Positions 1-64,000 of a stretch of DNA of 64,000 nucleotides are shown piece by piece. This DNA is from Eutreptiella sp. 'Long Island Sound 2002' (Eukaryota; Euglenozoa; Euglenophyceae; Eutreptiales; Eutreptiaceae). Made by a program: the position numbers and the translations under genes. Location of the stretch: the NCBI GenBank assembly GCA_964036045.1, contig OZ038382.1, positions 77,785,918 through 77,849,917 on the forward strand, read 5' to 3'. Each line of letters starts with the position of its first letter. Position 1 is the stretch's first letter. Below the pieces are notes generated by a model. It was not told where the DNA came from and did not search any database. It saw nothing but the letters and a program-made list of their open reading frames with translations.

Positions 1-120
1 GAGAAGACGATGAACATGAACCGTGTGAGCAGAGAAGGGGACGAAGGAGCGGTACAGAAGGAGACAACCGGCAAAGCAAGAAGGAGAAGAAAAGTAGGCA
101 AGGTGCCACGGACACAGATG

Positions 121-866
121 GGAACATCCGGGGCACACCAGGCACTAGTATCAATACACCAGAACACCGGAACAAACGGGGGGCCGCACAGAAAGGAAGA
201 CAAGCGCAACGAGCTCGAGCACGAACAGCCGAGGAAGGAGGAGCGGGCAGGCAACAGGGCCCATCGGTCTGGAACAGCCGGGGGGCAGTGGACAGCCATC
301 CTGGACTGGAACATCCGGCGAAGAAGGAGCAGGCAGGCAGCAGGGCCCAGAGCGTCCGGTGCAGCGCAAGAAGAAGGAGGTGGCACGAACAAGAAGAGCA
401 AACGGCCAAGGCAAAAAAGAGCAAGAGCAAGGAACGGGACGGAGGGAAAGGCGAGAGGAGAAGGGGCCGAATAAACAGCGGGGGGGCCCCCTGGACTTGA
501 GCATCCGTGAGGAAGAAGAGACAAGAGGGCGAGTGCAAGGAGCCCGGACCGGAACATCCGGGATAGAAGAACAGGCCGGACACAGGGCCGCCAGGACTGG
601 AACATCCGGGGGGCAGAAACCCTGGACTGCAACATCCGGGGAAGAAGCGAGTAGCCCCGACTTGGAACGTCCGGGGCTGCATAAGGAATAGGAGGTGGCA
701 GCGGCAAGAACCAGCAGGAGATCAGTTAAGGAAAACAGGAGCACGAGCAAGGAACGGGGCCACGTGTGTGGGAGAGGAGAAGAAGACCACGGGAAGTGAG
801 TCCCCTGGACTGGACCATCTGGGGACGAGGTGAGTGAGTACCCACAGGGTGGAACGCCTGGGGATC
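121..866. repeat. dispersed CTGGAACATCCGGGG-like motif array
   Basis: About eleven copies of a motif near (ct)GGAaCaTCCgGGG start at roughly 121, 271, 308, 352, 497, 551, 599, 628, 664, 812 and 850. Copies are often preceded by 'ggact' and followed by a purine-rich stretch such as gaagaaggagcaggcaggcag, so this may be a decayed minisatellite. Two or three related copies recur at about 54853-54975, just past the last codon of element A, which suggests both flanks belong to the same repeat family. The surrounding sequence is GC-rich and poor in T. No credible protein is encoded. Confidence 0.6.
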
Positions 867-870
867 CATA

Positions 871-1474
871 AGGGGGAGAAGGTGACAAGGAGAACCAGCC
901 AAGGCACACAAGATCAAGAGCACGGAACGGGACCAAGACGAAGGGAGGGGAGAAGGAGGTGACGGCAGGAGGCGCGAGTAGTGAAAGAGACGCATGATCG
1001 GCGCGGACGGAGACGCCCGGCAACGCAGGAAGCGGGAAAGACGGAGCAGCAGGAGAGAGCGGACAAGCGCGAGGGCATCCGGAGCGGTCAAGAGCGAGAG
1101 CGATGTCGCGGACAACAGCGCTGCAGATGGAGTTGCAGGCCAAGACATGCCAGGTGAGCAAGGGACGGGCACAGCGAGAGGGAGACAGCACGGCAATTCG
1201 GGGACTAGTAAGAGGGTAGAGCCCTCGGACAAGAGGATCCAGGGCAGAGCAGCCTAGTGCCGGGAGCCAGAGAAGATGACCACGAGAGGGGTAGAGGTAG
1301 AGGGGAGCGACCACAGAGTGGACCACCCGGTCGGGGCGGGGTTGCAGCAGAAGGAAAGGCCAGAGAGGGGAGAGGGGAGGGGAAGAGCAAAGGCACAGAG
1401 GGGAAGGCAAGAGAGACATGAAAGGCGGATGCACAAAGGAGTATAAGGCGAAGCCTTGGGGAATGGAGTCAGCT
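871..1474. other. no recognisable gene; purine-rich, T-poor spacer
   Basis: Open frames here are Arg/Gly/Ser or Pro/Leu/Ser-rich composition artefacts of GC-rich, T-poor DNA. I see no domain, RNA gene or clear terminal repeat. Confidence 0.5.
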
Positions 1475-1547
1475 GAGGAGTACCCCAGCGCCTAGACGCC
1501 CCGCTACACGAGCCGTAGTCGGGGGTTCGATTCCCACTACCAACGCT
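1475..1547 (+). other. tRNA-like (SINE-type) segment with B box
   Basis: Positions 1524-1534 read GGTTCGATTCC, a perfect pol III B box. Upstream a five-pair stem (1503-1507 with 1515-1519, one G-T pair) closes a seven-base loop ACGAGCC, giving a GAG anticodon in tRNA numbering. A short D-like stem pairs 1488-1490 with 1497-1499. I cannot form an acceptor stem and loop position 33 is not T, so it is not an ordinary tRNA. A decayed tRNA or the head of a tRNA-derived SINE fits better. Confidence 0.4.
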
Positions 1548-1555
1548 TGTGGGGC

Positions 1556-1584
1556 ACCCTTGAAGACAAGCTTTGTTCAAGGGT
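1556..1584. repeat. perfect 9-bp inverted repeat (hairpin)
   Basis: ACCCTTGAA (1556-1564) and TTCAAGGGT (1576-1584) pair perfectly around an 11-nt loop. It lies just downstream of the tRNA-like segment. Its role is unknown. Confidence 0.6.
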
Positions 1585-1966
1585 CATGGTAACGGTACTC
1601 TTGCAACAGGTCCTCCAGGGGCCACATAGGTACACAAGCAGCCCCGGACGCCGGGTATGTTTTCTCTTTGTCCGAAGCGGGCAGCAAGGAGAGCAGGTGT
1701 GGAGGGTGACTGCAGGTGGATGGGGAAGGGAACCAAGGGGGGCAGTGGGGGCGAGGCAGGCTCATGTGTACTGTACGCAGGAGACACACAATGAGCAAGA
1801 ACGAAAAAGAGGTCAGCGTGCGGAGGGGGGAGTCAGTTGACAGCCTGCAGACGATGGGAGACACGGAGAGCACCGAAAGTGAAGCACAGCGGAGAAGAAG
1901 TGGGTGCGCATCGGCACGAAGTGAGCGGGCGTTGGACGGGGAGCGGGAACGGTCCCTGCAGGTGTC
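1585..1966. other. no recognisable gene (upstream of element A coding)
   Basis: Short frames only. Probably the 5' region of element A, because the OTU-like coding sequence begins directly after it. I see no promoter motif I would defend. Confidence 0.35.
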
Positions 1967-2450
1967 GTGACACAGAGAGTGGAGGTCGACGGAATGGACT
2001 CCCTATGGAGAGCGATGAATGTTATCGAAAGAGGCCAAGGAACCCATGAGGAGGCGAAGGAAGTGCGAAATAAAGTAGTCACCGCCGTCGAGGAGAAGTG
2101 GAAAGCCAGGGAGCTGCAGGAGCCCCTGCCGCCGGGAAAAACGGGATGGCAGGTGTACATACAGAAGCTGGGACAGGGGAGAGGGATGGGGGGGCCGCCG
2201 GAGGTAGAGGCATGGGCGATGGGGGGTGGATACAGGGTGAAGGTGTACAGGGAGACGAAGGATGGAGCAGGCTACAGGAAGATACAGGAGTATGGAGAGG
2301 AGAAAGGAGTAAGTGTAGGGGTTCTGTGGAAGAAGACGAGGGTGTAGGAGGTGGTATTGGGGCAAGAAGGAGACGTGAAAAGAAGTACAGCATGAGAAGG
2401 GGACGGAGAAGAATATGCAGGGGTGCGCCGGCAAGGGCAAGCGCGGGAAG
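1967..2450 (+). pseudogene. element A left arm: OTU-like module 1, broken
   Basis: Translation from a GTG at 1967 (first ATG 1994) gives a 126-residue frame ending at a TAG at 2345-2347; the same frame continues beyond with further stops. The N-terminal 'VDGMDSLWRAM' resembles the OTU signature GDGNCLxRAL, but Ser occupies the nucleophile region. Downstream come the 'EEAKEVRNKVV' helix and an 'EVEAWAMGGGYRVKVY' stretch that resembles the E..A.A....I.VY core strand of OTU folds. Modules 2 and 3 of element A at 16.8-17.7 kb share these features. The right-hand copy has TAT where this copy has the TAG. The domain call is by eye only. Confidence 0.5.
2142..2450 (+). repeat. direct repeat flanking element B, left copy (309 bp)
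   Basis: This segment matches 16318-16627 at roughly 92% by hand count (about 25 differences, many G/A). It abuts element B exactly: the left copy ends at B's 3' tail and the right copy begins at B's 5' truncation point. It behaves like an exceptionally long target-site duplication, or it reflects an older duplication of this part of A. Confidence 0.8.
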
Positions 2451-2465
2451 GTAGGTAGGTAGGTC
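2451..2465 (-). repeat. 3' tail of element B, (CCTA)n
   Basis: The + strand reads gtaggtaggtaggtc, so B's sense strand ends ...cgagtcgacctacctacctac. The T-poor insertion at 38-43 kb ends with nearly the same sequence (cgagtgcacctacctaccta). A shared simple-repeat 3' tail is typical of some non-LTR families. Confidence 0.65.
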
Positions 2466-2937
2466 GACTCGGGACTGGGGTTGCCCCGCAGGGGGGTCTT
2501 ACAAAGGGCCTTTTGTTCACCCAGCCACAGCAATACTGCACGTGCCCCCACAAAGCGGCTGCCCCGATGGGCAGAAGGGCGCGGTCGCCGCGAGCAGTAC
2601 CCCATGTAACCATGTAACCTATGTTTGACCGAAGTCTCACATTCCTCTCCTTCGGAGGGATTTTACGTGGGGGAGGGTCCCATCGCACATCCTCATCAGC
2701 CTCTGGATTCTGGGGCCCGGGGGCCGGGAGCCAGGGGAAAGGGCCCTGTCCTGCAGGCACCCCCACCTGGGTTGGTTTTCAGTAGGTGTGAGGCGACTTG
2801 CGGAATCACGTGCTACAGGACTCGCATGCCGTGGCGCACACTCACGCCTCCTGACTCGGTTGAGCTTGCGCTCTCCCGGGGGGCCGGCCGTTGGAAGTAG
2901 GTCGTTGTGGTCGGTTGGTCGGTCGTTCAACGGTTCG
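2466..2937 (-). other. element B 3' non-coding region
   Basis: Between the tail and the 378-bp array. No domain or convincing frame. Confidence 0.4.
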
Positions 2938-5205
2938 GCGTAGTTTGTGAATGTTGGTTGGTCGGTTGCGTGATGGTAGAGTCGCGATTTTGTTCGTGGG
3001 TATGGTCGTCGGCGGGCGTGGCGCACCACGGTGTCGCCAGCCCGTTGGACACCGTTCCCGTTTCCACTCGTGCACGCCTGGCTGGTTGGGTGTTGGCCGG
3101 CTTGCGTGTGGTCTGTTTACCGTCATGTGGCGGCTGCGGCTGCGGTGTGGCTGGTGCGTGGTTGTCTTAGCCGCCTCCTGGTCGGCTTGGTCCGCGTGGG
3201 TTCTGTCGCGCTGCCGCCGGTGGTCGTATCGCCTAACGATGTTTGTGCAGCCGGCACGTCCGTGTCGATGCTGGTTAGTTGCGTCTTGGTTGGTCCAAGT
3301 GTAGTCTAGTGTAGTTTGTTAACGTTGGTTGGTCGCGTTCGTAATCGTAGAGTTCCGGTGTTCTGTTGTGTTCGTGCGTATGGTCATCGGCGGGCTTCGC
3401 GCACCACGGTGCCGCCATCCCGTTGGACGCCGTTCCCGTTTCGACCCGTGCACGCCTGGCTGGTTGGGTGTTGGCCGGCTTGCGTGTGGTCTGTTTACGG
3501 TCATGTGGCGGCTGCCGCTGCGGTGTGGTTGGTGCGCGGTTGTCTTGGCCGCCTCCTGGTCGGCTTGGTTCGCGTGGGTTCCGTCGCGCTGCTGCCGGTG
3601 GTGGTATCGCCTAACGTTGTTTGTGCAGCCGGCACGTCCGTGTCGATGCTGGTTAGTTGCGTCTTGGTTGGTCCAAGTGTAGTTTACTGTAGTTTGTTAA
3701 CGTTGGTTGGTCGCGTTCGTAATCGTAGAGTTCCGGTGTTCTGTTGTGTTCGTGGGTATGGTCATCGGCGGGCTTGGCGCACCACGGTGCCGCCATCCCG
3801 TTGGACGCCGTTCCCGTTTCGACCCGTGCACGCCTGGCTGGTTGGGTGTTGGCCGGCTTGCGTGTGGTCTGTTTACGGTCATGTGGCGGCTGCGGCTGCG
3901 GTGTGGTTGGTGCGCAGTTGTCTTGGCCTCCTCCTGGTCGGCTTGGTTCGCGTGGGTTCCGTCGCGCTGCTGCCGGTGGTGGTATTGCCTAACGTTGTTT
4001 GTGCAGCCGGCACGTCCGTGTCGATGCTGGTTAGTTGCGTCTTGGTTGGTCCAAGTGTAGTTTAGTGTAGTTTGTTAACGTTGGTTGGTCGCGTTCGTAA
4101 TCGTAGAGTTCCGGTGTTCTGTTGTGTTCGTGGGTATGGTCATCGGCGGGCTTGGCGCACCACGGTGCCGCCATCCCGTTGGACGCCGTTCCCGTTTCGA
4201 CCCGTGCACGCCTGGCTGGTTGGGTGTTGGCCGGCTTGCGTGTGGTCTGTTTACGGTCATGTGGCGGCTGCGGCTGCGGTGTGGTTGGTGCGCAGTTGTC
4301 TTGGCCTCCTCCTGGTCGGCTTGGTTCGCGTGGGTTCCGTCGCGCTGCTGCCGGTGGTGGTATTGCCTAACGTTGTTTGTGCAGCCGGCACGTCCGTGTC
4401 GATGCTGGTTAGTTGCGTCTTGGTTGGTCCAAGTGTAGTTTAGTGTAGTTTGTTAACGTTGGTTGGTCGCGTTCGTAATCGTAGAGTTCCGGTGTTCTGT
4501 TGTGTTCGTGGGTATGGTCATCGGCGGGCTTGGCGCACCACGGTGCCGCCATCCCGTTGGACGCCGTTCCCGTTTCGACCCGTGCACGCCTGGCTGGTTG
4601 GGTGTTGGCCGGCTTGCGTGTGGTCTGTTTACGGTCATGTGGCGGCTGCGGCTGCGGTGTGGTTGGTGCGCAGTTGTCTTGGCCTCCTCCTGGTCGGCTT
4701 GGTTCGCGTGGGTTCCGTCGCGCTGCTGCCGGTGGTCGTTTTGCCGAATTCTGTCTGTGTAGCCGGCACATCTGTGTCGGTGCTGGTTAGTTGCGTCTTG
4801 GTTTGTCCAAGTGTAGTGTAGTGTAGTTTGTTAACGTCCGTTGGTCGTGTTCGTAGTGGTAGAGTTACGGTGTTCTGTCGTGTTCGTGGGCATGGTGGTT
4901 GGCGGGCTTGGCACACCATGGTGTTGCCAACCCTTTGGAGGCTGTTCCTGTATCGACCCATGCATGTCTGGCCAGTTTGGTGTTGGCCGGCTTGCGTGCC
5001 GTCTGTTTATGGTCACGTCGTGGCCGCTGCAGTGGTTTTGTTGGTGCGCTGTTGTGTTAGCCGCCTCTTGGTCGGCTTGTTCGGCGTTGGTTCCTTGGCG
5101 CTGCAGCGGGCGCTTGCGCAGTCGGATCTTGTGCGCGTAGGTGCCTTGCTTGTTTTGGTGTTGGTTGGTGCCAGTTGCGTGGGGCCGGCATCGTATTTTT
5201 TTATT
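2938..5205. repeat. 378-bp tandem array, six units
   Basis: Units begin near 2938, 3316, 3694, 4072, 4450 and 4828, marked by 'tagtttgttaacgttggttgg'-like starts. The four middle units are nearly identical; the first and last are diverged. As 378 is a multiple of three and the + strand is extremely poor in A, frames stay open through several units on both strands. Those translations (Cys/Trp/Val/Arg-rich on +, Thr/Pro/Asn/Arg-rich on -) resemble no protein I know. In element B's orientation the array is in the 3' region, between the Ulp1-like ORF and the tail. Confidence 0.85.
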
Positions 5206-6678
5206 GTGCGCCGTCCCCCCACCGTGGGGGAGAGAACTAATGATAATTGGCTTGACCGCTTGAAAAAGTTTGGAAATTCGGTGCCACTTTCCCTGTCCCG
5301 CCCTGGCAGCGTTACATGCACAACCCATCATCCGGTATTTCGCGGTGCCCTTTGGCCGTCCTTTCAGCTTCGCCTGTGCCATTCATATGTACACCCCCGT
5401 CGGTGGGAAGGCTCTGTTGGTCCCCCTTGGTGCGTCCCCGTGCTCCCCATGGGAGCCCCAGGGTGCTGTTCCGGCTCGGTGGTGCGGTGCTAGTGCTCGT
5501 GTCTGCCTGCCTGCCGTGCGTCGTATCGTGCCGTGTTTTGCGGGTTATGTGGCTGGTGTGTCTGTGTTGCAGTGCTGAGTGTGGTGGTTAGGATGGTTAG
5601 GGGGGCTCAGCTCATGCCTTGGTGCCGGGACGTTCCGTCCGGCGTGGCGGGCTGGGCTCAGCGTAACACATCCGTGCCTGCTTACAGGGGTCGGCGTGGC
5701 CCTGTGTGGCGAGCCCGTGGTCACTTGCGTGCCCCGGGTGGGGTTTCGGAGGACAGGAATACTGCTCAGTGTTGCAGCCCCCCTCTCGCTTCTTGACGCT
5801 GTTAGCTTTCTGCGGGGAGTGACTCACTCGTGCCATTCTTGCAGGTTAGTTGCGTCGAATCCCCCCCAGCGTCCCAGGCGTTTAATTTCCCCGGAGGGGG
5901 TGCGCCCTGGTCCCCGCAGTGCACGTATCCCTTGATTCTCGCCTTGGAAGGTAACATTCTGGACGATTGTTCGATAACATTCCCGTGGTCATCGGCCCGG
6001 CCATGGGTCCTGCTTGTGTCGCTGGCCCCTTGGCCCGGGTGCTTGCGGGTCCGGTTTGCGGGAGAGGAGGGTCAGGTGGAAGGACGGGTCCGAGTTTGGC
6101 GCCGCCCCTTTCTCTGTTGCAGGCGTGTTGCGGGGGTCCGGGAAGCGTGGCCCCCGCCCGGGGGATGTGGGAGGAAGTCGTTGGGTTTATGTTCATGTTC
6201 GACACCATGGGCTGCTAAGGCTAGCCTGTACTCTTTGGGTGTCCGTTGCACGTGCCGGGCAGGTTGACGTCTTTCCCGCTTGTGTGTCCGACCGACAGGC
6301 GTTGCTGGAGTGTGTTGCGCGGCCGCGCGTTGTCGGGTTGTACAAGGGGGTCCTCTTGGGCAAGGTTGGCTCGCCCGGGGTCGTCGCGGTTGACGGCCGA
6401 CTCCGCAGCCGTTGGTGTGACATCCATCGTCGGGTCATCCGGTGGGAGGAGGTGATCCCGCGGCCGCCGTGTCATCTCTCCCTTGCGTATGGCCGGTGCG
6501 GGACTCGCGTCGCGCGTGTGTGGCGATGCGTCGTCGCTATAGGTCCTGTGGCCGGCTGCGGCTCAGGGCCCTGGAGGTTTCCCACGCGTCGCACAAGGGC
6601 GCTGCGGTGATCACTGAAGATTTCGTGCACAAGGGCCGCGTGTGCCGCCTGGGCCCTCGTCTCAGTGCGAATGGTGGG
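5206..6678 (-). other. element B region without a recognisable gene
   Basis: It begins with a small G/C hairpin near 5214-5231 (CCCCCA pairing with TGGGGG). Frames on both strands are composition artefacts. Presumed 3' non-coding sequence of B downstream of the Ulp1-like ORF. Confidence 0.35.
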
Positions 6679-7839
6679 CTAAAGTTGCTCGCCCAGCGCC
6701 AGCGCCCGGATGTGGTGGATCGCGAAGACAGGGCACGGGTTGGGCGCAGTTGGGGTCTCTGCCGTCCGTTCGGGAACGGCCTCCAACTGCTGCTGGCCGT
6801 CCAGGTAGAATCTCCATGTCGCTGACCATACCCTGGTGTGTGGCCAGCGGCGCCGCGCCCACCGCCAGAGGCAGTAGAGGGCATGGCCTCTGGGCCAGGT
6901 GCCGGCCGTCCCCAACACGATGGCCATCAGGGGGTCCGGGGGCTGGTCGTTGAGCAGGCGGGTGGGGCTGTCCGGCAGGGCCGTGGTCCCTGGCGGCATG
7001 GAGTCGACGACCTCCAAGTTCCAGTGGCTCCTCTGCGGGTGCGGGATGACCTGCACTTGGTAGTATTGGCCATTCTCCAACACGATCATGGCGATGGTGC
7101 TGGGGTCACGTTCGCGCGGCGGGGGCACTGCGCGCGCCGTCTCCGGGTAGCGCGCCGCCAGGCTTGTGAGGCTACGCCCCCTGTCGCGGGCGGTCCTGCT
7201 TTCCCATGCCGCCAGGCCTTCGTGCGGTGGGATGCGGAGAGTTTCGTGCCTCGGCAGGGGCACGGCCTGTTCCCGGCCCCCAGTGCTGGGCGTGGGCCTG
7301 GGGTCCGTCGGCGGTGCTATGAGCCTACGTACCAAGCCCAGGTGTGGGACCCACAGGCCCCCCTGGGCTGGTTGGTGGGTGTTGAACCACCAGATCCACG
7401 CTTCAACAAGGTGGTCTGAGACCTGTTCCCCGGGGCTGACGAGCGCCTGGAGCTGCCGCACAAAGATTCCGGTTGTTGCGGCGTGTGGCAGGGGGACCAC
7501 CGCGAAGAGCCTGTTCGGGTCGATGTCACGGAGGTGTTCCCCGAGGGCTGCCACCAGCTTGCTGGAGGGTGTGGACGCGTGGATGCCGTAGAGCGCTCTC
7601 AGTTCCGCGTCGCCGAAGGGACCCGTGCCCCTTTGCTGCGGTGGCCGCGGGGGTGGGGGGGGCATGGTCACCCGGTCCTGGTGCAGCGTCACGCTAGTCG
7701 GGGAGGGGTGCCGTGACGTGGTGCCAGGGTGTCCCCCAGGCACGTACTCCGTGGAGGGCTCCCGTTGCTGGGGCACCGAGCAGGTCGTGGTGGCGAGCAG
7801 TGGGTCAGCGGACTCCTTAGGGCTGGAGGTCTCTGTCAT
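6679..7839 (-). CDS. Ulp1/SENP-like (C48) cysteine protease domain of element B
   Basis: A 386-codon frame. The C-terminal half has the landmarks of the Ulp1 fold. 'SHWNLEVVDSM' (His272, Asp279) matches the HW...D strand. 'NPCPVFAIHHIRALALG' (Cys369) matches the C-G-V-F...I..LA.G helix carrying the nucleophile. Around residues 140-173 'SDHLVEAWIWWFNTHQ' resembles the N-terminal L.D..I..yl helix. The usual oxyanion Gln a few residues before Cys is not evident, and Gly after Cys is Pro. Residues 1-75 are Ser/Pro/Thr-rich linker. Ulp1 enzymes cut ubiquitin-like proteins; in an element the domain may process the polyprotein or act on host SUMO/ubiquitin, which is inference. The start is arbitrary, since the frame probably belongs to a longer polyprotein. 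A homologous domain lies at 63.4-63.9 kb. Confidence 0.6.
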   Translation of the reverse strand: MTETSSPKESADPLLATTTCSVPQQREPSTEYVPGGHPGTTSRHPSPTSVTLHQDRVTMPPPPPRPPQQRGTGPFGDAELRALYGIHASTPSSKLVAALGEHLRDIDPNRLFAVVPLPHAATTGIFVRQLQALVSPGEQVSDHLVEAWIWWFNTHQPAQGGLWVPHLGLVRRLIAPPTDPRPTPSTGGREQAVPLPRHETLRIPPHEGLAAWESRTARDRGRSLTSLAARYPETARAVPPPRERDPSTIAMIVLENGQYYQVQVIPHPQRSHWNLEVVDSMPPGTTALPDSPTRLLNDQPPDPLMAIVLGTAGTWPRGHALYCLWRWARRRWPHTRVWSATWRFYLDGQQQLEAVPERTAETPTAPNPCPVFAIHHIRALALGEQL

Positions 7840-10582
7840 TTCTGCGTCCGCCCTTGGGCCGCTCGCGTCGTGCCCCGGTTGTTGCGACGTGCCCTCCGTG
7901 CCTTGGCAGTTTGGGGGCTGTGGGGGGGGCTGTCCCCCCGTCCCTTGTTCAGGCCTTGGTTCGGCCGCAGGCTCCCTTGGCCGCGTGTCCGTGGCGTGTG
8001 GTCCCCCTGACAGCGGGTCGGCCGCTGACCCTGGGAGGGAGGCGGCAGATGAGCTGGACGCTCCGTCCGCCGCCCGGCGGGGCCCGCGTGAAGCGCTGCC
8101 TGTCGCTCCCGCTCAAATGGCGTGAGAATGGTGGGGATGTGCGCCCGTTCGGTGCGGGGCCTCTTGGACCGGCGTCAGGGATCGGTTGTAGATGATGTCT
8201 GTTGGGCGTGGGGGTCGCAGGGGCCCCCGTGGTCCCTGTCCGTACCCTCAGGGAAGACAACTGGCCGTGCCGCGGGAGGCGGCGTGTGCCTGCGGCGACG
8301 GGATCGGCCAGGGTTCCTTGTCTCCTGGCATTGTTCCGGCATGCTGCCTTGCATTCCCGAGCTGTGAGGACTGCCCGGGCCCTTCTGCGGGGCAAACGGT
8401 CGCAGGGGGCTTCTGTATGCGCCAAAGGGGGAACCCATCCCGGGTGGTGGCTCCCGTGGGCGTTCCGGGGAGTTACGGCGCACCGCCTGCCTGGGAGACT
8501 CCGGGACAAATTAGGACGGCGGCCGCCGGTGGCCTGAGGCGTTTCCTTGGTAGCCTGGTGACCCAGGGATGCCCCAGATGTTGTGCTCCTGCATGATCGC
8601 ACGGATGTGCAGGGCGGCGCGCTGGTGCCACTGCCAGTGGAGCCCATTCATTTCATCTAGGTTGCAGGCCCCCATATGCGCCATGAGCCGGTTGGCCACA
8701 TAGTGCCATTGGCCGGATGGTCGGTGGTGGCGGGCAGCGTGTGCCCCGTCCGATGGCCAAAGGTGATGTCTGCCATGGTGCGGCTTCCCTCCGCGAGGTA
8801 GCAGGACCGCGAGGTAAGCAGCCATCGGATGCTGACTGCCAGGGAGAGCTGCTCCCCTGCGGTAAGCCTGTGGATCCATAGGCCCAGGTCTCGGGCCGCC
8901 GTTTGTTCCGCTTGGCCGCTGGGGCGGCTGGCGTCGCTCTCCAAGCGTGCGTAGTCCAGGTGTCCCCGCCCCCAGGGCAGGGCGGTCCCCGGCGGCGGGC
9001 CGGTAGGCTCGCTAGCGGTGTTGCCGGCCGCTTCCATGCGCGCGCCACCTCCTGGGGCGCCGCGCTCGTCCGTGGTCCAGTCGGCTGCTCCGCTCGCGGC
9101 CGCATGCCCTTCACCCGCAGCGGTACCTTGCCTGGGGGCGGTGTAATTGCGCTGGGGGTGTGCCTGGCGTGGTATTGTGAGGGGTGTGTCCTCCGCATGG
9201 TCGCGTCGTGGCTCCGGCTGGACGCGTGGCGCCGCCGGTGTTGGGACCGTGTGGGGGTCACCCATGCAGGACTGCATGAAGGCATCGAAAGAGTCCTCGT
9301 CGCGTTTGTGTCCGCTGGGCGACGTTTCCCTGCCGGCCGCGCGCTGGGGCGTGTCGGCTGTGGCTTCCCGGTTCTCTGACGTCGCGCGGCGTGTTTGCGT
9401 CGGCGTGCCACGACAGGTTCACCAGGGGGACGGCGCCCGCACGACCTGTGGCTGATGGTGGGTGGAGGCCGTCCTCACACTCGGTGTCCGGCATTGGTCC
9501 TTCAGGTCCCGTGTCAGGCTGGCCAGCGGTCAACGCCTCGCTGCTTCTGTGTGCCGCTATGTCCGGTGGGTCGGCATGCTCTGTTGCCGGCCGGTCCACT
9601 TCCCCGCCAGGTTGCCCCATTGCCGTTGGCGCTGTTGTCCATTGTGGGGGTCCCCGCATTTCCTCCTCGCCCACCGTGGGCTGTACGCGTTGCGGTTGGG
9701 TTGGCAGTGCAGGCGGCTCGGCTTCATCGTTCGTCGGTTGCGCTGCCTCTCGGGCGTGGCCTTCCCACACGGGCGGCGGCTCGGGTCGGCTTCCCGGGCC
9801 CGCGGGTTGCCGGGGGCCCACCGGGGCGTCGGTGCATGCTGGGTCTGGGCCGGGGCCTGGGCCGGGGGCTGGGCGACAGGGAGATGACGGTTCTGCGGGC
9901 CTCGCCGTCGGCCCGGTTGGTGGGGCGTGGTGTCCCTGGGGCGCCGGTCCGGCGTGTGTCGTGGCCGGTAGGTCCCCCGTGCCGCACGTTGCCGGACCCT
10001 GGGGGTCTAGGCCCTCGGTGGGGTCCTGGGTGTGGGGGCGCACGGTGTCGGAGGGCCAGGCGGTGGTGGTGTCGGTCGGGGTAGCGGCGTGTGCCTGCGT
10101 GGGGGGCTCTTCGGGCGGGGCGTATGCTGGGCCCGCTGTCGGCCGGTCAGGTGTGCCATGGTGCGTGCGGGGCTCCGGTCGGGCCTGTGTTGCTGCTGCC
10201 TGGCTGGCTGCCGGCCGTTGACCGTGTGCAGACGCGCCGGGTGGTGTTTGAGGTTGCGGGCTTCCTTTGAGGCTTGGGTTCGGCGTCTGTGCGGACGTGC
10301 GGTGCCAGCAGGGTGTTCAGGCCGGGTGCCCTCTGCCCCGGTATTCGTGGGGCTGGGTACGGGTCCCCTCCCGGCACGTGACGCCCGGTGTCCCTGGATC
10401 CCTGTGGCCGTGTGGTGTCTCGGTGGTTGTGGTTGTGCTGCCCGTTTGGACGCACGCTCTTGTCGGGGGCTCTGCTGCGTGCCGGCCCTCGATGGTGCCG
10501 GAGCGTCCGTAGTCCGCGCGGCGTTCGCGGCGCGCTGTTGATGTGGTGTGGCGACGGGTGTGGGGCGGGCGGGGGTGGATGG
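7840..10582 (-). pseudogene. element B Pro-rich downstream polyprotein, frameshifted
   Basis: Minus-strand frames 10612-10007, 10043-9258, 9277-8657, 8879-8511 and 8647-7949 succeed one another with overlaps, as in a single coding region broken by indels. Most is Pro/Ala/Thr/Arg-rich. Two stretches look like folded protein: one around 8720-8880 ('LGLWIHRLTAGEQLSLAV') and its continuation in another frame at 8530-8700 ('NRLMAHMGACNLDEMNGL'). I recognise no family. Position between the RING finger and the Ulp1-like domain suggests a linker or gag-like portion. Confidence 0.4.
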
Positions 10583-11090
10583 GGGCCTCCTCTCACGGGG
10601 AACTGAAGACACTGGCGATCGTCCTGGACGCCGTCAATGACACCCACCAGGAACCGCGTGACCACACGCACCATATGTGGGTGGTGGTAGACGCAGCGGT
10701 GGACTTCCAAGTCCTCCGCAGACTGGCACAACAGCCCCTGCACAAGGCGACGGACTCTAGCCTGGGCACCTAGGCCCTACACCTCTGGACAGCCTTGCGG
10801 CACCTCCCGAAATACGTCATCTTACATCTCGTGAAACAAGATTCTCATCGGTATAGCCTGGGCAAGGGACACATAGACTTACACGCCCACAACCAGCTTG
10901 TGGAGCATATGCCGGACAGCGGGGACCCGCTGCTACAAGACCACATGCACACGCACCTCCAACACCTGCCGCCAGTCCCACGCCCCGGGAAACCACCAGC
11001 CTGGTTGCCAGATGATCGAATCTATAATGACACGGGGCGGGCATACCACTACCCACATCGGATCCGCATCATGGCGCACATTTGAAGCAG
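10583..11090 (+). pseudogene. element B RNase H, C-terminal half
   Basis: The frame reads 'SSHGELKTLAIVLDAV' (catalytic Glu strand), 'HMWVVVDAAVDFQVLRRLA' (catalytic Asp), and 'HLVKQDSHRYSLGKGHIDLHAHN' (closing His/Asp helix). It is the counterpart of A's 'SHGEVQAVADVV', 'VWMVVDAEADMASLRRLA' and 'GLGNHEADGAAQAV'. A TAG at 10771-10773 interrupts it. RNase H removes the RNA strand during cDNA synthesis. The N-terminal half lies at 12812-12960 on the other strand. Confidence 0.65.
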
Positions 11091-11790
11091 CCAAGCCAAC
11101 AACGCCCTTCTGAACCATCTGCAACATAAAATGTGCACTGCATTATACTTCTCGGCTTTTGACCCATCCCTAATACCGATGCACCTGCAAACGCGACGTG
11201 CCCAACTCTTGCTCGAACAACTGCCCCTCCTAGACAGGGTGTCACGGTGCTATGCCCGGCGAGGTATAGACATACCCCCGGAATACACCATATGCCCCTG
11301 CCATCTGCAACAGCCAGAAACGTGGGAACACTTCAAACAATGCCCATTAGCCCAAGGGGGGAAACCACCTGGCCACGTGGACACCGGAGGACACCATTGC
11401 ACAACACGCCGGATGAGGCCCCGCCACGCCACCGGCAAATGAGACTCGGCGCCTGATGCGGCAACCGGGAATCAAGGAGGCGGTACTCAGGGGAGCGGTG
11501 CCACTCCAACTCTACACGGTCATCGCCGAACACGCCCCAGAACGTAGGGCAACAGTACGTCACATGCAGCTCAGCGCCGTCAAAAGGGCGGACGCACAGT
11601 TACAGCACCTCGTCCAAGTATACGCACAGGAAGCACAACAAACAACCCACGACCGCCGTACGTATTATAACCTCCTCATCCACTACCAACATGCAGAGCC
11701 CAGCAACTACCCACAAGCATGGGCACGCGGCAACTGCCAGGCACGTGCCGTCGTGCCATCCGGACTGCGCGCACTCCCTCCCGTATAGAG
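11091..11790 (+). pseudogene. element B C-terminal CCHC finger and tail
   Basis: A frame from 11131 contains 'CPCHLQQPETWEHFKQC', matching the C-x(1-3)-C-x(7-8)-H-x(3-4)-C finger that ends many APE-type non-LTR ORF2 proteins. It is preceded by 'MHLQTRRAQLLLEQLPLLD', homologous to A's 'RRLQTRRLQAVTGQVP'. After a frameshift the frame 11456-11788 continues with a helical tail matching the region after the finger in A. The finger probably binds nucleic acid. Confidence 0.6.
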
Positions 11791-12104
11791 GCCCGATCGT
11801 CCTACAAACAATACCTCTCCTCAGGATGCCCGAAGTTGATGCTCCACATCCGCGGCCGGGAAACCTGTGCGGAGTCTGCTGGGAGATGAACAACAAAAAA
11901 GGCAACACGCTCCGTGGGCATGACCTCGGCTGCGGCGGCAGCGAGCAGCTGCACTGGTTCTGCAGCTCGTGCATGGCGACCTTCTGGTTGTGCCCACTTT
12001 GCCGGCAACCGCATCCCCTCTGCACAGCTCCGCTGCCGCGCAAAACGCAAGACGAGGACCTCAAACTCCACACACTGCGCACTCTGATCCAGCAAAGCGT
12101 CTGA
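11691..12104 (+). CDS. element B RING-type zinc finger segment
   Basis: Within this frame, about 11867-12015, the cysteines run CGVC, then LGC, then LHWFCSSC, then CPLCRQP. That gives C-x2-C-x(17)-C-x6-H-x2-C-x2-C-x6-C-x2-C, a RING-H2-like pattern with a long C-to-H gap, ending in the CPLCR signature of E3 ligases. RING domains recruit ubiquitin E2 enzymes. The frame ends at a TGA (12102-12104), after which the same phase stays open into the next segment, so this was probably one polyprotein. It follows the CCHC finger of ORF2. Confidence 0.55.
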   Translation: MQSPATTHKHGHAATARHVPSCHPDCAHSLPYRGPIVLQTIPLLRMPEVDAPHPRPGNLCGVCWEMNNKKGNTLRGHDLGCGGSEQLHWFCSSCMATFWLCPLCRQPHPLCTAPLPRKTQDEDLKLHTLRTLIQQSV

Positions 12105-12811
12105 AACAATGGCGCGAGGGAGGACAGCCCCGACGTTGAGTGGTTGGACGTCCTGAACGACGAGGACCCGGCGACACCAACCCCCCAGCCCCCCTGGCGC
12201 GCACCAACCTGGATGCTGCCAGACCCGGGGGCGGACCCCACGATTTACGTCCCCGACTACGAACATTACGATGACGCGCCACGGGGCAGTCTACCTTCCA
12301 TTGGCAATCTGCCAGACAGTTCGGGCCCCGTCACCCCCATGAACCACAACAACTACATCACCATCGGCGTCACCCTCACCACATGCCTCCCGTTGGGCTT
12401 CGGCTGGCTGGTGGGGGACGCGGAATGGGGGATTGGCATCGCCCGCGGCACCCATGGCGGCGAGTTGGGGGAATTCTTCGATTGTGGCGGGGCCATGACC
12501 CCGGGGGCGACCAACACGCTGATGGCGGCCTACCTGACGTGGAGGGGCATCCCCCCCCCACGCAGCCTCCAGCTAATGGCACAGCGTGCCCAGCAGCCGC
12601 ACGTCCCGCCGCCGCAGCCGGGCACGTACGGCAATGCGGCAGTGGCCAGGATGATGGCGAGAGGTACCCGGTTCGACAGCCCATCCTCCTCCTCCCGGAG
12701 AACCGCGACCATCACCACCCCCCCGCCCCGGTCCCGCGCCACGACAGCAACGAGGGCCACGAATGTACGCGCCCGAGCACCGTTGGCCGCAACGTCCTCC
12801 ACGTCCTCCAG
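12105..12811 (+). CDS. element B unknown segment after the RING finger
   Basis: In phase with the RING frame beyond one TGA. It starts Asp/Glu/Pro-rich ('VEWLDVLNDEDPATPTPQ'), then has a folded-looking stretch with Gly-rich strands ('NNYITIGVTLTTCLPLGFGW' and 'EWGIGIARGTHGGELGEFF'), then Ser/Thr/Arg-rich linker to the inversion breakpoint. The Gly-rich part is vaguely protease-like, but I cannot name a family. Confidence 0.4.
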
Positions 12812-14389
12812 CCAGGTGGTGTTGGTGCAGTTGGCCTGTCATGTCCCCTTTCACCTCCAGAGCTGCCCCCCTGGCCGCTGGGGTGAGGCTTGTAGTGCCA
12901 GAGGCATCCGTGAAAATGACGGTGTTGTGGTCGTCCGGGTGCGGCAGGCGGCACGGCGTCGTTGGTCCGTAAGCATGGATGTGTGCCCCCCGTTCTGTGG
13001 TGGCCCACGGCGTGTTTGCGTCCGGTCGGAGTCTCCGGGTAGCATACAGGCCCACCCCCTGGCAGATGATTTCGCTGCCCGCTGGGTTCATGCAGACATA
13101 GTCGTTGTCCCCCTCGTGGCCCTTTGTCAGATAGCCCTACACATACTGGAGCAGGTACGCTTTCTGCGGGTGGAATGTGGTCCACTCGACCGTTTGCCAG
13201 TCCTGTACTTGGGAGCATCGGTGTTTAACCGGGTAGGCGGGGGCCTCCGACGTGGCGCTGCGGTGTTTGGCCAGCACCAGGAAGATGATGGCCGGGTTTT
13301 GGTGTCCCACGTTCCCCGGTGGAATCTCCATTCCGCCTTAGCGCTGGGGCCCCACGCCACTGTGGCCATGCCCCTCTCCGCGGCCCGTTCGAAGTGCCTG
13401 TGTAGCCACCAGTGTTGTTCCGGGGTAGCGTGGGTCGTTGGCATGGGGTGGTAGCGCGCCAGTAACTGGAAGAGGGACCACGGGGACGCCAGCGCTTGGG
13501 GCCCACATCTCCACCAAGTGGTGGGGGTGCCCCTCAGCTTGTCTTGCAACAGTGGTGGCGGCCAGAAGCGGCGCGCTGTGGGTGGCGGTACCATCAACAA
13601 GTTGCCCCGTGCTCTGCCCGGTCGCAATGTGGCTTTGAGCCCGTTGGGCGCTAGGAGGAGTACTGCTGGCACTGTGGCACCGGGTACATACTCCACTTGC
13701 TCCAGCGGCCGGTGGTGGGCCAGGCTCCTTCGCGGTGGGCCCTGTGGCAGTGACCGTTTGTGCGTGTTCCGAAACAGGTTGTATGCCTCACGTACTTCCC
13801 CATCCGTCAGTTGCAGGTGCCCGGTTTGGCTGGCCGCACTGCGCATATGGCTCTCCAGAAGTGATTTGTTGGGCCAATCCGCTTGTTGTAGGAATGGGAC
13901 GTGGTGTGTGCCCACCCGTTGGAGGGCTGGCATATGGTTTGGGGTGACCCATACGAGGTGGAGGCCGGTGCCCACCAGGTCTAGAGTGGTGGTGCTTCCC
14001 GTTGGACCTCCCCCCACATCAGTGTGCAGGACCGCCAGAGGGCTAGTTTTCCTGCACCGATGGTTCGTTTGTATGACCTGCTGGTGCTGGGGTAGCAGGA
14101 GCTGTAGGTGGTTCCATACGCGGGCCCCCACCTTGGTGGCGACCCCCCGCTGGTGAAGTATGTACTGGGGGCAGGAGTTGCGATGGTACTGGGCCTCTCG
14201 CAGTGTCAGCGTGAAGACTTGTCGTACCTCCGGCTCAGGATTGTGCATGAGACGGTGCAGGTGGGCCGCAGTATGAGCTGTGTACGCGTTGTTGACGAGA
14301 TGATCGGTGTTGTCTCTGTAGTACGGCGGCGGCGCCGCGCGCACCGCTGCAGGTAGCGATGCAGGCCGGTGGCCGTGGATGGTCCAAGC
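12812..14389 (-). pseudogene. element B RT connection and RNase H N-terminal half
   Basis: Read on -, the frame from 14344 carries the region after the RT. 'AYTAHTAAHLHRLMHNPEPE' aligns with A's 'AYRAHMARSLNGMCHNQEE', and 'PLAVLHTDVGGG' with 'QVLVLDVDFGGA'. In another frame at about 12960-12812 'HNTVIFTDASGTTSLTP' is the first RNase H strand with its catalytic Asp. It stops after 'HLAG' at the inversion breakpoint. Segment frames 14344-13127 and 13091-12573 differ, so at least one indel separates them. Confidence 0.65.
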
Positions 14390-16127
14390 TCATTGCACTG
14401 TGGTAGCGGGCACTTGCAGCATGTGTTGGGGGTGCGTTAGGTGCAAGGCCTGGAATCGTACAGCGGCGTTGAGCACGGCTTGTAGGAAGTACACCAGGGC
14501 CTTGTCTGAGGGTGCAGTGATGCGTGCTATGACCAATGTCCGTGTCGGCTGCCGTATCAGGTTTGGTGGTAGGGTGACCCCGCCTGCGGTGGCCGCTTGT
14601 TGGACCCCAGGTAGGTGGCCGTGTTTACTGGGTTCATGGGCGAGTCCCCGGGGCGGAGGGGCGGCAGCGGTGTATTGAGGACCATGGTGGCAGATTTGAC
14701 GTTGTGTACCAGCAGCTGATTGCCCTCCAGATAGGTGGTGAGGGCGTAGAGCACTTTGGTGGCTCCGGTGGGGTCCGGGGTGGTCGACGGGGGTTGACGT
14801 GCGGTGGCGGTCACCAAATGCCAGGAGCGTGGTCCGTAGGGGGTATGGTGCAACGTCCGGGTATGTGCGTCGGATGTAAAACGCCAGCGGGAGGGTGACA
14901 AATAGGAAGAGGAATGGGCTCTCCGCATCCCCTCTGCCGGACCCCACTGGTGGGATGGACGCATCGGCTGGTGCCCACGTCTGTTTTTACTGCGTACATG
15001 CGGGTTGCGAGGTACGCTTGCAGGAAGCCCTGGAAGGGGAGTCCGATGTGCTCCCAGACAGCCCGTAGGAGGCGATGCGGGGTGTTGGGGAAGGCCCCTT
15101 TGACATCCAGGGACGTGATGATGAGGCTGATCGGGTCCATGTCCACCACGGCGTCCTGCATAAATATGGCCTCCAATGGCGACCTACCCGGTATGGCCCC
15201 CCACATTGTGGGCGGTATAGCCCGGTACACTGCCGGGGCCACCCGTTTGAGGATGAGCATCCATATGAGTTTGGCTTCTGTGGTGGCGCATACGATGGGT
15301 CTCCAGTTGTCTGGGTTCGCCCAGTCGCCTTTCTTATAAAGAGGGTGCACTAGGTTTGCCCAGTCGGGTGGTACATCGGTTTTCCCGATGGCGATATGCC
15401 ACAGGGGCGCGGCGCAGTGTCTCTTCAGGTTCAGCGGGAGCCTACGGTAGAGCTCCGCCAGGAGTCTGTCCAACCCCGGGGGTTTTCCCGGTCGTAGTTT
15501 GTATAACACCTCATCGAGTTCCCCAATGGTGAACGGGGTTCGGTGCATGTCTCGTCGCTGTGTTTCGTTGTAGAGTTTTGGCAGGTGCGATATCAGTTCC
15601 TCCGTGTACCCTGACAGCTCGCCATCCTCAGTGTTGTGTTGGCGCAGGAAGCTGTTGAGGACTTCTTTCAGGACAACCTTGGGATCGTTGGTCACTTTGC
15701 CGTTCTGTAGGCGTACCGCTTTGATGCCTCGGTGGCTCGTCTCCCCCAGGACCTTGTCCACGTGTTTCAAGGATTTGTAGGGTTGGGGGTTTTCAAAGTA
15801 GTGTTGCTGTTCTTGTGCCAGTTCCTTTGCCCGGCGGACGTGCCATTCCCTGAGTTGCCGGCGCGTGGTGTTCAGCCGTGCGGCGAATTTCTGGGCGTCA
15901 TGTTGGGCTTGCAGGTCGTGTGATACACTGCCGTGTGTAGTGCCCACCTGTCGTGCCATATGGCTGTAACCAGGGACCGTAGGTCTTGAAGCCGGTTGGT
16001 GTCGTCCTGTGTTCTGTGTTGTCCGTGGAGGCCGCATGCCGTGGCCGCTTGTCGCATGGCGAGGTTGAGGTCGGTCTCGTCTTGTTGGCCCAGGATGCGC
16101 TGTACCGTGCGGTAGCACACTATCCAT
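14390..16127 (-). pseudogene. element B reverse transcriptase, frameshifted
   Basis: The main frame (16127-14811) holds RT landmarks: 'KPPGLDRLLAELYRRLP', 'LVHPLYKKGDWANPDNWRPI', and motif A 'SLDVKGAFPNTPHRLL' (identical to A over 14 residues). Motif B is split by a frameshift near 14935 and continues as 'GDAESPFLFLFVTLPLAFYI' in the frame 14947-14390. Motif C, YVDD in element A, reads FGD followed by Arg here, and the frame shifts again just after, so the polymerase is inactive. The N-terminal part has a long charged helix ('RREWHVRRAKELAQEQQ'-type). It templates RNA to cDNA in intact members. Confidence 0.75.
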
Positions 16128-16317
16128 TTGTGGGTGTCGTGCTCTTCTGGCGGCCTGATGGGTGGTTGCTCTATGTGGTCCATGCCATCCCTAGAGGCCG
16201 GGGCTACTTGAAGTACCTTGATTTGTATCTCCAGGGGTCGATGTCCGCTGATCTTGGATGGTAGGTCGTGGTATTGCGTCCGTGCCACCTGGACGTGTGC
16301 CAAGCCCGCTCAATCTG
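15872..16317 (-). pseudogene. element B 5' truncated end: last strand of APE domain
   Basis: The frame begins at the truncation and contains 'KISGHRPLEIQIKVL', equivalent to the SDH-x-P closing strand of APE endonucleases (here SGH). Some 120 residues of helical linker to the RT follow ('ETDLNLAMRQAATACGLHGQ'). Element A has 'RKGHCPMMVTVDVKV' at the same place. Confidence 0.55.
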
Positions 16318-16627
16318 CGGGATGGCAGGTGTACATACAGAAGCTGGTATAAAGGAGAAGGAAAGGGGGGCCGCCGGAGGTTGAGGCAACGGCGATGGGG
16401 GGTGGATACAGGGTGCAGGTGTACAGGGAGACAAAGGATGGAGCAGGCTACAGGAAGATACAGGAGTATGGAGAGGAGAAAGGAGTAAGTGTAGGAATTC
16501 TGTGGAAGAAGACGAGGGTGTATGAGGAGGTGTGGGGGCAAGAAGGAGAAGTGAAAAGAAGTACAGCAAGAGAAGGAGACGGAGAAGGAATATACAGGGG
16601 TGCGCCGGCAAGGGCGAGCGGGGGAAG
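16318..16627 (+). repeat. direct repeat flanking element B, right copy (310 bp)
   Basis: Partner of 2142-2450. It differs at about 25 sites, including a TAA at 16347-16349 in the OTU-like frame and absence of the TAG found in the left copy. It adjoins B's 5' end. Confidence 0.8.
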
Positions 16628-17495
16628 CGAAAGAGGGCACAGTGTGACTTCCAGCGATGGTCCGCCGTCGACGTGTGGCGCGGGGAGTGTGGAGAGTGCA
16701 GAAGGGAACGAGATGGAACAGCAAAGCCAGGCAGCATGGGCATGCAAGAGGCGAGAGGATGCCTTGGAGGGGGCGCGAGAGAGGACGGCAAACGGAGTGC
16801 TATTTGAACACATGTACGGGAAGGACGTCGAATCCATGTGGGCCGTATTGTGTGCACTGGAGGGCAGCCCGAGCAGTGAGGAAGAGTTGCAAAAGATGAG
16901 GCAAGGAGTGGCAGCGAGGGTGGAGAGTAGACACATGTCGGGCGCGATGGAGGAATGCCTGCCACGGGAGGCAATATCGTGGCACAAGTACATACAGAGA
17001 GCAAGGCAGGGGAGAAGGATGGGGGTGCCACCGGAGGTGGAAGCATGGGCGACGGAGGGGGGATACAAAGTGGTGGTGTACAGAGAGACGAAAAGCGGAG
17101 AAGGGTCCAGGAAATTGGTGGAACATCGGGACAGAACCCCACTGGATGCGGGAGTCCTGTGGACCAGGCGAGGAGCCTACGCGATTCTGCGGGGGGTCAG
17201 GGGTCCCAGGAGAGACGCTAATGAGCCGGCAGCGGCAGTGCAAAGGGTATTGGACAGTGCACAAGACGGGCAGGCATGGCCCGAAGAAATGCCGTACAGG
17301 GCGAGGCGACAGATCATACAAGGGGATGGCAAGTGCCTAAATTGGGCACTCAGCGCGGTGGACAGGAAGGGCGGGCAAGCAGCGGCGGAGAAGGTCCGCG
17401 AAGCGCTCACGGAAGGGGATATGGCGCGGCCCCCAGAGTCGGGGTGGGCGGGGCGGGTCATGCAGGACGCAGGAGTACGGATGTGCGAGCAGTAG
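16395..17495 (+). pseudogene. element A: OTU-like modules 1 (end), 2 and 3 (start)
   Basis: A 366-codon frame. Residues 1-50 finish module 1. Residues 139-265 form module 2: 'YGKDVESMWAVL' in place of the OTU nucleophile loop (Ser where Cys is expected), 'ELQKMRQGVAARVE', then 'EVEAWATEGGYKVVVYRET'. Residues 306-366 open module 3 with 'IIQGDGKCLNWALS', the canonical OTU G-D-G-x-C-L signature with Cys at residue 314 (17334-17336). A TAG at 17493-17495 cuts module 3, but the phase stays open beyond. OTU proteases are deubiquitinases, also used by some viruses and retroelements to process polyproteins. Modules 1 and 2 look catalytically dead. Confidence 0.6.
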
Positions 17496-18842
17496 CTGGA
17501 CAAAGTGCGCAAGGGGGCGATATGGGCAGGAGCGTGTGAAGTTGGGAGGTGGGCGCAAAGCAGGGGATGCAAAATAGCCTTGTACCGAGAGTGGGGACCC
17601 AAGGGGGTGTATCGAAACATGGCGGAGGTGGGTGAAGGAGAGCGGACGGCAGTGGCGCTGCTTTCGAGCAGAAGGGGAGGGGGACACTATGAGTTACTCT
17701 GGCCGCCAGACGACGAGGAAGTGGCTGGGGCGGAGGAAGGGGATGCGAAAGAGTCGGCGGACGTGGAGGAAGTGGGGCTGGAGGTGGAGGGGGAAGCGGA
17801 AGGCCAGGGGTCGGGAGGTGGGCAAGGGGGACAGGCTGAGGAGCAGGTGTGGCAGGATGTGCACCAAATACAGATCCAGGAGAGAGGCGCGGGGTGGCGG
17901 TACCAGGGGCAAGAGTGTCCGATTGGGGAGAGAAGGGAGGTGGGGGAGCCCACCACACGTGACAGGAAGCTAAGAGCAGGATGGGAGCGAGTGCTAGGGG
18001 TGCAGGTACAGGCGATAGGGCATGACGAGGTACCGGAAGGTACGGGAAAGGGTGAATGGAAAAGGAGGCAGGAGGGAGGGGTGGACATGTGGGTCACCGG
18101 AGGGGGCGAGGCAGTATTACAGCTGCAACACAGGGATGACGTGGGGGCCGGCTGGGGGGCGGAGCGAGCAGTCCAAATGCGGACAGACCGAGCGGTGTGG
18201 CTGGAGCTAGGCAGGAGCGGTAGGTACTGGGTGGCGGCGGGGGGACAGCGGTGGTGGGGGTGGCATATGACGTGGCAGGGGAACCAGGGAGAGGGGCTCC
18301 CGGTCAGGAAGGAGTGGGGAGGGGAACTGCCAGGAGGAGAAAGGGATACTAGTGGGGTACCCGCACACTTCACAGGGGCAGCTTTGACCCCTGCACCCAC
18401 TACGCAGGGACACAGGGGGCAGGAGATGGTGTATACTTTCCGGGAGGAGATGACGCTGAAGGCGGCCGAGGGCATCAAAATGGCGCTTGATGAGGGGGCC
18501 GCAAGCATGGCCCACCGCACACAACACGCGGGCCCACACACGGGGGACACGTGGCATTACGCGTTTCCGGGGGACAACGGCATGGAGAGTATAGCGCCAC
18601 TGCCGGAGTGTGAGAGGCAGGGCAACGAGGTATCGGCCCTTGCCAAGGTGGCAGAAGAATGGGTGCGGGAGACAGGAGGCGCAGAGCAGGGGACGTGGAC
18701 GGTGGGGGCCATTTGGCGCGCGGTACCGCGGAGGAGAATGGATGACATGGGAGGACACAAAGGTGATATTCCCCATTGCGACGATAGGGCCGGCAGCAGC
18801 ACAGTGGAGTGGACAGGCAGTCCAAATCCTCCTCCCGGATGA
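17496..18842 (+). pseudogene. element A: end of OTU-like module 3 and ORF1 start
   Basis: Same phase as the previous frame past the TAG. Residues just after read 'AIWAGACEVGRWAQSRGCKIALY' (the W.G..E..A.A....I.LY core) and 'GGGHYELLWPP', where His (17685-17687) is the expected catalytic His of the OTU fold. With Cys at 17334 the dyad spans about 117 codons, normal for OTU. After this comes a Glu/Gly-rich acidic stretch and Trp-rich segments of no known family. The frame ends at 18842 because of a frameshift near 18.7 kb. Confidence 0.55.
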
Positions 18843-21062
18843 CAGAGTGGGAGACAGGGGGACGGTGGAAATCAAGGTACGCCACGGGCAAGGGGCAAGG
18901 TACCAGTACGATGTGCTGGTGCCTAACGTTGTGGTCACCACAGCGGTGGCGGAGGGCATGGAGGTCCGCATTGGGCTCAGCCAGGAAGGACAGGCAGTAC
19001 AGGTGTACACCGAGGGGCACTGGGAGGGGCACCCTGTGATCCAGTGGATGGCAGAGCCCACATGGGGGGAGCCGCTACATGCCGAGGTCCACAAGGGACG
19101 GGGAAAGGCGGATGGGGAGGGCGCTGCGGAACTAGGCAGGGCGGAGGAAGAAAAAGAGAAGCACCAGAAGGAGCCAGCGGCGGAGGGGCCGGATATGTTG
19201 GGGGACGGAAGGGACAAAAAGGACATGCTTCAGAGATGGGCACAGAGGCTGAGGGGAAAGGTGTCACCATGGCAAAATGTATTGACAGAAAATGGAGAGG
19301 CGCAGCCGGGACTGGAGGAACGCATTAAGGGGTGTAGGTAAGAAGAAGTAGGGCAGGCAGTGAGCATGGCAAGGTACCACATGAAGGCAAGACCAGAGGC
19401 GGTGGAGGACAAGTGCAGACCGGAATGCACGCTGGCCAGGTGCCTGTGCAGCCTGGATGGACCGCAAGAGCCCAAGAGAGGATACCATGGCATCAGAGTG
19501 CGGCAGCCCAGGAAACAAGGGCCCATGTGGCTACAGATGGGGAAGATGATGGGGTGCCCGTTGTGTACTTCCACCAAGTCAAACACATCTGGGTGGGATA
19601 TGCGGATGGCCGCAGCGGAACGGTAGAAGAGGGTGCGGAAGCAGGCGAGAGGCAGGCCAAGGCGCAGGTTCTTACGGCACGGAAAGTGGAGCCTAAGCAG
19701 GCAGTACTGTGGATGCAGATGCAGCGGGATGCGCAAGTAGCGGCGTGTGGGGACAGCACGAGCAGAACGGTGGAGGTGTGGGGGCCCACGAGGCAGGTCT
19801 TGGCGATGGCGCTGTATGTTGGGGAGACGGTGCGCCGCAGCAGGGGAATTGCCGGAGAATGGGACCCGGACACAGAAATGCACCGGGTCGGAAGGGTGAT
19901 GGCCATGGTTGACTACAACGGGGCGATAGGGAGGACCAAGGAGCACACTGTACAAGTAGTGTCCCAACAGGCGAGTGCCACAGGAGCTGCGGACCAGGGG
20001 GTCCCGGACCCGGTACAGGATGGGCACACATGGTGGGTCGTGGAACCCGGGGGGGACAGGCGCAAGGCGGTAGTGTATACGGCGGCCCCGTTGAAGCGAG
20101 TGGAACACCCACTAATGCGGTGGGTCGGAGAGGGGGAGGAGGTACGGGTTGAGAGAGCGGAGGAGGTACATGCGAGGACCATCCTAAGGGCGTTGTAGTC
20201 GCAGAAGGGTAGGTGCGCAGAGGCCGAGGAAGTGGAAGACATCAAGGAACAGATCTGGTTGGCGCTTGAGTGGGTGACCAACAGCAGGGAAAGGGGACAG
20301 CCGAGGTGGATAGTACCTCCAGGTACGGCGGAGGACGCCAGGAAGGAGGCTTTGGCGAGGGCGAGAAGGCTCGTGGAGGGGGTACGGAAGCAGTGCCTGG
20401 AGGTGGAGGAAGACCCGGAGGGGGGAAGGCCAAGTAAGTGGAGCAGATTGTCGAAGGGAAGGGGAGGACAAATGAGGTTCATAGTGGGGGACGGGGATGT
20501 GGGGGAGCAGGAAGGCGGAGAGGAAGGACGGGCAAGGAATGGGGAAGGTCGGGAGGCAAGGCAGGAGGCGGACAGGTGGGTGGAACAAGAGGAGGACGGA
20601 GAACGAGTGGAAGAGGGGGAGGGAGCGGCGGAGGACGGAGGGCGGGATAGTGCTGCAAGGGAAGGAGAGGATGAGAGAGACAGCGGAGGGGGGGCAGGGG
20701 AGGGCAGGCAACGGGACAGAAGCAAGCGGGGAAGGGAGGAGGACGAGCAGGAGAGCAGGCTGCAGCGAGGGGAGGACGAGGATGGGAGGCCAAAGAGGAA
20801 GCGGGCGAGGAGAGTCAGGTACGGAGAGGAACCCATAGGCCGGGAGGAGCCGGGAGCGGTGCGAGAAGGGGTGACAGTGTATGGTCCGCACAAAGTGTGT
20901 GGGAAGTGGAGGATGTATGTGGGGAAGGTGGAGGAGATGATGGAACAGCAGGATAGCACGGGGCATGTGACAAAGGCGGCCATCGTGCAGTGGGAGGATC
21001 AGGGGGAGGAGGACGAGGAGAGACTGCCGTACCCGATGGAGAGATTACAGGTATGCCCGTGA
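18843..21062 (+). pseudogene. element A ORF1 (charged, unknown), frameshifted
   Basis: Coding appears to continue in a second frame (18610-19341, 'TVEIKVRHGQGARYQYDVLV', 'EWHPVIQWMAEP'-like beta segments) and then back in the first (19413-20198, 20232-21062). The last part is about 190 residues of Glu/Arg/Gly-rich low complexity with a basic 'RPKRKRARRVRY' patch, ending in a compact ~60-residue stretch ('GVTVYGPHKVCGKWRMYV') that could be a small beta-barrel. Position before the APE-RT ORF fits ORF1/gag. I recognise no RRM or CCHC. Confidence 0.4.
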
Positions 21063-21194
21063 GGTAGGGAGATGGAGATAGACGGGCAGCTGGTTCCGGA
21101 ACAGGAGGCGCGAAAGTTGGAAGGTGAGGAGGTGTCGGCAGGGAGGAAAAACAAGAAGCAGAAGTGACAATTAACGAAGCGGAGGGCGGCGGTG
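21063..21194 (+). other. element A ORF1-ORF2 junction
   Basis: About 130 nt in the same phase as both ORFs, broken by stops (for example at the end of the 'RKNKKQK' run near 21166). No ribosome re-initiation signal is evident. Confidence 0.4.
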
Positions 21195-23483
21195 ATGGCG
21201 AAGATACGCCCCAGGCGACAGCAAGGCGGACGGAGCGGTGGGGAAGGGCGACGCCTGACTGAGCGGGAAGAGGTGCAGGAAGACGGGGAGGGCAGGTGGC
21301 AACGCATGAAGGTGTCCATCCATAATGACCCGGCGGCACTGTATTGGGCGGACAAGGCAGTGTGGCCGCAGATGGGACTGCATGAGGCAGACCCGGACGT
21401 GGTGGCGTACCAGGAGATACGGCTGAAGGGGAAGGACAAAGTTGTGTGCGCGCAGATGTGCGACAAAGAGGAGCGAGAGTACTTGTGGGAGTGGGCACAA
21501 GGGGTGCCGCTGTTGGTGCGCAGAGGCCTCAGCGTCGTACAGGACAAGAAAGTGGGAGCGAGGGGACGAAGGGCGGTGTATGATGTGGTGACAGAGCATG
21601 GACAGGTGGTCATCATCAAATTTCATGTCCTGCATTGGAAGAGGGTCAAGGAGTATGTGGCGCAGCTGAGGATGGAGTACGTCAGGGCGCTGGAGAGGCA
21701 ACCGGTCATTGTGGTTGGGGGCTTCAACTACGATCCCCGGGAGAGAGGCGCGGAGACGGAGGTGGACCGCGAAGTGCGGATGTTCGTGGAGGAAATGCGG
21801 CTACAAGATGTGTCATACAGTGAGGCGCCAGGCCCCTCACACTACCCGGCAGCGGAAGGCAGCACGCTGTCGCGGATAGACGCCGTGTACGCGGACCCAA
21901 GGTTGGTCAAGGGCGTGACGGCGGGGTATTTGGTGGGGCTTGACGAAATGCAGGACAGGAAGGGGCATTGTCCCATGATGGTGACAGTGGACGTGAAGGT
22001 CGGGGAGCCGGGAGACGAAGAAGAGCAAGAACAGGGGTCGGAAGAGGAGGGGGTCAATCTGCCGCCACTGATACGATGGCCAGAGAAGGGGGATGAGAGG
22101 TGGCAGCAGTGGCGGCAGCAAGTGCACATCCAAATGAGGCGGGGGAGCCATGTGGATCAAGCCATGAGGAGAGCAGCAAGAGTGTGCGGGTTTAGCAGAC
22201 GGGTGGGAGAGTCGCAGGCACAGCCCAAGTTGCAGCGACTGGTAGCCACACTGAGGAAGCGGCAGCAAGAGGAAGTCGAAGCGAGGGCGCAGGCAGAAGG
22301 TGCGGGGTGGCAAGAAGAGGTTGCGCAGGCGAAGACGAGGGTGCAGGCGACAAGGAGGGCAGTAGAGGGTGAGCATGAGAGGATATACCAGAAGGTGGTG
22401 GCAGAACATGAACGGTACATGGAGAGAGCAGTGCCGTACAAGTCGCTGCGGTACATCCGGGAGCTCGCGGAGGCTGGACGGCCGCAGGGGATCCGGGCGG
22501 TGAGACTGCAGGATGGCAGAGTCACGGGCAACAAACAGGAGGAGCTGGAAGAGGTGGTGCAGGGCTTCCGGGAGCAGCAGAACCAGGGGCAGCAGAGGCT
22601 CAGCGGAACCACGCGGAGGGTGTTCACGGCAGAGCAGAGCGAGGTCATACACCGCAGCAGGGCGACGCTGGGGGAAATAAAGAAGGCAGTACGGGCTTCT
22701 AAGAGGAAAAAGAGCCCGGGAGTGGACCAGCCCGTGGCGAAGGCATACCACAACCTGGAGGCACCAGAATTGGATTGTCTGGCGGACAGCGTCACGGAGG
22801 TGTTGCGCACAGGCAAGCCCCCAGCGCAGTGGGGGGGCAAGGTGCGGCCCCTGTATAAGAAAGGGAATCACCTCAGGCCGGGGTACTGGAGGCCCATATG
22901 CTGTGCCACCAAGGAGGCCAAGCTGGTGTCGATGGTGATCTTGGGGAGAATACAAAGGCTGCTGTATGCAGCAGGGGTCATACCGGACATCATGTTCGGG
23001 TCCGTGCTGGGCAGGTCCACACACGAAGCAAGCTTCCTGTACAATATGTACCTCGATGATGAGGACCCGGAGGCATTCATGGCGTCCCTGGACGTGAAGG
23101 GGGCATTCCCCAACACGCCGCACAGACTCATAGAGGAGGTATGGCGGCAGCTGGGGGTCCTGTACGGTGACTTCGTTCGGAAGTACCTGCGCACAAGAAG
23201 GTACACAGTCGCCATGAGGAAGGGCTGTACGGAGTGGGTAACCCCAGGTAGCGGTGTGCCACAGGGCGGGGTGGAGGGCCCATTCCTGTACATGCTAGCC
23301 ATGCTCCCCTTGATGAGTTGGATAGCGCGGGAGTATCCACAGCTGGCGAGGGCGCCACACCCGTCACCAGCGCAGGCGTATGTGGATGATGCGGTGCCCA
23401 TGGCCCGGGATGAAAACACCCAGCAGGTGGTGCAGGACCTGATGCAGAGGTACAGGAGGGATAACCACCTGGTCTGGAGCGCG
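21195..23483 (+). pseudogene. element A ORF2 part 1: APE endonuclease and reverse transcriptase
   Basis: 763 open codons from ATG 21195 to the TSD of gypsy-1. APE domain, residues ~40-280: 'VVAYQEIRLKG' (catalytic Glu), 'VIVVGGFNYDPRE' (GGFN where GDFN is usual), 'LSRIDAVYADP', 'RKGHCPMMVTV' (GH where DH is usual). Linker helices ~300-440. RT ~430-763: 'SPGVDQPVAKAY', 'VRPLYKKGNHLRPGYWRPI', motif A 'SLDVKGAFPNTPHRL', motif B 'VPQGGVEGPFLYMLAML', motif C YVDD at 23379-23390. The polymerase core looks intact; the endonuclease has suspicious substitutions. The last codons ('LVWSA') continue at 34825 with 'EKSVVLRRGG'. The apparent ending at 23519 lies inside the gypsy-1 LTR. Confidence 0.85.
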
Positions 23484-24275
23484 AGTAGGAAAAAGTGCTT
23501 TTCCAATGCTTCAAGATAGACTTTAGTTGTATTAAAGGTGCTCTAAGCACTCATGCATTTTTATCTTAGTATTGGCCCAACCGAAATGGGTGATAACACA
23601 TTTTGACCTATGGAACCAAACACTAAAAATCGATGTTGTGTGGACCCCTTTATCCCTAAGCTATAGGCAGTATAACGTCTTTTCCTGGGTCGCTGAGGCA
23701 CTGATATACTGAGGGCAGAGCCTATGAATTTCTCTATGTTTTCTCATGAATTCTTAGCTGTCCTAGTGGTATGCACCTCAGGGGGCTGGGGCACCTCTTT
23801 TTGAGAGGTCCTGGGCTCAATACCCAGTCAGCCTAGCTAAGTAGGATTCTCCCATGTGACATGGCAGTGACCTCAGCGCCACAAGCTATGCCACCTTAGC
23901 ATCTATGGGACCCAAAAACAAGGAGTGCACATCTCAAGATGGCACTGTGGATGAGAGTGAGCCCTCGGGGCAGTTTTCCAATCAGTTTTTCTCAAACATG
24001 TAAAATATTTCATCCTGAGTTGCAATGTATGCTAATTGCTGTGGTCTATTGTTGATGGTTGTCTTTATCTAACTCTTTGTGACTGCAGCCCTTCATGCTT
24101 TGATCCTGATCTTCTTCTACTTGCTTATCTCTGGCTTGGGTTATCCTGGATTGGTTGTATTTCCACAATAAAACATTTTCCTCATCAAAAACAAGCAGCA
24201 GGAACCCTACACCAGCAGCAAGCAGCAGGAGAGGCACAACAAACACACAGTGATGAAATCACTAGAAAACCTTCT
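23484..24275 (+). repeat. gypsy-1 5' LTR
   Basis: About 792 bp from AGTAGGAAAAAG to ...CCTTCT. It aligns with 34029-34819 over its whole length. Ends are AG...CT instead of the usual TG...CA. The last T may be shared with the PBS. Confidence 0.85.
23758..23835 (+). other. tRNA-like module inside the gypsy-1 5' LTR
   Basis: ACCTC (23793-23797) pairs with GAGGT (23805-23809) around a seven-base loop TTTTTGA, which puts TTT at the anticodon position. CTGGG (23811-23815) pairs with CCCAG (23823-23827) around CTCAATA, a T-arm with a B-box-like sequence. Upstream TAGTGGTATGCACC resembles an A box. The acceptor stem is poor. The same module is in all four LTRs of the window, and the 3' LTR copies have a better B box (GGTTCAATTCC or GGTTCAATACC). 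Confidence 0.55.
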
Positions 24276-24286
24276 GGTAGCAGAGG
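24275..24286 (+). promoter_or_regulatory. gypsy-1 primer-binding site (initiator tRNA-Met)
   Basis: TGGTAGCAGAGG directly follows the 5' LTR. It is the exact complement of CCTCTGCTACCA, the 3' end of eukaryotic initiator tRNA-Met, the common primer of Ty3/gypsy elements. Confidence 0.8.
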
Positions 24287-24376
24287 GCAGACAGTCTCTG
24301 CGTACCGGCAGCAACCCCGTGCCCTACATCCAGTGCGCCGAGATCTGTCATATATAAGCAGGAAGGGCGAAAGAAT

Positions 24377-26866
24377 ATGGACACTAAGAAGGAGGACACC
24401 GACGTGAGGATGGCGCCTGAGGCACCAGCAATGCCAGCACCTGGTGAACCTAGACCTGGATCTAGCGCTGTACCTTCGGTGCCCTTACATGGGCCAGAGG
24501 ACGTGGCGGATGATTCGCTGGAAGGACTTCAGTCGGCCTTCCGGGCCCTCTCAGTCGAGGAGGTGTACACAAATCCTGTGAAGAAAATAAGAGAGAGAGA
24601 GAAGGATGCTGGAGAAAGCATGGCAGACGAAGGAGTAGACCATGGGCACGACCCGACGAGTGACTCGACCTTCGAGGGCGCATGAAGCGCTTCTGGCCTC
24701 CACGCATCACCCTCTGCTACAACCACCACACTCCCAACTCCGGAACCAGCCGCTGCAACATCCACACCCATAACCAACCCGCCTATGGCTGAGGGCACAG
24801 GCTTTACTGGTATGCCTACCTACCCTGCCTATGGTGTGAACCCACCTACCACTGCGTTTCCAGAGGCAACTACTACCAGTGAGCCGGTGGCCTCCAGTTA
24901 CGCGCCACGATGGTATACGGCTGACTATCACCATCCTCTACCCGCTACCGGAGCCTATGTGGATGTTCCTGGGTATGCAACCCTGAGTGGGCTGAGGAGA
25001 GGACCTGAGTCATGCGGGAGCAGGAGTAGAGGATCAGGGAGATTCTCCAACAGGTCCTCGTCGCGATCGGAGATAAAAGAGGCTCTCCGAGGAGCCACCT
25101 CTGAACTTGTGGGCGATCTCACTCAAGAGATTCGTGCTAAACTAGAGCCCCTGATTCCTCCCCAAGCGTCACCTACGAGGGTGGGAATTTCACCCCATCG
25201 AGTACAGGCTAACCACCTGGCGGCAGGGTTGACAAACACCCTGGGGAGCCTGAAGAGCAGACCGATGCCGACCCCTGCAGTGATACCAAGAAGCCCTTCC
25301 GTACCGAGGACGGCCCAGTCACCCTACAGCCAAGTGGGGAGTTCCACTAGAGCCGAGCTGGACCGGCTGGGGCTGACAGCCCTGAGGGCTATGGTTGACC
25401 CGGAGCCCTATGGCTCTAGTGACCTAGGCGCAGACCCCTCTGATGATGAGCCGCCGTCCATGACTTCTGCTTCGCCCTCGGAGAAAGACGACCCTGAGGA
25501 CTCCGAGAACCCAAGTGGGCGGAGGAAAAAGAAGAAAAGGAGAACCCGGCGCCCTGAAGGACGCAGGTCTCAGGAGGCTAAGGCCATTGCCACATCCAAG
25601 ATCGTGGTGAACTTGCCTGAGTTCACAGGCAAGGACCTCAGCGAGTTCGCTGAGAATTTTGGCTGGTTCCTTCGAATGACCGGCCAAACCCACGCTAGTG
25701 GACGGGTCAAGTGCGATCTGCTCCTGCAGTGTTGCAAGACCAAGTACCTGGAGAAGCAGGTCAAGCAGATCGTGACTAAGTCTGCCACCTTTGCCGATGT
25801 GTTGGTTGCCTTGGAGAGGCAGTACCCGACCTATGAAACCGACCTCTCCATCAGGGCCGAGATCCAGAACCTGGTCGTGCTGCCCAACAACCCCAAACCT
25901 GGCAGGGTCTCTGAGCTATTGGCTGACCTGGATCACTGGGCTGGACGATTGACAACCGGTTCCGACAGCAGCGACGACCTGCTGGTTCGGTTGCTGGCTA
26001 AGCTCCCCCGAGAGCTGTGGAACGAGTGCCGTTCAACGGCAGAGCGCAAGGCTAGAGCCCTCCACTACGAGGATCTATGTGTACTACTCCTGGAGCTGGC
26101 GCTGGAGAAAGAAAGCGACCAGCACCTGAACAACTACCGTCCTGGAGGGGGAGGCTCTGGAAGCCAACGCAAAGGGTACCAAGGATCCAGACCTGGACAG
26201 GGGACTACACTCAAACACGCCCGTATCATGGAAAACGCCAAGGAGCTCTTCTGGTGTGATGCCAGAGATGAGCAGGGCCACCTGCAGCACGCCCCAGACT
26301 GCGAGCAGCGAGACTGCTACGTAGTCCAAGGGAAGAAGCAGGAGACCAACACCGGCGCCAAGGCGAAGATGCCGGATCACTACAGGTGTACTATCACCTG
26401 TGCCTTCTGTGGGAAGAGGAAGCACTATGAGGATGAGTGCTACCACAAGCAGCGCCTGTCGGCGAAGCTGAAGGGTGAGGATCCTGGCAAGGGCTCTGGC
26501 AATAGTGGAGGCAAAGGCAAACGCAACGACTCCGGCAAGGGCAAGTCGAAAGGACGTGGACAAGGGCAAGACAAGAGTCAAGGTGGATAAGGAGGAGGCG
26601 CTAACCGCCAGCCAGACAAGGACAACAAGAATCCGGACAAGAACGGAGGCAACCCCAACCCTAATCCACCGGGGAACTCCGAGCCCTCTAGAGGGCAGTC
26701 TGGTCCTACCACACGCTCACAAACGCAGGCCCAGCGAGAACAAGGGGCTAAGCGTGAGCATGAAGGCGGTGATGACGGCAACGCTCAGAAGAGAAGCCGT
26801 CTCATGTGGATGGCCCGCAAATTGCGGAACAAGGGGTTCGAGGTGACCTGTTCCGCGGAATTCTGA
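24377..26866 (+). pseudogene. gypsy-1 gag, two nonsense codons
   Basis: Starts at ATG 24377 ('MDTKKEDTDV'). The frame is stopped by TGA at 24683-24685 and TAA at 26588-26590, where gypsy-2 has sense codons, and ends at TGA 26864-26866. N-terminal ~250 residues are Pro/Ser/Thr-rich. A Lys/Arg patch follows, then a helical capsid-like region ('LPEFTGKDLSEFAENFGWFL' onward, ~200 residues). A zinc knuckle 'CAFCGKRKHYEDEC' (C-x2-C-x4-H-x4-C) and a Gly/Lys/Asn-rich basic tail complete it. Gag forms the virus-like particle and binds RNA. It is followed in phase by the protease. Confidence 0.8.
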
Positions 26867-27400
26867 CGAGGACGCTCCGGTGGGGCCCTGGACTTCGTGT
26901 TCTGGGTACGTATCCGACTAGGGGGACATGAATACCTGGGGGTATTGGACACTGGGGCCACCATATCAATAGTGGCCAAGAAAAGTTTACCTTGTGGGAG
27001 CCTGAAGAACACCATGACCACCGGGCCTATACGAATGGGGTATGGGCATGTGTTGCACAGCTGCGGGGACTGTGAAGTGGAGGTACCTATGGGCTCACGA
27101 ACTATCGCCCATCGGTTCTATGTGATTGACACTGAAGCCTTCGACTTTGTATTGGGAACTGACTTCTTCGTGCAGCACCCCCAGATACAATCCCTGACGC
27201 TGCAAGCGCCCTACTCCCTCTACGTGGACCAGGGCGAGGGCAGAGAGTCTGTGCCACTGGAGCAGTCTGAGCACACCTCGAGCTACCTTAGGGTATCGAA
27301 GGAGGAGCCTTCGAACATGATGGCGGCCTCCAAAACTGAGGACTATCAACTATTGGGGGAAGTCTTAGACCAAGGTGATGAAGGAGTTGGGTTACTCTAG
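26867..27400 (+). CDS. gypsy-1 retropepsin (protease)
   Basis: In phase with gag after its TGA, with no ATG near the start (the first start-like codon is GTG 26897). 'YLGVLDTGATISIVAKKSL' carries the D-T-G-A active site and 'FDFVLGTDFF' is the LG-D flap-base motif. The protease would mature the gag-pol product. It overlaps the pol frame by about 26 nt; pol is in the +1 phase. Confidence 0.8.
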   Translation, partial: RGRSGGALDFVFWVRIRLGGHEYLGVLDTGATISIVAKKSLPCGSLKNTMTTGPIRMGYGHVLHSCGDCEVEVPMGSRTIAHRFYVIDTEAFDFVLGTDFFVQHPQIQSLTLQAPYSLYVDQGEGRESVPLEQSEHTSSYLRVSKEEPSNMMAASKTEDYQLLGEVLDQGDEGVGLL

Positions 27401-30400
27401 AGAAGACTTGATTGTGGAGTTGTTCGCCAGCGACAAGCAACATGTCCTGGACCTTTACTGCAGCAAGGGGAAGAACTGCAGCTACAAATTTTACTGGCCC
27501 TCTTTCGAGATGGCCTACGGGAACCCCAGGTCCAGTGAACTGGGGAAGGTCGTGACCAAGGTGGCCTTGGAACGTTCTCGTATGGTCCTGTGTTCCCCCG
27601 ATTGGGGAGCCCATGGGGCCAACGAGTACTGGCGAACCCTCCTGGACAGGCTGACTATCAGCCCTGTTCGCTTACCTGATGAGGCCATCTACGTGCCTCT
27701 GGGGCGTAAAACGCCTATCGGGAAACTCAGATGGGGGAGTATGCTCAGCGTGGTGGACGAAGGTCTTACCTCCATCCCCTGGGAGGACCTGGACTCGACT
27801 CTGGTCCAGGCTATACAACGAGAAAGCGATGGACTCGCCTTGGGTGACTTGAAGGATCGACTACGGCCTCAAGATGCTTTTGAGACTATACCCGGAGGAG
27901 ACGAATACGTCGTGACTAACACTAACGCCCCCAACTCTCACTGCCATGTACCTGTTCCTGATGGAGTCTCTGAGTGTGGACTATCCGAGCTCCCCAGCGC
28001 TATCCACTCAGATGACGAGACTGAGCACGACGCCTTCTTCGTGCAGACTTGCGTGGAGGAAGTGGAGAACGCCGAGTACGACGCCCCACTGAAATCCCTA
28101 CTGTCCATGAGGGTGGAAGACCCCGTGGTTGAGGAGCTGGATCTCAGATCCAGGCTAAGGGAGTATGTGGACTCCAAGAGGAGGTTGGTGGCGAAAAAGC
28201 TATGCTACGCTAAGCCTACCCGCAGCTCATGGCCACTGAAGCAAGGACGTATGGGAGATCCATCCCAATTGAAGGAGGACCTCGAACAGAAGATCACCAC
28301 CTGGCAAGAGGGGGGTGGATCTTAAGCTCATGAAGAGCGTGTGGGGTGCCCATGTGAGTACCCCAGAGGAGGACAACCTCTCGGAGGAATGTGTATGTGA
28401 ACCCCCTCGAGCGTGCCTATGTTGCCATCGTCCACCGGAGATGGTTGAACGAGACCTACGTTATGCCTACCAAGGGTTGAAGGATACTACCAAGGGCGAA
28501 GAATCGGTGGAGGATCACCTCCCGACGTCTATTACTCAGGGGGCAAGCAACTTACACTCTGACGAGGACATGGAGGACAAAATCAAGCTATTGGACCCGC
28601 AGGTGCAGCGCTTATAAGGACCTATCTGGAGGTGTTCGGGGAACTACCACCCCCAGCCTCATGTGACAAGCTGGTACAGATGGAGCTCAAGCTGAAACCC
28701 GAGTTCGTGGTTCACAAGATCCGGAGGAGACCCTACCCGGCTCCTAAAGAGCAGGCCGACGAGATTGAGCGACAGATACAAGAATGTATCGACGCTGGCC
28801 TAGTCCTGGAGTACGAGGACGGGGACTAACCCCAACACTGCAGCCCCTGTTTCCTGGTGGCTAAACCTGGGTCTACAGCCAAACGGCTGGTGGTGGACTA
28901 TGGAGAGCTGAACAAGAAGACGCTGAACCACTCAGGGTCCATTCCTAATATGGAGTCTACCCTTGAGAAGATAGCCTCCTGTCGCTACAAGACCAAGATG
29001 AACAAGAGGAGCGGATTCTGGCAGGTGGACCTGACGCCCAACGCTCGGGAGCTACTAGCCTTCATCACCCCCCAGGGGAGGTTGTTCAAGTCGAAGGTCA
29101 TGCCGTTTGGCGTGGCCAACGCACCCGCTCTATTCCAAGAGCTGATGAACAAGATCTTGTCCATCCTGCGAAGAAGACCTAAGGTGCAGAAACTCATATC
29201 CCGTGGGGCCCGGATGGAAGCACACATCGACGATGTATGCTTCGGGACCAATACCCAGCAGGATCACCTAATCCTCTTGGGTGAGTTCTTTGCGGTCTGC
29301 CAAGAGAACCACACACGACTCAAGCTCGAGAAGTGTGAGTTCATGCAAGAGACCATGCAGTACCTGGCGTTTGACGTTGGCCATGGGTGGTGGACCCCAG
29401 CGGCCTCTAAGGCCAAACCCCTGATGGACGCTAAGGTACGACACGAAGACTACAGGAAAGGACCTCATGATGTACGCAGTTTCATTGGGGCGTGCAACTT
29501 CTATCGCCGCCATATCAAAAACTTCACCTACACCAGCGCCATTCCGACGGACTTGATCAAGAAGAGTACTACTTGGCGCTGGGGCCCACAAGAGCAACAA
29601 GCGTTTGACGAGCTCAAAGACAAGGTAGCCAAAGGCAAGTGCTTGGGCGTGCCTAGGGCACAGGGGGGGATTTTCCTGGTGACCGACGCCAGCAATGTGG
29701 GCGGTGGTGGAACGTTGTTTCAATGGCAAGCACTAGAGAAGGAGGAGTTCGACTCGGCTATTTCCCAATGGAGGACTGAAGGTCTTAACCGAGATGGAAC
29801 TCTCAAGCACAGCTACCCTGACGACAAGTGGGTCCTAGTACCCCCGGCGCACTGGAACTGGAAATGGAACCAGGCCAGGGGGAACTACTCCGCCTATGAG
29901 CAGGAATTGCTCGCGCGTATGCTGGTGCTATCCTTACAAGCACGACTGTTGGGGAGTAACCCTGTGGTCTGGCTGTGCAACCAAGAGCCGGTCCCCACTT
30001 TCCAGAAGGGTCCCCCACCTGAGAAGGCCAAGCTACGGTGCTGGTGGACCTACCTCAGCCAACTACGGCTGACAGTACACCATATCCAGGGAGTGAAGAA
30101 CGAGTGTGCAGACTACATCAGCCGCAACAACTTCGACGCCCTGATTGCTGCCCGGTCTGAAGCGCTGGCTAAGGAGACGTTCAGCCGTATCAACGTCCAC
30201 TTGGACCTTAGCATGACTATGTTACGCCCCCTGGATGGACTCTAACAATCAGAGTACCTGAAGGAGTTTGGGGATATCTACAAGCGCCTGGATAAACGCC
30301 TTGAACCCCTCCTGGTCAACCAAGATCAGTGGAAGAGGGACAAGAGCTACCTCTGGCATGAGGACCGCATCGTGGTACCCAGTGACAGAGTCCCAGCGCT

Positions 30401-31799
30401 GCTGAAGTGGACCCATGAGTCCAGCGGTCATGTGGGTGCTGACCGTACCCTGAGGCTATTCAAGCAGTGGTTCCACACTACGTGGACTGACGACCAACTG
30501 CGGAAAATCCTCCAGCCTATCGTGGACAAGTGCTCGTGTAGGTCCTGCAAACCAGGGGATATCAGGGACAGAGGTCCCTACTCGACTCTGCCCATCCCTC
30601 ATTGTGCTAACAGTGTTCGATACGTGGACTACACAGAGATGCCGAAGTTTGGGGGCTATGACTTCGCCCTCGTGGTAACCTGTGGGTTGACCAGGTTCAC
30701 CAGGGTGTTCCCGTGTACCAAGCACATACCCCGGGAGGAGACTATCAAGATACTCCTGGAGGAGTGGTTTTGTGTCTATGGGGCGCCCAAAGAGATCAAC
30801 TCCGATGAGGACGTACGAGTACGCTCAGATACTGGCTGGTACAAGAGGGTCCTGAGATCCCTCAATGTCCAGTTGTCTACGGGGATCCCCTACTCCCACA
30901 CGAGCGACCCCCTATGTGAGCGACAGATTCGTGTCCTCAAGGAGAATGTAAGGATATGGTGCAAAACTGAACGCACCAGAGACTGGGTGAGACTACTCCC
31001 CGTCATATCCTTGATGATGAACTCCCAAGAGAGTTTGGCGACTGGCTACTCGCCCCATGAGCTATTCTTAGGGCGCCCGGCGTGGTTTCTACATGCCCCC
31101 TACCCAGAAGACACCCATTCTTCCGTGGGTGAGTGGGTCCAAGAGCAACAAGCGAAGGTGGACAAGGCCAAGGCTATGCTCCAGAGAGTGAGGGAGCGTC
31201 AGTGGAACAAGAAGAACAAGCACCGAGTACCAGCCACCTACCAAGAGGGCAACTGGGTTCTGGTGCACCACAGCCGACTACCCGCCTGGCCACGCAATAC
31301 CAGCGATGACCCATACTTCGGGCCCTACAAGAATCTATCAGTGGATGGACACCGTATCACTGTGCGGTGTTCTCCCCGTCTAGGGGGGACCCTGGTGTGC
31401 GCTGCTCAACATCTGAAGCGCTACTATGATGCTGAAGACCTCTGTGGGGAAGGGTGGGAGCTTCACGATGAGGAAGTCGCCGCCCTAGACCTACAAGGGG
31501 CTGCCAGCCCTATGGAAGTTGAAGGGGAACTCCCTGACATGAACGCCCAGGAGATGGCTAAGGAGAGCTTCAACCTGGTGAAGTCTGTCCTACGCCACCG
31601 CTATCGCCAGGGTTGGCGCTTCCTCACCCTCTGGGAAAGGTTTGGAGTCGAAGAGGCCACCTGGGAGCCCTTCTCTGCGTTTGTTCTACCTGTGGGACGC
31701 CTAAACTCAGTTCTGGTTGACTATTTGTCCCAGAACAACCTCGATGAGCTGCCGAGGGTCGCTGAGACGCTTGACTCCAAGACTAAGGCTAGGGACTGA
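27375..31799 (+). pseudogene. gypsy-1 pol: methylase-like module, RT, RNase H, integrase, chromodomain
   Basis: Homologous end to end with gypsy-2 pol. Decay: an extra G near 28310 and a one-base loss near 28612 that together restore phase; TAA at 28827-28829 (TAC in gypsy-2); TAA at 30243-30245 (CAA in gypsy-2). RT has 'AHIDDV' in place of YxDD, also in gypsy-2. The RNase H strand 'WLCNQEPV' has Asn where gypsy-2 has Asp. Integrase (from ~30372) keeps 'HESSGHVGADR', a C-x2-C, and the D, D, E motifs 'YVDYTEM', 'NSDEDV' and 'LCERQIR'. The C-terminus ('SVLRHRYRQGWRFLTLW') is a chromodomain that targets integration to modified histones in chromoviruses. Confidence 0.88.
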
Positions 31800-34028
31800 A
31801 CCATACCCTTACCTGCCTAAGCGTATGTGTTGGTGTGCTATTCCTATGGTCCTGAGAGCAAGCCGCAGAAGTGGTGTCCTAGTTATACCCAAGTCTGCCC
31901 GATTGCTAAACCTGGAGGATGCCCCGGGTCTCTCCTCTCCTAAGCGCCCAATTTCCGTGCTGGCACAAAACCTTGGGGGAATACCCAGCATACTAATCCA
32001 GGTATTGTTTTCCCTACCTATCTGTCTACTACAGGGAGGGGTGGCCAAAAGCTATGAAGGCTTGAAAACGCCTATTTGCTACGATGGCCAAAATCTAGCC
32101 TAACCACTGCCACTGCCCACCAACCCTGCTCAAATTGCAGGAAACGGGTGGGACTGAGACACACGCACTACAGGTCCTACACATCCTACAGTGGCACCAT
32201 CCTGGTGGGCGAGCGCTACTGCAACTGGCTCAAGCCCCCACTCAAGACTACCACTCCTACACGCAGGCTTTACTGGGTGGCGTTGAAGATGAGGACAAGA
32301 GCCCTAGCGGCTCACCTGTGAGAATACAAGAAAACACAGAGCTACTAAGCGTCTGTGGCCTAACAGGGACGCCACAACGCGTTTCCCTGCTAGGGCTTGG
32401 AGGGAAGGAGTGCTCTTGGGGCGTGCACAGCGCATATGTCAATGGAGTCGGACTCCTGTCCCTGCCACAGGCAGAGGCGGAGTTAGTTGTTTGTGTGATC
32501 AGCCCCCTTGTTTAGCAATGCAGGAAAAAAAGCGAACGCTGCTGCACCAATCACCCTCACCTTCCGACCTGTAAAGCAAAGGCAGATGACTGAGGTTTGC
32601 GGCTGAGGAACCAAGACTACCTCCACGTATTATACGCTTCTCAGGTAGCCCTATAATACGCTGTCCTCAAACCTCAGTACAAGCAAGCAAGCTTAAGGAA
32701 CTCCACCCGTTCTCTTATAGAACGTGGGGTGGAGCCCCTAGGTACCCTAGACAAGGGTTGTACCGAGCGCACCACGCGTGGCCTACCCTTTGAATGCGTG
32801 TGTGAATGCATGGGCATGCACGAGTTGACGCTCAGCCTGTGGCATTCTACCTAAGCTTACCCACAATCACGTACTCCACCAGGGGGTGGCCCGACCTGGG
32901 CTTACCTACGTTACTCACCGCTGGAGAGTGAAGCAAGGTGAGGGAAAAGCGAGACACAAGCGAAAAACTACGCTATGCATATGTGTGTATGTCTAATCAC
33001 CCTGGACTTCCCTCTAATCATCTGCAATCTTTCTAATCTTTCCCTCTCTCGTTTGCTAGCGCTGCTACAAGGCACGTTCACGGAGACACGAGACGAGCAA
33101 TGTGCATGCTCCAAACGGGACGAGCACACCTGTGGTCTATACCTGATTCATTGAAGTCCTTCTGTTGATTTTTGAAATCTTGAATTTTGGATTCTCTCTG
33201 CCAATGAGGGTGGAATCTTTATGTTTGTTTTTTTCTGTGTGTTTCGTCATTTTTGTCATTCTGCGTAACATACATTTATAATCTTATTAATTCTCTATTT
33301 TCTCGGCGCTTGGCTAGGAGCCGCTCCTGCGCGCCGCCTTTATCTGCATAAGAATTTCTTCACTTAAAAAATCAAGAGATGACTACAAATTTTATAAAAA
33401 TGTGCATCTGATGTACAATTGGATTCTGTCCAGGTGTGTGCCTTCAGAAAAATTCTAGGCCGTCATTGGACGGATTTAGGTGTTGTTGCTTCGCGTTTGC
33501 GTGGATTTGTCCCTCATACTCCCATTCCTCTGTTGTACAGACCTCCTCGCAAAGCCTCGTTGAGTAGGCCGCTGTTCTGGCCGAAAAGCAGCAGCAGGAG
33601 ACTGAACCAGAATCGAGACCCCTCCAAGGGGCAATTCTAATTAAATCAGCGCACCCTCGCCCCAGTACCAGGACAGGTGTCTCCAACAGGTTCCTTGAGA
33701 CTTGGGTCGAGCGTCCTATGAGAGTCTGGCGCTGGGTTGTGTTACGCTGCACCTTGGAGGGAGGGATGTACATGCATATGGTCTTGGCATGCCCTACTCT
33801 AACGCCACCAAGCCACAGGAACCCCGGCAGCGCCAAGAGCGCTGAGGTTTCTGTTGGAGATTGTCATCAACAATGCAGCAAGAGTCGCTGCCCATGGTAA
33901 AGAGCTCTTTTCCAGTGTTAGGGAAGCTATAGGTATTTGAAAGTAGGTGTGGAAACCAAGGAAAGGCCAAGAAAAAATCTCTTCTTCCTGAAAAAGCGAC
34001 AGTGGTGGCCACCACAGCGCAAGGGGGG
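31800..34028 (+). other. gypsy-1 3' region, non-coding
   Basis: About 2.2 kb between pol and the 3' LTR, alignable in blocks with the 3' region of gypsy-2. No conserved sense ORF. It contains the two-stem hairpin at 32590-32677 and ends in a polypurine tract, caaggggggggtaag, at about 34019-34033. Confidence 0.6.
32590..32677 (+). other. two-stem hairpin in gypsy-1 3' region
   Basis: Outer arms CTGAGGTTTG (32590-32599) and CAAACCTCAG (32668-32677) pair over 10 bp. Inner arms CGTATTATA (32626-32634) and TATAATACG (32652-32660) pair over 9 bp. Gypsy-2 has the same inner arms but different, still complementary outer arms, which points to a selected RNA or DNA structure. Confidence 0.7.
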
Positions 34029-34819
34029 GGTAAGATAAAGTGCTTTTTCAATGCTTCAGGGTAGACGTTAGTTGTATTAAAGGTGCTCTAAGCACTCATG
34101 CATTTTTATCTTAGTATTGGCACAACCAAAATGGGTGATAACACATTTTGACCTATGGAACCAAAAACTAAATCTGGATGTTGTGTGGACCCCTTTATCC
34201 CTAAGCTATAGGCAGTAAATATCTTCTCCTGGGTTGCTGAGGCACTGATATACTGAGGGCAGAGCCTATGAATTTGTCCATGTTTTCTCATGAATTCTGA
34301 GCTATCCTAGTGGTATGCACCCTAGGGGGCTGGGGCACCTCTTTTTGAGAGGTCCTGGGTTCAATACCCAGTCAGCCTAGCTAAGTAGGATTCTCCCATG
34401 TGACATGGCAGTGACCTCAGCGCCACAAGCCATGCCACCTCAGCATCTATGGGACCCAAAAACAAGGAGTGCACATCTCAAAATGGCACTGTGAATGAGA
34501 GTGAGCCCTTGGGGCAGTTGTCCGCTCAGCCTTTCTCAAACATGTAAAATATTTCATCCTGAGTTGCAATGTATGCTAATTGCTGTTGTCTATTGTTGAT
34601 AGTTGTCTTTATCTAACTCTTTGTGACTGCAGCCCTTCATACTTTGATCCTGATCTTCTTCTACTTGCTTATCTCTGGCTTGGGTTATCCTGGATTGGTT
34701 GTATTTCAACAATAAAACATTTTCCTCATCAAAAACAAGCAGCACGAAACCTACACCAGCAGCAAGCAGCAGGAGAGGCACAACAAACACACAGTGTTGA
34801 AATCACTATAAAACGTTCT
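34029..34819 (+). repeat. gypsy-1 3' LTR
   Basis: About 791 bp, from GTAAGATAAAG after the polypurine tract to ...AAACGTTCT, followed by the TSD GCGCG (34820-34824). It includes the tRNA-like module at about 34305-34375 with TTCAATA in the T loop. Confidence 0.85.
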
Positions 34820-35353
34820 GCGCGGAGAAGTCAGTGGTCCTGAGAAGGGGTGGCAAGGGCGGTATGGCGCTGGATGTTGGACACGGGGTGGCGTGGCTGG
34901 AGAGGACAGAGGAAGCAGTGGCGCTGGGACATGTGCAGGCCATGGAGGCGGAAGGCGTCAGGCTGCCAGCAAAATTGCTCAGGGCGTTCAGGGCGATGCT
35001 GGTGGTCCTCCGGAATCACCCCCCGTCGGTGCAGACAACCCTGTACCACCTCCAAGCAGTGCTCAATGCAGCGATAGGGTACCAGGGGATGCACCTCCTG
35101 TACTGGAGGGGGCAGCTGGAGGAGATGGAGGCGGAAGTGCGGAGGCTCATCAGGGGGTATCAGGGAATACCCACGGAGGTGTGTGTTGCGATCGCCGACG
35201 GCCTACTATGGGGAGGGGATGCCCATGGCGGGGGAGGCGTACAGGGCACATATGGCGAGATCGCTGAACGGGATGTGCCACAATCAGGAGGAGGTGGAGC
35301 GCAGGGTGTGCTACCATGCGGTCGCGGAGGTGCAGAAGGAGGAGAACATGTGC
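34820..35353 (+). pseudogene. element A ORF2 part 2: RT thumb/connection
   Basis: Resumes A's frame with 'EKSVVLRRGGKGG' after the TSD. The segment is helical ('LLRAFRAMLVVLRNHPPS', 'TLYHLQAVLNAAIGYQGMHL') and equals the post-YVDD region of B. A one-base shift near 35200 moves coding into the next phase ('YYGEGMPMAGEAYRAHMARS'), which runs to ATG TGC at 35348-35353 and continues at 52123 with 'PRYFWHRQRRLA'. Confidence 0.8.
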
Positions 35354-36150
35354 AGAAACGTTTATAATGGTTTCAGCAGTGTGTTTTTGCTTCTCCTGCT
35401 GCTTGCTGTTGCTGTAGGGTGTCCTGCTGCTTGTTTTTGGAGATGAAAAGCTTTTGTTTGTTGAAATACATTAAATCCAAGTCAATCCAGGATAGCCCAA
35501 GCCAGAAGTATGCAAGGAGAAGAGAATCAGGATCAAAGCATGAAGGGCTGCAGTGTAAACAGTGAAAGATGATTGGATATTCACAGAAACTGCAACTCAG
35601 GTCAAATTGGAATGCATATCCACAAAGATAGCTAAAATTGTTTTGGAAAAGAGTTGGAAAACTGCCCCAAGGTCACTCTATCTCCATAGTGCCATCTCAG
35701 GAGATGTGCACTCTTTGTTTTGGGTCCCATATGTGCTGAGGCGGCAGGGCATGTGGCGATGAGGTCACTGCCATGTCACATGGGATCCTCCTACTTAGCT
35801 AGGCTGACCAGGAATTGAACCCAGGACCCCTCAAAAAGAGGTGCCCAGCCCCCTAGGGTGCATACCACTAGGATAGCTAAGAATTCATGGAAAAACATAG
35901 ATAAATTCATAGGCTCTGCCTTGGGTATGTCAGTTCTCAGTCAACTCAGGAAAGGATGATTTGCCTCACATTGAAAGGGGATTAAGGGGTCCACTCCATA
36001 TCCTGATTGGGTGTTTGGTTCCACAGGTCAAAATGTGTTATCACCAGTTTTGGTGGGACCAATACTAAGATAAAAATGCATGGATGCTCAGTGCATCTCT
36101 AATACAACTAGAGTATGCCTCAAAGCAATGGAAAAGCACTTTTTCTTACT
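35354..36150 (-). repeat. gypsy-2 3' LTR
   Basis: 797 bp; the - strand reads AGTAAGAAAAAG...AAACGTTTCT. A polypurine tract (+ strand ccccccttgt at 36151-36160) precedes it in the sense direction. A tRNA-like module lies at about 35800-35880. Confidence 0.85.
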
Positions 36151-38080
36151 CCCCCCTTGTGCTGTGGTGGCCACCACTGTCGCATTTTAGGAAAAAGGGA
36201 TTTTTTCTTGGCCTTTCCTTGGTTTCCACATCTACTTTAAAATACCTATAGTTTCCCTCACACAGAAAAAAGGGCGCTCACCATGGCTGGCGCTCTTTTG
36301 CTGCTCTGTATGTAACATTTCCTACAGAAGACTCAGCGCTCATGGCGCTGCCGGGGCTCCTGTGGCTTGGTTGGGTTAGTTTGGGAGCATGCCAAAACAG
36401 GTGCATGTGCATCCCTCCCTCCAAGATGCAGCGCGACACGAACCCAACGCAAGACACAATATACACACTCGCATGGGTTCTCGTAAACCTGCTGGCGACC
36501 TGTGACCTGTCTCAGGGCGAAGGGAGTCGTCAAAAAAAATTAAATTGCCCCTTGGTGGGGTCTTGGTTCTGCTCAGTCTCTCCAGGCACCTGCGTTTCGG
36601 CCCGAACACGGCCTACTCAGCGAGGCTGCGCCCCTGTATCTGCAGAGGCAGCAATGGGAGAATTATGGACGAATCCACGCAAAAACGAAGCGACGACACC
36701 AAAATCCGTCAAATGACGGCCTAGAAGTTTTCTGAAACAACACACCTGAGCAGAATCCAATTGTGCATCAGAAGCACATTTTTATAGAAATCATAGTCAT
36801 CTCTGGATTTTTGGAATCCTGAAATTCATACGCATAAAATGGCAACGCGCAGGAGCGGCTCCTAGCGAAGCGCCGGAAAATGGAGAAATAATTGAATTAT
36901 AAACGTATGTCTCACGTAGTCTTGAAAATGACGAGACACACATTAAATAAACATACAGATTCCACCCACACTATAAGAAGAATCAAAAATTCAAGAATTC
37001 GAAAATGAACGAAAAAGACTTCAATGAATCAGGTATAAACTACAGGTATGCTCGTCTCGTATGCCGCATACACATTGCTCGTCTCGTGTCTCCGTGAACG
37101 AGTCTTGTAGCAGCGCTAACAACGATAGGACGCGATGGAGGGATTGATTAGAAAGATTGCAGATGATTAGCGGTCAGATCAGGGTGATTAGACATACACA
37201 CATATGCATCGCAACGTTCTTCGCGTGCGCCCCTCACTTGCTCTCTCTCTCCGGCGGTAGGTGAGGTGAGTAAGCCCAGGTGGGGCCATCCCCTGGTGGA
37301 GTCGTGATTGCAGTAAAGATGGGCAGGTTTGCCCAACACCTTCGTGCATACTCGCGCATGCACACACGCATTAAAGGGTAGGCCACACGAAGTGCGCACG
37401 GTAAACTTTGTTTAGGCTACCCAGGGGCTCCTCGGTGTGTTCTTTAAGAGAACCTGCGGAGTCCCTTAACGCTTGCTTGCTTGACAGAGGTAGCTGAATC
37501 TTCAGCGTGTTTGCGGCCAGTGTATTATAGGTCACACTGAGAACCGTATAATACGGGGAGTGTGGCTGGGTTCCTCCGCCGCAAACGCCTCTTCATTTGC
37601 CTTTGCTTTACAAGTGGGCAGGTAGGGTGATTGGTGCAGCAGCATACCATTCTTTTCATGCCCTGCTAAACAAGGGCGCAGATCACACAAACAAATAACT
37701 CCCCTCTGCCTGTGGCAGAGCAGGGAGTCCGACTTCTTCGACATCTGCGCCGTGCACTCAAGAGCACCTCTTCCCTCCAAGCCCTAGCAGGGGAAACGCG
37801 TTGTGGCGTCCTCTGTTAGGCCACAGTTGCTTAGTAGCGCTGTGTTCTCTTGTCATTTCACAGGAGGGTCGCTAGGACCCACGACATGTTCTTCAACAAC
37901 ACCAAGTAGAGTGTGCGTGTAGGAGTGGTAGTCCTGAGTGGGGGCTTGAGCCAGTTGCAGAAGTGCTCGCCCACCAGGATGGTGCCACTGTAGGGTGTGT
38001 AGGACGGGTAGTGTGTGTGTCACAGTCCCACCCGTTTCCTGCAATTTTAGCAGGGTTGGTGGGCTGTGGCAGTGGTTAGG
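36151..38080 (-). other. gypsy-2 3' region, distal part
   Basis: Corresponds to about 32.1-34.03 kb of gypsy-1. No conserved sense gene. It holds the hairpin at 37509-37586 and ends at the TSD of the T-poor insertion (38081-38090). Confidence 0.55.
37509..37586 (-). other. two-stem hairpin in gypsy-2 3' region
   Basis: GTTTGCGGC (37509-37517) pairs with GCCGCAAAC (37578-37586). GTATTATA (37522-37529) pairs with TATAATAC (37547-37554). Counterpart of 32590-32677. Confidence 0.7.
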
Positions 38081-38090
38081 TCAGTGTTTT

Positions 38091-38766
38091 GATGGATCTC
38101 TTTGCCAAACATACCATGTCGTGCGCGCTGGCGCCTGGCGCCAGAACGAAATAAAAAGACGAGTAAAACACGACGAAAATTGTTTCTGAATAGCTGAAAA
38201 TAAAGCTAATTAGCATAAAAAACGCTTAGGCCCAAAAGCGCGCTGCGAAACGCGTAAAAACGCGACAAAAAATTTTTCGACGTGAAATAGGTGAATAGTT
38301 AACGCCGTAAGCACCGTAACGCTCGTGGGACCCCAACGCCGTCCTTGCCGTCGTCTAACTCGCTATAGGCGCAAAGAAAAACGCGTCGCGAGCAGCGCGT
38401 AAAACTCGAAGATTTTTCATAACTCGCCACGACCCCTCCCGTCGCACCCTGCCGCCTTTTTCTTCTTATTCTTCATGCACCTCCCTCCCCACCCTCGTGC
38501 CCATCACTCCCCTTGCCCTGCAGCTCAGGCGGCGGCCCTGGGGGAACGCGGTTAACCCTTCGCAATGGACATCAACACGCTCCACGACGCCACGCACAAG
38601 AACGAGGCCGAGAACATCAAGAACGACGGGTAACACGTAAGGCACAGCCGCGAACATGGTCTTGCTGCACGCGAGTGTGTTGGGTCGTGTATAATTTTAT
38701 TTTATTTTCAAAAAAAAAAAAAAAGAAAAGAGTTTTCAAAGGCACGGAAAAACGGCAGGGGTTTTT
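38091..38766 (+). other. 5' part of the T-depleted insertion
   Basis: Mixed composition with A-rich patches. A 22-codon frame from ATG 38565 ('MDINTLHDATHKNEAENIKN') ends at TAA 38631-38633; I do not recognise it and it may be chance. It is followed by gtgtataattttattttatttt and an A14 run with one G at about 38709. This could be a captured transcript end, but that is speculative. Confidence 0.4.
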
Positions 38767-40500
38767 AGCAAAAGAAAAGAGGACAAAACAAACACCAGCA
38801 GCGCAGACAACCGCACAGCACAGCCAACCAGCACAGCACCGCAGGACAGCACGGCACCGCAGGACACGGCACAGAGCGCAGGACACCACAGGACAACGCA
38901 CAGCACAGCAAGACACCACGACACACCTGAGCAGCACCACCACACCGCAGAACGCCCAGGGAGACACCACAACGCACAGGGACACGCCACAGCACGAGGC
39001 ACCAACAACAGCGCAGACGACACAGGCGCCGCACGAAAGGCCGCAGGAGGGCAAAGCAAACACAAACAGCACCGCAAAACGACAGCAGGGCACGACAGCA
39101 CAGCACCACACGACAGCACAGCGGCACAGCACACGACACAGGGAAGCAGGGCACCACAGCCAGCACAACAAGGCACCGCAGCGCACAGAGCGGAGAAGAC
39201 AGGGAACACACAGCGCGAGGAAAAGAGCACCACAGCACGCAGACACCACCACCGGGCCAAAAACAGCACAGCCAACCAACAGCACAACACAGCACAGCAC
39301 GACAGCCCACAGGAGGGCAAAGCAAGCCCCGACAGCACCGCAACACAACAGCAGAGCACAGCACCACAGCACCACGCGACAGCACAGCACCACAGAACAC
39401 GACACAGGAAAGCAGGGCACCACAGCAAACCACACCAAGCACAGAGAAGCAGACCACGCGGCCAGACAAGGACACCGACACCGAAACACGCCACCAGCAG
39501 ACAACCACGGGCCACCAGACCCAGCACCGCACGACGGCACACCACAGGAAACAGCACAACACACAGCAGCGCACCACAACACCAAGCGCCAGCAGCAGCA
39601 CGCACCACACGAACAGCACAACGCAAGCGCACCAGCACAGCGAAGCACAGCACCGCACAGAACGGAGAGCACAGGGAACGCACAGCACGCACCACCGCGC
39701 CACGACAAAACACACAGAGCACACAGCGCGGGGGAACACCGCAAAACACAGCGCCGCAGAGCACAGGGCCCCAGAGCGACGGGCAGCGCCAGAGGGCACG
39801 GCGCAACAAGCAGCGGCACCAAACGAGCGCAACACAGCACACGCCAGCACAACACCGGGCGACACAACGCGCAGCAGCGCGGCGCAGCACCGCACCGCAC
39901 CGGGGGACGCACAGCACAACACGGCACACAGCACCGAGCGGCAAGAACGAAAACCGCGGGACACAAAGGGGGGGGGGGGGGGAGCAGCAACCACGCGGGA
40001 GCAGCCAACAGCCAAGGGGAAAGCACGAAAGAGGGACAGGCGCACGGAGAGCCGAGAAGCGGAAGGCCAACAAAGCAAACAACGCAAGCGCCGAGGCCCA
40101 GGGCACCCGGGGCCGGAAACCCAAGAAAGCCGGAGACAACGGGGGCGTACGGAGAAAGAAGAAGAAAAAAAAAAAAAAAAAACACCAAGGCCACAAGCAG
40201 GAGCGACGAAAACCCGAGACACAAAGGGGGGCGGGGCGGGGGAGCAACCACCAACGAGCAGCCAACGGCCAAGCGGAGGACACAAACGAGGCGCGAGCCA
40301 AGCAGCGGGAGGCCGAGAAAAACAACCAACGGGGAAAGGCAACAGCAGCGAAAAAGAGAGGGGCAACCCCAGCCCGGAGGGGGCCAAGCAAAGCAGAAAG
40401 ACAAAGCGGCCAAAGGAAAAGGTGAGGCGCACCAGAACGCGCCCGGGAGGCCGGCCCGCCCGACCCGGCCAAGAAGAGCAAGCACACGCAAACACGCACG
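38767..40500 (+). repeat. T-free block 1 (ACAGCAC-like and purine-rich)
   Basis: The only T between 38929 and 40422 is at 40148; 38929-40147 is 1219 bases with none. The first 1.2 kb is built of irregular agcaccacagcac-like words, then purine-rich sequence with G15 (39968-39982) and A18 (40165-40182). The + frames can only use codons for hydrophilic residues, Pro, Ala and Gly; the - frames only F, L, S, C, W, P, R, V, A and G. Neither is a natural protein composition. Confidence 0.9.
40338..40473 (+). repeat. 136-bp direct repeat in the insertion, copy 1
   Basis: Starts ggcaacagcagcg and ends cgacccggccaag. A near-identical copy is at 41125-41260. The two enclose the least T-depleted part of the insertion (40500-41040). 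Confidence 0.8.
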
Positions 40501-41124
40501 GGACCCGGGTGTGGCGTCCTCCGACCCGCAAGGGGAGGTGTCGGCGTCCACACGAAACAGCCCCGGTGCACCGGCCGAGTCCCCCGTCGAAAGACGGACG
40601 GTACGGGAAACCGGACGCGTCAGTGACCGGGTCCGCACACGCCAACCACCGCAGCGCACGCAGCCCAAGACCGACGCCGGAGGGACCCGCCAGGGACAAC
40701 CCCATCGCGGGGCCCCGAACGGGTACGACGCGGAGAGCCCAGCGCCCCTGCCTCGGCGGGGGCCAGCGGCAGGCACAATGAGCCCGGTTCTCGGCCGGCC
40801 TCCGCGTGCCCTGCGCAGCCGCCCAGTAAAGCCGGGGGCGCAAGCTCCCGGGGTGGGGAAAGGCACCACGGCGTCGGGAAAGCCGACCGGAGCACCGAGA
40901 GCGACCGGACCGGACGAGGCGCGGCGCACCACGCGGGGCCACGAGGCACGCCAGAGAGGCACGCCGCCGGCCACAACCAAGGCACACGGACAGGTGCCAA
41001 GCAGCGACGGCCGCCGGGTGCCACAAACCCGGAGAGCGCGCACAACACGCAAAGAACCACGGCACACGAACAGGTGCCAAGCAACAGCCAACCCACACAC
41101 CACAAACCCCAGCCAACGAGGAAC
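40501..41124 (+). other. insertion segment with near-normal T content
   Basis: GC-rich; T is present at a few per 60 bases, unlike the flanking blocks. No gene recognised. A caggtgccaagcarc repeat occurs near 40991 and 41071. Confidence 0.5.
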
Positions 41125-41260
41125 GGCAACAGCAGCGAAGGAGAGGGGGGCAACCCCAGCCCGGAGGGGGCCAAGCAAAGCAGAAAGACAAAGCGGCCAA
41201 AGGAAAAGGTGAGGCGCACCACAACGCGCTCGGGAGGCCGGCCCGCCCGACCCGGCCAAG
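41125..41260 (+). repeat. 136-bp direct repeat in the insertion, copy 2
   Basis: Second copy of 40338-40473. It leads directly into the 190-bp tandem array. Confidence 0.8.
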
Positions 41261-41290
41261 CAAAACACGCACACCACCGCCGCCAGCGGA

Positions 41291-42363
41291 CCCCAGCCAG
41301 GAGTGGCGGGGACCGCCCACCACCAGCGGCAGCGAAACCCAGCCAGGAGTGGCGGGGAGTAGCACACAGGAACCTCCGCCAGGAGTGGCGAGGGACCAAC
41401 CACACCACACACCAGCCACAACCCCACAAACACACCACCGCCACACACCACACACCACACACCACACACCACCGCCGCAAGCGGACCCCAGCCAGGAGTG
41501 GCGGGGACCGCCCACCACCACCGGCAGCGAAACCCAGCCAGGAGTGGCGGGGAGTAGCACACAGGAACCTCCGCCAGGAGTGGCGAGGGACCAACCACAC
41601 CACACGCCAGCCACAACCCCACCAACACACCACCGCCACACACCACACACCACACAGCAACGCCGCCAACGGACCCCAGCCAGGAGTGGCGGGGACCGCC
41701 CACCACCACCGGAAGCGAAACCCAGCCAGGAGTGGCGGGGAGTAGCACACAGGAACCTCCGCCAGGAGTGGCGAGGGACCAACCACACCACACACCAGCC
41801 ACAACCCCACCCACACACCACCGCCACACACCACACACCACACACCACACACCACCGCCGCAAGCGGACCCCAGCCAGGAGTGGCGGGGACCGCCCACCA
41901 CCACCGGCAGCGAAACCCAGCCAGGAGTGGCGGGGAGTAGCACACAGGAACCTCCGCCAGGAGTGGCGAGGGACCAACCACACCACACACCAGCCACAAC
42001 CCCACCAACACACCACCGCCACACACCACGCACCACACAGCAACGCCGCCAACGGACCCCAGCCAGGAGTGGCGGGGCCCACCCAACACCACCGGAAGCG
42101 AAACCCAGCCAGGAGTGGCGGGGAGTAGCACACAGGAACCTCCGCCAGGAGTGGCGAGGGACCAACCACACCACACACCAGCCACAACCCCACCAACACA
42201 CCACCGCCACACACCAGACACCACCGCCTGGCAAACCCCAGCCAGGAGTGGCGGGGACCGCCCACAACCACCGGCAGCGAAACCCAGCCAGGAGTGGCGG
42301 GGAGTAGCACACAGGAACCTCTGCCAGGAGTGGCGAGGGACCAACCACACCACACACCAGCCA
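41291..42363 (+). repeat. six-unit ~190-bp tandem array
   Basis: Units begin with ccccagccaggagtgg at 41291, 41486, 41674, 41869, 42057 and 42236, giving lengths 195, 188, 195, 188 and 179: an alternating higher-order pattern. Each unit holds three copies of ccaggagtggcg and a CA-rich stretch (caccacacac). Nearly all T bases of this block lie in the gagtgg and agtagc words. Long frames through it are by-products of T depletion. Confidence 0.9.
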
Positions 42364-43080
42364 CAGAGCAACCGCCAGCCGAGGGAAGGCAACGGGAGGA
42401 ACAGCCCGGCAGGCCCCCCCCCCCGGAAAAAAAAAAAAAAAAAAGGGGGGGGGGGCGGGCGCGCGAAAACAGCCCACAGCCACCAAACCGCCCACCAACG
42501 ACACAGAAGGGGGCCAAACCCCCCACCCAGAGGGCACCGAAGACAGGACCCCCAAACAGGCACAGGGGGACCACCCAGCCAAGACCGGCAACACCAAGCC
42601 AGCGACAGCGGCCCACCGGAAAAAAGGGACATCGAAACAAGCAGAAAAAAAAAAAAAAAAAAAGCCAGCAGCCCCCGAAAGAAAGGAGACGGGGGAGAGA
42701 CCACAAGGCCCGGGCCAAGGACAGCCAGCAACCGGAAAAAAAAAAAAAAAAAAAAACAAAAAAGCGCAAAAAACACAACCCGACAACCCAGCCAAGAAGG
42801 GCGGGGCACAGCCGAGACCCGGGCGCCCACACCGCACACCGGAACCGGAAACGACGGGGGGCAAGGGAAACGCGCAGGAAACCACACAGGTCCCGAAAGC
42901 AGGCCCACACCAAAGCCCAACCACGAACACCACAAACAGCCGGCAAAAGAGGGACAACACCACAAACCGAGCCCAAACACACCCACCCAAGACCCCAGCC
43001 ACAACGGGCAGGGGTGAACAAAACCCACGACCAACCGCAACCCGGACCCAACCACAAACGCAAGCCAACAGTAGGAAACC
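42364..43080 (+). repeat. T-free block 2 with poly-A tracts
   Basis: Only a handful of T (42632, 42891, 43015, 43072). A18 at 42427-42444 is followed by G11; A19 at 42645-42663; A21 at 42736-42756. No T tract occurs, so tract polarity is uniform. Confidence 0.85.
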
Positions 43081-43555
43081 CAGTGCCCACAGCCCGGGCA
43101 CTGAGGCAGCCCGTGCCATGCAGGTGACCCGGCCAAACGAGATCCGGAGCCCGGGGGTAAGGCTGCATCCTAAAGCCTGCGCTGCTTTGGGACTCGAGGC
43201 GGAGCGTGCGACACCCAAGCGCCTCGGAACCCTAGTACCAAGAACATGCATGCATGCCTTGGGAACGGGATACGCCAGGAAGTCCGGTGAACCCCTAGGG
43301 TTCCGCCCAAAGGAGGGGACGTGCGCAAGCACGGGGGCCCACCCTCCCGGCGAGACAAGCATGTCACGCTGGCGGCGATCAGCCCTCCCGGTGTAGCCCG
43401 GGGCCGCTTTGTTGGGGGCCAACAGTCAGGTCTAGCGGGATGTAAGCCGCCTCCCCTCTTCACGCGCGGAGCCTCTTCCTGTTCGTCACAGGGGCGACGC
43501 CAGGGGGAACCATGGGGCGCCTCTCCACGACCGAGTGCACCTACCTACCTACCTA
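43081..43555 (+). other. 3' end of the T-depleted insertion
   Basis: Ordinary GC-rich composition, ending in four ACCT units. The first part (ccggagcccgggggtaaggctgc...) has short G/C hairpins. No gene. Confidence 0.5.
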
Positions 43556-43565
43556 TCAGTGTTTT

Positions 43566-43878
43566 GGCCACATAGCAGAAAGGCGTTTTCATGCCTTCAT
43601 AGCTTTTGGCCACCCCTCCCTGTAGTAGACAGATAGGTAGGGAAAACAATACCTGGATTAGTACGCTGGGTATTCCCCAAAGGTTTTGCGCCAGCACAGA
43701 AATTGGGCGCTTAGGGGAGGGGAGACCCGGGGCGTACCCCGTCGCATCAATAAGCCAACCCTCCAGGTTTAGCAAGCGTGCAGACTTGGGTATAATTAGG
43801 ACGCCACTTCTGCGGCTTGCTCTCAGGACCATAGGAATAGCACACTCACACATACACTTTGGCAGGTAAGGGTAAGGT
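43566..43878 (-). other. gypsy-2 3' region, proximal part
   Basis: Follows the pol stop on - and matches 31800-32095 of gypsy-1 up to the insertion site. Non-coding. Confidence 0.6.
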
Positions 43879-46800
43879 TCAGTCCCTAGCTTTAGTCTTG
43901 GAGGCAAGCGTCTCAGCGAGCCTCAGCAACTCAAGAAGGTTGTTCTGGGACAAGTAGTCAACCAGAACTGAGTTTAGGCGTCCCTCAGGTAGAACAAATG
44001 CAGAGAAGGGCTCCCAGGTGGCCTCTTCGACTCCAAACCCTTCCCAGAGGGTGAGGAAGCGCCAACCCTGGCGATAGCGGTGGCGTAGGACAGACTTCAC
44101 CAGGTAGAAGCCTTCCTTAGCCATCTCCTGGGCGTTCATGTCAGGGAGTTCCCCTTCAACTTCCATAGGGCTGGCAACCCCTTGTAGGTCCAGAGCGGCG
44201 ATTTCCTCATCGTTCAGCTCCCACTCCTCCCCACAGAGGTCTTCAGGATCATGGTAGCGCTTCAGGTGTTGAGCAGCGCACACCAGGGTCCCCCCTAGAC
44301 GGGGAGAACACCGCACAGTGATACGGTGTCCATCCACTGATAGAATCTTGTACGGCCCGAAGTATGGGTCATCGCTGGTAGAGCCTGGCCAGGCGGGTAG
44401 TCGATCGTGGTGCACCAACACCCAGTCCCCCTCTTGGTAGGTGGCCGGTACTCGGTGCTTGTTCTTCTTGTTCCACTGACGCTCCCTCACTCTCTGGAGC
44501 ATAGCCTTGGCCTTGTCCACCTTCGCTTGTTGCTCTTGGACCCATTCACCCACAGAAGAATGGGTGTCCTCTGGATAGGGGGCATGTAGGAACCATGCCG
44601 GGCGCCCTAGGAATAGCTCATGGGGCGAGTAGCCAGTAGCTGAACTCTCTTGGGAGTTCATCATCAGAGATATGACGGGGAGTAGTCTCACCCAGTCCCT
44701 GGTGCGTTCAGTTTTGCACCATATCCGTACGTTCTCATTCAGGACACGGATCTGTCGCTCACATAGGGGGTTGCTCGTGTGAGAGTAGGGAAAACCCGTA
44801 GACACCTGGACATTGAGGGATCTCAGGACCCTCTTGTACCAGCCAGTATCTGAGCGTACTCGCACGTCCTCATCGGAGTTGATCTCCTTGGGCGCCCCAT
44901 AGACACAAAACCACTCCTCCAGGAGTATCTTGATAGTCTCCTCCCCGGTAATGTGCTTGGTACATGGGAACACCCTGGTAAACCTGGTCAACCCACAGGT
45001 TACCACGAGGGCGAAGTCATAGCCCCCGAACTTCGGCATCTCCGTGTAGTCCACGTATAGAACACTGTTGGCACAGTGTGGGATGGGCAGGGTCGAGTAG
45101 AGACCTCTGTCCCTGATATCCCCTGGTTTACAGGACCTGCACGGGCACTTGTCCAAGATAGGCTGGAGTGTTTCCCGCAGTTGGTCGTCAGTCCACGTAG
45201 TGTGGAACCATTGCTTGAACAGCCTCAGGGTGCGGTCAGCACCCACATGACCACTGGACTCATGGGTCCACTTCAGCAGCGCTGGGACTCGGTCACTAGG
45301 CACCACGATACGGTCCCCGTGCCATAGGTAGCTCTTGTCCCTCTTCCACTGGTCTTGGTTGACCAGGAGGGGTTCAAGGCGTTTCTCCAGGCGCTTGTAG
45401 ATATCCCCGAACTCCTTCAGGTACTCCGATTGTTGGAGTCCATCCAGGGGGCGTATCATCGTCATGTTGAGGTCCAAGTGGACGTCCATACGGCTGAACG
45501 CCTCCTTAGCCAGCGCTTCAGACCGGGCACCAATCAGGGCGTCGAACTTGTTGCGGCTGATGTAGTCGGCACACTCGTTCTTCACACCCTGGATATGGTG
45601 TACCGTCAGCCGTAGTTGACTGAGGTAGGTCCACCAGCGTCGTAGCTTGGCCTTCTCAGGTGGGGGACCCTTCTGGAAACTGCGGACCGGTTCTTGGTCG
45701 CACAGCCAGACCACAGGGTTACTCCCCAATAGTCGTGCTTGAGAGGATAGCACCAGCATACCCGCGAGCAATTCCTGCTCATAAGTGGAGTAGTTCCCCC
45801 TGGCCTGGTTCCACTTCCAGTTCCAGTGGCCCAGAGGTACTAGGACCCACTTGTCATCAGGGTAGCTGTGCTTGAGGGTTCCATCTCGGTTGAGACCTTC
45901 CGTCCCCCATTTGGAAATGGCCGAGTCGAACTCCTCCTTCTCTAGTGCTTGCCATTGGAACAACGTTCCACCACCGCCCACATTGCTGGCGTCGGTCACC
46001 AGTATAATCTCCCCCTGTGCCCTAGGCACGCCCAAGCACTTAGCGTTGGCTACCTTGTCTTTGAGCTCGTCAAACACTTGTTGCTCTTGTGGGCCCCAGC
46101 GCCAAGTAGTACTCTTCTTGATCAAGTCCGTCAGTACGGCGCTGGTATAGGTGAAGTTTTTGATGTGGCGGCGATAGAAGTTGCACGCCCCAATGAAGCT
46201 GCGTACATCATGAAGTCCTTTCTTGGGGTTTTCGTGTCGTACCTTGGCATCCATCAGGGGTTTGGCCTTAGAGGCCGCTTGGGTCCACCACCCATAGCCA
46301 ACGTCAAACGCCAGGTACTGCATGGTCTCCTGCATGAACTCACACTTCTCCAGCTTGAGTCGTGTGTGGTTCTCTTGGCAGACCGCAAAGAACTCACCCA
46401 AGAGGATTAGGTGATCCTCCTGGGTATTGGTCCCGAGGCATACATCGTCGATGTGAGCCTCCATCTGGGCACCACGGGATATGAGCTCCTGCACCTTAGG
46501 TCTCCTTCGTAGGATGGACAAGATCTTGTTCATCAGCTCTTGGAATAGAGCGGGTGCGTTAGCCACGCCAAACGGCATGACCTTCCACTTGAACACCCTC
46601 CCCTGAGGGGTGATGAAGGCCAGTAGTTCCTGTGCGTTGGGCGTCAGGTCCACTTGCCAGAATCCGCTCCTCTTGTCCATCTTGGTCTTGTAGCGGCAGG
46701 AGGCTATCTTCTCCAGGGTAAACTCCATATTGGGAATGGACCCTGAGTGGTTCAGCATCTTCTTGTTCAGCTCTCCGTAGTCCACTACCAGCCGTTTGGC

Positions 46801-48318
46801 TGTAGACCCAGGTTTAGCCACCAGGAAACAGGGGCTGCAGTGTAGGGGGTAGTCCCCGTCCTCGTACTCCAGGACTAGGCCAGCGTCGATACATTCTTGT
46901 ATCTGTCGCTCAATCTCGTCGGCCTGCTCTTTAGGAGCTGGATAGGGTCTCCTCCGGATCTTGTGACCCGCGAACTCGCGTTTCAGCTTGAGGTCCATCT
47001 GTACCAGGTTGTCACATGAGGCTGGAGGGGGTAGTTCTCCGAACACCTCCAGATAGGTCCTTATAAGCTTCTGTACCCGCGGGTCCAATATCTTGATCTT
47101 GTCCTCCATTTCCTCGTCAGAGTGTAAGTTGCTTGCCCCCTGAGTATCAGACGTCGGGAGGTGGTCCTCCACCGACTCTTCGCCCGTGGTAGTATCCTTC
47201 AGCCCTTGGTAGGCATATAGAAGGTCTTGTTCAACCATCTCCGGTGGACGATGGCAACATAGGCAAGCTCGAGGGGGTTCACATACACATTCCTCCGAGA
47301 TGTCGTCCTCCTCTGGGGTCCTCACATGGGCGCCCCACACGCTCTTCATGAGCTTAGGATCTACCTCCCTTTGCCAGGTGGTGATCTTCTGTTCGAGGTC
47401 CTCCTTCAATTGCGATAGGCCTCCCATACGTCCTTGCTTCAGTGGCCACGAGCTGCGGGTAGGCTTCACGTAGCATAGCTTTTTCGCCACCAACTTCCTC
47501 TTGGAATCCACATACTCCCTGAGCCTGGATCGAGGGTCCAGCTCCTCGTCCACGGGGTCTTCCACCCTCATGGAGAGTAAGGGTTTCAGTGGGGCGACGT
47601 ACTCGGCGTTCTCCACTTCCTCCACACAGGTCTGCACGAAGAAGGTGTCGTGCTCAGTCTCGTCGTCTGAGCGGATAGAGCTAGGTAGGTCAGATAATCC
47701 ACACTCAGAGACTCCATCAGGAACAGGTACATGACAGGGAGAGTTGGGGGCGTTGGTGTCAGTCACGACGTACTCATCTCCTCCGGTTGTAGTCTCGACA
47801 GCATCTTGAGGTCGTAGGCGATCCTTCAAGTCACCCAAGGCGAGTCCATCGCTTTCTCGTTGTATAGCCTGGACCAGAGTCGGCTCCAGGTCCTCCCAGG
47901 GGATGGAGGTAAGACCTCCGTCCACCACGCTCAGCATACTCCCCCATCCGGGTTTCCCAATAGGCGTCTTACGACCCAGAGGTACGTAGATGGCCTCATC
48001 AGGCAAACGAACAGAGCTGATAGTCAGCCTGTCCAGGAGGTTCCGCCAGTATTCGTTGCCCCCATGGGCTCCCCAATCGGGGGAACACAGCACCATACGG
48101 GAACGTTCCAAGGCCACCTTGGTCAGCACCTTCCCCAGTTCACTGGACCTGGGGTTCCCGTAGGCCATCCCGAAGGAGGGCCAGTAAAATTTGTAGCTGC
48201 AGTTCTTCCCCTTGCTGCAGTATAGGTCCAGTACATGCTGCTTGTCGCTGGCGAACAACTCCACACTCAGGTCTTCTCGAGAGTAACCCAACTCCTTCAG
48301 ACCTTGGTTGATAGTCAT
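43879..48318 (-). CDS. gypsy-2 pol polyprotein, intact
   Basis: 1479 codons from an ATG at 48318 that lies +1 to the protease frame. Residues ~8-95 are a methylase-like module ('VELFASDKQHVLDLYCSKG', 'MAYGNPRSSELGKV', 'RMVLCSPDWG') resembling the Dam-like region of DIRS elements. RT ~480-700 has 'VVDYGELNKK', 'MPFGVANAPALFQ' and catalytic 'AHIDDV' (~residue 621). RNase H ~765-920 has 'VTDASNVGGGG', 'YEQELLA', 'WLCDQEPV' and 'ECADYISRN'. Integrase ~1005-1230 has H-x4-H and C-x2-C, then D (~1087, 'YVDYTEM'), D (~1146, 'NSDEDV') and E (~1185, 'LCERQ'). Chromodomain ~1400-1455 ('SVLRHRYRQGWRFLTLWEGF', 'EATWEPFSAF'). Confidence 0.93.
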   Translation of the reverse strand: MTINQGLKELGYSREDLSVELFASDKQHVLDLYCSKGKNCSYKFYWPSFGMAYGNPRSSELGKVLTKVALERSRMVLCSPDWGAHGGNEYWRNLLDRLTISSVRLPDEAIYVPLGRKTPIGKPGWGSMLSVVDGGLTSIPWEDLEPTLVQAIQRESDGLALGDLKDRLRPQDAVETTTGGDEYVVTDTNAPNSPCHVPVPDGVSECGLSDLPSSIRSDDETEHDTFFVQTCVEEVENAEYVAPLKPLLSMRVEDPVDEELDPRSRLREYVDSKRKLVAKKLCYVKPTRSSWPLKQGRMGGLSQLKEDLEQKITTWQREVDPKLMKSVWGAHVRTPEEDDISEECVCEPPRACLCCHRPPEMVEQDLLYAYQGLKDTTTGEESVEDHLPTSDTQGASNLHSDEEMEDKIKILDPRVQKLIRTYLEVFGELPPPASCDNLVQMDLKLKREFAGHKIRRRPYPAPKEQADEIERQIQECIDAGLVLEYEDGDYPLHCSPCFLVAKPGSTAKRLVVDYGELNKKMLNHSGSIPNMEFTLEKIASCRYKTKMDKRSGFWQVDLTPNAQELLAFITPQGRVFKWKVMPFGVANAPALFQELMNKILSILRRRPKVQELISRGAQMEAHIDDVCLGTNTQEDHLILLGEFFAVCQENHTRLKLEKCEFMQETMQYLAFDVGYGWWTQAASKAKPLMDAKVRHENPKKGLHDVRSFIGACNFYRRHIKNFTYTSAVLTDLIKKSTTWRWGPQEQQVFDELKDKVANAKCLGVPRAQGEIILVTDASNVGGGGTLFQWQALEKEEFDSAISKWGTEGLNRDGTLKHSYPDDKWVLVPLGHWNWKWNQARGNYSTYEQELLAGMLVLSSQARLLGSNPVVWLCDQEPVRSFQKGPPPEKAKLRRWWTYLSQLRLTVHHIQGVKNECADYISRNKFDALIGARSEALAKEAFSRMDVHLDLNMTMIRPLDGLQQSEYLKEFGDIYKRLEKRLEPLLVNQDQWKRDKSYLWHGDRIVVPSDRVPALLKWTHESSGHVGADRTLRLFKQWFHTTWTDDQLRETLQPILDKCPCRSCKPGDIRDRGLYSTLPIPHCANSVLYVDYTEMPKFGGYDFALVVTCGLTRFTRVFPCTKHITGEETIKILLEEWFCVYGAPKEINSDEDVRVRSDTGWYKRVLRSLNVQVSTGFPYSHTSNPLCERQIRVLNENVRIWCKTERTRDWVRLLPVISLMMNSQESSATGYSPHELFLGRPAWFLHAPYPEDTHSSVGEWVQEQQAKVDKAKAMLQRVRERQWNKKNKHRVPATYQEGDWVLVHHDRLPAWPGSTSDDPYFGPYKILSVDGHRITVRCSPRLGGTLVCAAQHLKRYHDPEDLCGEEWELNDEEIAALDLQGVASPMEVEGELPDMNAQEMAKEGFYLVKSVLRHRYRQGWRFLTLWEGFGVEEATWEPFSAFVLPEGRLNSVLVDYLSQNNLLELLRLAETLASKTKARD

Positions 48319-48790
48319 CAGTTTTGGAGGCCGCCATCATGTTCGAGGGCTCCTCCTTCGATAGCCTCAGGTAACTCGAGGTATGTTCCGACTGCTCCAG
48401 TGGCACAGACTCTCTGCCACTGCCGTGGTCCACGTAAAGGAGGTAGGGCGCTTGCAGCGTCAGGGATTGTATCTGGGAGTGCTGCACGAAGAAGTCAGTC
48501 CCCAGTACAAAGTCGAAGGCCTCAGTGTCCATCACATAGAACCGATGGGCGATAGTACTGTGGCCCATAGGTACCTCCACTTCACAGTCCCCGCAGCTGT
48601 GCACCACATGTCCATCCCCCATGCGTATAGCAGCGGTGGTCATGCTGTTCTTCAGGCTCCCACAAGGTAAAATTTTCTTGGCCACTATTGATATTGTGGC
48701 GCCGGTATCCAATACCCCCAGGTATTCACGTCCCCCTAGTCGGATACGTACCCAAAACACCAGGTCTTGGGTGCCACCAGAGCGTCACCG
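48140..48790 (-). CDS. gypsy-2 retropepsin (protease)
   Basis: Same phase as gag, after TGA CGG TGA at 48793-48785. 'YLGVLDTGATISIVAKKIL' holds the D-T-G-A site and 'FDFVLGTDFF' the second motif. It runs ~180 codons into overlap with pol (48318-48140), which is read in the +1 phase. No ATG start, so translation most likely arrives from gag. Confidence 0.8.
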
Positions 48791-51220
48791 TCAGATTTCC
48801 GCGGGACAGGTCACCTCGAACCCCTTGTTCCGCAATTTGCGGGTCATGCTCATGAAACGGCTCCTCTTCTTAGCGTTGCCGTCATCACCACCTTCATGGT
48901 CACGCTTGGCTCCTTGTTCTTGCTGGGCCTGCGTTTGTGAGCGTGTGGTAGGACCAGACTGCCCTCCAGAGGGCTCGGAGTTCCCCCCTGGATTAGGGTT
49001 GGGGTTGCCTCCGTTCTTGTCCTTGTTCTTGTTGTCGGGCTGGCGGTTAGCGCCTCCTCCTCGTCCACCTTGACCCTTGTCTTGCCCTTGACCACGTCCT
49101 TTCGACTTGCCCTTGCCAGAGTCGTTGCCTTTGCCTTTGCCTCCACCTTTGCTTGAGCCTTTGGCAGGATCTTCCCCTATAAGCTTCGCCGATAGGCGTT
49201 GCTTATGGTAGCACTCATCCTCGTAGTGCTTCCGCTTACCGCAGAATGCACACGTGATGGTGCACCGGTAATGATCCGGCAGCTTCCCTTTAGCGCCGGT
49301 GTTCTTCTCCTGCTGCTTCCCCTGGACTACGAAGCACTCTCGCTGCTCGCAGTCAGGGGCGTGCTGCAGGTGGCCCTGCTCGTCTCTGGCATCACACCAG
49401 AAAAGCTCCTTCACATTCTCCATGATGCGGGCGTGGGCGTGTTTGGGGGTAGTCCCCTGCCCAGGTCGGGACCCTTGGTACCCTTTGCCTCCAGAACCTC
49501 CACCACCAGGACGGTAGTTGTTCAAGTGCTGGTCGCTCTCCTGCTCCAGCGCCAGCTCCAGGAGTAGCACGCACAGGTCCTCGTAGCGGAGGGATCTGGC
49601 CTTGCGCTCCGCCGTCGAACGGCACTCGTCCCATAGCTCTCGGGGGAGCTTGGCCACCAACCAGAACAGCAGGTCGTCGCTGCTGTAGGAACCGGGTGTC
49701 AGTCGTCCAGCCCAGTGATCCGAATCAGCCTACAGCTCGGATACCCTGCCAGGTTTGGGGTTGTTGGGCAGCACGGGCAGGTTCTGGATCTCGGCCCTGA
49801 TGGAGAGGTCAGTTTCGTAGGTCGGGTACTGCCTCTCCAGGGCAACCAACACATCGGCAAAGGTGGCGGAGTTAGTCACGATCTGCCTGACCTGCTTCTC
49901 CAGGTACTTGGTCTTGCAGCACTGCAGGAGCAGATCGCACTTCACTCGCCCACTAGCGTGGGTTTGGCCGGTCAATCGTAGAAACTGGCCAAAATTCTCA
50001 GCGAACTCGCTGAGGTCCTTGCCTGTGAACTCAGGCAGGTTCACCACGATCTTGGAGGTGGCAATAGCCTTCGCCTCCTGAGTCCTGCGTCCTTCAGGGC
50101 GTCGGGTCTTCTTCTTCTTCTTCTTCTTCTTCTTACCCTTTGGGTCCTCGGGGTCCTCAGGGTCATCGTCATCTGAGGGCGAAGAAGAATCCATCGACGG
50201 CGGCTCGTCATCGGAGGGGTCTCCGCCAAGATCACTAGAGCCATATAGGCTCTACGTCCACCATAGCCCTCAAGGCTGTTAGGCCCAGCTCGTCACGTGG
50301 CTGTAGGGCGGCTGGGCCGTTCTCGGCACGCAGGGACTTCTCGGAATAGCTGCAGGCGTCGGCATCGGTCTGCTCCTCAGGCTCCCCAGGTGGTTGGCCT
50401 GTACCCGGTGGGGTGACATTACCACCGTGGTAGGTGACGCTTGGGGCGGAATCATCAGGGGCTCCAGCTTCTCACGGATCTCTTGTGTGAGGTCGCCCAC
50501 GATTTTTGAGGTGGCTCCTCGGAGCACCTCGTTGATCTCCGACCGCGTCAGGGACCTGTTGGAGGATCTCCCCGATCCTCTACTCCTGCTTCCAAGGGAC
50601 TCTGGTCCTCTCCTCAACCCACTCAGGGTTGCATAACCAGGTGCATACCCAGGAACATCCACATAGGTTCCCGTAGCGGGTAGTGGATGGGGATATTCAG
50701 CCGCATACCATCGCGGCGCAGAGCTGGAAGCCACAGGCTGACTGGCAGTAGTTGCCTCAGGGAGCGCAGTGGTAGGTGGGCCCATACCATAGGCGGAGTA
50801 GTGAGGCATGCCACTAAAGCCTGTGCCCTCTGCCATAGGCAGGTTGGTTGTGGAAGTGGATGTTGCGGCGGCTGGGAGTGTGGTGGTTATAGGAGAGGGT
50901 GATGCGTGGAGGCAAGAAGCGCTTGGTGCGCCTTCAAAGGTAGGGACATTCGTCAGGTCTTGCCCTTGCTCCTGCCCTTTGTCTGCTTCGTCTCCAGCAT
51001 CCTTCTCGCTCTCTCTCTTCCTCTTCACAGGCTGCTGAGTGACCACCTCATCGACAGACAGGGCCCCGAAGGCCGTCTGGAGTCCATCCAGGGAGTCCTC
51101 AGCCGCATCCACTGGCCCATGTAAGGGCTCCGCCGAAGGTACAGCGCCAGGTGCTGGCCTTGCCGGTGCCTCAGGCGCTGGCGCTGTCTTCACGTCGGCG
51201 TCCTCCTTCCTTGTGTCCAT
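48791..51220 (-). pseudogene. gypsy-2 gag, one frameshift and one nonsense codon
   Basis: Starts at ATG 51220 ('MDTRKEDADV'). A small deletion near 50285 shifts the frame (stop after 'PPYSHVTSWA'), coding resumes at 50194, and a TAG near 49730 replaces a Leu codon of gypsy-1. Remaining order is as in gypsy-1: Pro/Ser/Thr-rich N-terminus, Lys/Arg patch with ten consecutive Lys, capsid-like helices, 'CAFCGKRKHYEDEC' knuckle, basic Asn/Gly tail ending 'TCPAEI' before the TGA. Confidence 0.85.
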
Positions 51221-51308
51221 CTTCAGTCACCCTTCTGCTTATATTTGCCCGTACTCGGCGCACTGGATGTACGGCACGGGGTTGCTGCCGGTGCGCAGAG
51301 ACAGGCTG

Positions 51309-51321
51309 CCTCTTGCTACCA
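51309..51321 (-). promoter_or_regulatory. gypsy-2 primer-binding site
   Basis: On - TGGTAGCAAGAGG, the initiator tRNA-Met complement with one extra A, directly inside the 5' LTR. Confidence 0.7.
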
Positions 51322-52117
51322 GAAAAGTTTATAGTGGTTTCAGCACTGTGTTTTTGCTTCTCCTGCTGCTTGCTGTTGCTGTAGGGTGTCCTGCTGCTTG
51401 TTTTCCGAGATGAAAAGCTTTTGTTTGTTGAAATACAGTAAATCCAAGTCAATCCAGGATAGCCCAAGCCAGAAGTATGCAAGGAGAAGAGAATCAGGAT
51501 CAAAGCATGAAGGGCTGCAGTGTAAACAGTGAAAGATGATTGGATATTCACAGAGACTGCAACTCAGGTCAAATTGGAATGCATATTCACAAAGATAGCT
51601 AAAATTGTTTTGGAAAAGAGTTGGAAAACTGCCCCAAGGTCACTCTATCTCCATAGTGCCATCTCAGGAGATGTGCACTCTTTGTTTTGGGTCCCATATG
51701 TGCTGAGGTGGCAGGGCATGTGGCGATGAGGTCACTGCCATGTCACATGGGATCTTCCTACTTAGCTAGGCTGACCAGGAATTGAACCCAGGACCTCTCA
51801 AAAAGAGGTGCCCAGCCCCCTAGGGTGCATACCACTAGGATAGCTAAGAATTCATGGAAAAACATAGATAAATTCATAGGGTCTGCCTTGGGTATGTCAG
51901 TTCTCAGTCAACTCAGGAAAAGATGATTTGCGTCACATTGAAAGGGGATTAAGGGGTCCACCCCATATCCTGATTGGGTGTTTGGTTCCATAGGTCAAAA
52001 TGTGTTATCACCAGTTTTGGTGGGACCAATACTAAGATAAAAATGCATGGATGCTCAGTGCATCTCTAATACAACTAGAGTATGCCTCAAAGCAATGGAA
52101 AAGCACTTTTTCTTACG
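51321..52117 (-). repeat. gypsy-2 5' LTR
   Basis: 797 bp, the pair of 35354-36150. A tRNA-like module lies at about 51768-51848. Followed by the TSD TGTGC (52118-52122). Confidence 0.85.
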
Positions 52118-53925
52118 TGTGCCCACGCTATTTCTGGCACAGACAGAGGCGGTTGGCGACGGGGAAGAAGGAGCGCATGTGGCGCGTGCTACAGGCGGTG
52201 TTGCCGGGGGGGGAGCACATGTTGGCGACGGACAGGACGTGCGGCAGGCGTAGACAGGTCCTGGTGCTGGACGTCGACTTCGGAGGGGCGGCGCATGGAA
52301 CCGTACGGTGGGTCATGAAGGAAGAAGTAAGTATGGAGGTGCTGGACGTGCAGAGGAAGGATATGAAGGAGTACAGAAAAGCAGGGCTGCATCACGCAGA
52401 GTTCTATAGAGACTCCGGGATCGTGGAATGGGGTATATACAAGTGGATGATGACACGAGCGCGAGGACAAGAAGCCCGCGCCAGGTTGGACAGATGGATG
52501 TGAAAGATGTGGAACGAGTGGGTCGCGCAATGGGGGATCAAGAGGAAGAATCCAAGGCGCAGGAGAGGAGCAGGGGCAGTGCAAGAGAAGTTGCTGGACA
52601 GGGGAGAAAGGGACAAGGCCAGGCCGGGCATACTGTTATGTGCGCCGCTGGGACTCAAGGGGCCGAGGGGGAAGGTGCAAAGTACGAGCGGGCAGTGGTA
52701 CGATGTCCATGAGGATATGAGCCAGAGAGACAACATCCCGGTTGGAGCAGGACAGGGGGACCAGTGCTGGAGATGCACCAAGGAGGCGGGGCAGGTACGG
52801 TGGCCGGTTCTGAGGATGATGGCAGGGGCGTTCCCGACCGCGACCATGCGGACTACGGACGCCAGGGGACAGTGGTGGGGGCCGGTACTGCGGCTGCCCA
52901 GGGAGGTGCAGGAGGACGAGGACGCCCAGGAGGGTATGGAGGTCTGGTGGGGGGAGGAGCAGGAGGCAAAAAGGGCAGGAGTCCAAATGGGACGGGACAC
53001 GGTGCAGGGGCTGCAGGAAGAGGATGATGGGGTGGCGGTGAGTTTCCGGATGACGGACATGAGGCGTCCCGAGGAGGAGGCGCCCATAGTACCCGTGGGC
53101 CACAAGTGTGGGGAAAGTGAGAGGAGTATCAGACTGACGGTCCACGGCTTGCCGGCAGACAAGGTATGGCACTTGGTTCTGGTGCAGGCGTACCTGGAAC
53201 AGGGCAGGGCGAAGGGGGACAGGGCATGGTGTCTCGGGGTAGTGGTGACGAAAGACTGGAAGGCCAGGATGGACAATAAGTGGGGGGCGTACCGGGGGGT
53301 GAAAGAACTGAGTGTTGAGAATGGCGTGCGGGAGTATGACATCGGACGTCACAGGGTGTACTGCCACTACCTGAGGAAGGTGGTGCGCATACCGGAGCCC
53401 ACGGAGGATAGCATGGTGGTTTTTCTGGACGGGTCCGGGGTGGAAGGAAAGCCGCCCAAGGCAGGAGCAGCGGCTGTACGGGTCACAGGGGTGGGACAAG
53501 AGACGAAAAGCATGGTTCACAAGATGTTGTCCGGGGCGGCGTCCCATGGAGAGGTGCAAGCGGTGGCAGATGTGGTTCGGAAGATAGGGGAGGACGTACG
53601 GGAAGTGTGGATGGTGGTGGACGCGGAGGCGGATATGGCGTCCCTCAGGAGACTAGCCAGCAGGCCGCTACGTGAGGCCCTGGGCACGGGGCTGGCGTCG
53701 CAGGTATACGCATTATGGAACGGGCTGGAGATGAATAAGCTGCCCCTGGTCATGCACCTGCTGAAACAGGAGTCACATGGAGCGGGGTTGGGGAATCATG
53801 AGGCGGATGGAGCGGCACAAGCAGTGGACAAGGAGCAGGAACCGGAACGGAGGGTGCCAGAGAGAAAGAAGCACCTCCACTTGGTACATATAGCACCAAG
53901 GGTGGGGGACGAGGAGAGAGCCTGA
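52118..53925 (+). pseudogene. element A ORF2 part 3: connection and RNase H
   Basis: Continues A's frame ('PRYFWHRQRRLATGKKERM'), with in-phase TGA at 52501-52503 and 53923-53925. After a ~380-residue connection comes RNase H: 'MVVFLDGSGVEGKPP' (Asp 53428), 'AASHGEVQAVADVV' (Glu 53551), 'VWMVVDAEADMASLRRLA' (Asp ~53620), 'GLGNHEADGAAQAV' (His and Asp ~53796-53807). All catalytic positions are present. The domain has the short form found in RNase H-bearing non-LTR elements. Confidence 0.75.
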
Positions 53926-54741
53926 TCGGTGTTGGAGCAGGACAGGGGCAGACGGGAGCTAGGAGTGCACCCACAGCCAGTACACATGCTGGCTCAGGTG
54001 CGAGGCGGGCCGGAAGTGGTAGACCTGAGCGAATACTTGGAGGGCAAGGTGGGACAACAGGTCCACTTCCCCAATGTGCTGAGGCCAGAAACACTACCCA
54101 GAAGATTGCAAACCAGGCGGCTGCAGGCGGTCACGGGTCAGGTGCCAGTGCGGGAGACAATCATGAGGTGGTACGGGCAGAAGGGTATGGATCTCCCGGA
54201 GGAGTACATGCGATGCCACTGCAGCTGAGAGCTGGAAACGTACGAGCACTTCATGCGATGTGAGCGGTATAAGAAGATAGAGGAGCCGCTGTTCAGGGAC
54301 CAGGACGTCCTGTTGCTCAAGAAGGGTGAGAAAGTCAGAAGGGCGATGGAGAGGGAGCTGGGGAAAGAAGGGCATCGCAAGTGGTTGTGGCACATGGTGA
54401 TCGTGAAATTGCTATGGAAGGGGCTCCAGGAGCATACGGTGGCGCCGGAAGCCGTGGCCCACAGACTGTTGCGGCGTATTGTGGAGCATCTGCAGGAGCG
54501 CATGGCGTGCAGGGAGGCGCATTTGGAGGCAGGGGCGGAAGACATGGGAGATCCGGTCATCAAACGGGTGGAGATGGCGTTCATCAGGCACAACCCGCAA
54601 GTCACTGAGATCGAAGTGCGACCACAGCCACATTGGCGGCTACAGCAGTCGGAGGGCGCGCGGGATGACAAAGAACAAGAGGGTGATGAGCAGAGGGAAC
54701 GCCTGATGGCACGCAGACGGAAGGGAATCCGGCTCATATGA
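53926..54741 (+). pseudogene. element A ORF2 C-terminus with CCHC finger
   Basis: In phase with the RNase H frame. Around 54214-54260 'CHCS', a TGA (54226-54228), then 'ELETYEHFMRC' form C-x-C-x8-H-x3-C, matching B's 'CPCHLQQPETWEHFKQC'. About 160 mostly helical residues follow, ending 'RRRKGIRLI' and a stop at 54739-54741. No restriction-like endonuclease motifs are apparent after the finger. Confidence 0.65.
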
Positions 54742-55796
54742 GCACAGGAGGGAACAAGAGGAGGAGCGGACGTAAGGTGGCACCCTAAAGGTGGGCAGAT
54801 GGTGGTGGACCGCTGGGGTTGGGGGGAGCGAGGACGAACGGTCACCCGTCAGTCGGACTGGAACATCCAGGACGGGACTGGACCGAGCCACTGAGCGAGG
54901 GCGGCCGGAGCGGACGGCAGCCACGCATTCGACATCCGCCATCCGGACTGGACCATCCGGGGCAGGCGGTCCAGACAGTCACATGGGCCCGAAAAAAAAA
55001 AAGCGGGGAAGGCGGACAGAGAGGGGGAGCGAAAGAAACTGGTGCGGCCGCCAGGAAGGACTCAAAGCAACGGTTGACGTGGAAGCAAGCGCCGTGGGAC
55101 GAAAGGGGGCGAAAGAGGAAGTGAGTTGGCAGGGGTGTCGGAGGCAGGGCAGGGACATGCAGACAGCCATCAGAAGAGGAACAGTCCAGGAGACCCAGGA
55201 CGGCACAGGAAGAAGGCCGAGGACAAAGAAAGGATGCCCCCGGGGAAGGGCAGCCAGTGCGGGGGGGCAGAACAAAAAGGAGGAACAGGCGGCACATGCC
55301 TGTGGCGTCGCAGGGCAGGGCGGGAGGGACATGAGGCCCCAGGGGGGGCGCACGCACTAGGCAGGCCCGGGTTGGACGGACAGAGGTGAAGCGGCGTTGG
55401 TGGCCCGGCGGACGCCGTGGCGGCGGGCTCAGGAGCAGGGGGCGGATGCGGTAAGGCAAAAGAAAGGAGCAGCCAACAGGGTCCGGGGGGTGCACGCCGA
55501 CAATTTGGAGCATGGCAAGGAGTGCGAGGACAAGGAAGGGACAGACCAATACGTGCCTGGAGGCAGACTGGGAAGAGCCAATAGTACAATGACGCGTGGA
55601 AGAGGACGTGGAGCAGCCAGTGCACCACGGGCCAAGAGCACAGCACACGTAGGGCGCGCGAACCATGGCACAGAGGGGGCCGCCAGGTGCGGGACGCGGG
55701 TAGAGGAGGGAATAGACGGCAAGGCTAGGGCATTGATCTCGATGCCATGTACTGTAGAAAGATGTAGTGCACACCTGAGCCAAAGCCCCCAGCCCC
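54742..55796 (+). other. element A 3' flank; motif copies, no gene
   Basis: Purine-rich and T-poor. It has motif copies like those at 121-866, at about 54853 (ggactggaacatccagg), 54880 and 54947 (ggactggaccatccgggg). Frames are Arg/Gly/Glu-rich artefacts. Element A's true 3' end is somewhere here or beyond and is not marked by a clear tail. Confidence 0.45.
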
Positions 55797-56374
55797 TAGC
55801 CTGTCATCGGCGGCAGCTGCCGCGCCGCCAGCGCGCGCAGTGCGGGGGTACGGGGGGCTGGGGCTGGTGGGGGTGAGGGTCGATGTGGCCTGGATGCAGG
55901 CGGCTGCAGCCCCGCAGCCCCCCTCGGGGACGCAATCGGCAGCATCCGCTGTGGTGTCATCGCCCTCGTCTCCAGAGAGTCCGGAGACAGTGCAGCAAAA
56001 GAGGCGGCGAACGGAAGAGCTGAAGCGGAAGGGCGAAGCCGCGGCAGGGACAGGGGAGGGAGGGGACAAGGGAGGGCAGGCAGTGGCAAGTGGAGAGGGG
56101 GCGGAGGTGGAGACAGCGGGAGCTGGCGGGCAGGGGGAGGAGCGGGGGGAGCAGGCGGCAGCGCGGCGGCCGGCAGACCCTTTCATTCTGGTGGTGAGCG
56201 ACAGGCTGGGCGGGTTGGTGGTTGACGACATCCTCGTGGTGTCGAAAGATGAGGGGTACGAGGCCAGGAGGATGGCAGTGGAGGGGGGCCAAGGGCAGCC
56301 GCGCGCACCGAATGTGCCGGCGGCTGCCATGAAGTCCATCCTCCCGGAGGTGCTGAGGAAAGAGGAGGTCAAGG
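55797..56374 (+). CDS. candidate exon 1 of an unrecognised gene
   Basis: Open frame with Ala/Pro-rich start ('AAAAAPPARAVRGYGGLGLV'), charged middle ('QQKRRRTEELKRKGEAAAG') and a folded-looking end ('ADPFILVVSDRLGGLVVDDI', 'AAMKSILPEVLRKEEV'). It stops resembling protein at a possible donor GTAGGC (56375). Candidate next exon: 56555-56730, which ends at a canonical GTGAGG donor and is Arg-rich helical ('RYKALAHMERQRRRRHAPQL'). Phases do not join cleanly, so splice sites are provisional. It may belong to element A's 3' ORF or be a host gene. Confidence 0.3.
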
Positions 56375-57149
56375 GTAGGCGAGGACGGGCAGGGAAGGGA
56401 CACCGGAGTACGCACAGAAAGGCGTGGCCAGACAAGCAAGGGAGGGAAAGGGCAGGCGGGGGCGACAGGAGCCAGGCATGCGACAGGGCACCAAAAAGGG
56501 AAAGGGGGAAAAGGGCAGGGGCGACAGTGGCCGTAGCTCCAACACTTCGTTCAGCAGCAGCTGTCGGGGTTGCCCCCACACGTCAGCGCGGCGGTGCAGG
56601 CGGAGGAGGAGAGGGAGGCGCGCTGCCACCAGACGGTGCGGTACAAGGCGCTGGCGCACATGGAGCGCCAGCGCCGTCGCCGCCACGCGCCGCAGCTGGG
56701 GCCAGACACCATCTACCGGCTGGAGATGACGTGAGGGATTGAAAGGTCGGAGCGATAGGGTGGGCAGGAGGGGTCAGGAGGGGGGCACAGCGGCCAACCA
56801 AGTGGCGGACCACAGAGAGGGGAAGGGCAGGCAGGGCAGAGCAGCAAAGCAGCGGCGGGGCGCCACGGCCAGCGGGAGAGAGGGCAGGAGAGTGGGAGCC
56901 AGTGCGGGGGGCAGGCAGACGCAGTGCAGGGCAGGGGTGCAGGGCTGGAAGAAAGCGGCAAGAACAGCCACGGTGGGCAAGGTGCGCAAGGGATAGGGAA
57001 GGCACAAGAGGGGCTCCAGGGAAGAGGACAAGGGACGGCAGGACACCAGGGAGCAGGCAGCAAGGGGCAAGGGGAAGCAGGGCGAGCGGGCAAAGGGCAG
57101 GGGAAGGCAAGTGGCCGTTGGTACATGGGGTCACCGGTATTCCCAGGCA

Positions 57150-57346
57150 AGAGATTGGGATGGTGGGGAGGTGTCGTCCCACCTGCCATCCCACCGTTTC
57201 TGCCACCACCTTACCCTGCGGTAGGGATGGTGTACCCACCCCCACCGGCGTACCCGGGTGTGCCGCCGCCGGCGCCCGTGCGGCAGCACCCGCAGGCCGA
57301 TGGGGCGGCCTGGGGAGCACGGGGAGGGAAGGGAGAGGAGCACAGG
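57150..57346 (+). CDS. candidate Pro-rich internal exon
   Basis: A run of Pro/Tyr/Ala ('PPAIPPFLPPPYPAVGMVY', 'PPPPAYPGVPPPAPVRQHPQ') flanked by attcccag upstream and purine-rich sequence downstream. A short candidate exon at 57462-57529 ('VEELQTAWVDLRRRLERVE', acceptor gcgcag, donor gtgaga) would follow. Both are inferred from local coding look and splice consensus only. Confidence 0.25.
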
Positions 57347-57612
57347 AGGGCATTGGAGAGGATAGGGGAGGAAGAGGGAAGCACGGATCATGGCAGGAGC
57401 GGCCAGGGTGGTGGAGGGATGGACGGAGGGGTAAGGCATGCCACGGGGAGGGGAGGCGCAGGCAGTCGAGGAGCTGCAGACGGCCTGGGTTGATCTTCGG
57501 AGAAGGCTGGAGAGGGTGGAGATGGCAGAGTGAGAAGGCGAGAAGCCCAGGGAGTTGACACAGGTGGGGGGGGGGGGCGGAGGGGTGCCCCCAACTACTG
57601 CCATTCGGGCAG

Positions 57613-58332
57613 CCGGCTATCCCGCCAGAGCAGGAAAGGGAGATGCAGGAGAGGGTGTGGAGGCAGATTAGATTTGAGGCAGCGAGGCTGGCGGAGAGGG
57701 ACAGGGAAGTGATGGCGCGAGAGCACAGGGTGCGGGAGGAGGAGGAGGCGGTGGCCCGGGGGGCACACTGGGTCCTCCCGGACCCGCAAGGCGACACTCC
57801 CTCCACGGATGTGCAGAGACGGTCGCCGTCCGGGAAGAGGGCCAGGGGAGAAGGGGGGGAGGCTGGGCAAGCGAGGGGAGAGCGGCGCCGGGTGGAGGGG
57901 CGGGGAGCAGGGGGGGCAGAGGGGGCGCCGCGGCCCGCCAGCCCCAGTCCTGAGCCGAAGCAGACAGACCTGGGCTTGGAGTTGCCACCGCCGCGGCAAT
58001 ATGCGCCGCAGCCGGTGCAGAGGGAGCCCGGGACGGTCACGGGGTTGAGGGCGGGGGACGTGGCGGAGCTGGTCTGCTACGTGAAGTGGGCAGGGAGGAC
58101 GAGAGAGGGGCGGGAGGAGCGAGGGACCCGGCCCTTCAGCAACCTGGTCGGCAGGGCTGGGAGGCCAAGGGAAAAGGGGCCTGGGATTGAGGAAGGCGGC
58201 TGCAGGAGGATGCTGGGAGAGGCGCTTTCGGGGGTGAGCGTCGACTGTCCCCGGGAATGGGGAAAAAAGCCCAGTGTGCGGATGCTGAGGGAGCTGTTGC
58301 AGAGGGAGGAGTGGTACGAAGGCGAGGCGTAG
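57613..58332 (+). CDS. candidate terminal exon, coiled-coil/charged protein
   Basis: After acceptor attcgggcag the frame reads 'PAIPPEQEREMQERVWRQIR' and a heptad-like Glu/Arg helix to about residue 50. Next come an Arg/Gly/Pro-rich linker with a basic 'SPSGKRARG' patch, and a final compact part ('GDVAELVCYVKWAGRT', 'SVRMLRELLQREEWYEGEA') ending at a TAG. The 'CYVKWAG' stretch is faintly chromo-like, but I would not call a chromodomain. Function unknown. Confidence 0.35.
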   Translation, partial: PAIPPEQEREMQERVWRQIRFEAARLAERDREVMAREHRVREEEEAVARGAHWVLPDPQGDTPSTDVQRRSPSGKRARGEGGEAGQARGERRRVEGRGAGGAEGAPRPASPSPEPKQTDLGLELPPPRQYAPQPVQREPGTVTGLRAGDVAELVCYVKWAGRTREGREERGTRPFSNLVGRAGRPREKGPGIEEGGCRRMLGEALSGVSVDCPREWGKKPSVRMLRELLQREEWYEGEA

Positions 58333-60638
58333 GGCAGGGCAGAAGCAGGGCCGAGGTGCTCATCCTCGTCATCACCTGGGGGACAGGATGCAAAGACGGG
58401 CACACGGAAGGTACAGGGAGGATGGACGGGCGTGAACTACAGGATACAGGCGGGGCGGACAAGAGAGGTCCGCACGGGAAGGAGATGGTCATGGACAGGC
58501 GAGGGGGAAGCATGCAGCAAGGGACAGGCAAGGGGACACGGAGGGTCAAGAAGTGGCGGTGACACTGCCAGCAGAGGGGGAAGGCCAGCGTGGCAGCGGG
58601 GCACGAGGGGATGAAAGTCGGGGACATGGACCCCCTTAGGGAGGATCAGGATCCGCGGCAGCAGGGGCCGTGCAGCAAGGCGTCGGAGGGCACTAGAAGA
58701 GTGGAGCGGCAGTGAAGAAGACGGAGTCTGCGCCGGGGTTCAGAACGGGGAGCAGCAAAGGCATAGAGAGACCCAAGAGAGAAAGGCAGCAGGTACAGCG
58801 ACTGAGAGAGCAACGGGAAGGCCGACACGGCTCAGGCTGTGAAGCCCCCGTGGAGGGCAGGTGCACAGCGGGGGTCTGTCGGCATCCGGGAGAAGCAAAG
58901 GGCGTAAAGGCGCCACACCCGTCGTATGGAGATCAGGGTCAGCGCCCGAAGCGATGGCATCGGGACCCTGGCGGACTACGCGGTGAGCAGCAGTATGGGT
59001 CAGCCAAGGTGCACACGAGTGGGGTCAAACGACAGCATCATGGCGCCAGAGCAGGACTGACCTCCATGGGAGGCGGCATGCCCGCTACACGGAGACCAAA
59101 GAAGGTGCGGCGGAGGAGCTGTAGGGCACAGGAGTGGCCAGCGCTCTGCGGGCGCAGCCAGTACTGGCCAGGAGGGAGCCACACGGAAAGTACCGTGGGC
59201 AACGGCATGCCGCACGAAGCTCACCCACATTTGGGGGGTCAGAACCGGAGGCCCGACTTGATGCGGAGACCGTTGGTACTGGTGGAGTACGGCTGGCGGT
59301 CAAATGGCACCGGGCTGCTTTGCTGGATGCGCTGGGCTTGCGGGGCTGCTCTGCACGGTGTCAAGACTGAAAGTGGCTTGTGGAATACAGCAAGAGGTGA
59401 TATGGGCTGCTTGCTCCATGCGCTGGGCCTGCAAGGATCGCTCTTGGGCTATGTGGGCCACATGGGCAGTTCTATCTTTCCTGCCACGAGAGGGTGTGCT
59501 TGTGTTGGCCACCAGCTCTCGTCGTACCAGTTGACGCCCCATCATCATATCAATCCTCAAATGTTACCTCAAACCAGTCTGCATTGTAAAGCTCATTCGC
59601 CTCATTCCTTTTGCGGCATGATTGAAGCTTTCGTCGGGGATTACGGAGGTAGCAAATAGTTTGGGGAAGGAAAAAATAAAGAATCGTCAGGGAGAGGGCA
59701 TGACCGGACTACAGGAGAAAGGGTAGGGACATAGGGGTAGGGCATAGGTGGAACGCACGAGTGGAATACTCGGGTGGATGAACAGCAAAGGCAAGGAAGG
59801 CGGACAGTATAGACAAAAGGGGGCAGGAGACGCCCCTCCGAGTAACGGCAGGGCAGGGGTAGCGCAGAGGGGAGCAGGGGACTCACGCGGGGCGCGCGTG
59901 AGCAGCAAAGAGCGCAGCACGAGAGGCAAACAGGGGAAAAAGCAGGCGAACCCAACGGGCACGGCCGCGCAGGGAGAGGGGGACGCAGGAGGCCAACAGC
60001 GGCACATAGGTGCACCACATGGCGCACAGAGAGACGCCATGCCAATGACCCGCATTGAGCCATATCGGCCGCCCTGCCCCACCATCAGGGAACTGAGCGA
60101 GTGAGGGCGTGCCAGATACAGCCCTGGCGTGCGAAGGAGCAGCGGAGAGCACACGGAGCAGGAAAGCGGCAGTAAGACGTCGGGCGAGAGACAGGCGACG
60201 CGGGAAGGGCGAGGAGGGGAGAGGAGAGAGGGAAGAGGGGAGAGAGACGCGACGGAGGGGCGTTCATCTGGCTTGGCCAGGGACCGCCAAGAGGCACGTC
60301 CCGCGAGGGCAAGAGGACCAGAGACCAACACCGGAGCCGTGACCCGATGACCAGTGCATTGATGACGTGCGTGCAAGCAGGGAGGAGGGTAAAAAAAACA
60401 AACACAACAGGGACAGGAATCCACAGGACAGGACGCACAGAGGCAAAGGGGGGGGCAGGCGGCCAAAAAAAATAAAAGAAAAAAACAAACCCACAATGCA
60501 CCGCTGAGGGCACACAGCACAGAACGAGCAGGCAGCGTGAGAACGGGTAGGAGCAATCGGTGCACCGGACAAGAAAAAGGAGCGACAGGCAAGTCACTCA
60601 GGGTAGCAAGCGGCAAGGTGGAGAAAACACAAAAGGTG
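58333..60638. other. no recognisable gene; purine-rich, T-poor
   Basis: Long stretches of gga/gca-rich sequence with no domain. A short lower-GC island lies at about 59540-59690. Frames on - are Pro/Ser/Leu-rich artefacts. Confidence 0.4.
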
Positions 60639-60900
60639 CTGGCGGCCACGTGGGGTATGAGCACGGGTAACGGGATGGGAAACGGGGGCGGGACCAGGAG
60701 GAAGGACCCCCAATAGGTCCAGTAGGAATCAAACCACCCGAATACAAGGGGGCGCGTTAGAAGCGACCCGTGCGGGGCGCACGAAACAGTCCCCGGATGG
60801 ATGAGGATCCAGTGGGCCCGAGCCACTGGGTAGCTGGCCGCCCGTGGGGTATAAACACGGGATGAAGGATGGGAAAAAGGGGGGGGGACCAGGAAGGGAG
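60639..60900 (+). repeat. ~65-bp direct repeat pair 193 bp apart
   Basis: ctggcggccacgtggggtatg... (60639-60705) recurs as ctggccgcccgtggggtataa... (60832-60900), both running into gggggcgggaccaggaa-like sequence. Between them the - strand carries ggtttgattcc (about 60733), another B-box-like element similar to that at 1524. Confidence 0.5.
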
Positions 60901-61640
60901 TGTGGCAAAGGCCTCAGAACAGCCCCGGGGGAGCGGGAAATCACAGGGCACGGGGAACGGGCCGTGTTGGGTGAGGGGATGTGGCAAGGGGGAAGGGGAC
61001 ATTGCGGGGTTGCGAACCAGGGAATGAGTGGTGACAGATAACGCCAAGTAGCAGCTTCATTTGATCGGGAAACCAGTCGCCATGGAGTGGTGAGCCATGG
61101 GCCAACCGTCGGGAGCCTGGCCACGGGAAGTCGGGAAAATGCCCTGAACTCCGGGACGGCCGTGAGGTGTCCGCAGGGGTGAGGATCGACCCTGAGGCCC
61201 CCAGGTCAATGGTCTCTGTACACGTAGGTTCACGGGTGAGCGGGACCTGGGGGAACGTCGAAAGGGTCGCCCCCTAGCCTCGGGCCATTGATGGACGACT
61301 ACCAAGTGCATCTGGGAGCCGAGTTGGTACTCCAGCCTGTGAGGGATGGGAACTGGTGGAATGTGGCTGAGAGCAAAGCTGCGCTGTTGGCGAGGGATAT
61401 CCACAGGAAGCCCGCCTGCAAGCACCCACAAGGCTGAGCTAGAGGGGAAAGGCCGGAGGAACCTTCAACGAGTGACCGGAAGGAGCTGAGACCGTGAGGG
61501 CAGCGACTGAAGGAAACCTACCGCGGGTCATGCCCCAAGGGAACCTGGTTGAAGTTCTCAGCCATGAAGCAAGACAGGGGTCACCAGGAAAGCTGATGGT
61601 GGAGAGCTCTCCTTCCCGCCAGCGGCGGCCACCATGTAAA
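60901..61640. other. no recognisable gene
   Basis: GC-rich sequence with small hairpins. I looked for rRNA-like signatures and found none. It ends near cttacttacgtac (61687), where composition drops to lower GC. Confidence 0.35.
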
Positions 61641-62640
61641 ACAAACCAGGGGATGACAGATGAGGCTGCGGACGCGCCTGCCCGTACTTACTTACGTACT
61701 AGACCATGCACACTCGAAGTATGCGTTCCGTTATGGACGTCTGACGCCATGCCCACACAATCCCGATACAACGGCTTGAAAAGACTCAATGGTTCACGAA
61801 TGATCATGCATGACACGATGACATCGATACGGTCCATTAGGTGTATGGCACACACAAAGAAAGGCATATAGAACACAATGGCATCATTGGAATCCTCGCG
61901 AAGCGTGGGCACACATGGCCCATAGTTACCTTTGCCCACAAGATGGTAAAATGGAATGAAGAACATGGGTTCCAAACATAAGGAATGTTCTCAGCGTCGA
62001 TCAACCATCACACCATGGCCCCCATAAACACAAAGTACGTACATGACCTGTCCACCCTCGTGAGTCACCAATGTGCACATATGAAGGACCCGCAATGAGG
62101 ATCACTAAATATGGGTCGAGAGAGTGGGCTCACAGCAATGGCAAACACTACTTGTCACCTGGCATGTGTGACATATATACTGTCATGATGGCAATGCCTC
62201 AGGACTCCACACCGGACGCCGGGAGCCCGTCACTCAGCAATGTCATACACCATGGGCAGCACGTCAATAGGCTTGACGGGTTTACTTGCTGCTTGCAAGG
62301 AAGCAATCAATAAGGGCCGGCCCACAAAACCTCACATGTATAGTGTATGGTACATACTGATTGCTGGGCTCCCCACGGTTAGAGTGTCGCGAACCAAAGA
62401 CATGAGTAGAGAAGCCAACACACAACATATGTCTGATGCCCTCACATCCTTGCAAATGCCACTCAGTCCCATCACTTGGTGCCTAATTGCTTGGGACCCA
62501 ATGGCATAGGCGAACACAATCGTCATGTTCATTAGAAACCATCCCCACATGAACATGTCAAATCAATATTACCTATTTGCATGTTTGTCTCACACCGAAC
62601 CAATTCAATGCATGCTACTTGGAGAGAGATTGGGTAAGAA
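61641..62640. other. lower-GC region with short membrane-like frames on -
   Basis: Minus frames 61975-61688 ('DAIVFYMPFFVCAIHLMDRI') and 62556-62332 ('MFMWGWFLMNMTIVFAYAIG') are hydrophobic and less compositionally biased than their surroundings. Stops in all frames separate them. They could be remnants of a membrane protein or of another repeat. I cannot identify a family. Confidence 0.25.
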
Positions 62641-62789
62641 GATTGGATAAGCAGATGCCCCGGGTCACATGTAGAGACCTAGACCCGGCCTGCAGAGTGA
62701 GTGCACAAAGAGAGGTATCCCGGCTCCAATGAGAGCACATCCATGTGAGATTGTCCCATCCCAAAGAGAAGTAGTCCTGCCTCGAAAAG

Positions 62790-62950
62790 AGATGATCCCG
62801 CCCCAATCCAGGCATTGAGAAAGATGGTCCCACCCCAATCCATGCCCGGAGAGAGAACCTAACCAATCCGGAGCCCAGGAGGGAGATCCTAACCAATCCA
62901 TGGCCCAGGAGGGAGAGCCTAACCAATCCATGGCCCAGGAGAGACCCTCA
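62790..62950 (+). repeat. short tandem repeats, ~30 bp and ~40 bp
   Basis: About three units of cctaaccaatccatggccca followed by ggagggagag (period ~30) at 62857-62950. They are preceded by two related gat..cccRccccaatcca units at about 62787-62850. Confidence 0.75.
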
Positions 62951-63409
62951 CCAAAACCTAATCCCGAGAGCTTGCATATGGGGGGAGAGGTTCGCCTAGC
63001 CATGACCCAGGGCAGCAGTCATGCACACGGAGTGATAATCGCCAACCTTGACCGACGAGTGTCCCTATATCCCATTCCCAAATTAAGTGAACTCGTGCCC
63101 TATTGCTTGCTGCGAAGAGGAGGATAGTGGATCACCAACCATGTTTAACCAATGATATGAATTCACCGAAGGTCACCTGAGTAAGATGGCAAATGAGAGG
63201 TGAACAACCAGGGCATAAGTGCAATTCTTCACATTTAGCATGTTCACCCATTGCACGTGCACAAAACATGTTCAACACACACAATCACCAGAGGTTGACC
63301 CTCTTTGATTCCATGGGTGATGAAGGTGTCATGACACATGCAGAACGAACAAATGATAAGCCAAGGAATGAGGAGTTGCCTTGCCTGTCAGAGCAACGAC
63401 TGAGTTACT
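62951..63409. other. no recognisable gene (pre-insertion flank of element C)
   Basis: Moderate GC; no domain. Composition changes sharply to GC-rich near 63410, where element C begins. Confidence 0.4.
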
Positions 63410-64000
63410 TTCTTCCCTTCCGGTGCGCCTACCGCAGCCACATCCACTTCCACTTCGCTCCCACTAGGGCTCCCTCAGATTCAAGGGACTTGTGGTCCCC
63501 CATGCACGTAGGCGTGGCAGTGCGGAAGCAGATGCGCCCATTAACGTACACTGGTCTCCTCCCAATCCGCAGCGGCAGCCAGGGCCTTGGTAGGGAGATG
63601 TATTGCCTCGCCAAGTGGACCCAAAGGACCTGGGGGATCCCCACGGACTGGTGGGTGTGGGTGGTCACGCTGCGCCCCCAGCAGAGGGAAGCCCCCCCAA
63701 ACCGCAGGGGACCCACCCCCCCACGCCCCACCACCCTACAGCTCTGCCCATACATGGTGGCAGCCCGCCTCATGGCGCTGCTGTGGCCGGGCCCAGACAC
63801 CCCACGCCAGACCTACCCCCACCTCACAGAGGAGGACATGCCCGGCATCCAGCGATGCTTCTTCTGCACCCTCGACTACCTCCAGCAAACACACCCGCAC
63901 GTCCTGGAGCAGATATGGCCACGCCCCGGGTAACCCACGTGCCCGCGCAGCCGAGACAACGCCGCCACACCAGCACCAGCACGCACGGATCACCAGGAAA
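63410..64000 (+). mobile_element. element C: 5'-truncated element with Ulp1-like domain, runs off window
   Basis: GC-rich, T-poor sequence starting abruptly. The frame to 63933 contains 'EMYCLAKWTQRTWGIPTDWW' and 'LQLCPYMVAARLMALLWPG', aligning with the 'LYCLWRWARRRWPH' and 'NPCPVFAIHHIRALALG' parts of B's Ulp1-like protein. Cys is conserved, with a Gln two residues before it. The His/Asp strand is 'SPMHVGVAVRKQM', so His is kept and Asp is not obvious. The frame seems to open upstream at 63193, but that part has different composition and no homology. The 3' end lies beyond the window. Confidence 0.45.

Follow-up and report, generated by a model that had tools for sequence, protein, structure and literature searches.

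The window, a 64,000-nt stretch of DNA that was analysed at its full length, carries two related Ty3/Gypsy elements. Gypsy A lies on the + strand (23485-34820) and Gypsy B on the - strand (35353-52116). Their LTR pairs are 94.6% and 98.0% identical, respectively, and the frames of both encode reverse transcriptase, RNase H and integrase domains. Gypsy B is broken between pol and the 35353-36149 LTR by DNA that is absent from Gypsy A. The inserted DNA occupies positions 38092-43555 (5.46 kb) and ends in (CCTA)4. The original prediction had described a recent 5.5-kb insertion. This is confirmed by the uninterrupted Gypsy A, by the duplication of TCAGTGTTTTG on either side of the insert and by the 3′ matches; the best 40 genomic matches listed for the 3′ 477 nt of the insertion are all 99-100% identical. 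The features of the locus are collected in Table 1.

Table 1. The insertion, its component parts and the Gypsy element that hosts it.
Feature	Positions	Strand	Remarks
Ty3/Gypsy LTR element hosting the insertion	35353-52116	-	LTRs 35353-36149 and 51320-52116, 98% identical; pol frame 43879-48336
Target-site duplication, left copy	38081-38091	.	11 bp, TCAGTGTTTTG; Gypsy copy 23485-34820 is uninterrupted at that point
Copy-specific extra bases between duplication and 5′ head	38092-38116	+	Start-of-frame-like in the window copy (ATGGATCTC...)
5′ head, ~20% T	38117-38766	+	Conserved across subfamilies, including L055 with a different body and 3′ end
U-free block 1	38767-40422	+	In 40 copies, none of the columns has a clear T majority; diverged internal duplications
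U-poor, G+C-rich segment, ~4% T	40423-41269	+	Mostly bracketed by a 165-nt direct repeat
Tandem array of short RNA hairpins	41270-42365	+	Units of ~190 nt; form CCCC-A-GCCA-GGAG-UGGC-GGGG
U-free block 2	42366-43014	+	Poly-A and poly-G tracts; the window copy has T at 42632 and 42891
3′ region, ordinary T content	43015-43539	+	Near-identical among young copies
3′ tail, (CCTA)4	43540-43555	+	
Target-site duplication, right copy	43556-43566	.	11 bp, TCAGTGTTTTG

The element has neither terminal repeats nor terminal inverted repeats, as judged by self-comparison and a search for repeats with a 25-nt minimum for inverted pairs. Besides the duplication, only internal repeats were found. Many of the genomic copies carry extra bases between the duplication and the head, and these differ from copy to copy. 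The extra bases may stem from template jumping at the end of reverse transcription. Within the conserved head there is a 22-codon frame, MDINTLHDATHKNEAENIKNDG, at 38565-38633, followed by GGTAACACG. This frame could be the captured first exon of a host gene. In block 1, the internal duplication of 38779-39700 and 39047-39939 is 67% identical, and others are 74% and 93% identical. The 165-nt direct repeat is found at 40323-40487 and 41110-41274. Both of its copies keep AAAGGTGAGG (40418-40427 and 41205-41214), which is among the few T-bearing motifs retained and which we take to be close to the splice-donor consensus.

Each unit of the tandem array comprises three short hairpins. The predicted folds of single hairpins have energies of -11.5 to -12.8 kcal/mol, and stretches of the array fold with z scores of -3.2 and -2.3 relative to shuffles. 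The window copy contains 18 instances of the hairpin core, CCAGGAGTGGC, and 19 other copies contain 15-34 each. Block 1 is no more structured than its shuffles (z 0.3 to 1.4); block 2 is more structured (z -2.3). Searches of Rfam gave no match in the window at gathering thresholds, and none in the insertion up to an E value of 5. Conserved residual T outside the array had no predicted pairing preference (67%, compared with 66% for the control). Hence, a rule by which U is allowed only in stems, considered for 40423-41269, was dropped. The rule holds for the array alone, where the stem-pairing evidence is limited by repeat units that are not independent.

The most striking part of the element is the run from 38929 to 40147. 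In the window copy, these 1,219 nt comprise A 438, C 441, G 340 and T 0. A single T, at 40148, separates this run from the next, which covers 274 nt at 40149-40422. Run boundaries and the sequence give four T in 42364-43080. All of these counts agree with the original prediction, which had reported no T in the first interval, one T on extension to 40422 and four or so in the later block. In the rest of the 64,000-nt window, no T-free run exceeds 107 nt (59900-60006). At the T frequency of the window (11,552/64,000), the probability of 1,219 successive non-T bases is ~10^-105. Chance is therefore excluded, and an accident of base composition is as implausible as had been claimed. The depletion is also strand-specific, as had been proposed, and follows the element's own orientation. 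Since T makes up 20% of the 5′ head and 15% of the 3′ end, the RNA is not U-free throughout.

Copies were sought in the genome, which comprises 2.28 Gb in 2,205 contigs. The 5′ head probe gave 3,508 first-look candidates, a probe from 40430-40970 gave 3,576 and the 3′ end gave 1,287. These are not copy counts; for each probe, the best 40 were scored. The insertion belongs to a retroelement family of high copy number in which no coding region can be recognised. Together with the window copy, 19 copies found with the head probe made up a 20-copy set that was aligned from the head on. A further 20 copies were compared over the block only, which brings the total to 40 including the window's. Alignment was limited to the copies that most resemble the window copy. 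Because the head probe ends at 38600, upstream of the block, its copies were not selected for a lack of T. The T-poor region was at the same position in all 19 head-probe copies, and all 39 other copies were T-depleted at the same place over block 1. T-free runs exceeding 1,219 nt were present in 14 of these 39 copies, with a maximum of 1,662 nt. Judged by column majority in the 40 copies, the T-free block of the family is 38767-40422, and so is longer than first reported. The T at 38928 and 40148 of the window copy deviate from that majority. In the aligned columns of the block, each copy has 0-13 T that depart from the majority, the value of 13 belonging to the divergent copy L039. T depletion shared with 39 other copies must be a family trait, and is neither the editing of a single copy nor an artefact.

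The ends of the copies bear on how the element moved. All but one of the 20 copies (L019) reach the same short-repeat 3′ end. The eight copies obtained with the internal probe are all 5′-truncated, at differing points, with unrelated DNA upstream; the truncation falls within 38163-40132 in six of them and beyond 40430 in two. Duplications of 10-16 bp, some of which may contain a few tail bases, flank 10 of the 19 copies with a readable 3′ end. The same test gave no duplication in the other 9, and the chance expectation is 0.003 per copy. Target-primed reverse transcription typically leaves a shared 3′ end with a short-repeat tail, shortened 5′ ends and duplications that differ in length. From these marks, the + strand is the RNA strand. 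Taken together, the variable 5′ truncation, common 3′ end and 10-16 bp duplications indicate target-primed reverse transcription of the non-LTR type. Seven long open frames of the insertion gave no Pfam match up to an E value of 0.1. With neither reverse transcriptase nor endonuclease matched, the element does not qualify as an autonomous LINE. The insertion is best explained as a non-autonomous, non-coding retroelement, present here as a full-length copy.

Differences among the copies were sorted by base and by how many copies share them. The polarity of changes was set by column majority or by midpoint-rooted parsimony, and p-values are guides since the copies are related and not independent. 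In block 1 of the 20-copy set, changes to T account for 32 of 184 single-copy differences but only 3 of 87 shared differences (p = 8e-4). Among the shared changes, C>T was found at 1/560 sites and G>A at 28/466 (p = 3e-9). With 39 copies, there were 39 single and 3 shared C>T changes, compared with 92 and 52 for G>A (p = 2e-4). With all 40, the respective numbers were 43 and 3, and 133 and 81. Note that L039 aligns poorly (364 differences in 883 sites) and inflates the 40-copy counts; this is the copy dropped from the 39-copy set. Internal branches gave C>T at 1/566 and G>A at 61/466 sites (40 copies), 1/565 and 56/470 (39 copies) or 1/562 and 43/469 (36 copies). Thus, the outcome was the same in the 36-copy set, from which the four divergent copies L039, L044, L045 and L046 had been removed. 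In the 39 copies, no T variant of block 1 was spread over more than 4 copies, whereas G>A reached 12. In four further copies covering the block, found with another probe, none of the 37 shared differences and 5 of the 48 private ones were changes to T.

The same asymmetry was not seen in the flanking parts of the element. On internal branches of the 5′ head, C>T (9/178) and G>A (7/146) were symmetrical in the 20 copies. All differences in the head (C>T 13/177, G>A 11/145; 20 copies) and in the 3′ region (C>T 6/162, G>A 4/154) led to the same result. The 3′ analysis rests on 18 copies, L019 being without the 3′ end and L025 interrupted by a second insertion. Per site, single-copy C>T changes were about as frequent in block 1 (21/560) as in the 3′ region (6/162). 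Such an ordinary rate is expected if T arise only after insertion. Block 1 is also more variable per site than the 3′ region and accepts indels of many lengths. In the U-poor segment, internal branches had T>C at 5/33 and C>T at 3/314 sites (p = 3e-4). Conversely, terminal branches had T>C at 1/33 and C>T at 18/314, and hence no loss of T. The asymmetry was weaker in block 2 (C>T 4/214, G>A 18/174 on internal branches), with no difference there between internal and terminal branches (p = 1.0). Overall, the pattern of substitutions shows a purge of T on internal branches, and suggests that the lineages that spawn new copies lose every T that arises while the rest of the block diverges.

Two divergent relatives extend the comparison. 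Of 1,573 sites, L046 departs from the majority at 171, in 5 cases with a T. L055 (C24:32204782-32212662) is a whole element of a sister family, at the place of L039. Its head (~620 nt) is 95% identical, whereas its body has only patches of 69-85% identity. L055 also has a different array, with 0 copies of the CCAGGAGTGGC core, and a different 3′ end. Per 250 nt, its block contains 1-5 T and its array 7-18. From the mismatch between head and body, heads seem to have been exchanged between families.

Several processes might leave a retroelement RNA short of U. One is recurrent editing, in which each cycle would bring deamination within the block, either of U in the RNA itself or of A in antisense transcripts or in first-strand cDNA, so that any new T becomes C. 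Editing would be strand-specific, keyed to the orientation of the element and able to remove T regardless of sequence. Moreover, the conserved residual T tend to have G on their 5′ side and are seldom next to A (19 of 27 preceded by G, 1 of 27 by A), like the neighbour preference of an enzyme, and T>C exceeds C>T on internal branches of the U-poor segment. We nevertheless consider editing unlikely. All 40 copies are T-depleted and none has an unconverted block. The head of the same transcript keeps its 20% T, and there is no T>C excess in it (internal T>C 5/128, C>T 9/178). Nor is there an inflow into C in block 1, where A>C and G>C are not in excess. Changes from A or G to C are rarer per site than those from C to A or G, at 25/1081 and 39/566 in 40 copies, 19/1082 and 32/565 in 39 copies and 17/1088 and 23/562 in 36 copies. 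These results weigh against the hyper-editing of antisense RNA, or adenine-directed mutagenesis of cDNA, put forward in the original prediction, given that the T-free state is common to every copy examined. The alignment of other copies, suggested there as a check, brought up no T-containing sister block among the 40, no T>C excess in the head and no inflow into C in the block. A further option is repeat expansion alone, by which the block would have grown from T-free words, be too young to have gained T and be under no present constraint. The internal duplications are indeed built from T-free words (CAG/CAC-like words and purine tracts). It had also been argued that related copies equally free of T, with no T-containing ancestor, would point to expansion, and this is the situation that we observe. 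Expansion by itself is nonetheless insufficient, and we regard it as improbable, since T was still excluded during divergence. Thus, duplicates that are ~33% diverged, L046 with its 171 substitutions and the L055 sister family are all T-poor. In addition, shared purine transitions are plentiful and C>T is nearly missing, which shuffled T-free repeats do not predict.

Transcription-linked, strand-asymmetric mutation would make G>A common and C>T rare with no need for selection, and would follow the orientation of the element as observed. We give this little credence because the head and 3′ region are symmetrical, and because C>T does occur inside the block in single copies. The case for translation is poorer still. 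If the block were translated, T might be avoided since stop and hydrophobic codons need T; T-free RNA is stop-free in all forward frames, and stop-to-stop frames on the + strand reach 929 aa. However, only 14 of 48 indel lengths in block 1 are multiples of three, codon periodicity is absent from the block and the long frames have no Pfam match. The five ATG in 38092-38930 open just 12-26 codons. C>T at third positions is always synonymous in the standard code, yet is equally absent (1/566 C sites on internal branches), which excludes selection on protein. Finally, it looks artificial for one base to be missing from more than 1 kb, as would result from faulty assembly or base calling. Such an artefact is scarcely credible when 40 of 40 copies, at separate places and on both genome strands, share the trait and have private mutations, indels, duplications and varied T-free lengths.

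Our favoured reading, which we hold with moderate confidence from the comparison of copies, is of a non-coding, non-autonomous element that moves by target-primed reverse transcription and whose spacers are under a composition-only constraint against U. Among the three processes offered in the original prediction, selection for a U-free RNA fits best. We think it most likely that the purge of T reflects selection acting on the RNA, and we infer both this reading and its cause. Because copies lie on both genome strands, selection at the level of DNA would need to know the orientation of the element. The RNA would consist, in order, of the 5′ head, a long U-free spacer, the hairpin array, a second U-free spacer, the conserved 3′ end and a (CCUA)n tail. 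Within the spacers, changes among A, C and G, and indels, would be tolerated, and each U would lower the odds of leaving descendants. Source lineages would be kept U-free in this way, with inserted copies gaining T afterwards at the ordinary rate. In this reading, proteins would bind the hairpin array, which would keep its U in stems.

As the cause of such selection, we would prefer escape from U-dependent RNA recognition in the nucleus. Splice donors with GU, U-rich polypyrimidine tracts, the sites of U-preferring endonucleases and the usual signals for decay and poly(A) addition would all be missing from a U-free RNA. It is awkward for the avoidance of splice donors that many conserved residual T follow G (19 of 27), among them the donor-like AAAGGTGAGG that is retained in each half of the 165-nt direct repeat. 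More tentatively, the spacer may be selected solely for having no uracil, with a nuclear surveillance or processing step that reads U and is strong enough to punish even a single U in non-LTR RNA; we are inclined to doubt so strict a form. The RNA would then be written in three letters over kilobases, with obligatory U placed in hairpin stems or after G.

Constraint on composition alone, without a conserved sequence, has rarely been shown cleanly. In this family of thousands of candidate copies, a stretch of more than 1.6 kb is closed to one base and open to free change among the other three. The copies form a built-in experiment; internal branches report what is tolerated in active elements, and single-copy changes report mutation after insertion. 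If confirmed, the constraint would provide a handle on which host RNA process reads uracil. It would also provide a handle on why most of the non-LTR frames here, and not those of Gypsy elements, avoid U.

The wider pattern was apparent at fourfold sites of other frames in the window. Six frames are presumed to be non-LTR, two having a reverse transcriptase match and four being without any Pfam match. In five of these, T makes up 4-11% of fourfold sites and A 15-26%. The sixth frame (12105-13454) has 11% T and 12% A. Conversely, the three Gypsy frames have 19-22% T and 17-20% A. Non-LTR elements here thus seem commonly to avoid U, the present family being the extreme case. The sense strand of LINEs, such as human L1, has a skew of A over T. 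Under-representation of T on the sense strand is a likeness shared by five of the six presumed non-LTR frames. Block 1 differs in that, across 40 copies, T clearly predominates in none of its columns, whereas the silent sites of those LINE-type frames are 4-11% T. The + strand frame at 21168-23484 encodes the endonuclease and reverse transcriptase of a non-LTR family for which the genome gave 19,801 first-look candidates. Its fourfold sites are 56% G and 4% T on the sense strand, and four other copies of the frame (L050, L051, L053 and L054) have 4-5% T and 17-18% A.

The anatomy of the element recalls known systems. SVA elements of hominids are non-coding and composite, with a variable tandem array and target-site duplications, and are mobilised in trans by LINEs. 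Our element resembles SVA, and composite non-autonomous non-LTR elements in general, in being non-coding, in its variable internal array, in having both full-length and 5′-truncated copies and in its duplications. It differs from SVA in the (CCTA)n tail and in the distinctive U-free spacer of ~1.6 kb, where the comparison is of anatomy and not of sequence. To our knowledge, a U-free spacer is not known from SVA. By analogy, the element would be SVA-like in its working and not a member of SVA.

Literature searches listed no paper on T-free or U-free retroelements. In the account given by PMC10901741 (Nature 2024), the sense strands of L1 and other transposons remain biased towards adenosine and are read by SAFB proteins, and removing the adenosine bias changes regulation. 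The likeness to our element is an evolutionarily kept, one-strand bias in the sense RNA of a retrotransposon (PMC10901741). The difference is that the SAFB case, as described there, concerns enrichment of A and purine motifs in the coding sequence of autonomous elements; here, U is absent, the sequence is non-coding and C is about as frequent as A. The words 'thymine' and 'uridine' occur 0 times in the main text of PMC10901741. By analogy, the SAFB work is a precedent for compositional tuning, and not the same phenomenon.

The T-poor region was also compared with the rest of the window by three-letter alignment, in which T is either read as C or deleted and controls delete A, C or G. No convincing T-bearing source was found elsewhere in the window, and control deletions scored far higher, from mere low complexity. 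With T read as C, the best match is between 40634-40752 and the minus strand at 14904-15016 (73% over 120 positions, E = 2e-8). The latter segment falls inside a non-LTR reverse transcriptase frame. This match may be low complexity or a trace of origin.

A further T-poor element (10% T) lies on the minus strand at 2452-10560, its 5′ limit being only estimated from composition. It contains a 378-bp tandem array (5.6 copies, 2991-5104) and a 477-aa frame (6679-8112) that has no Pfam match. Apart from the tail, the 3′ similarity between the insertion and this element is no better than for shuffles (score 27, shuffle maximum 32). A wider 3′ similarity of the two was thus rejected, the likeness being confined to the terminus. 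At this terminus, at position 2452, the sequence CCGAGT..ACCTACCTACCTAC matches the 3′ end of the insertion at 20 of 22 positions, (CCTA)n included. It is possible that the minus-strand element is a relative of the mobilising partner.
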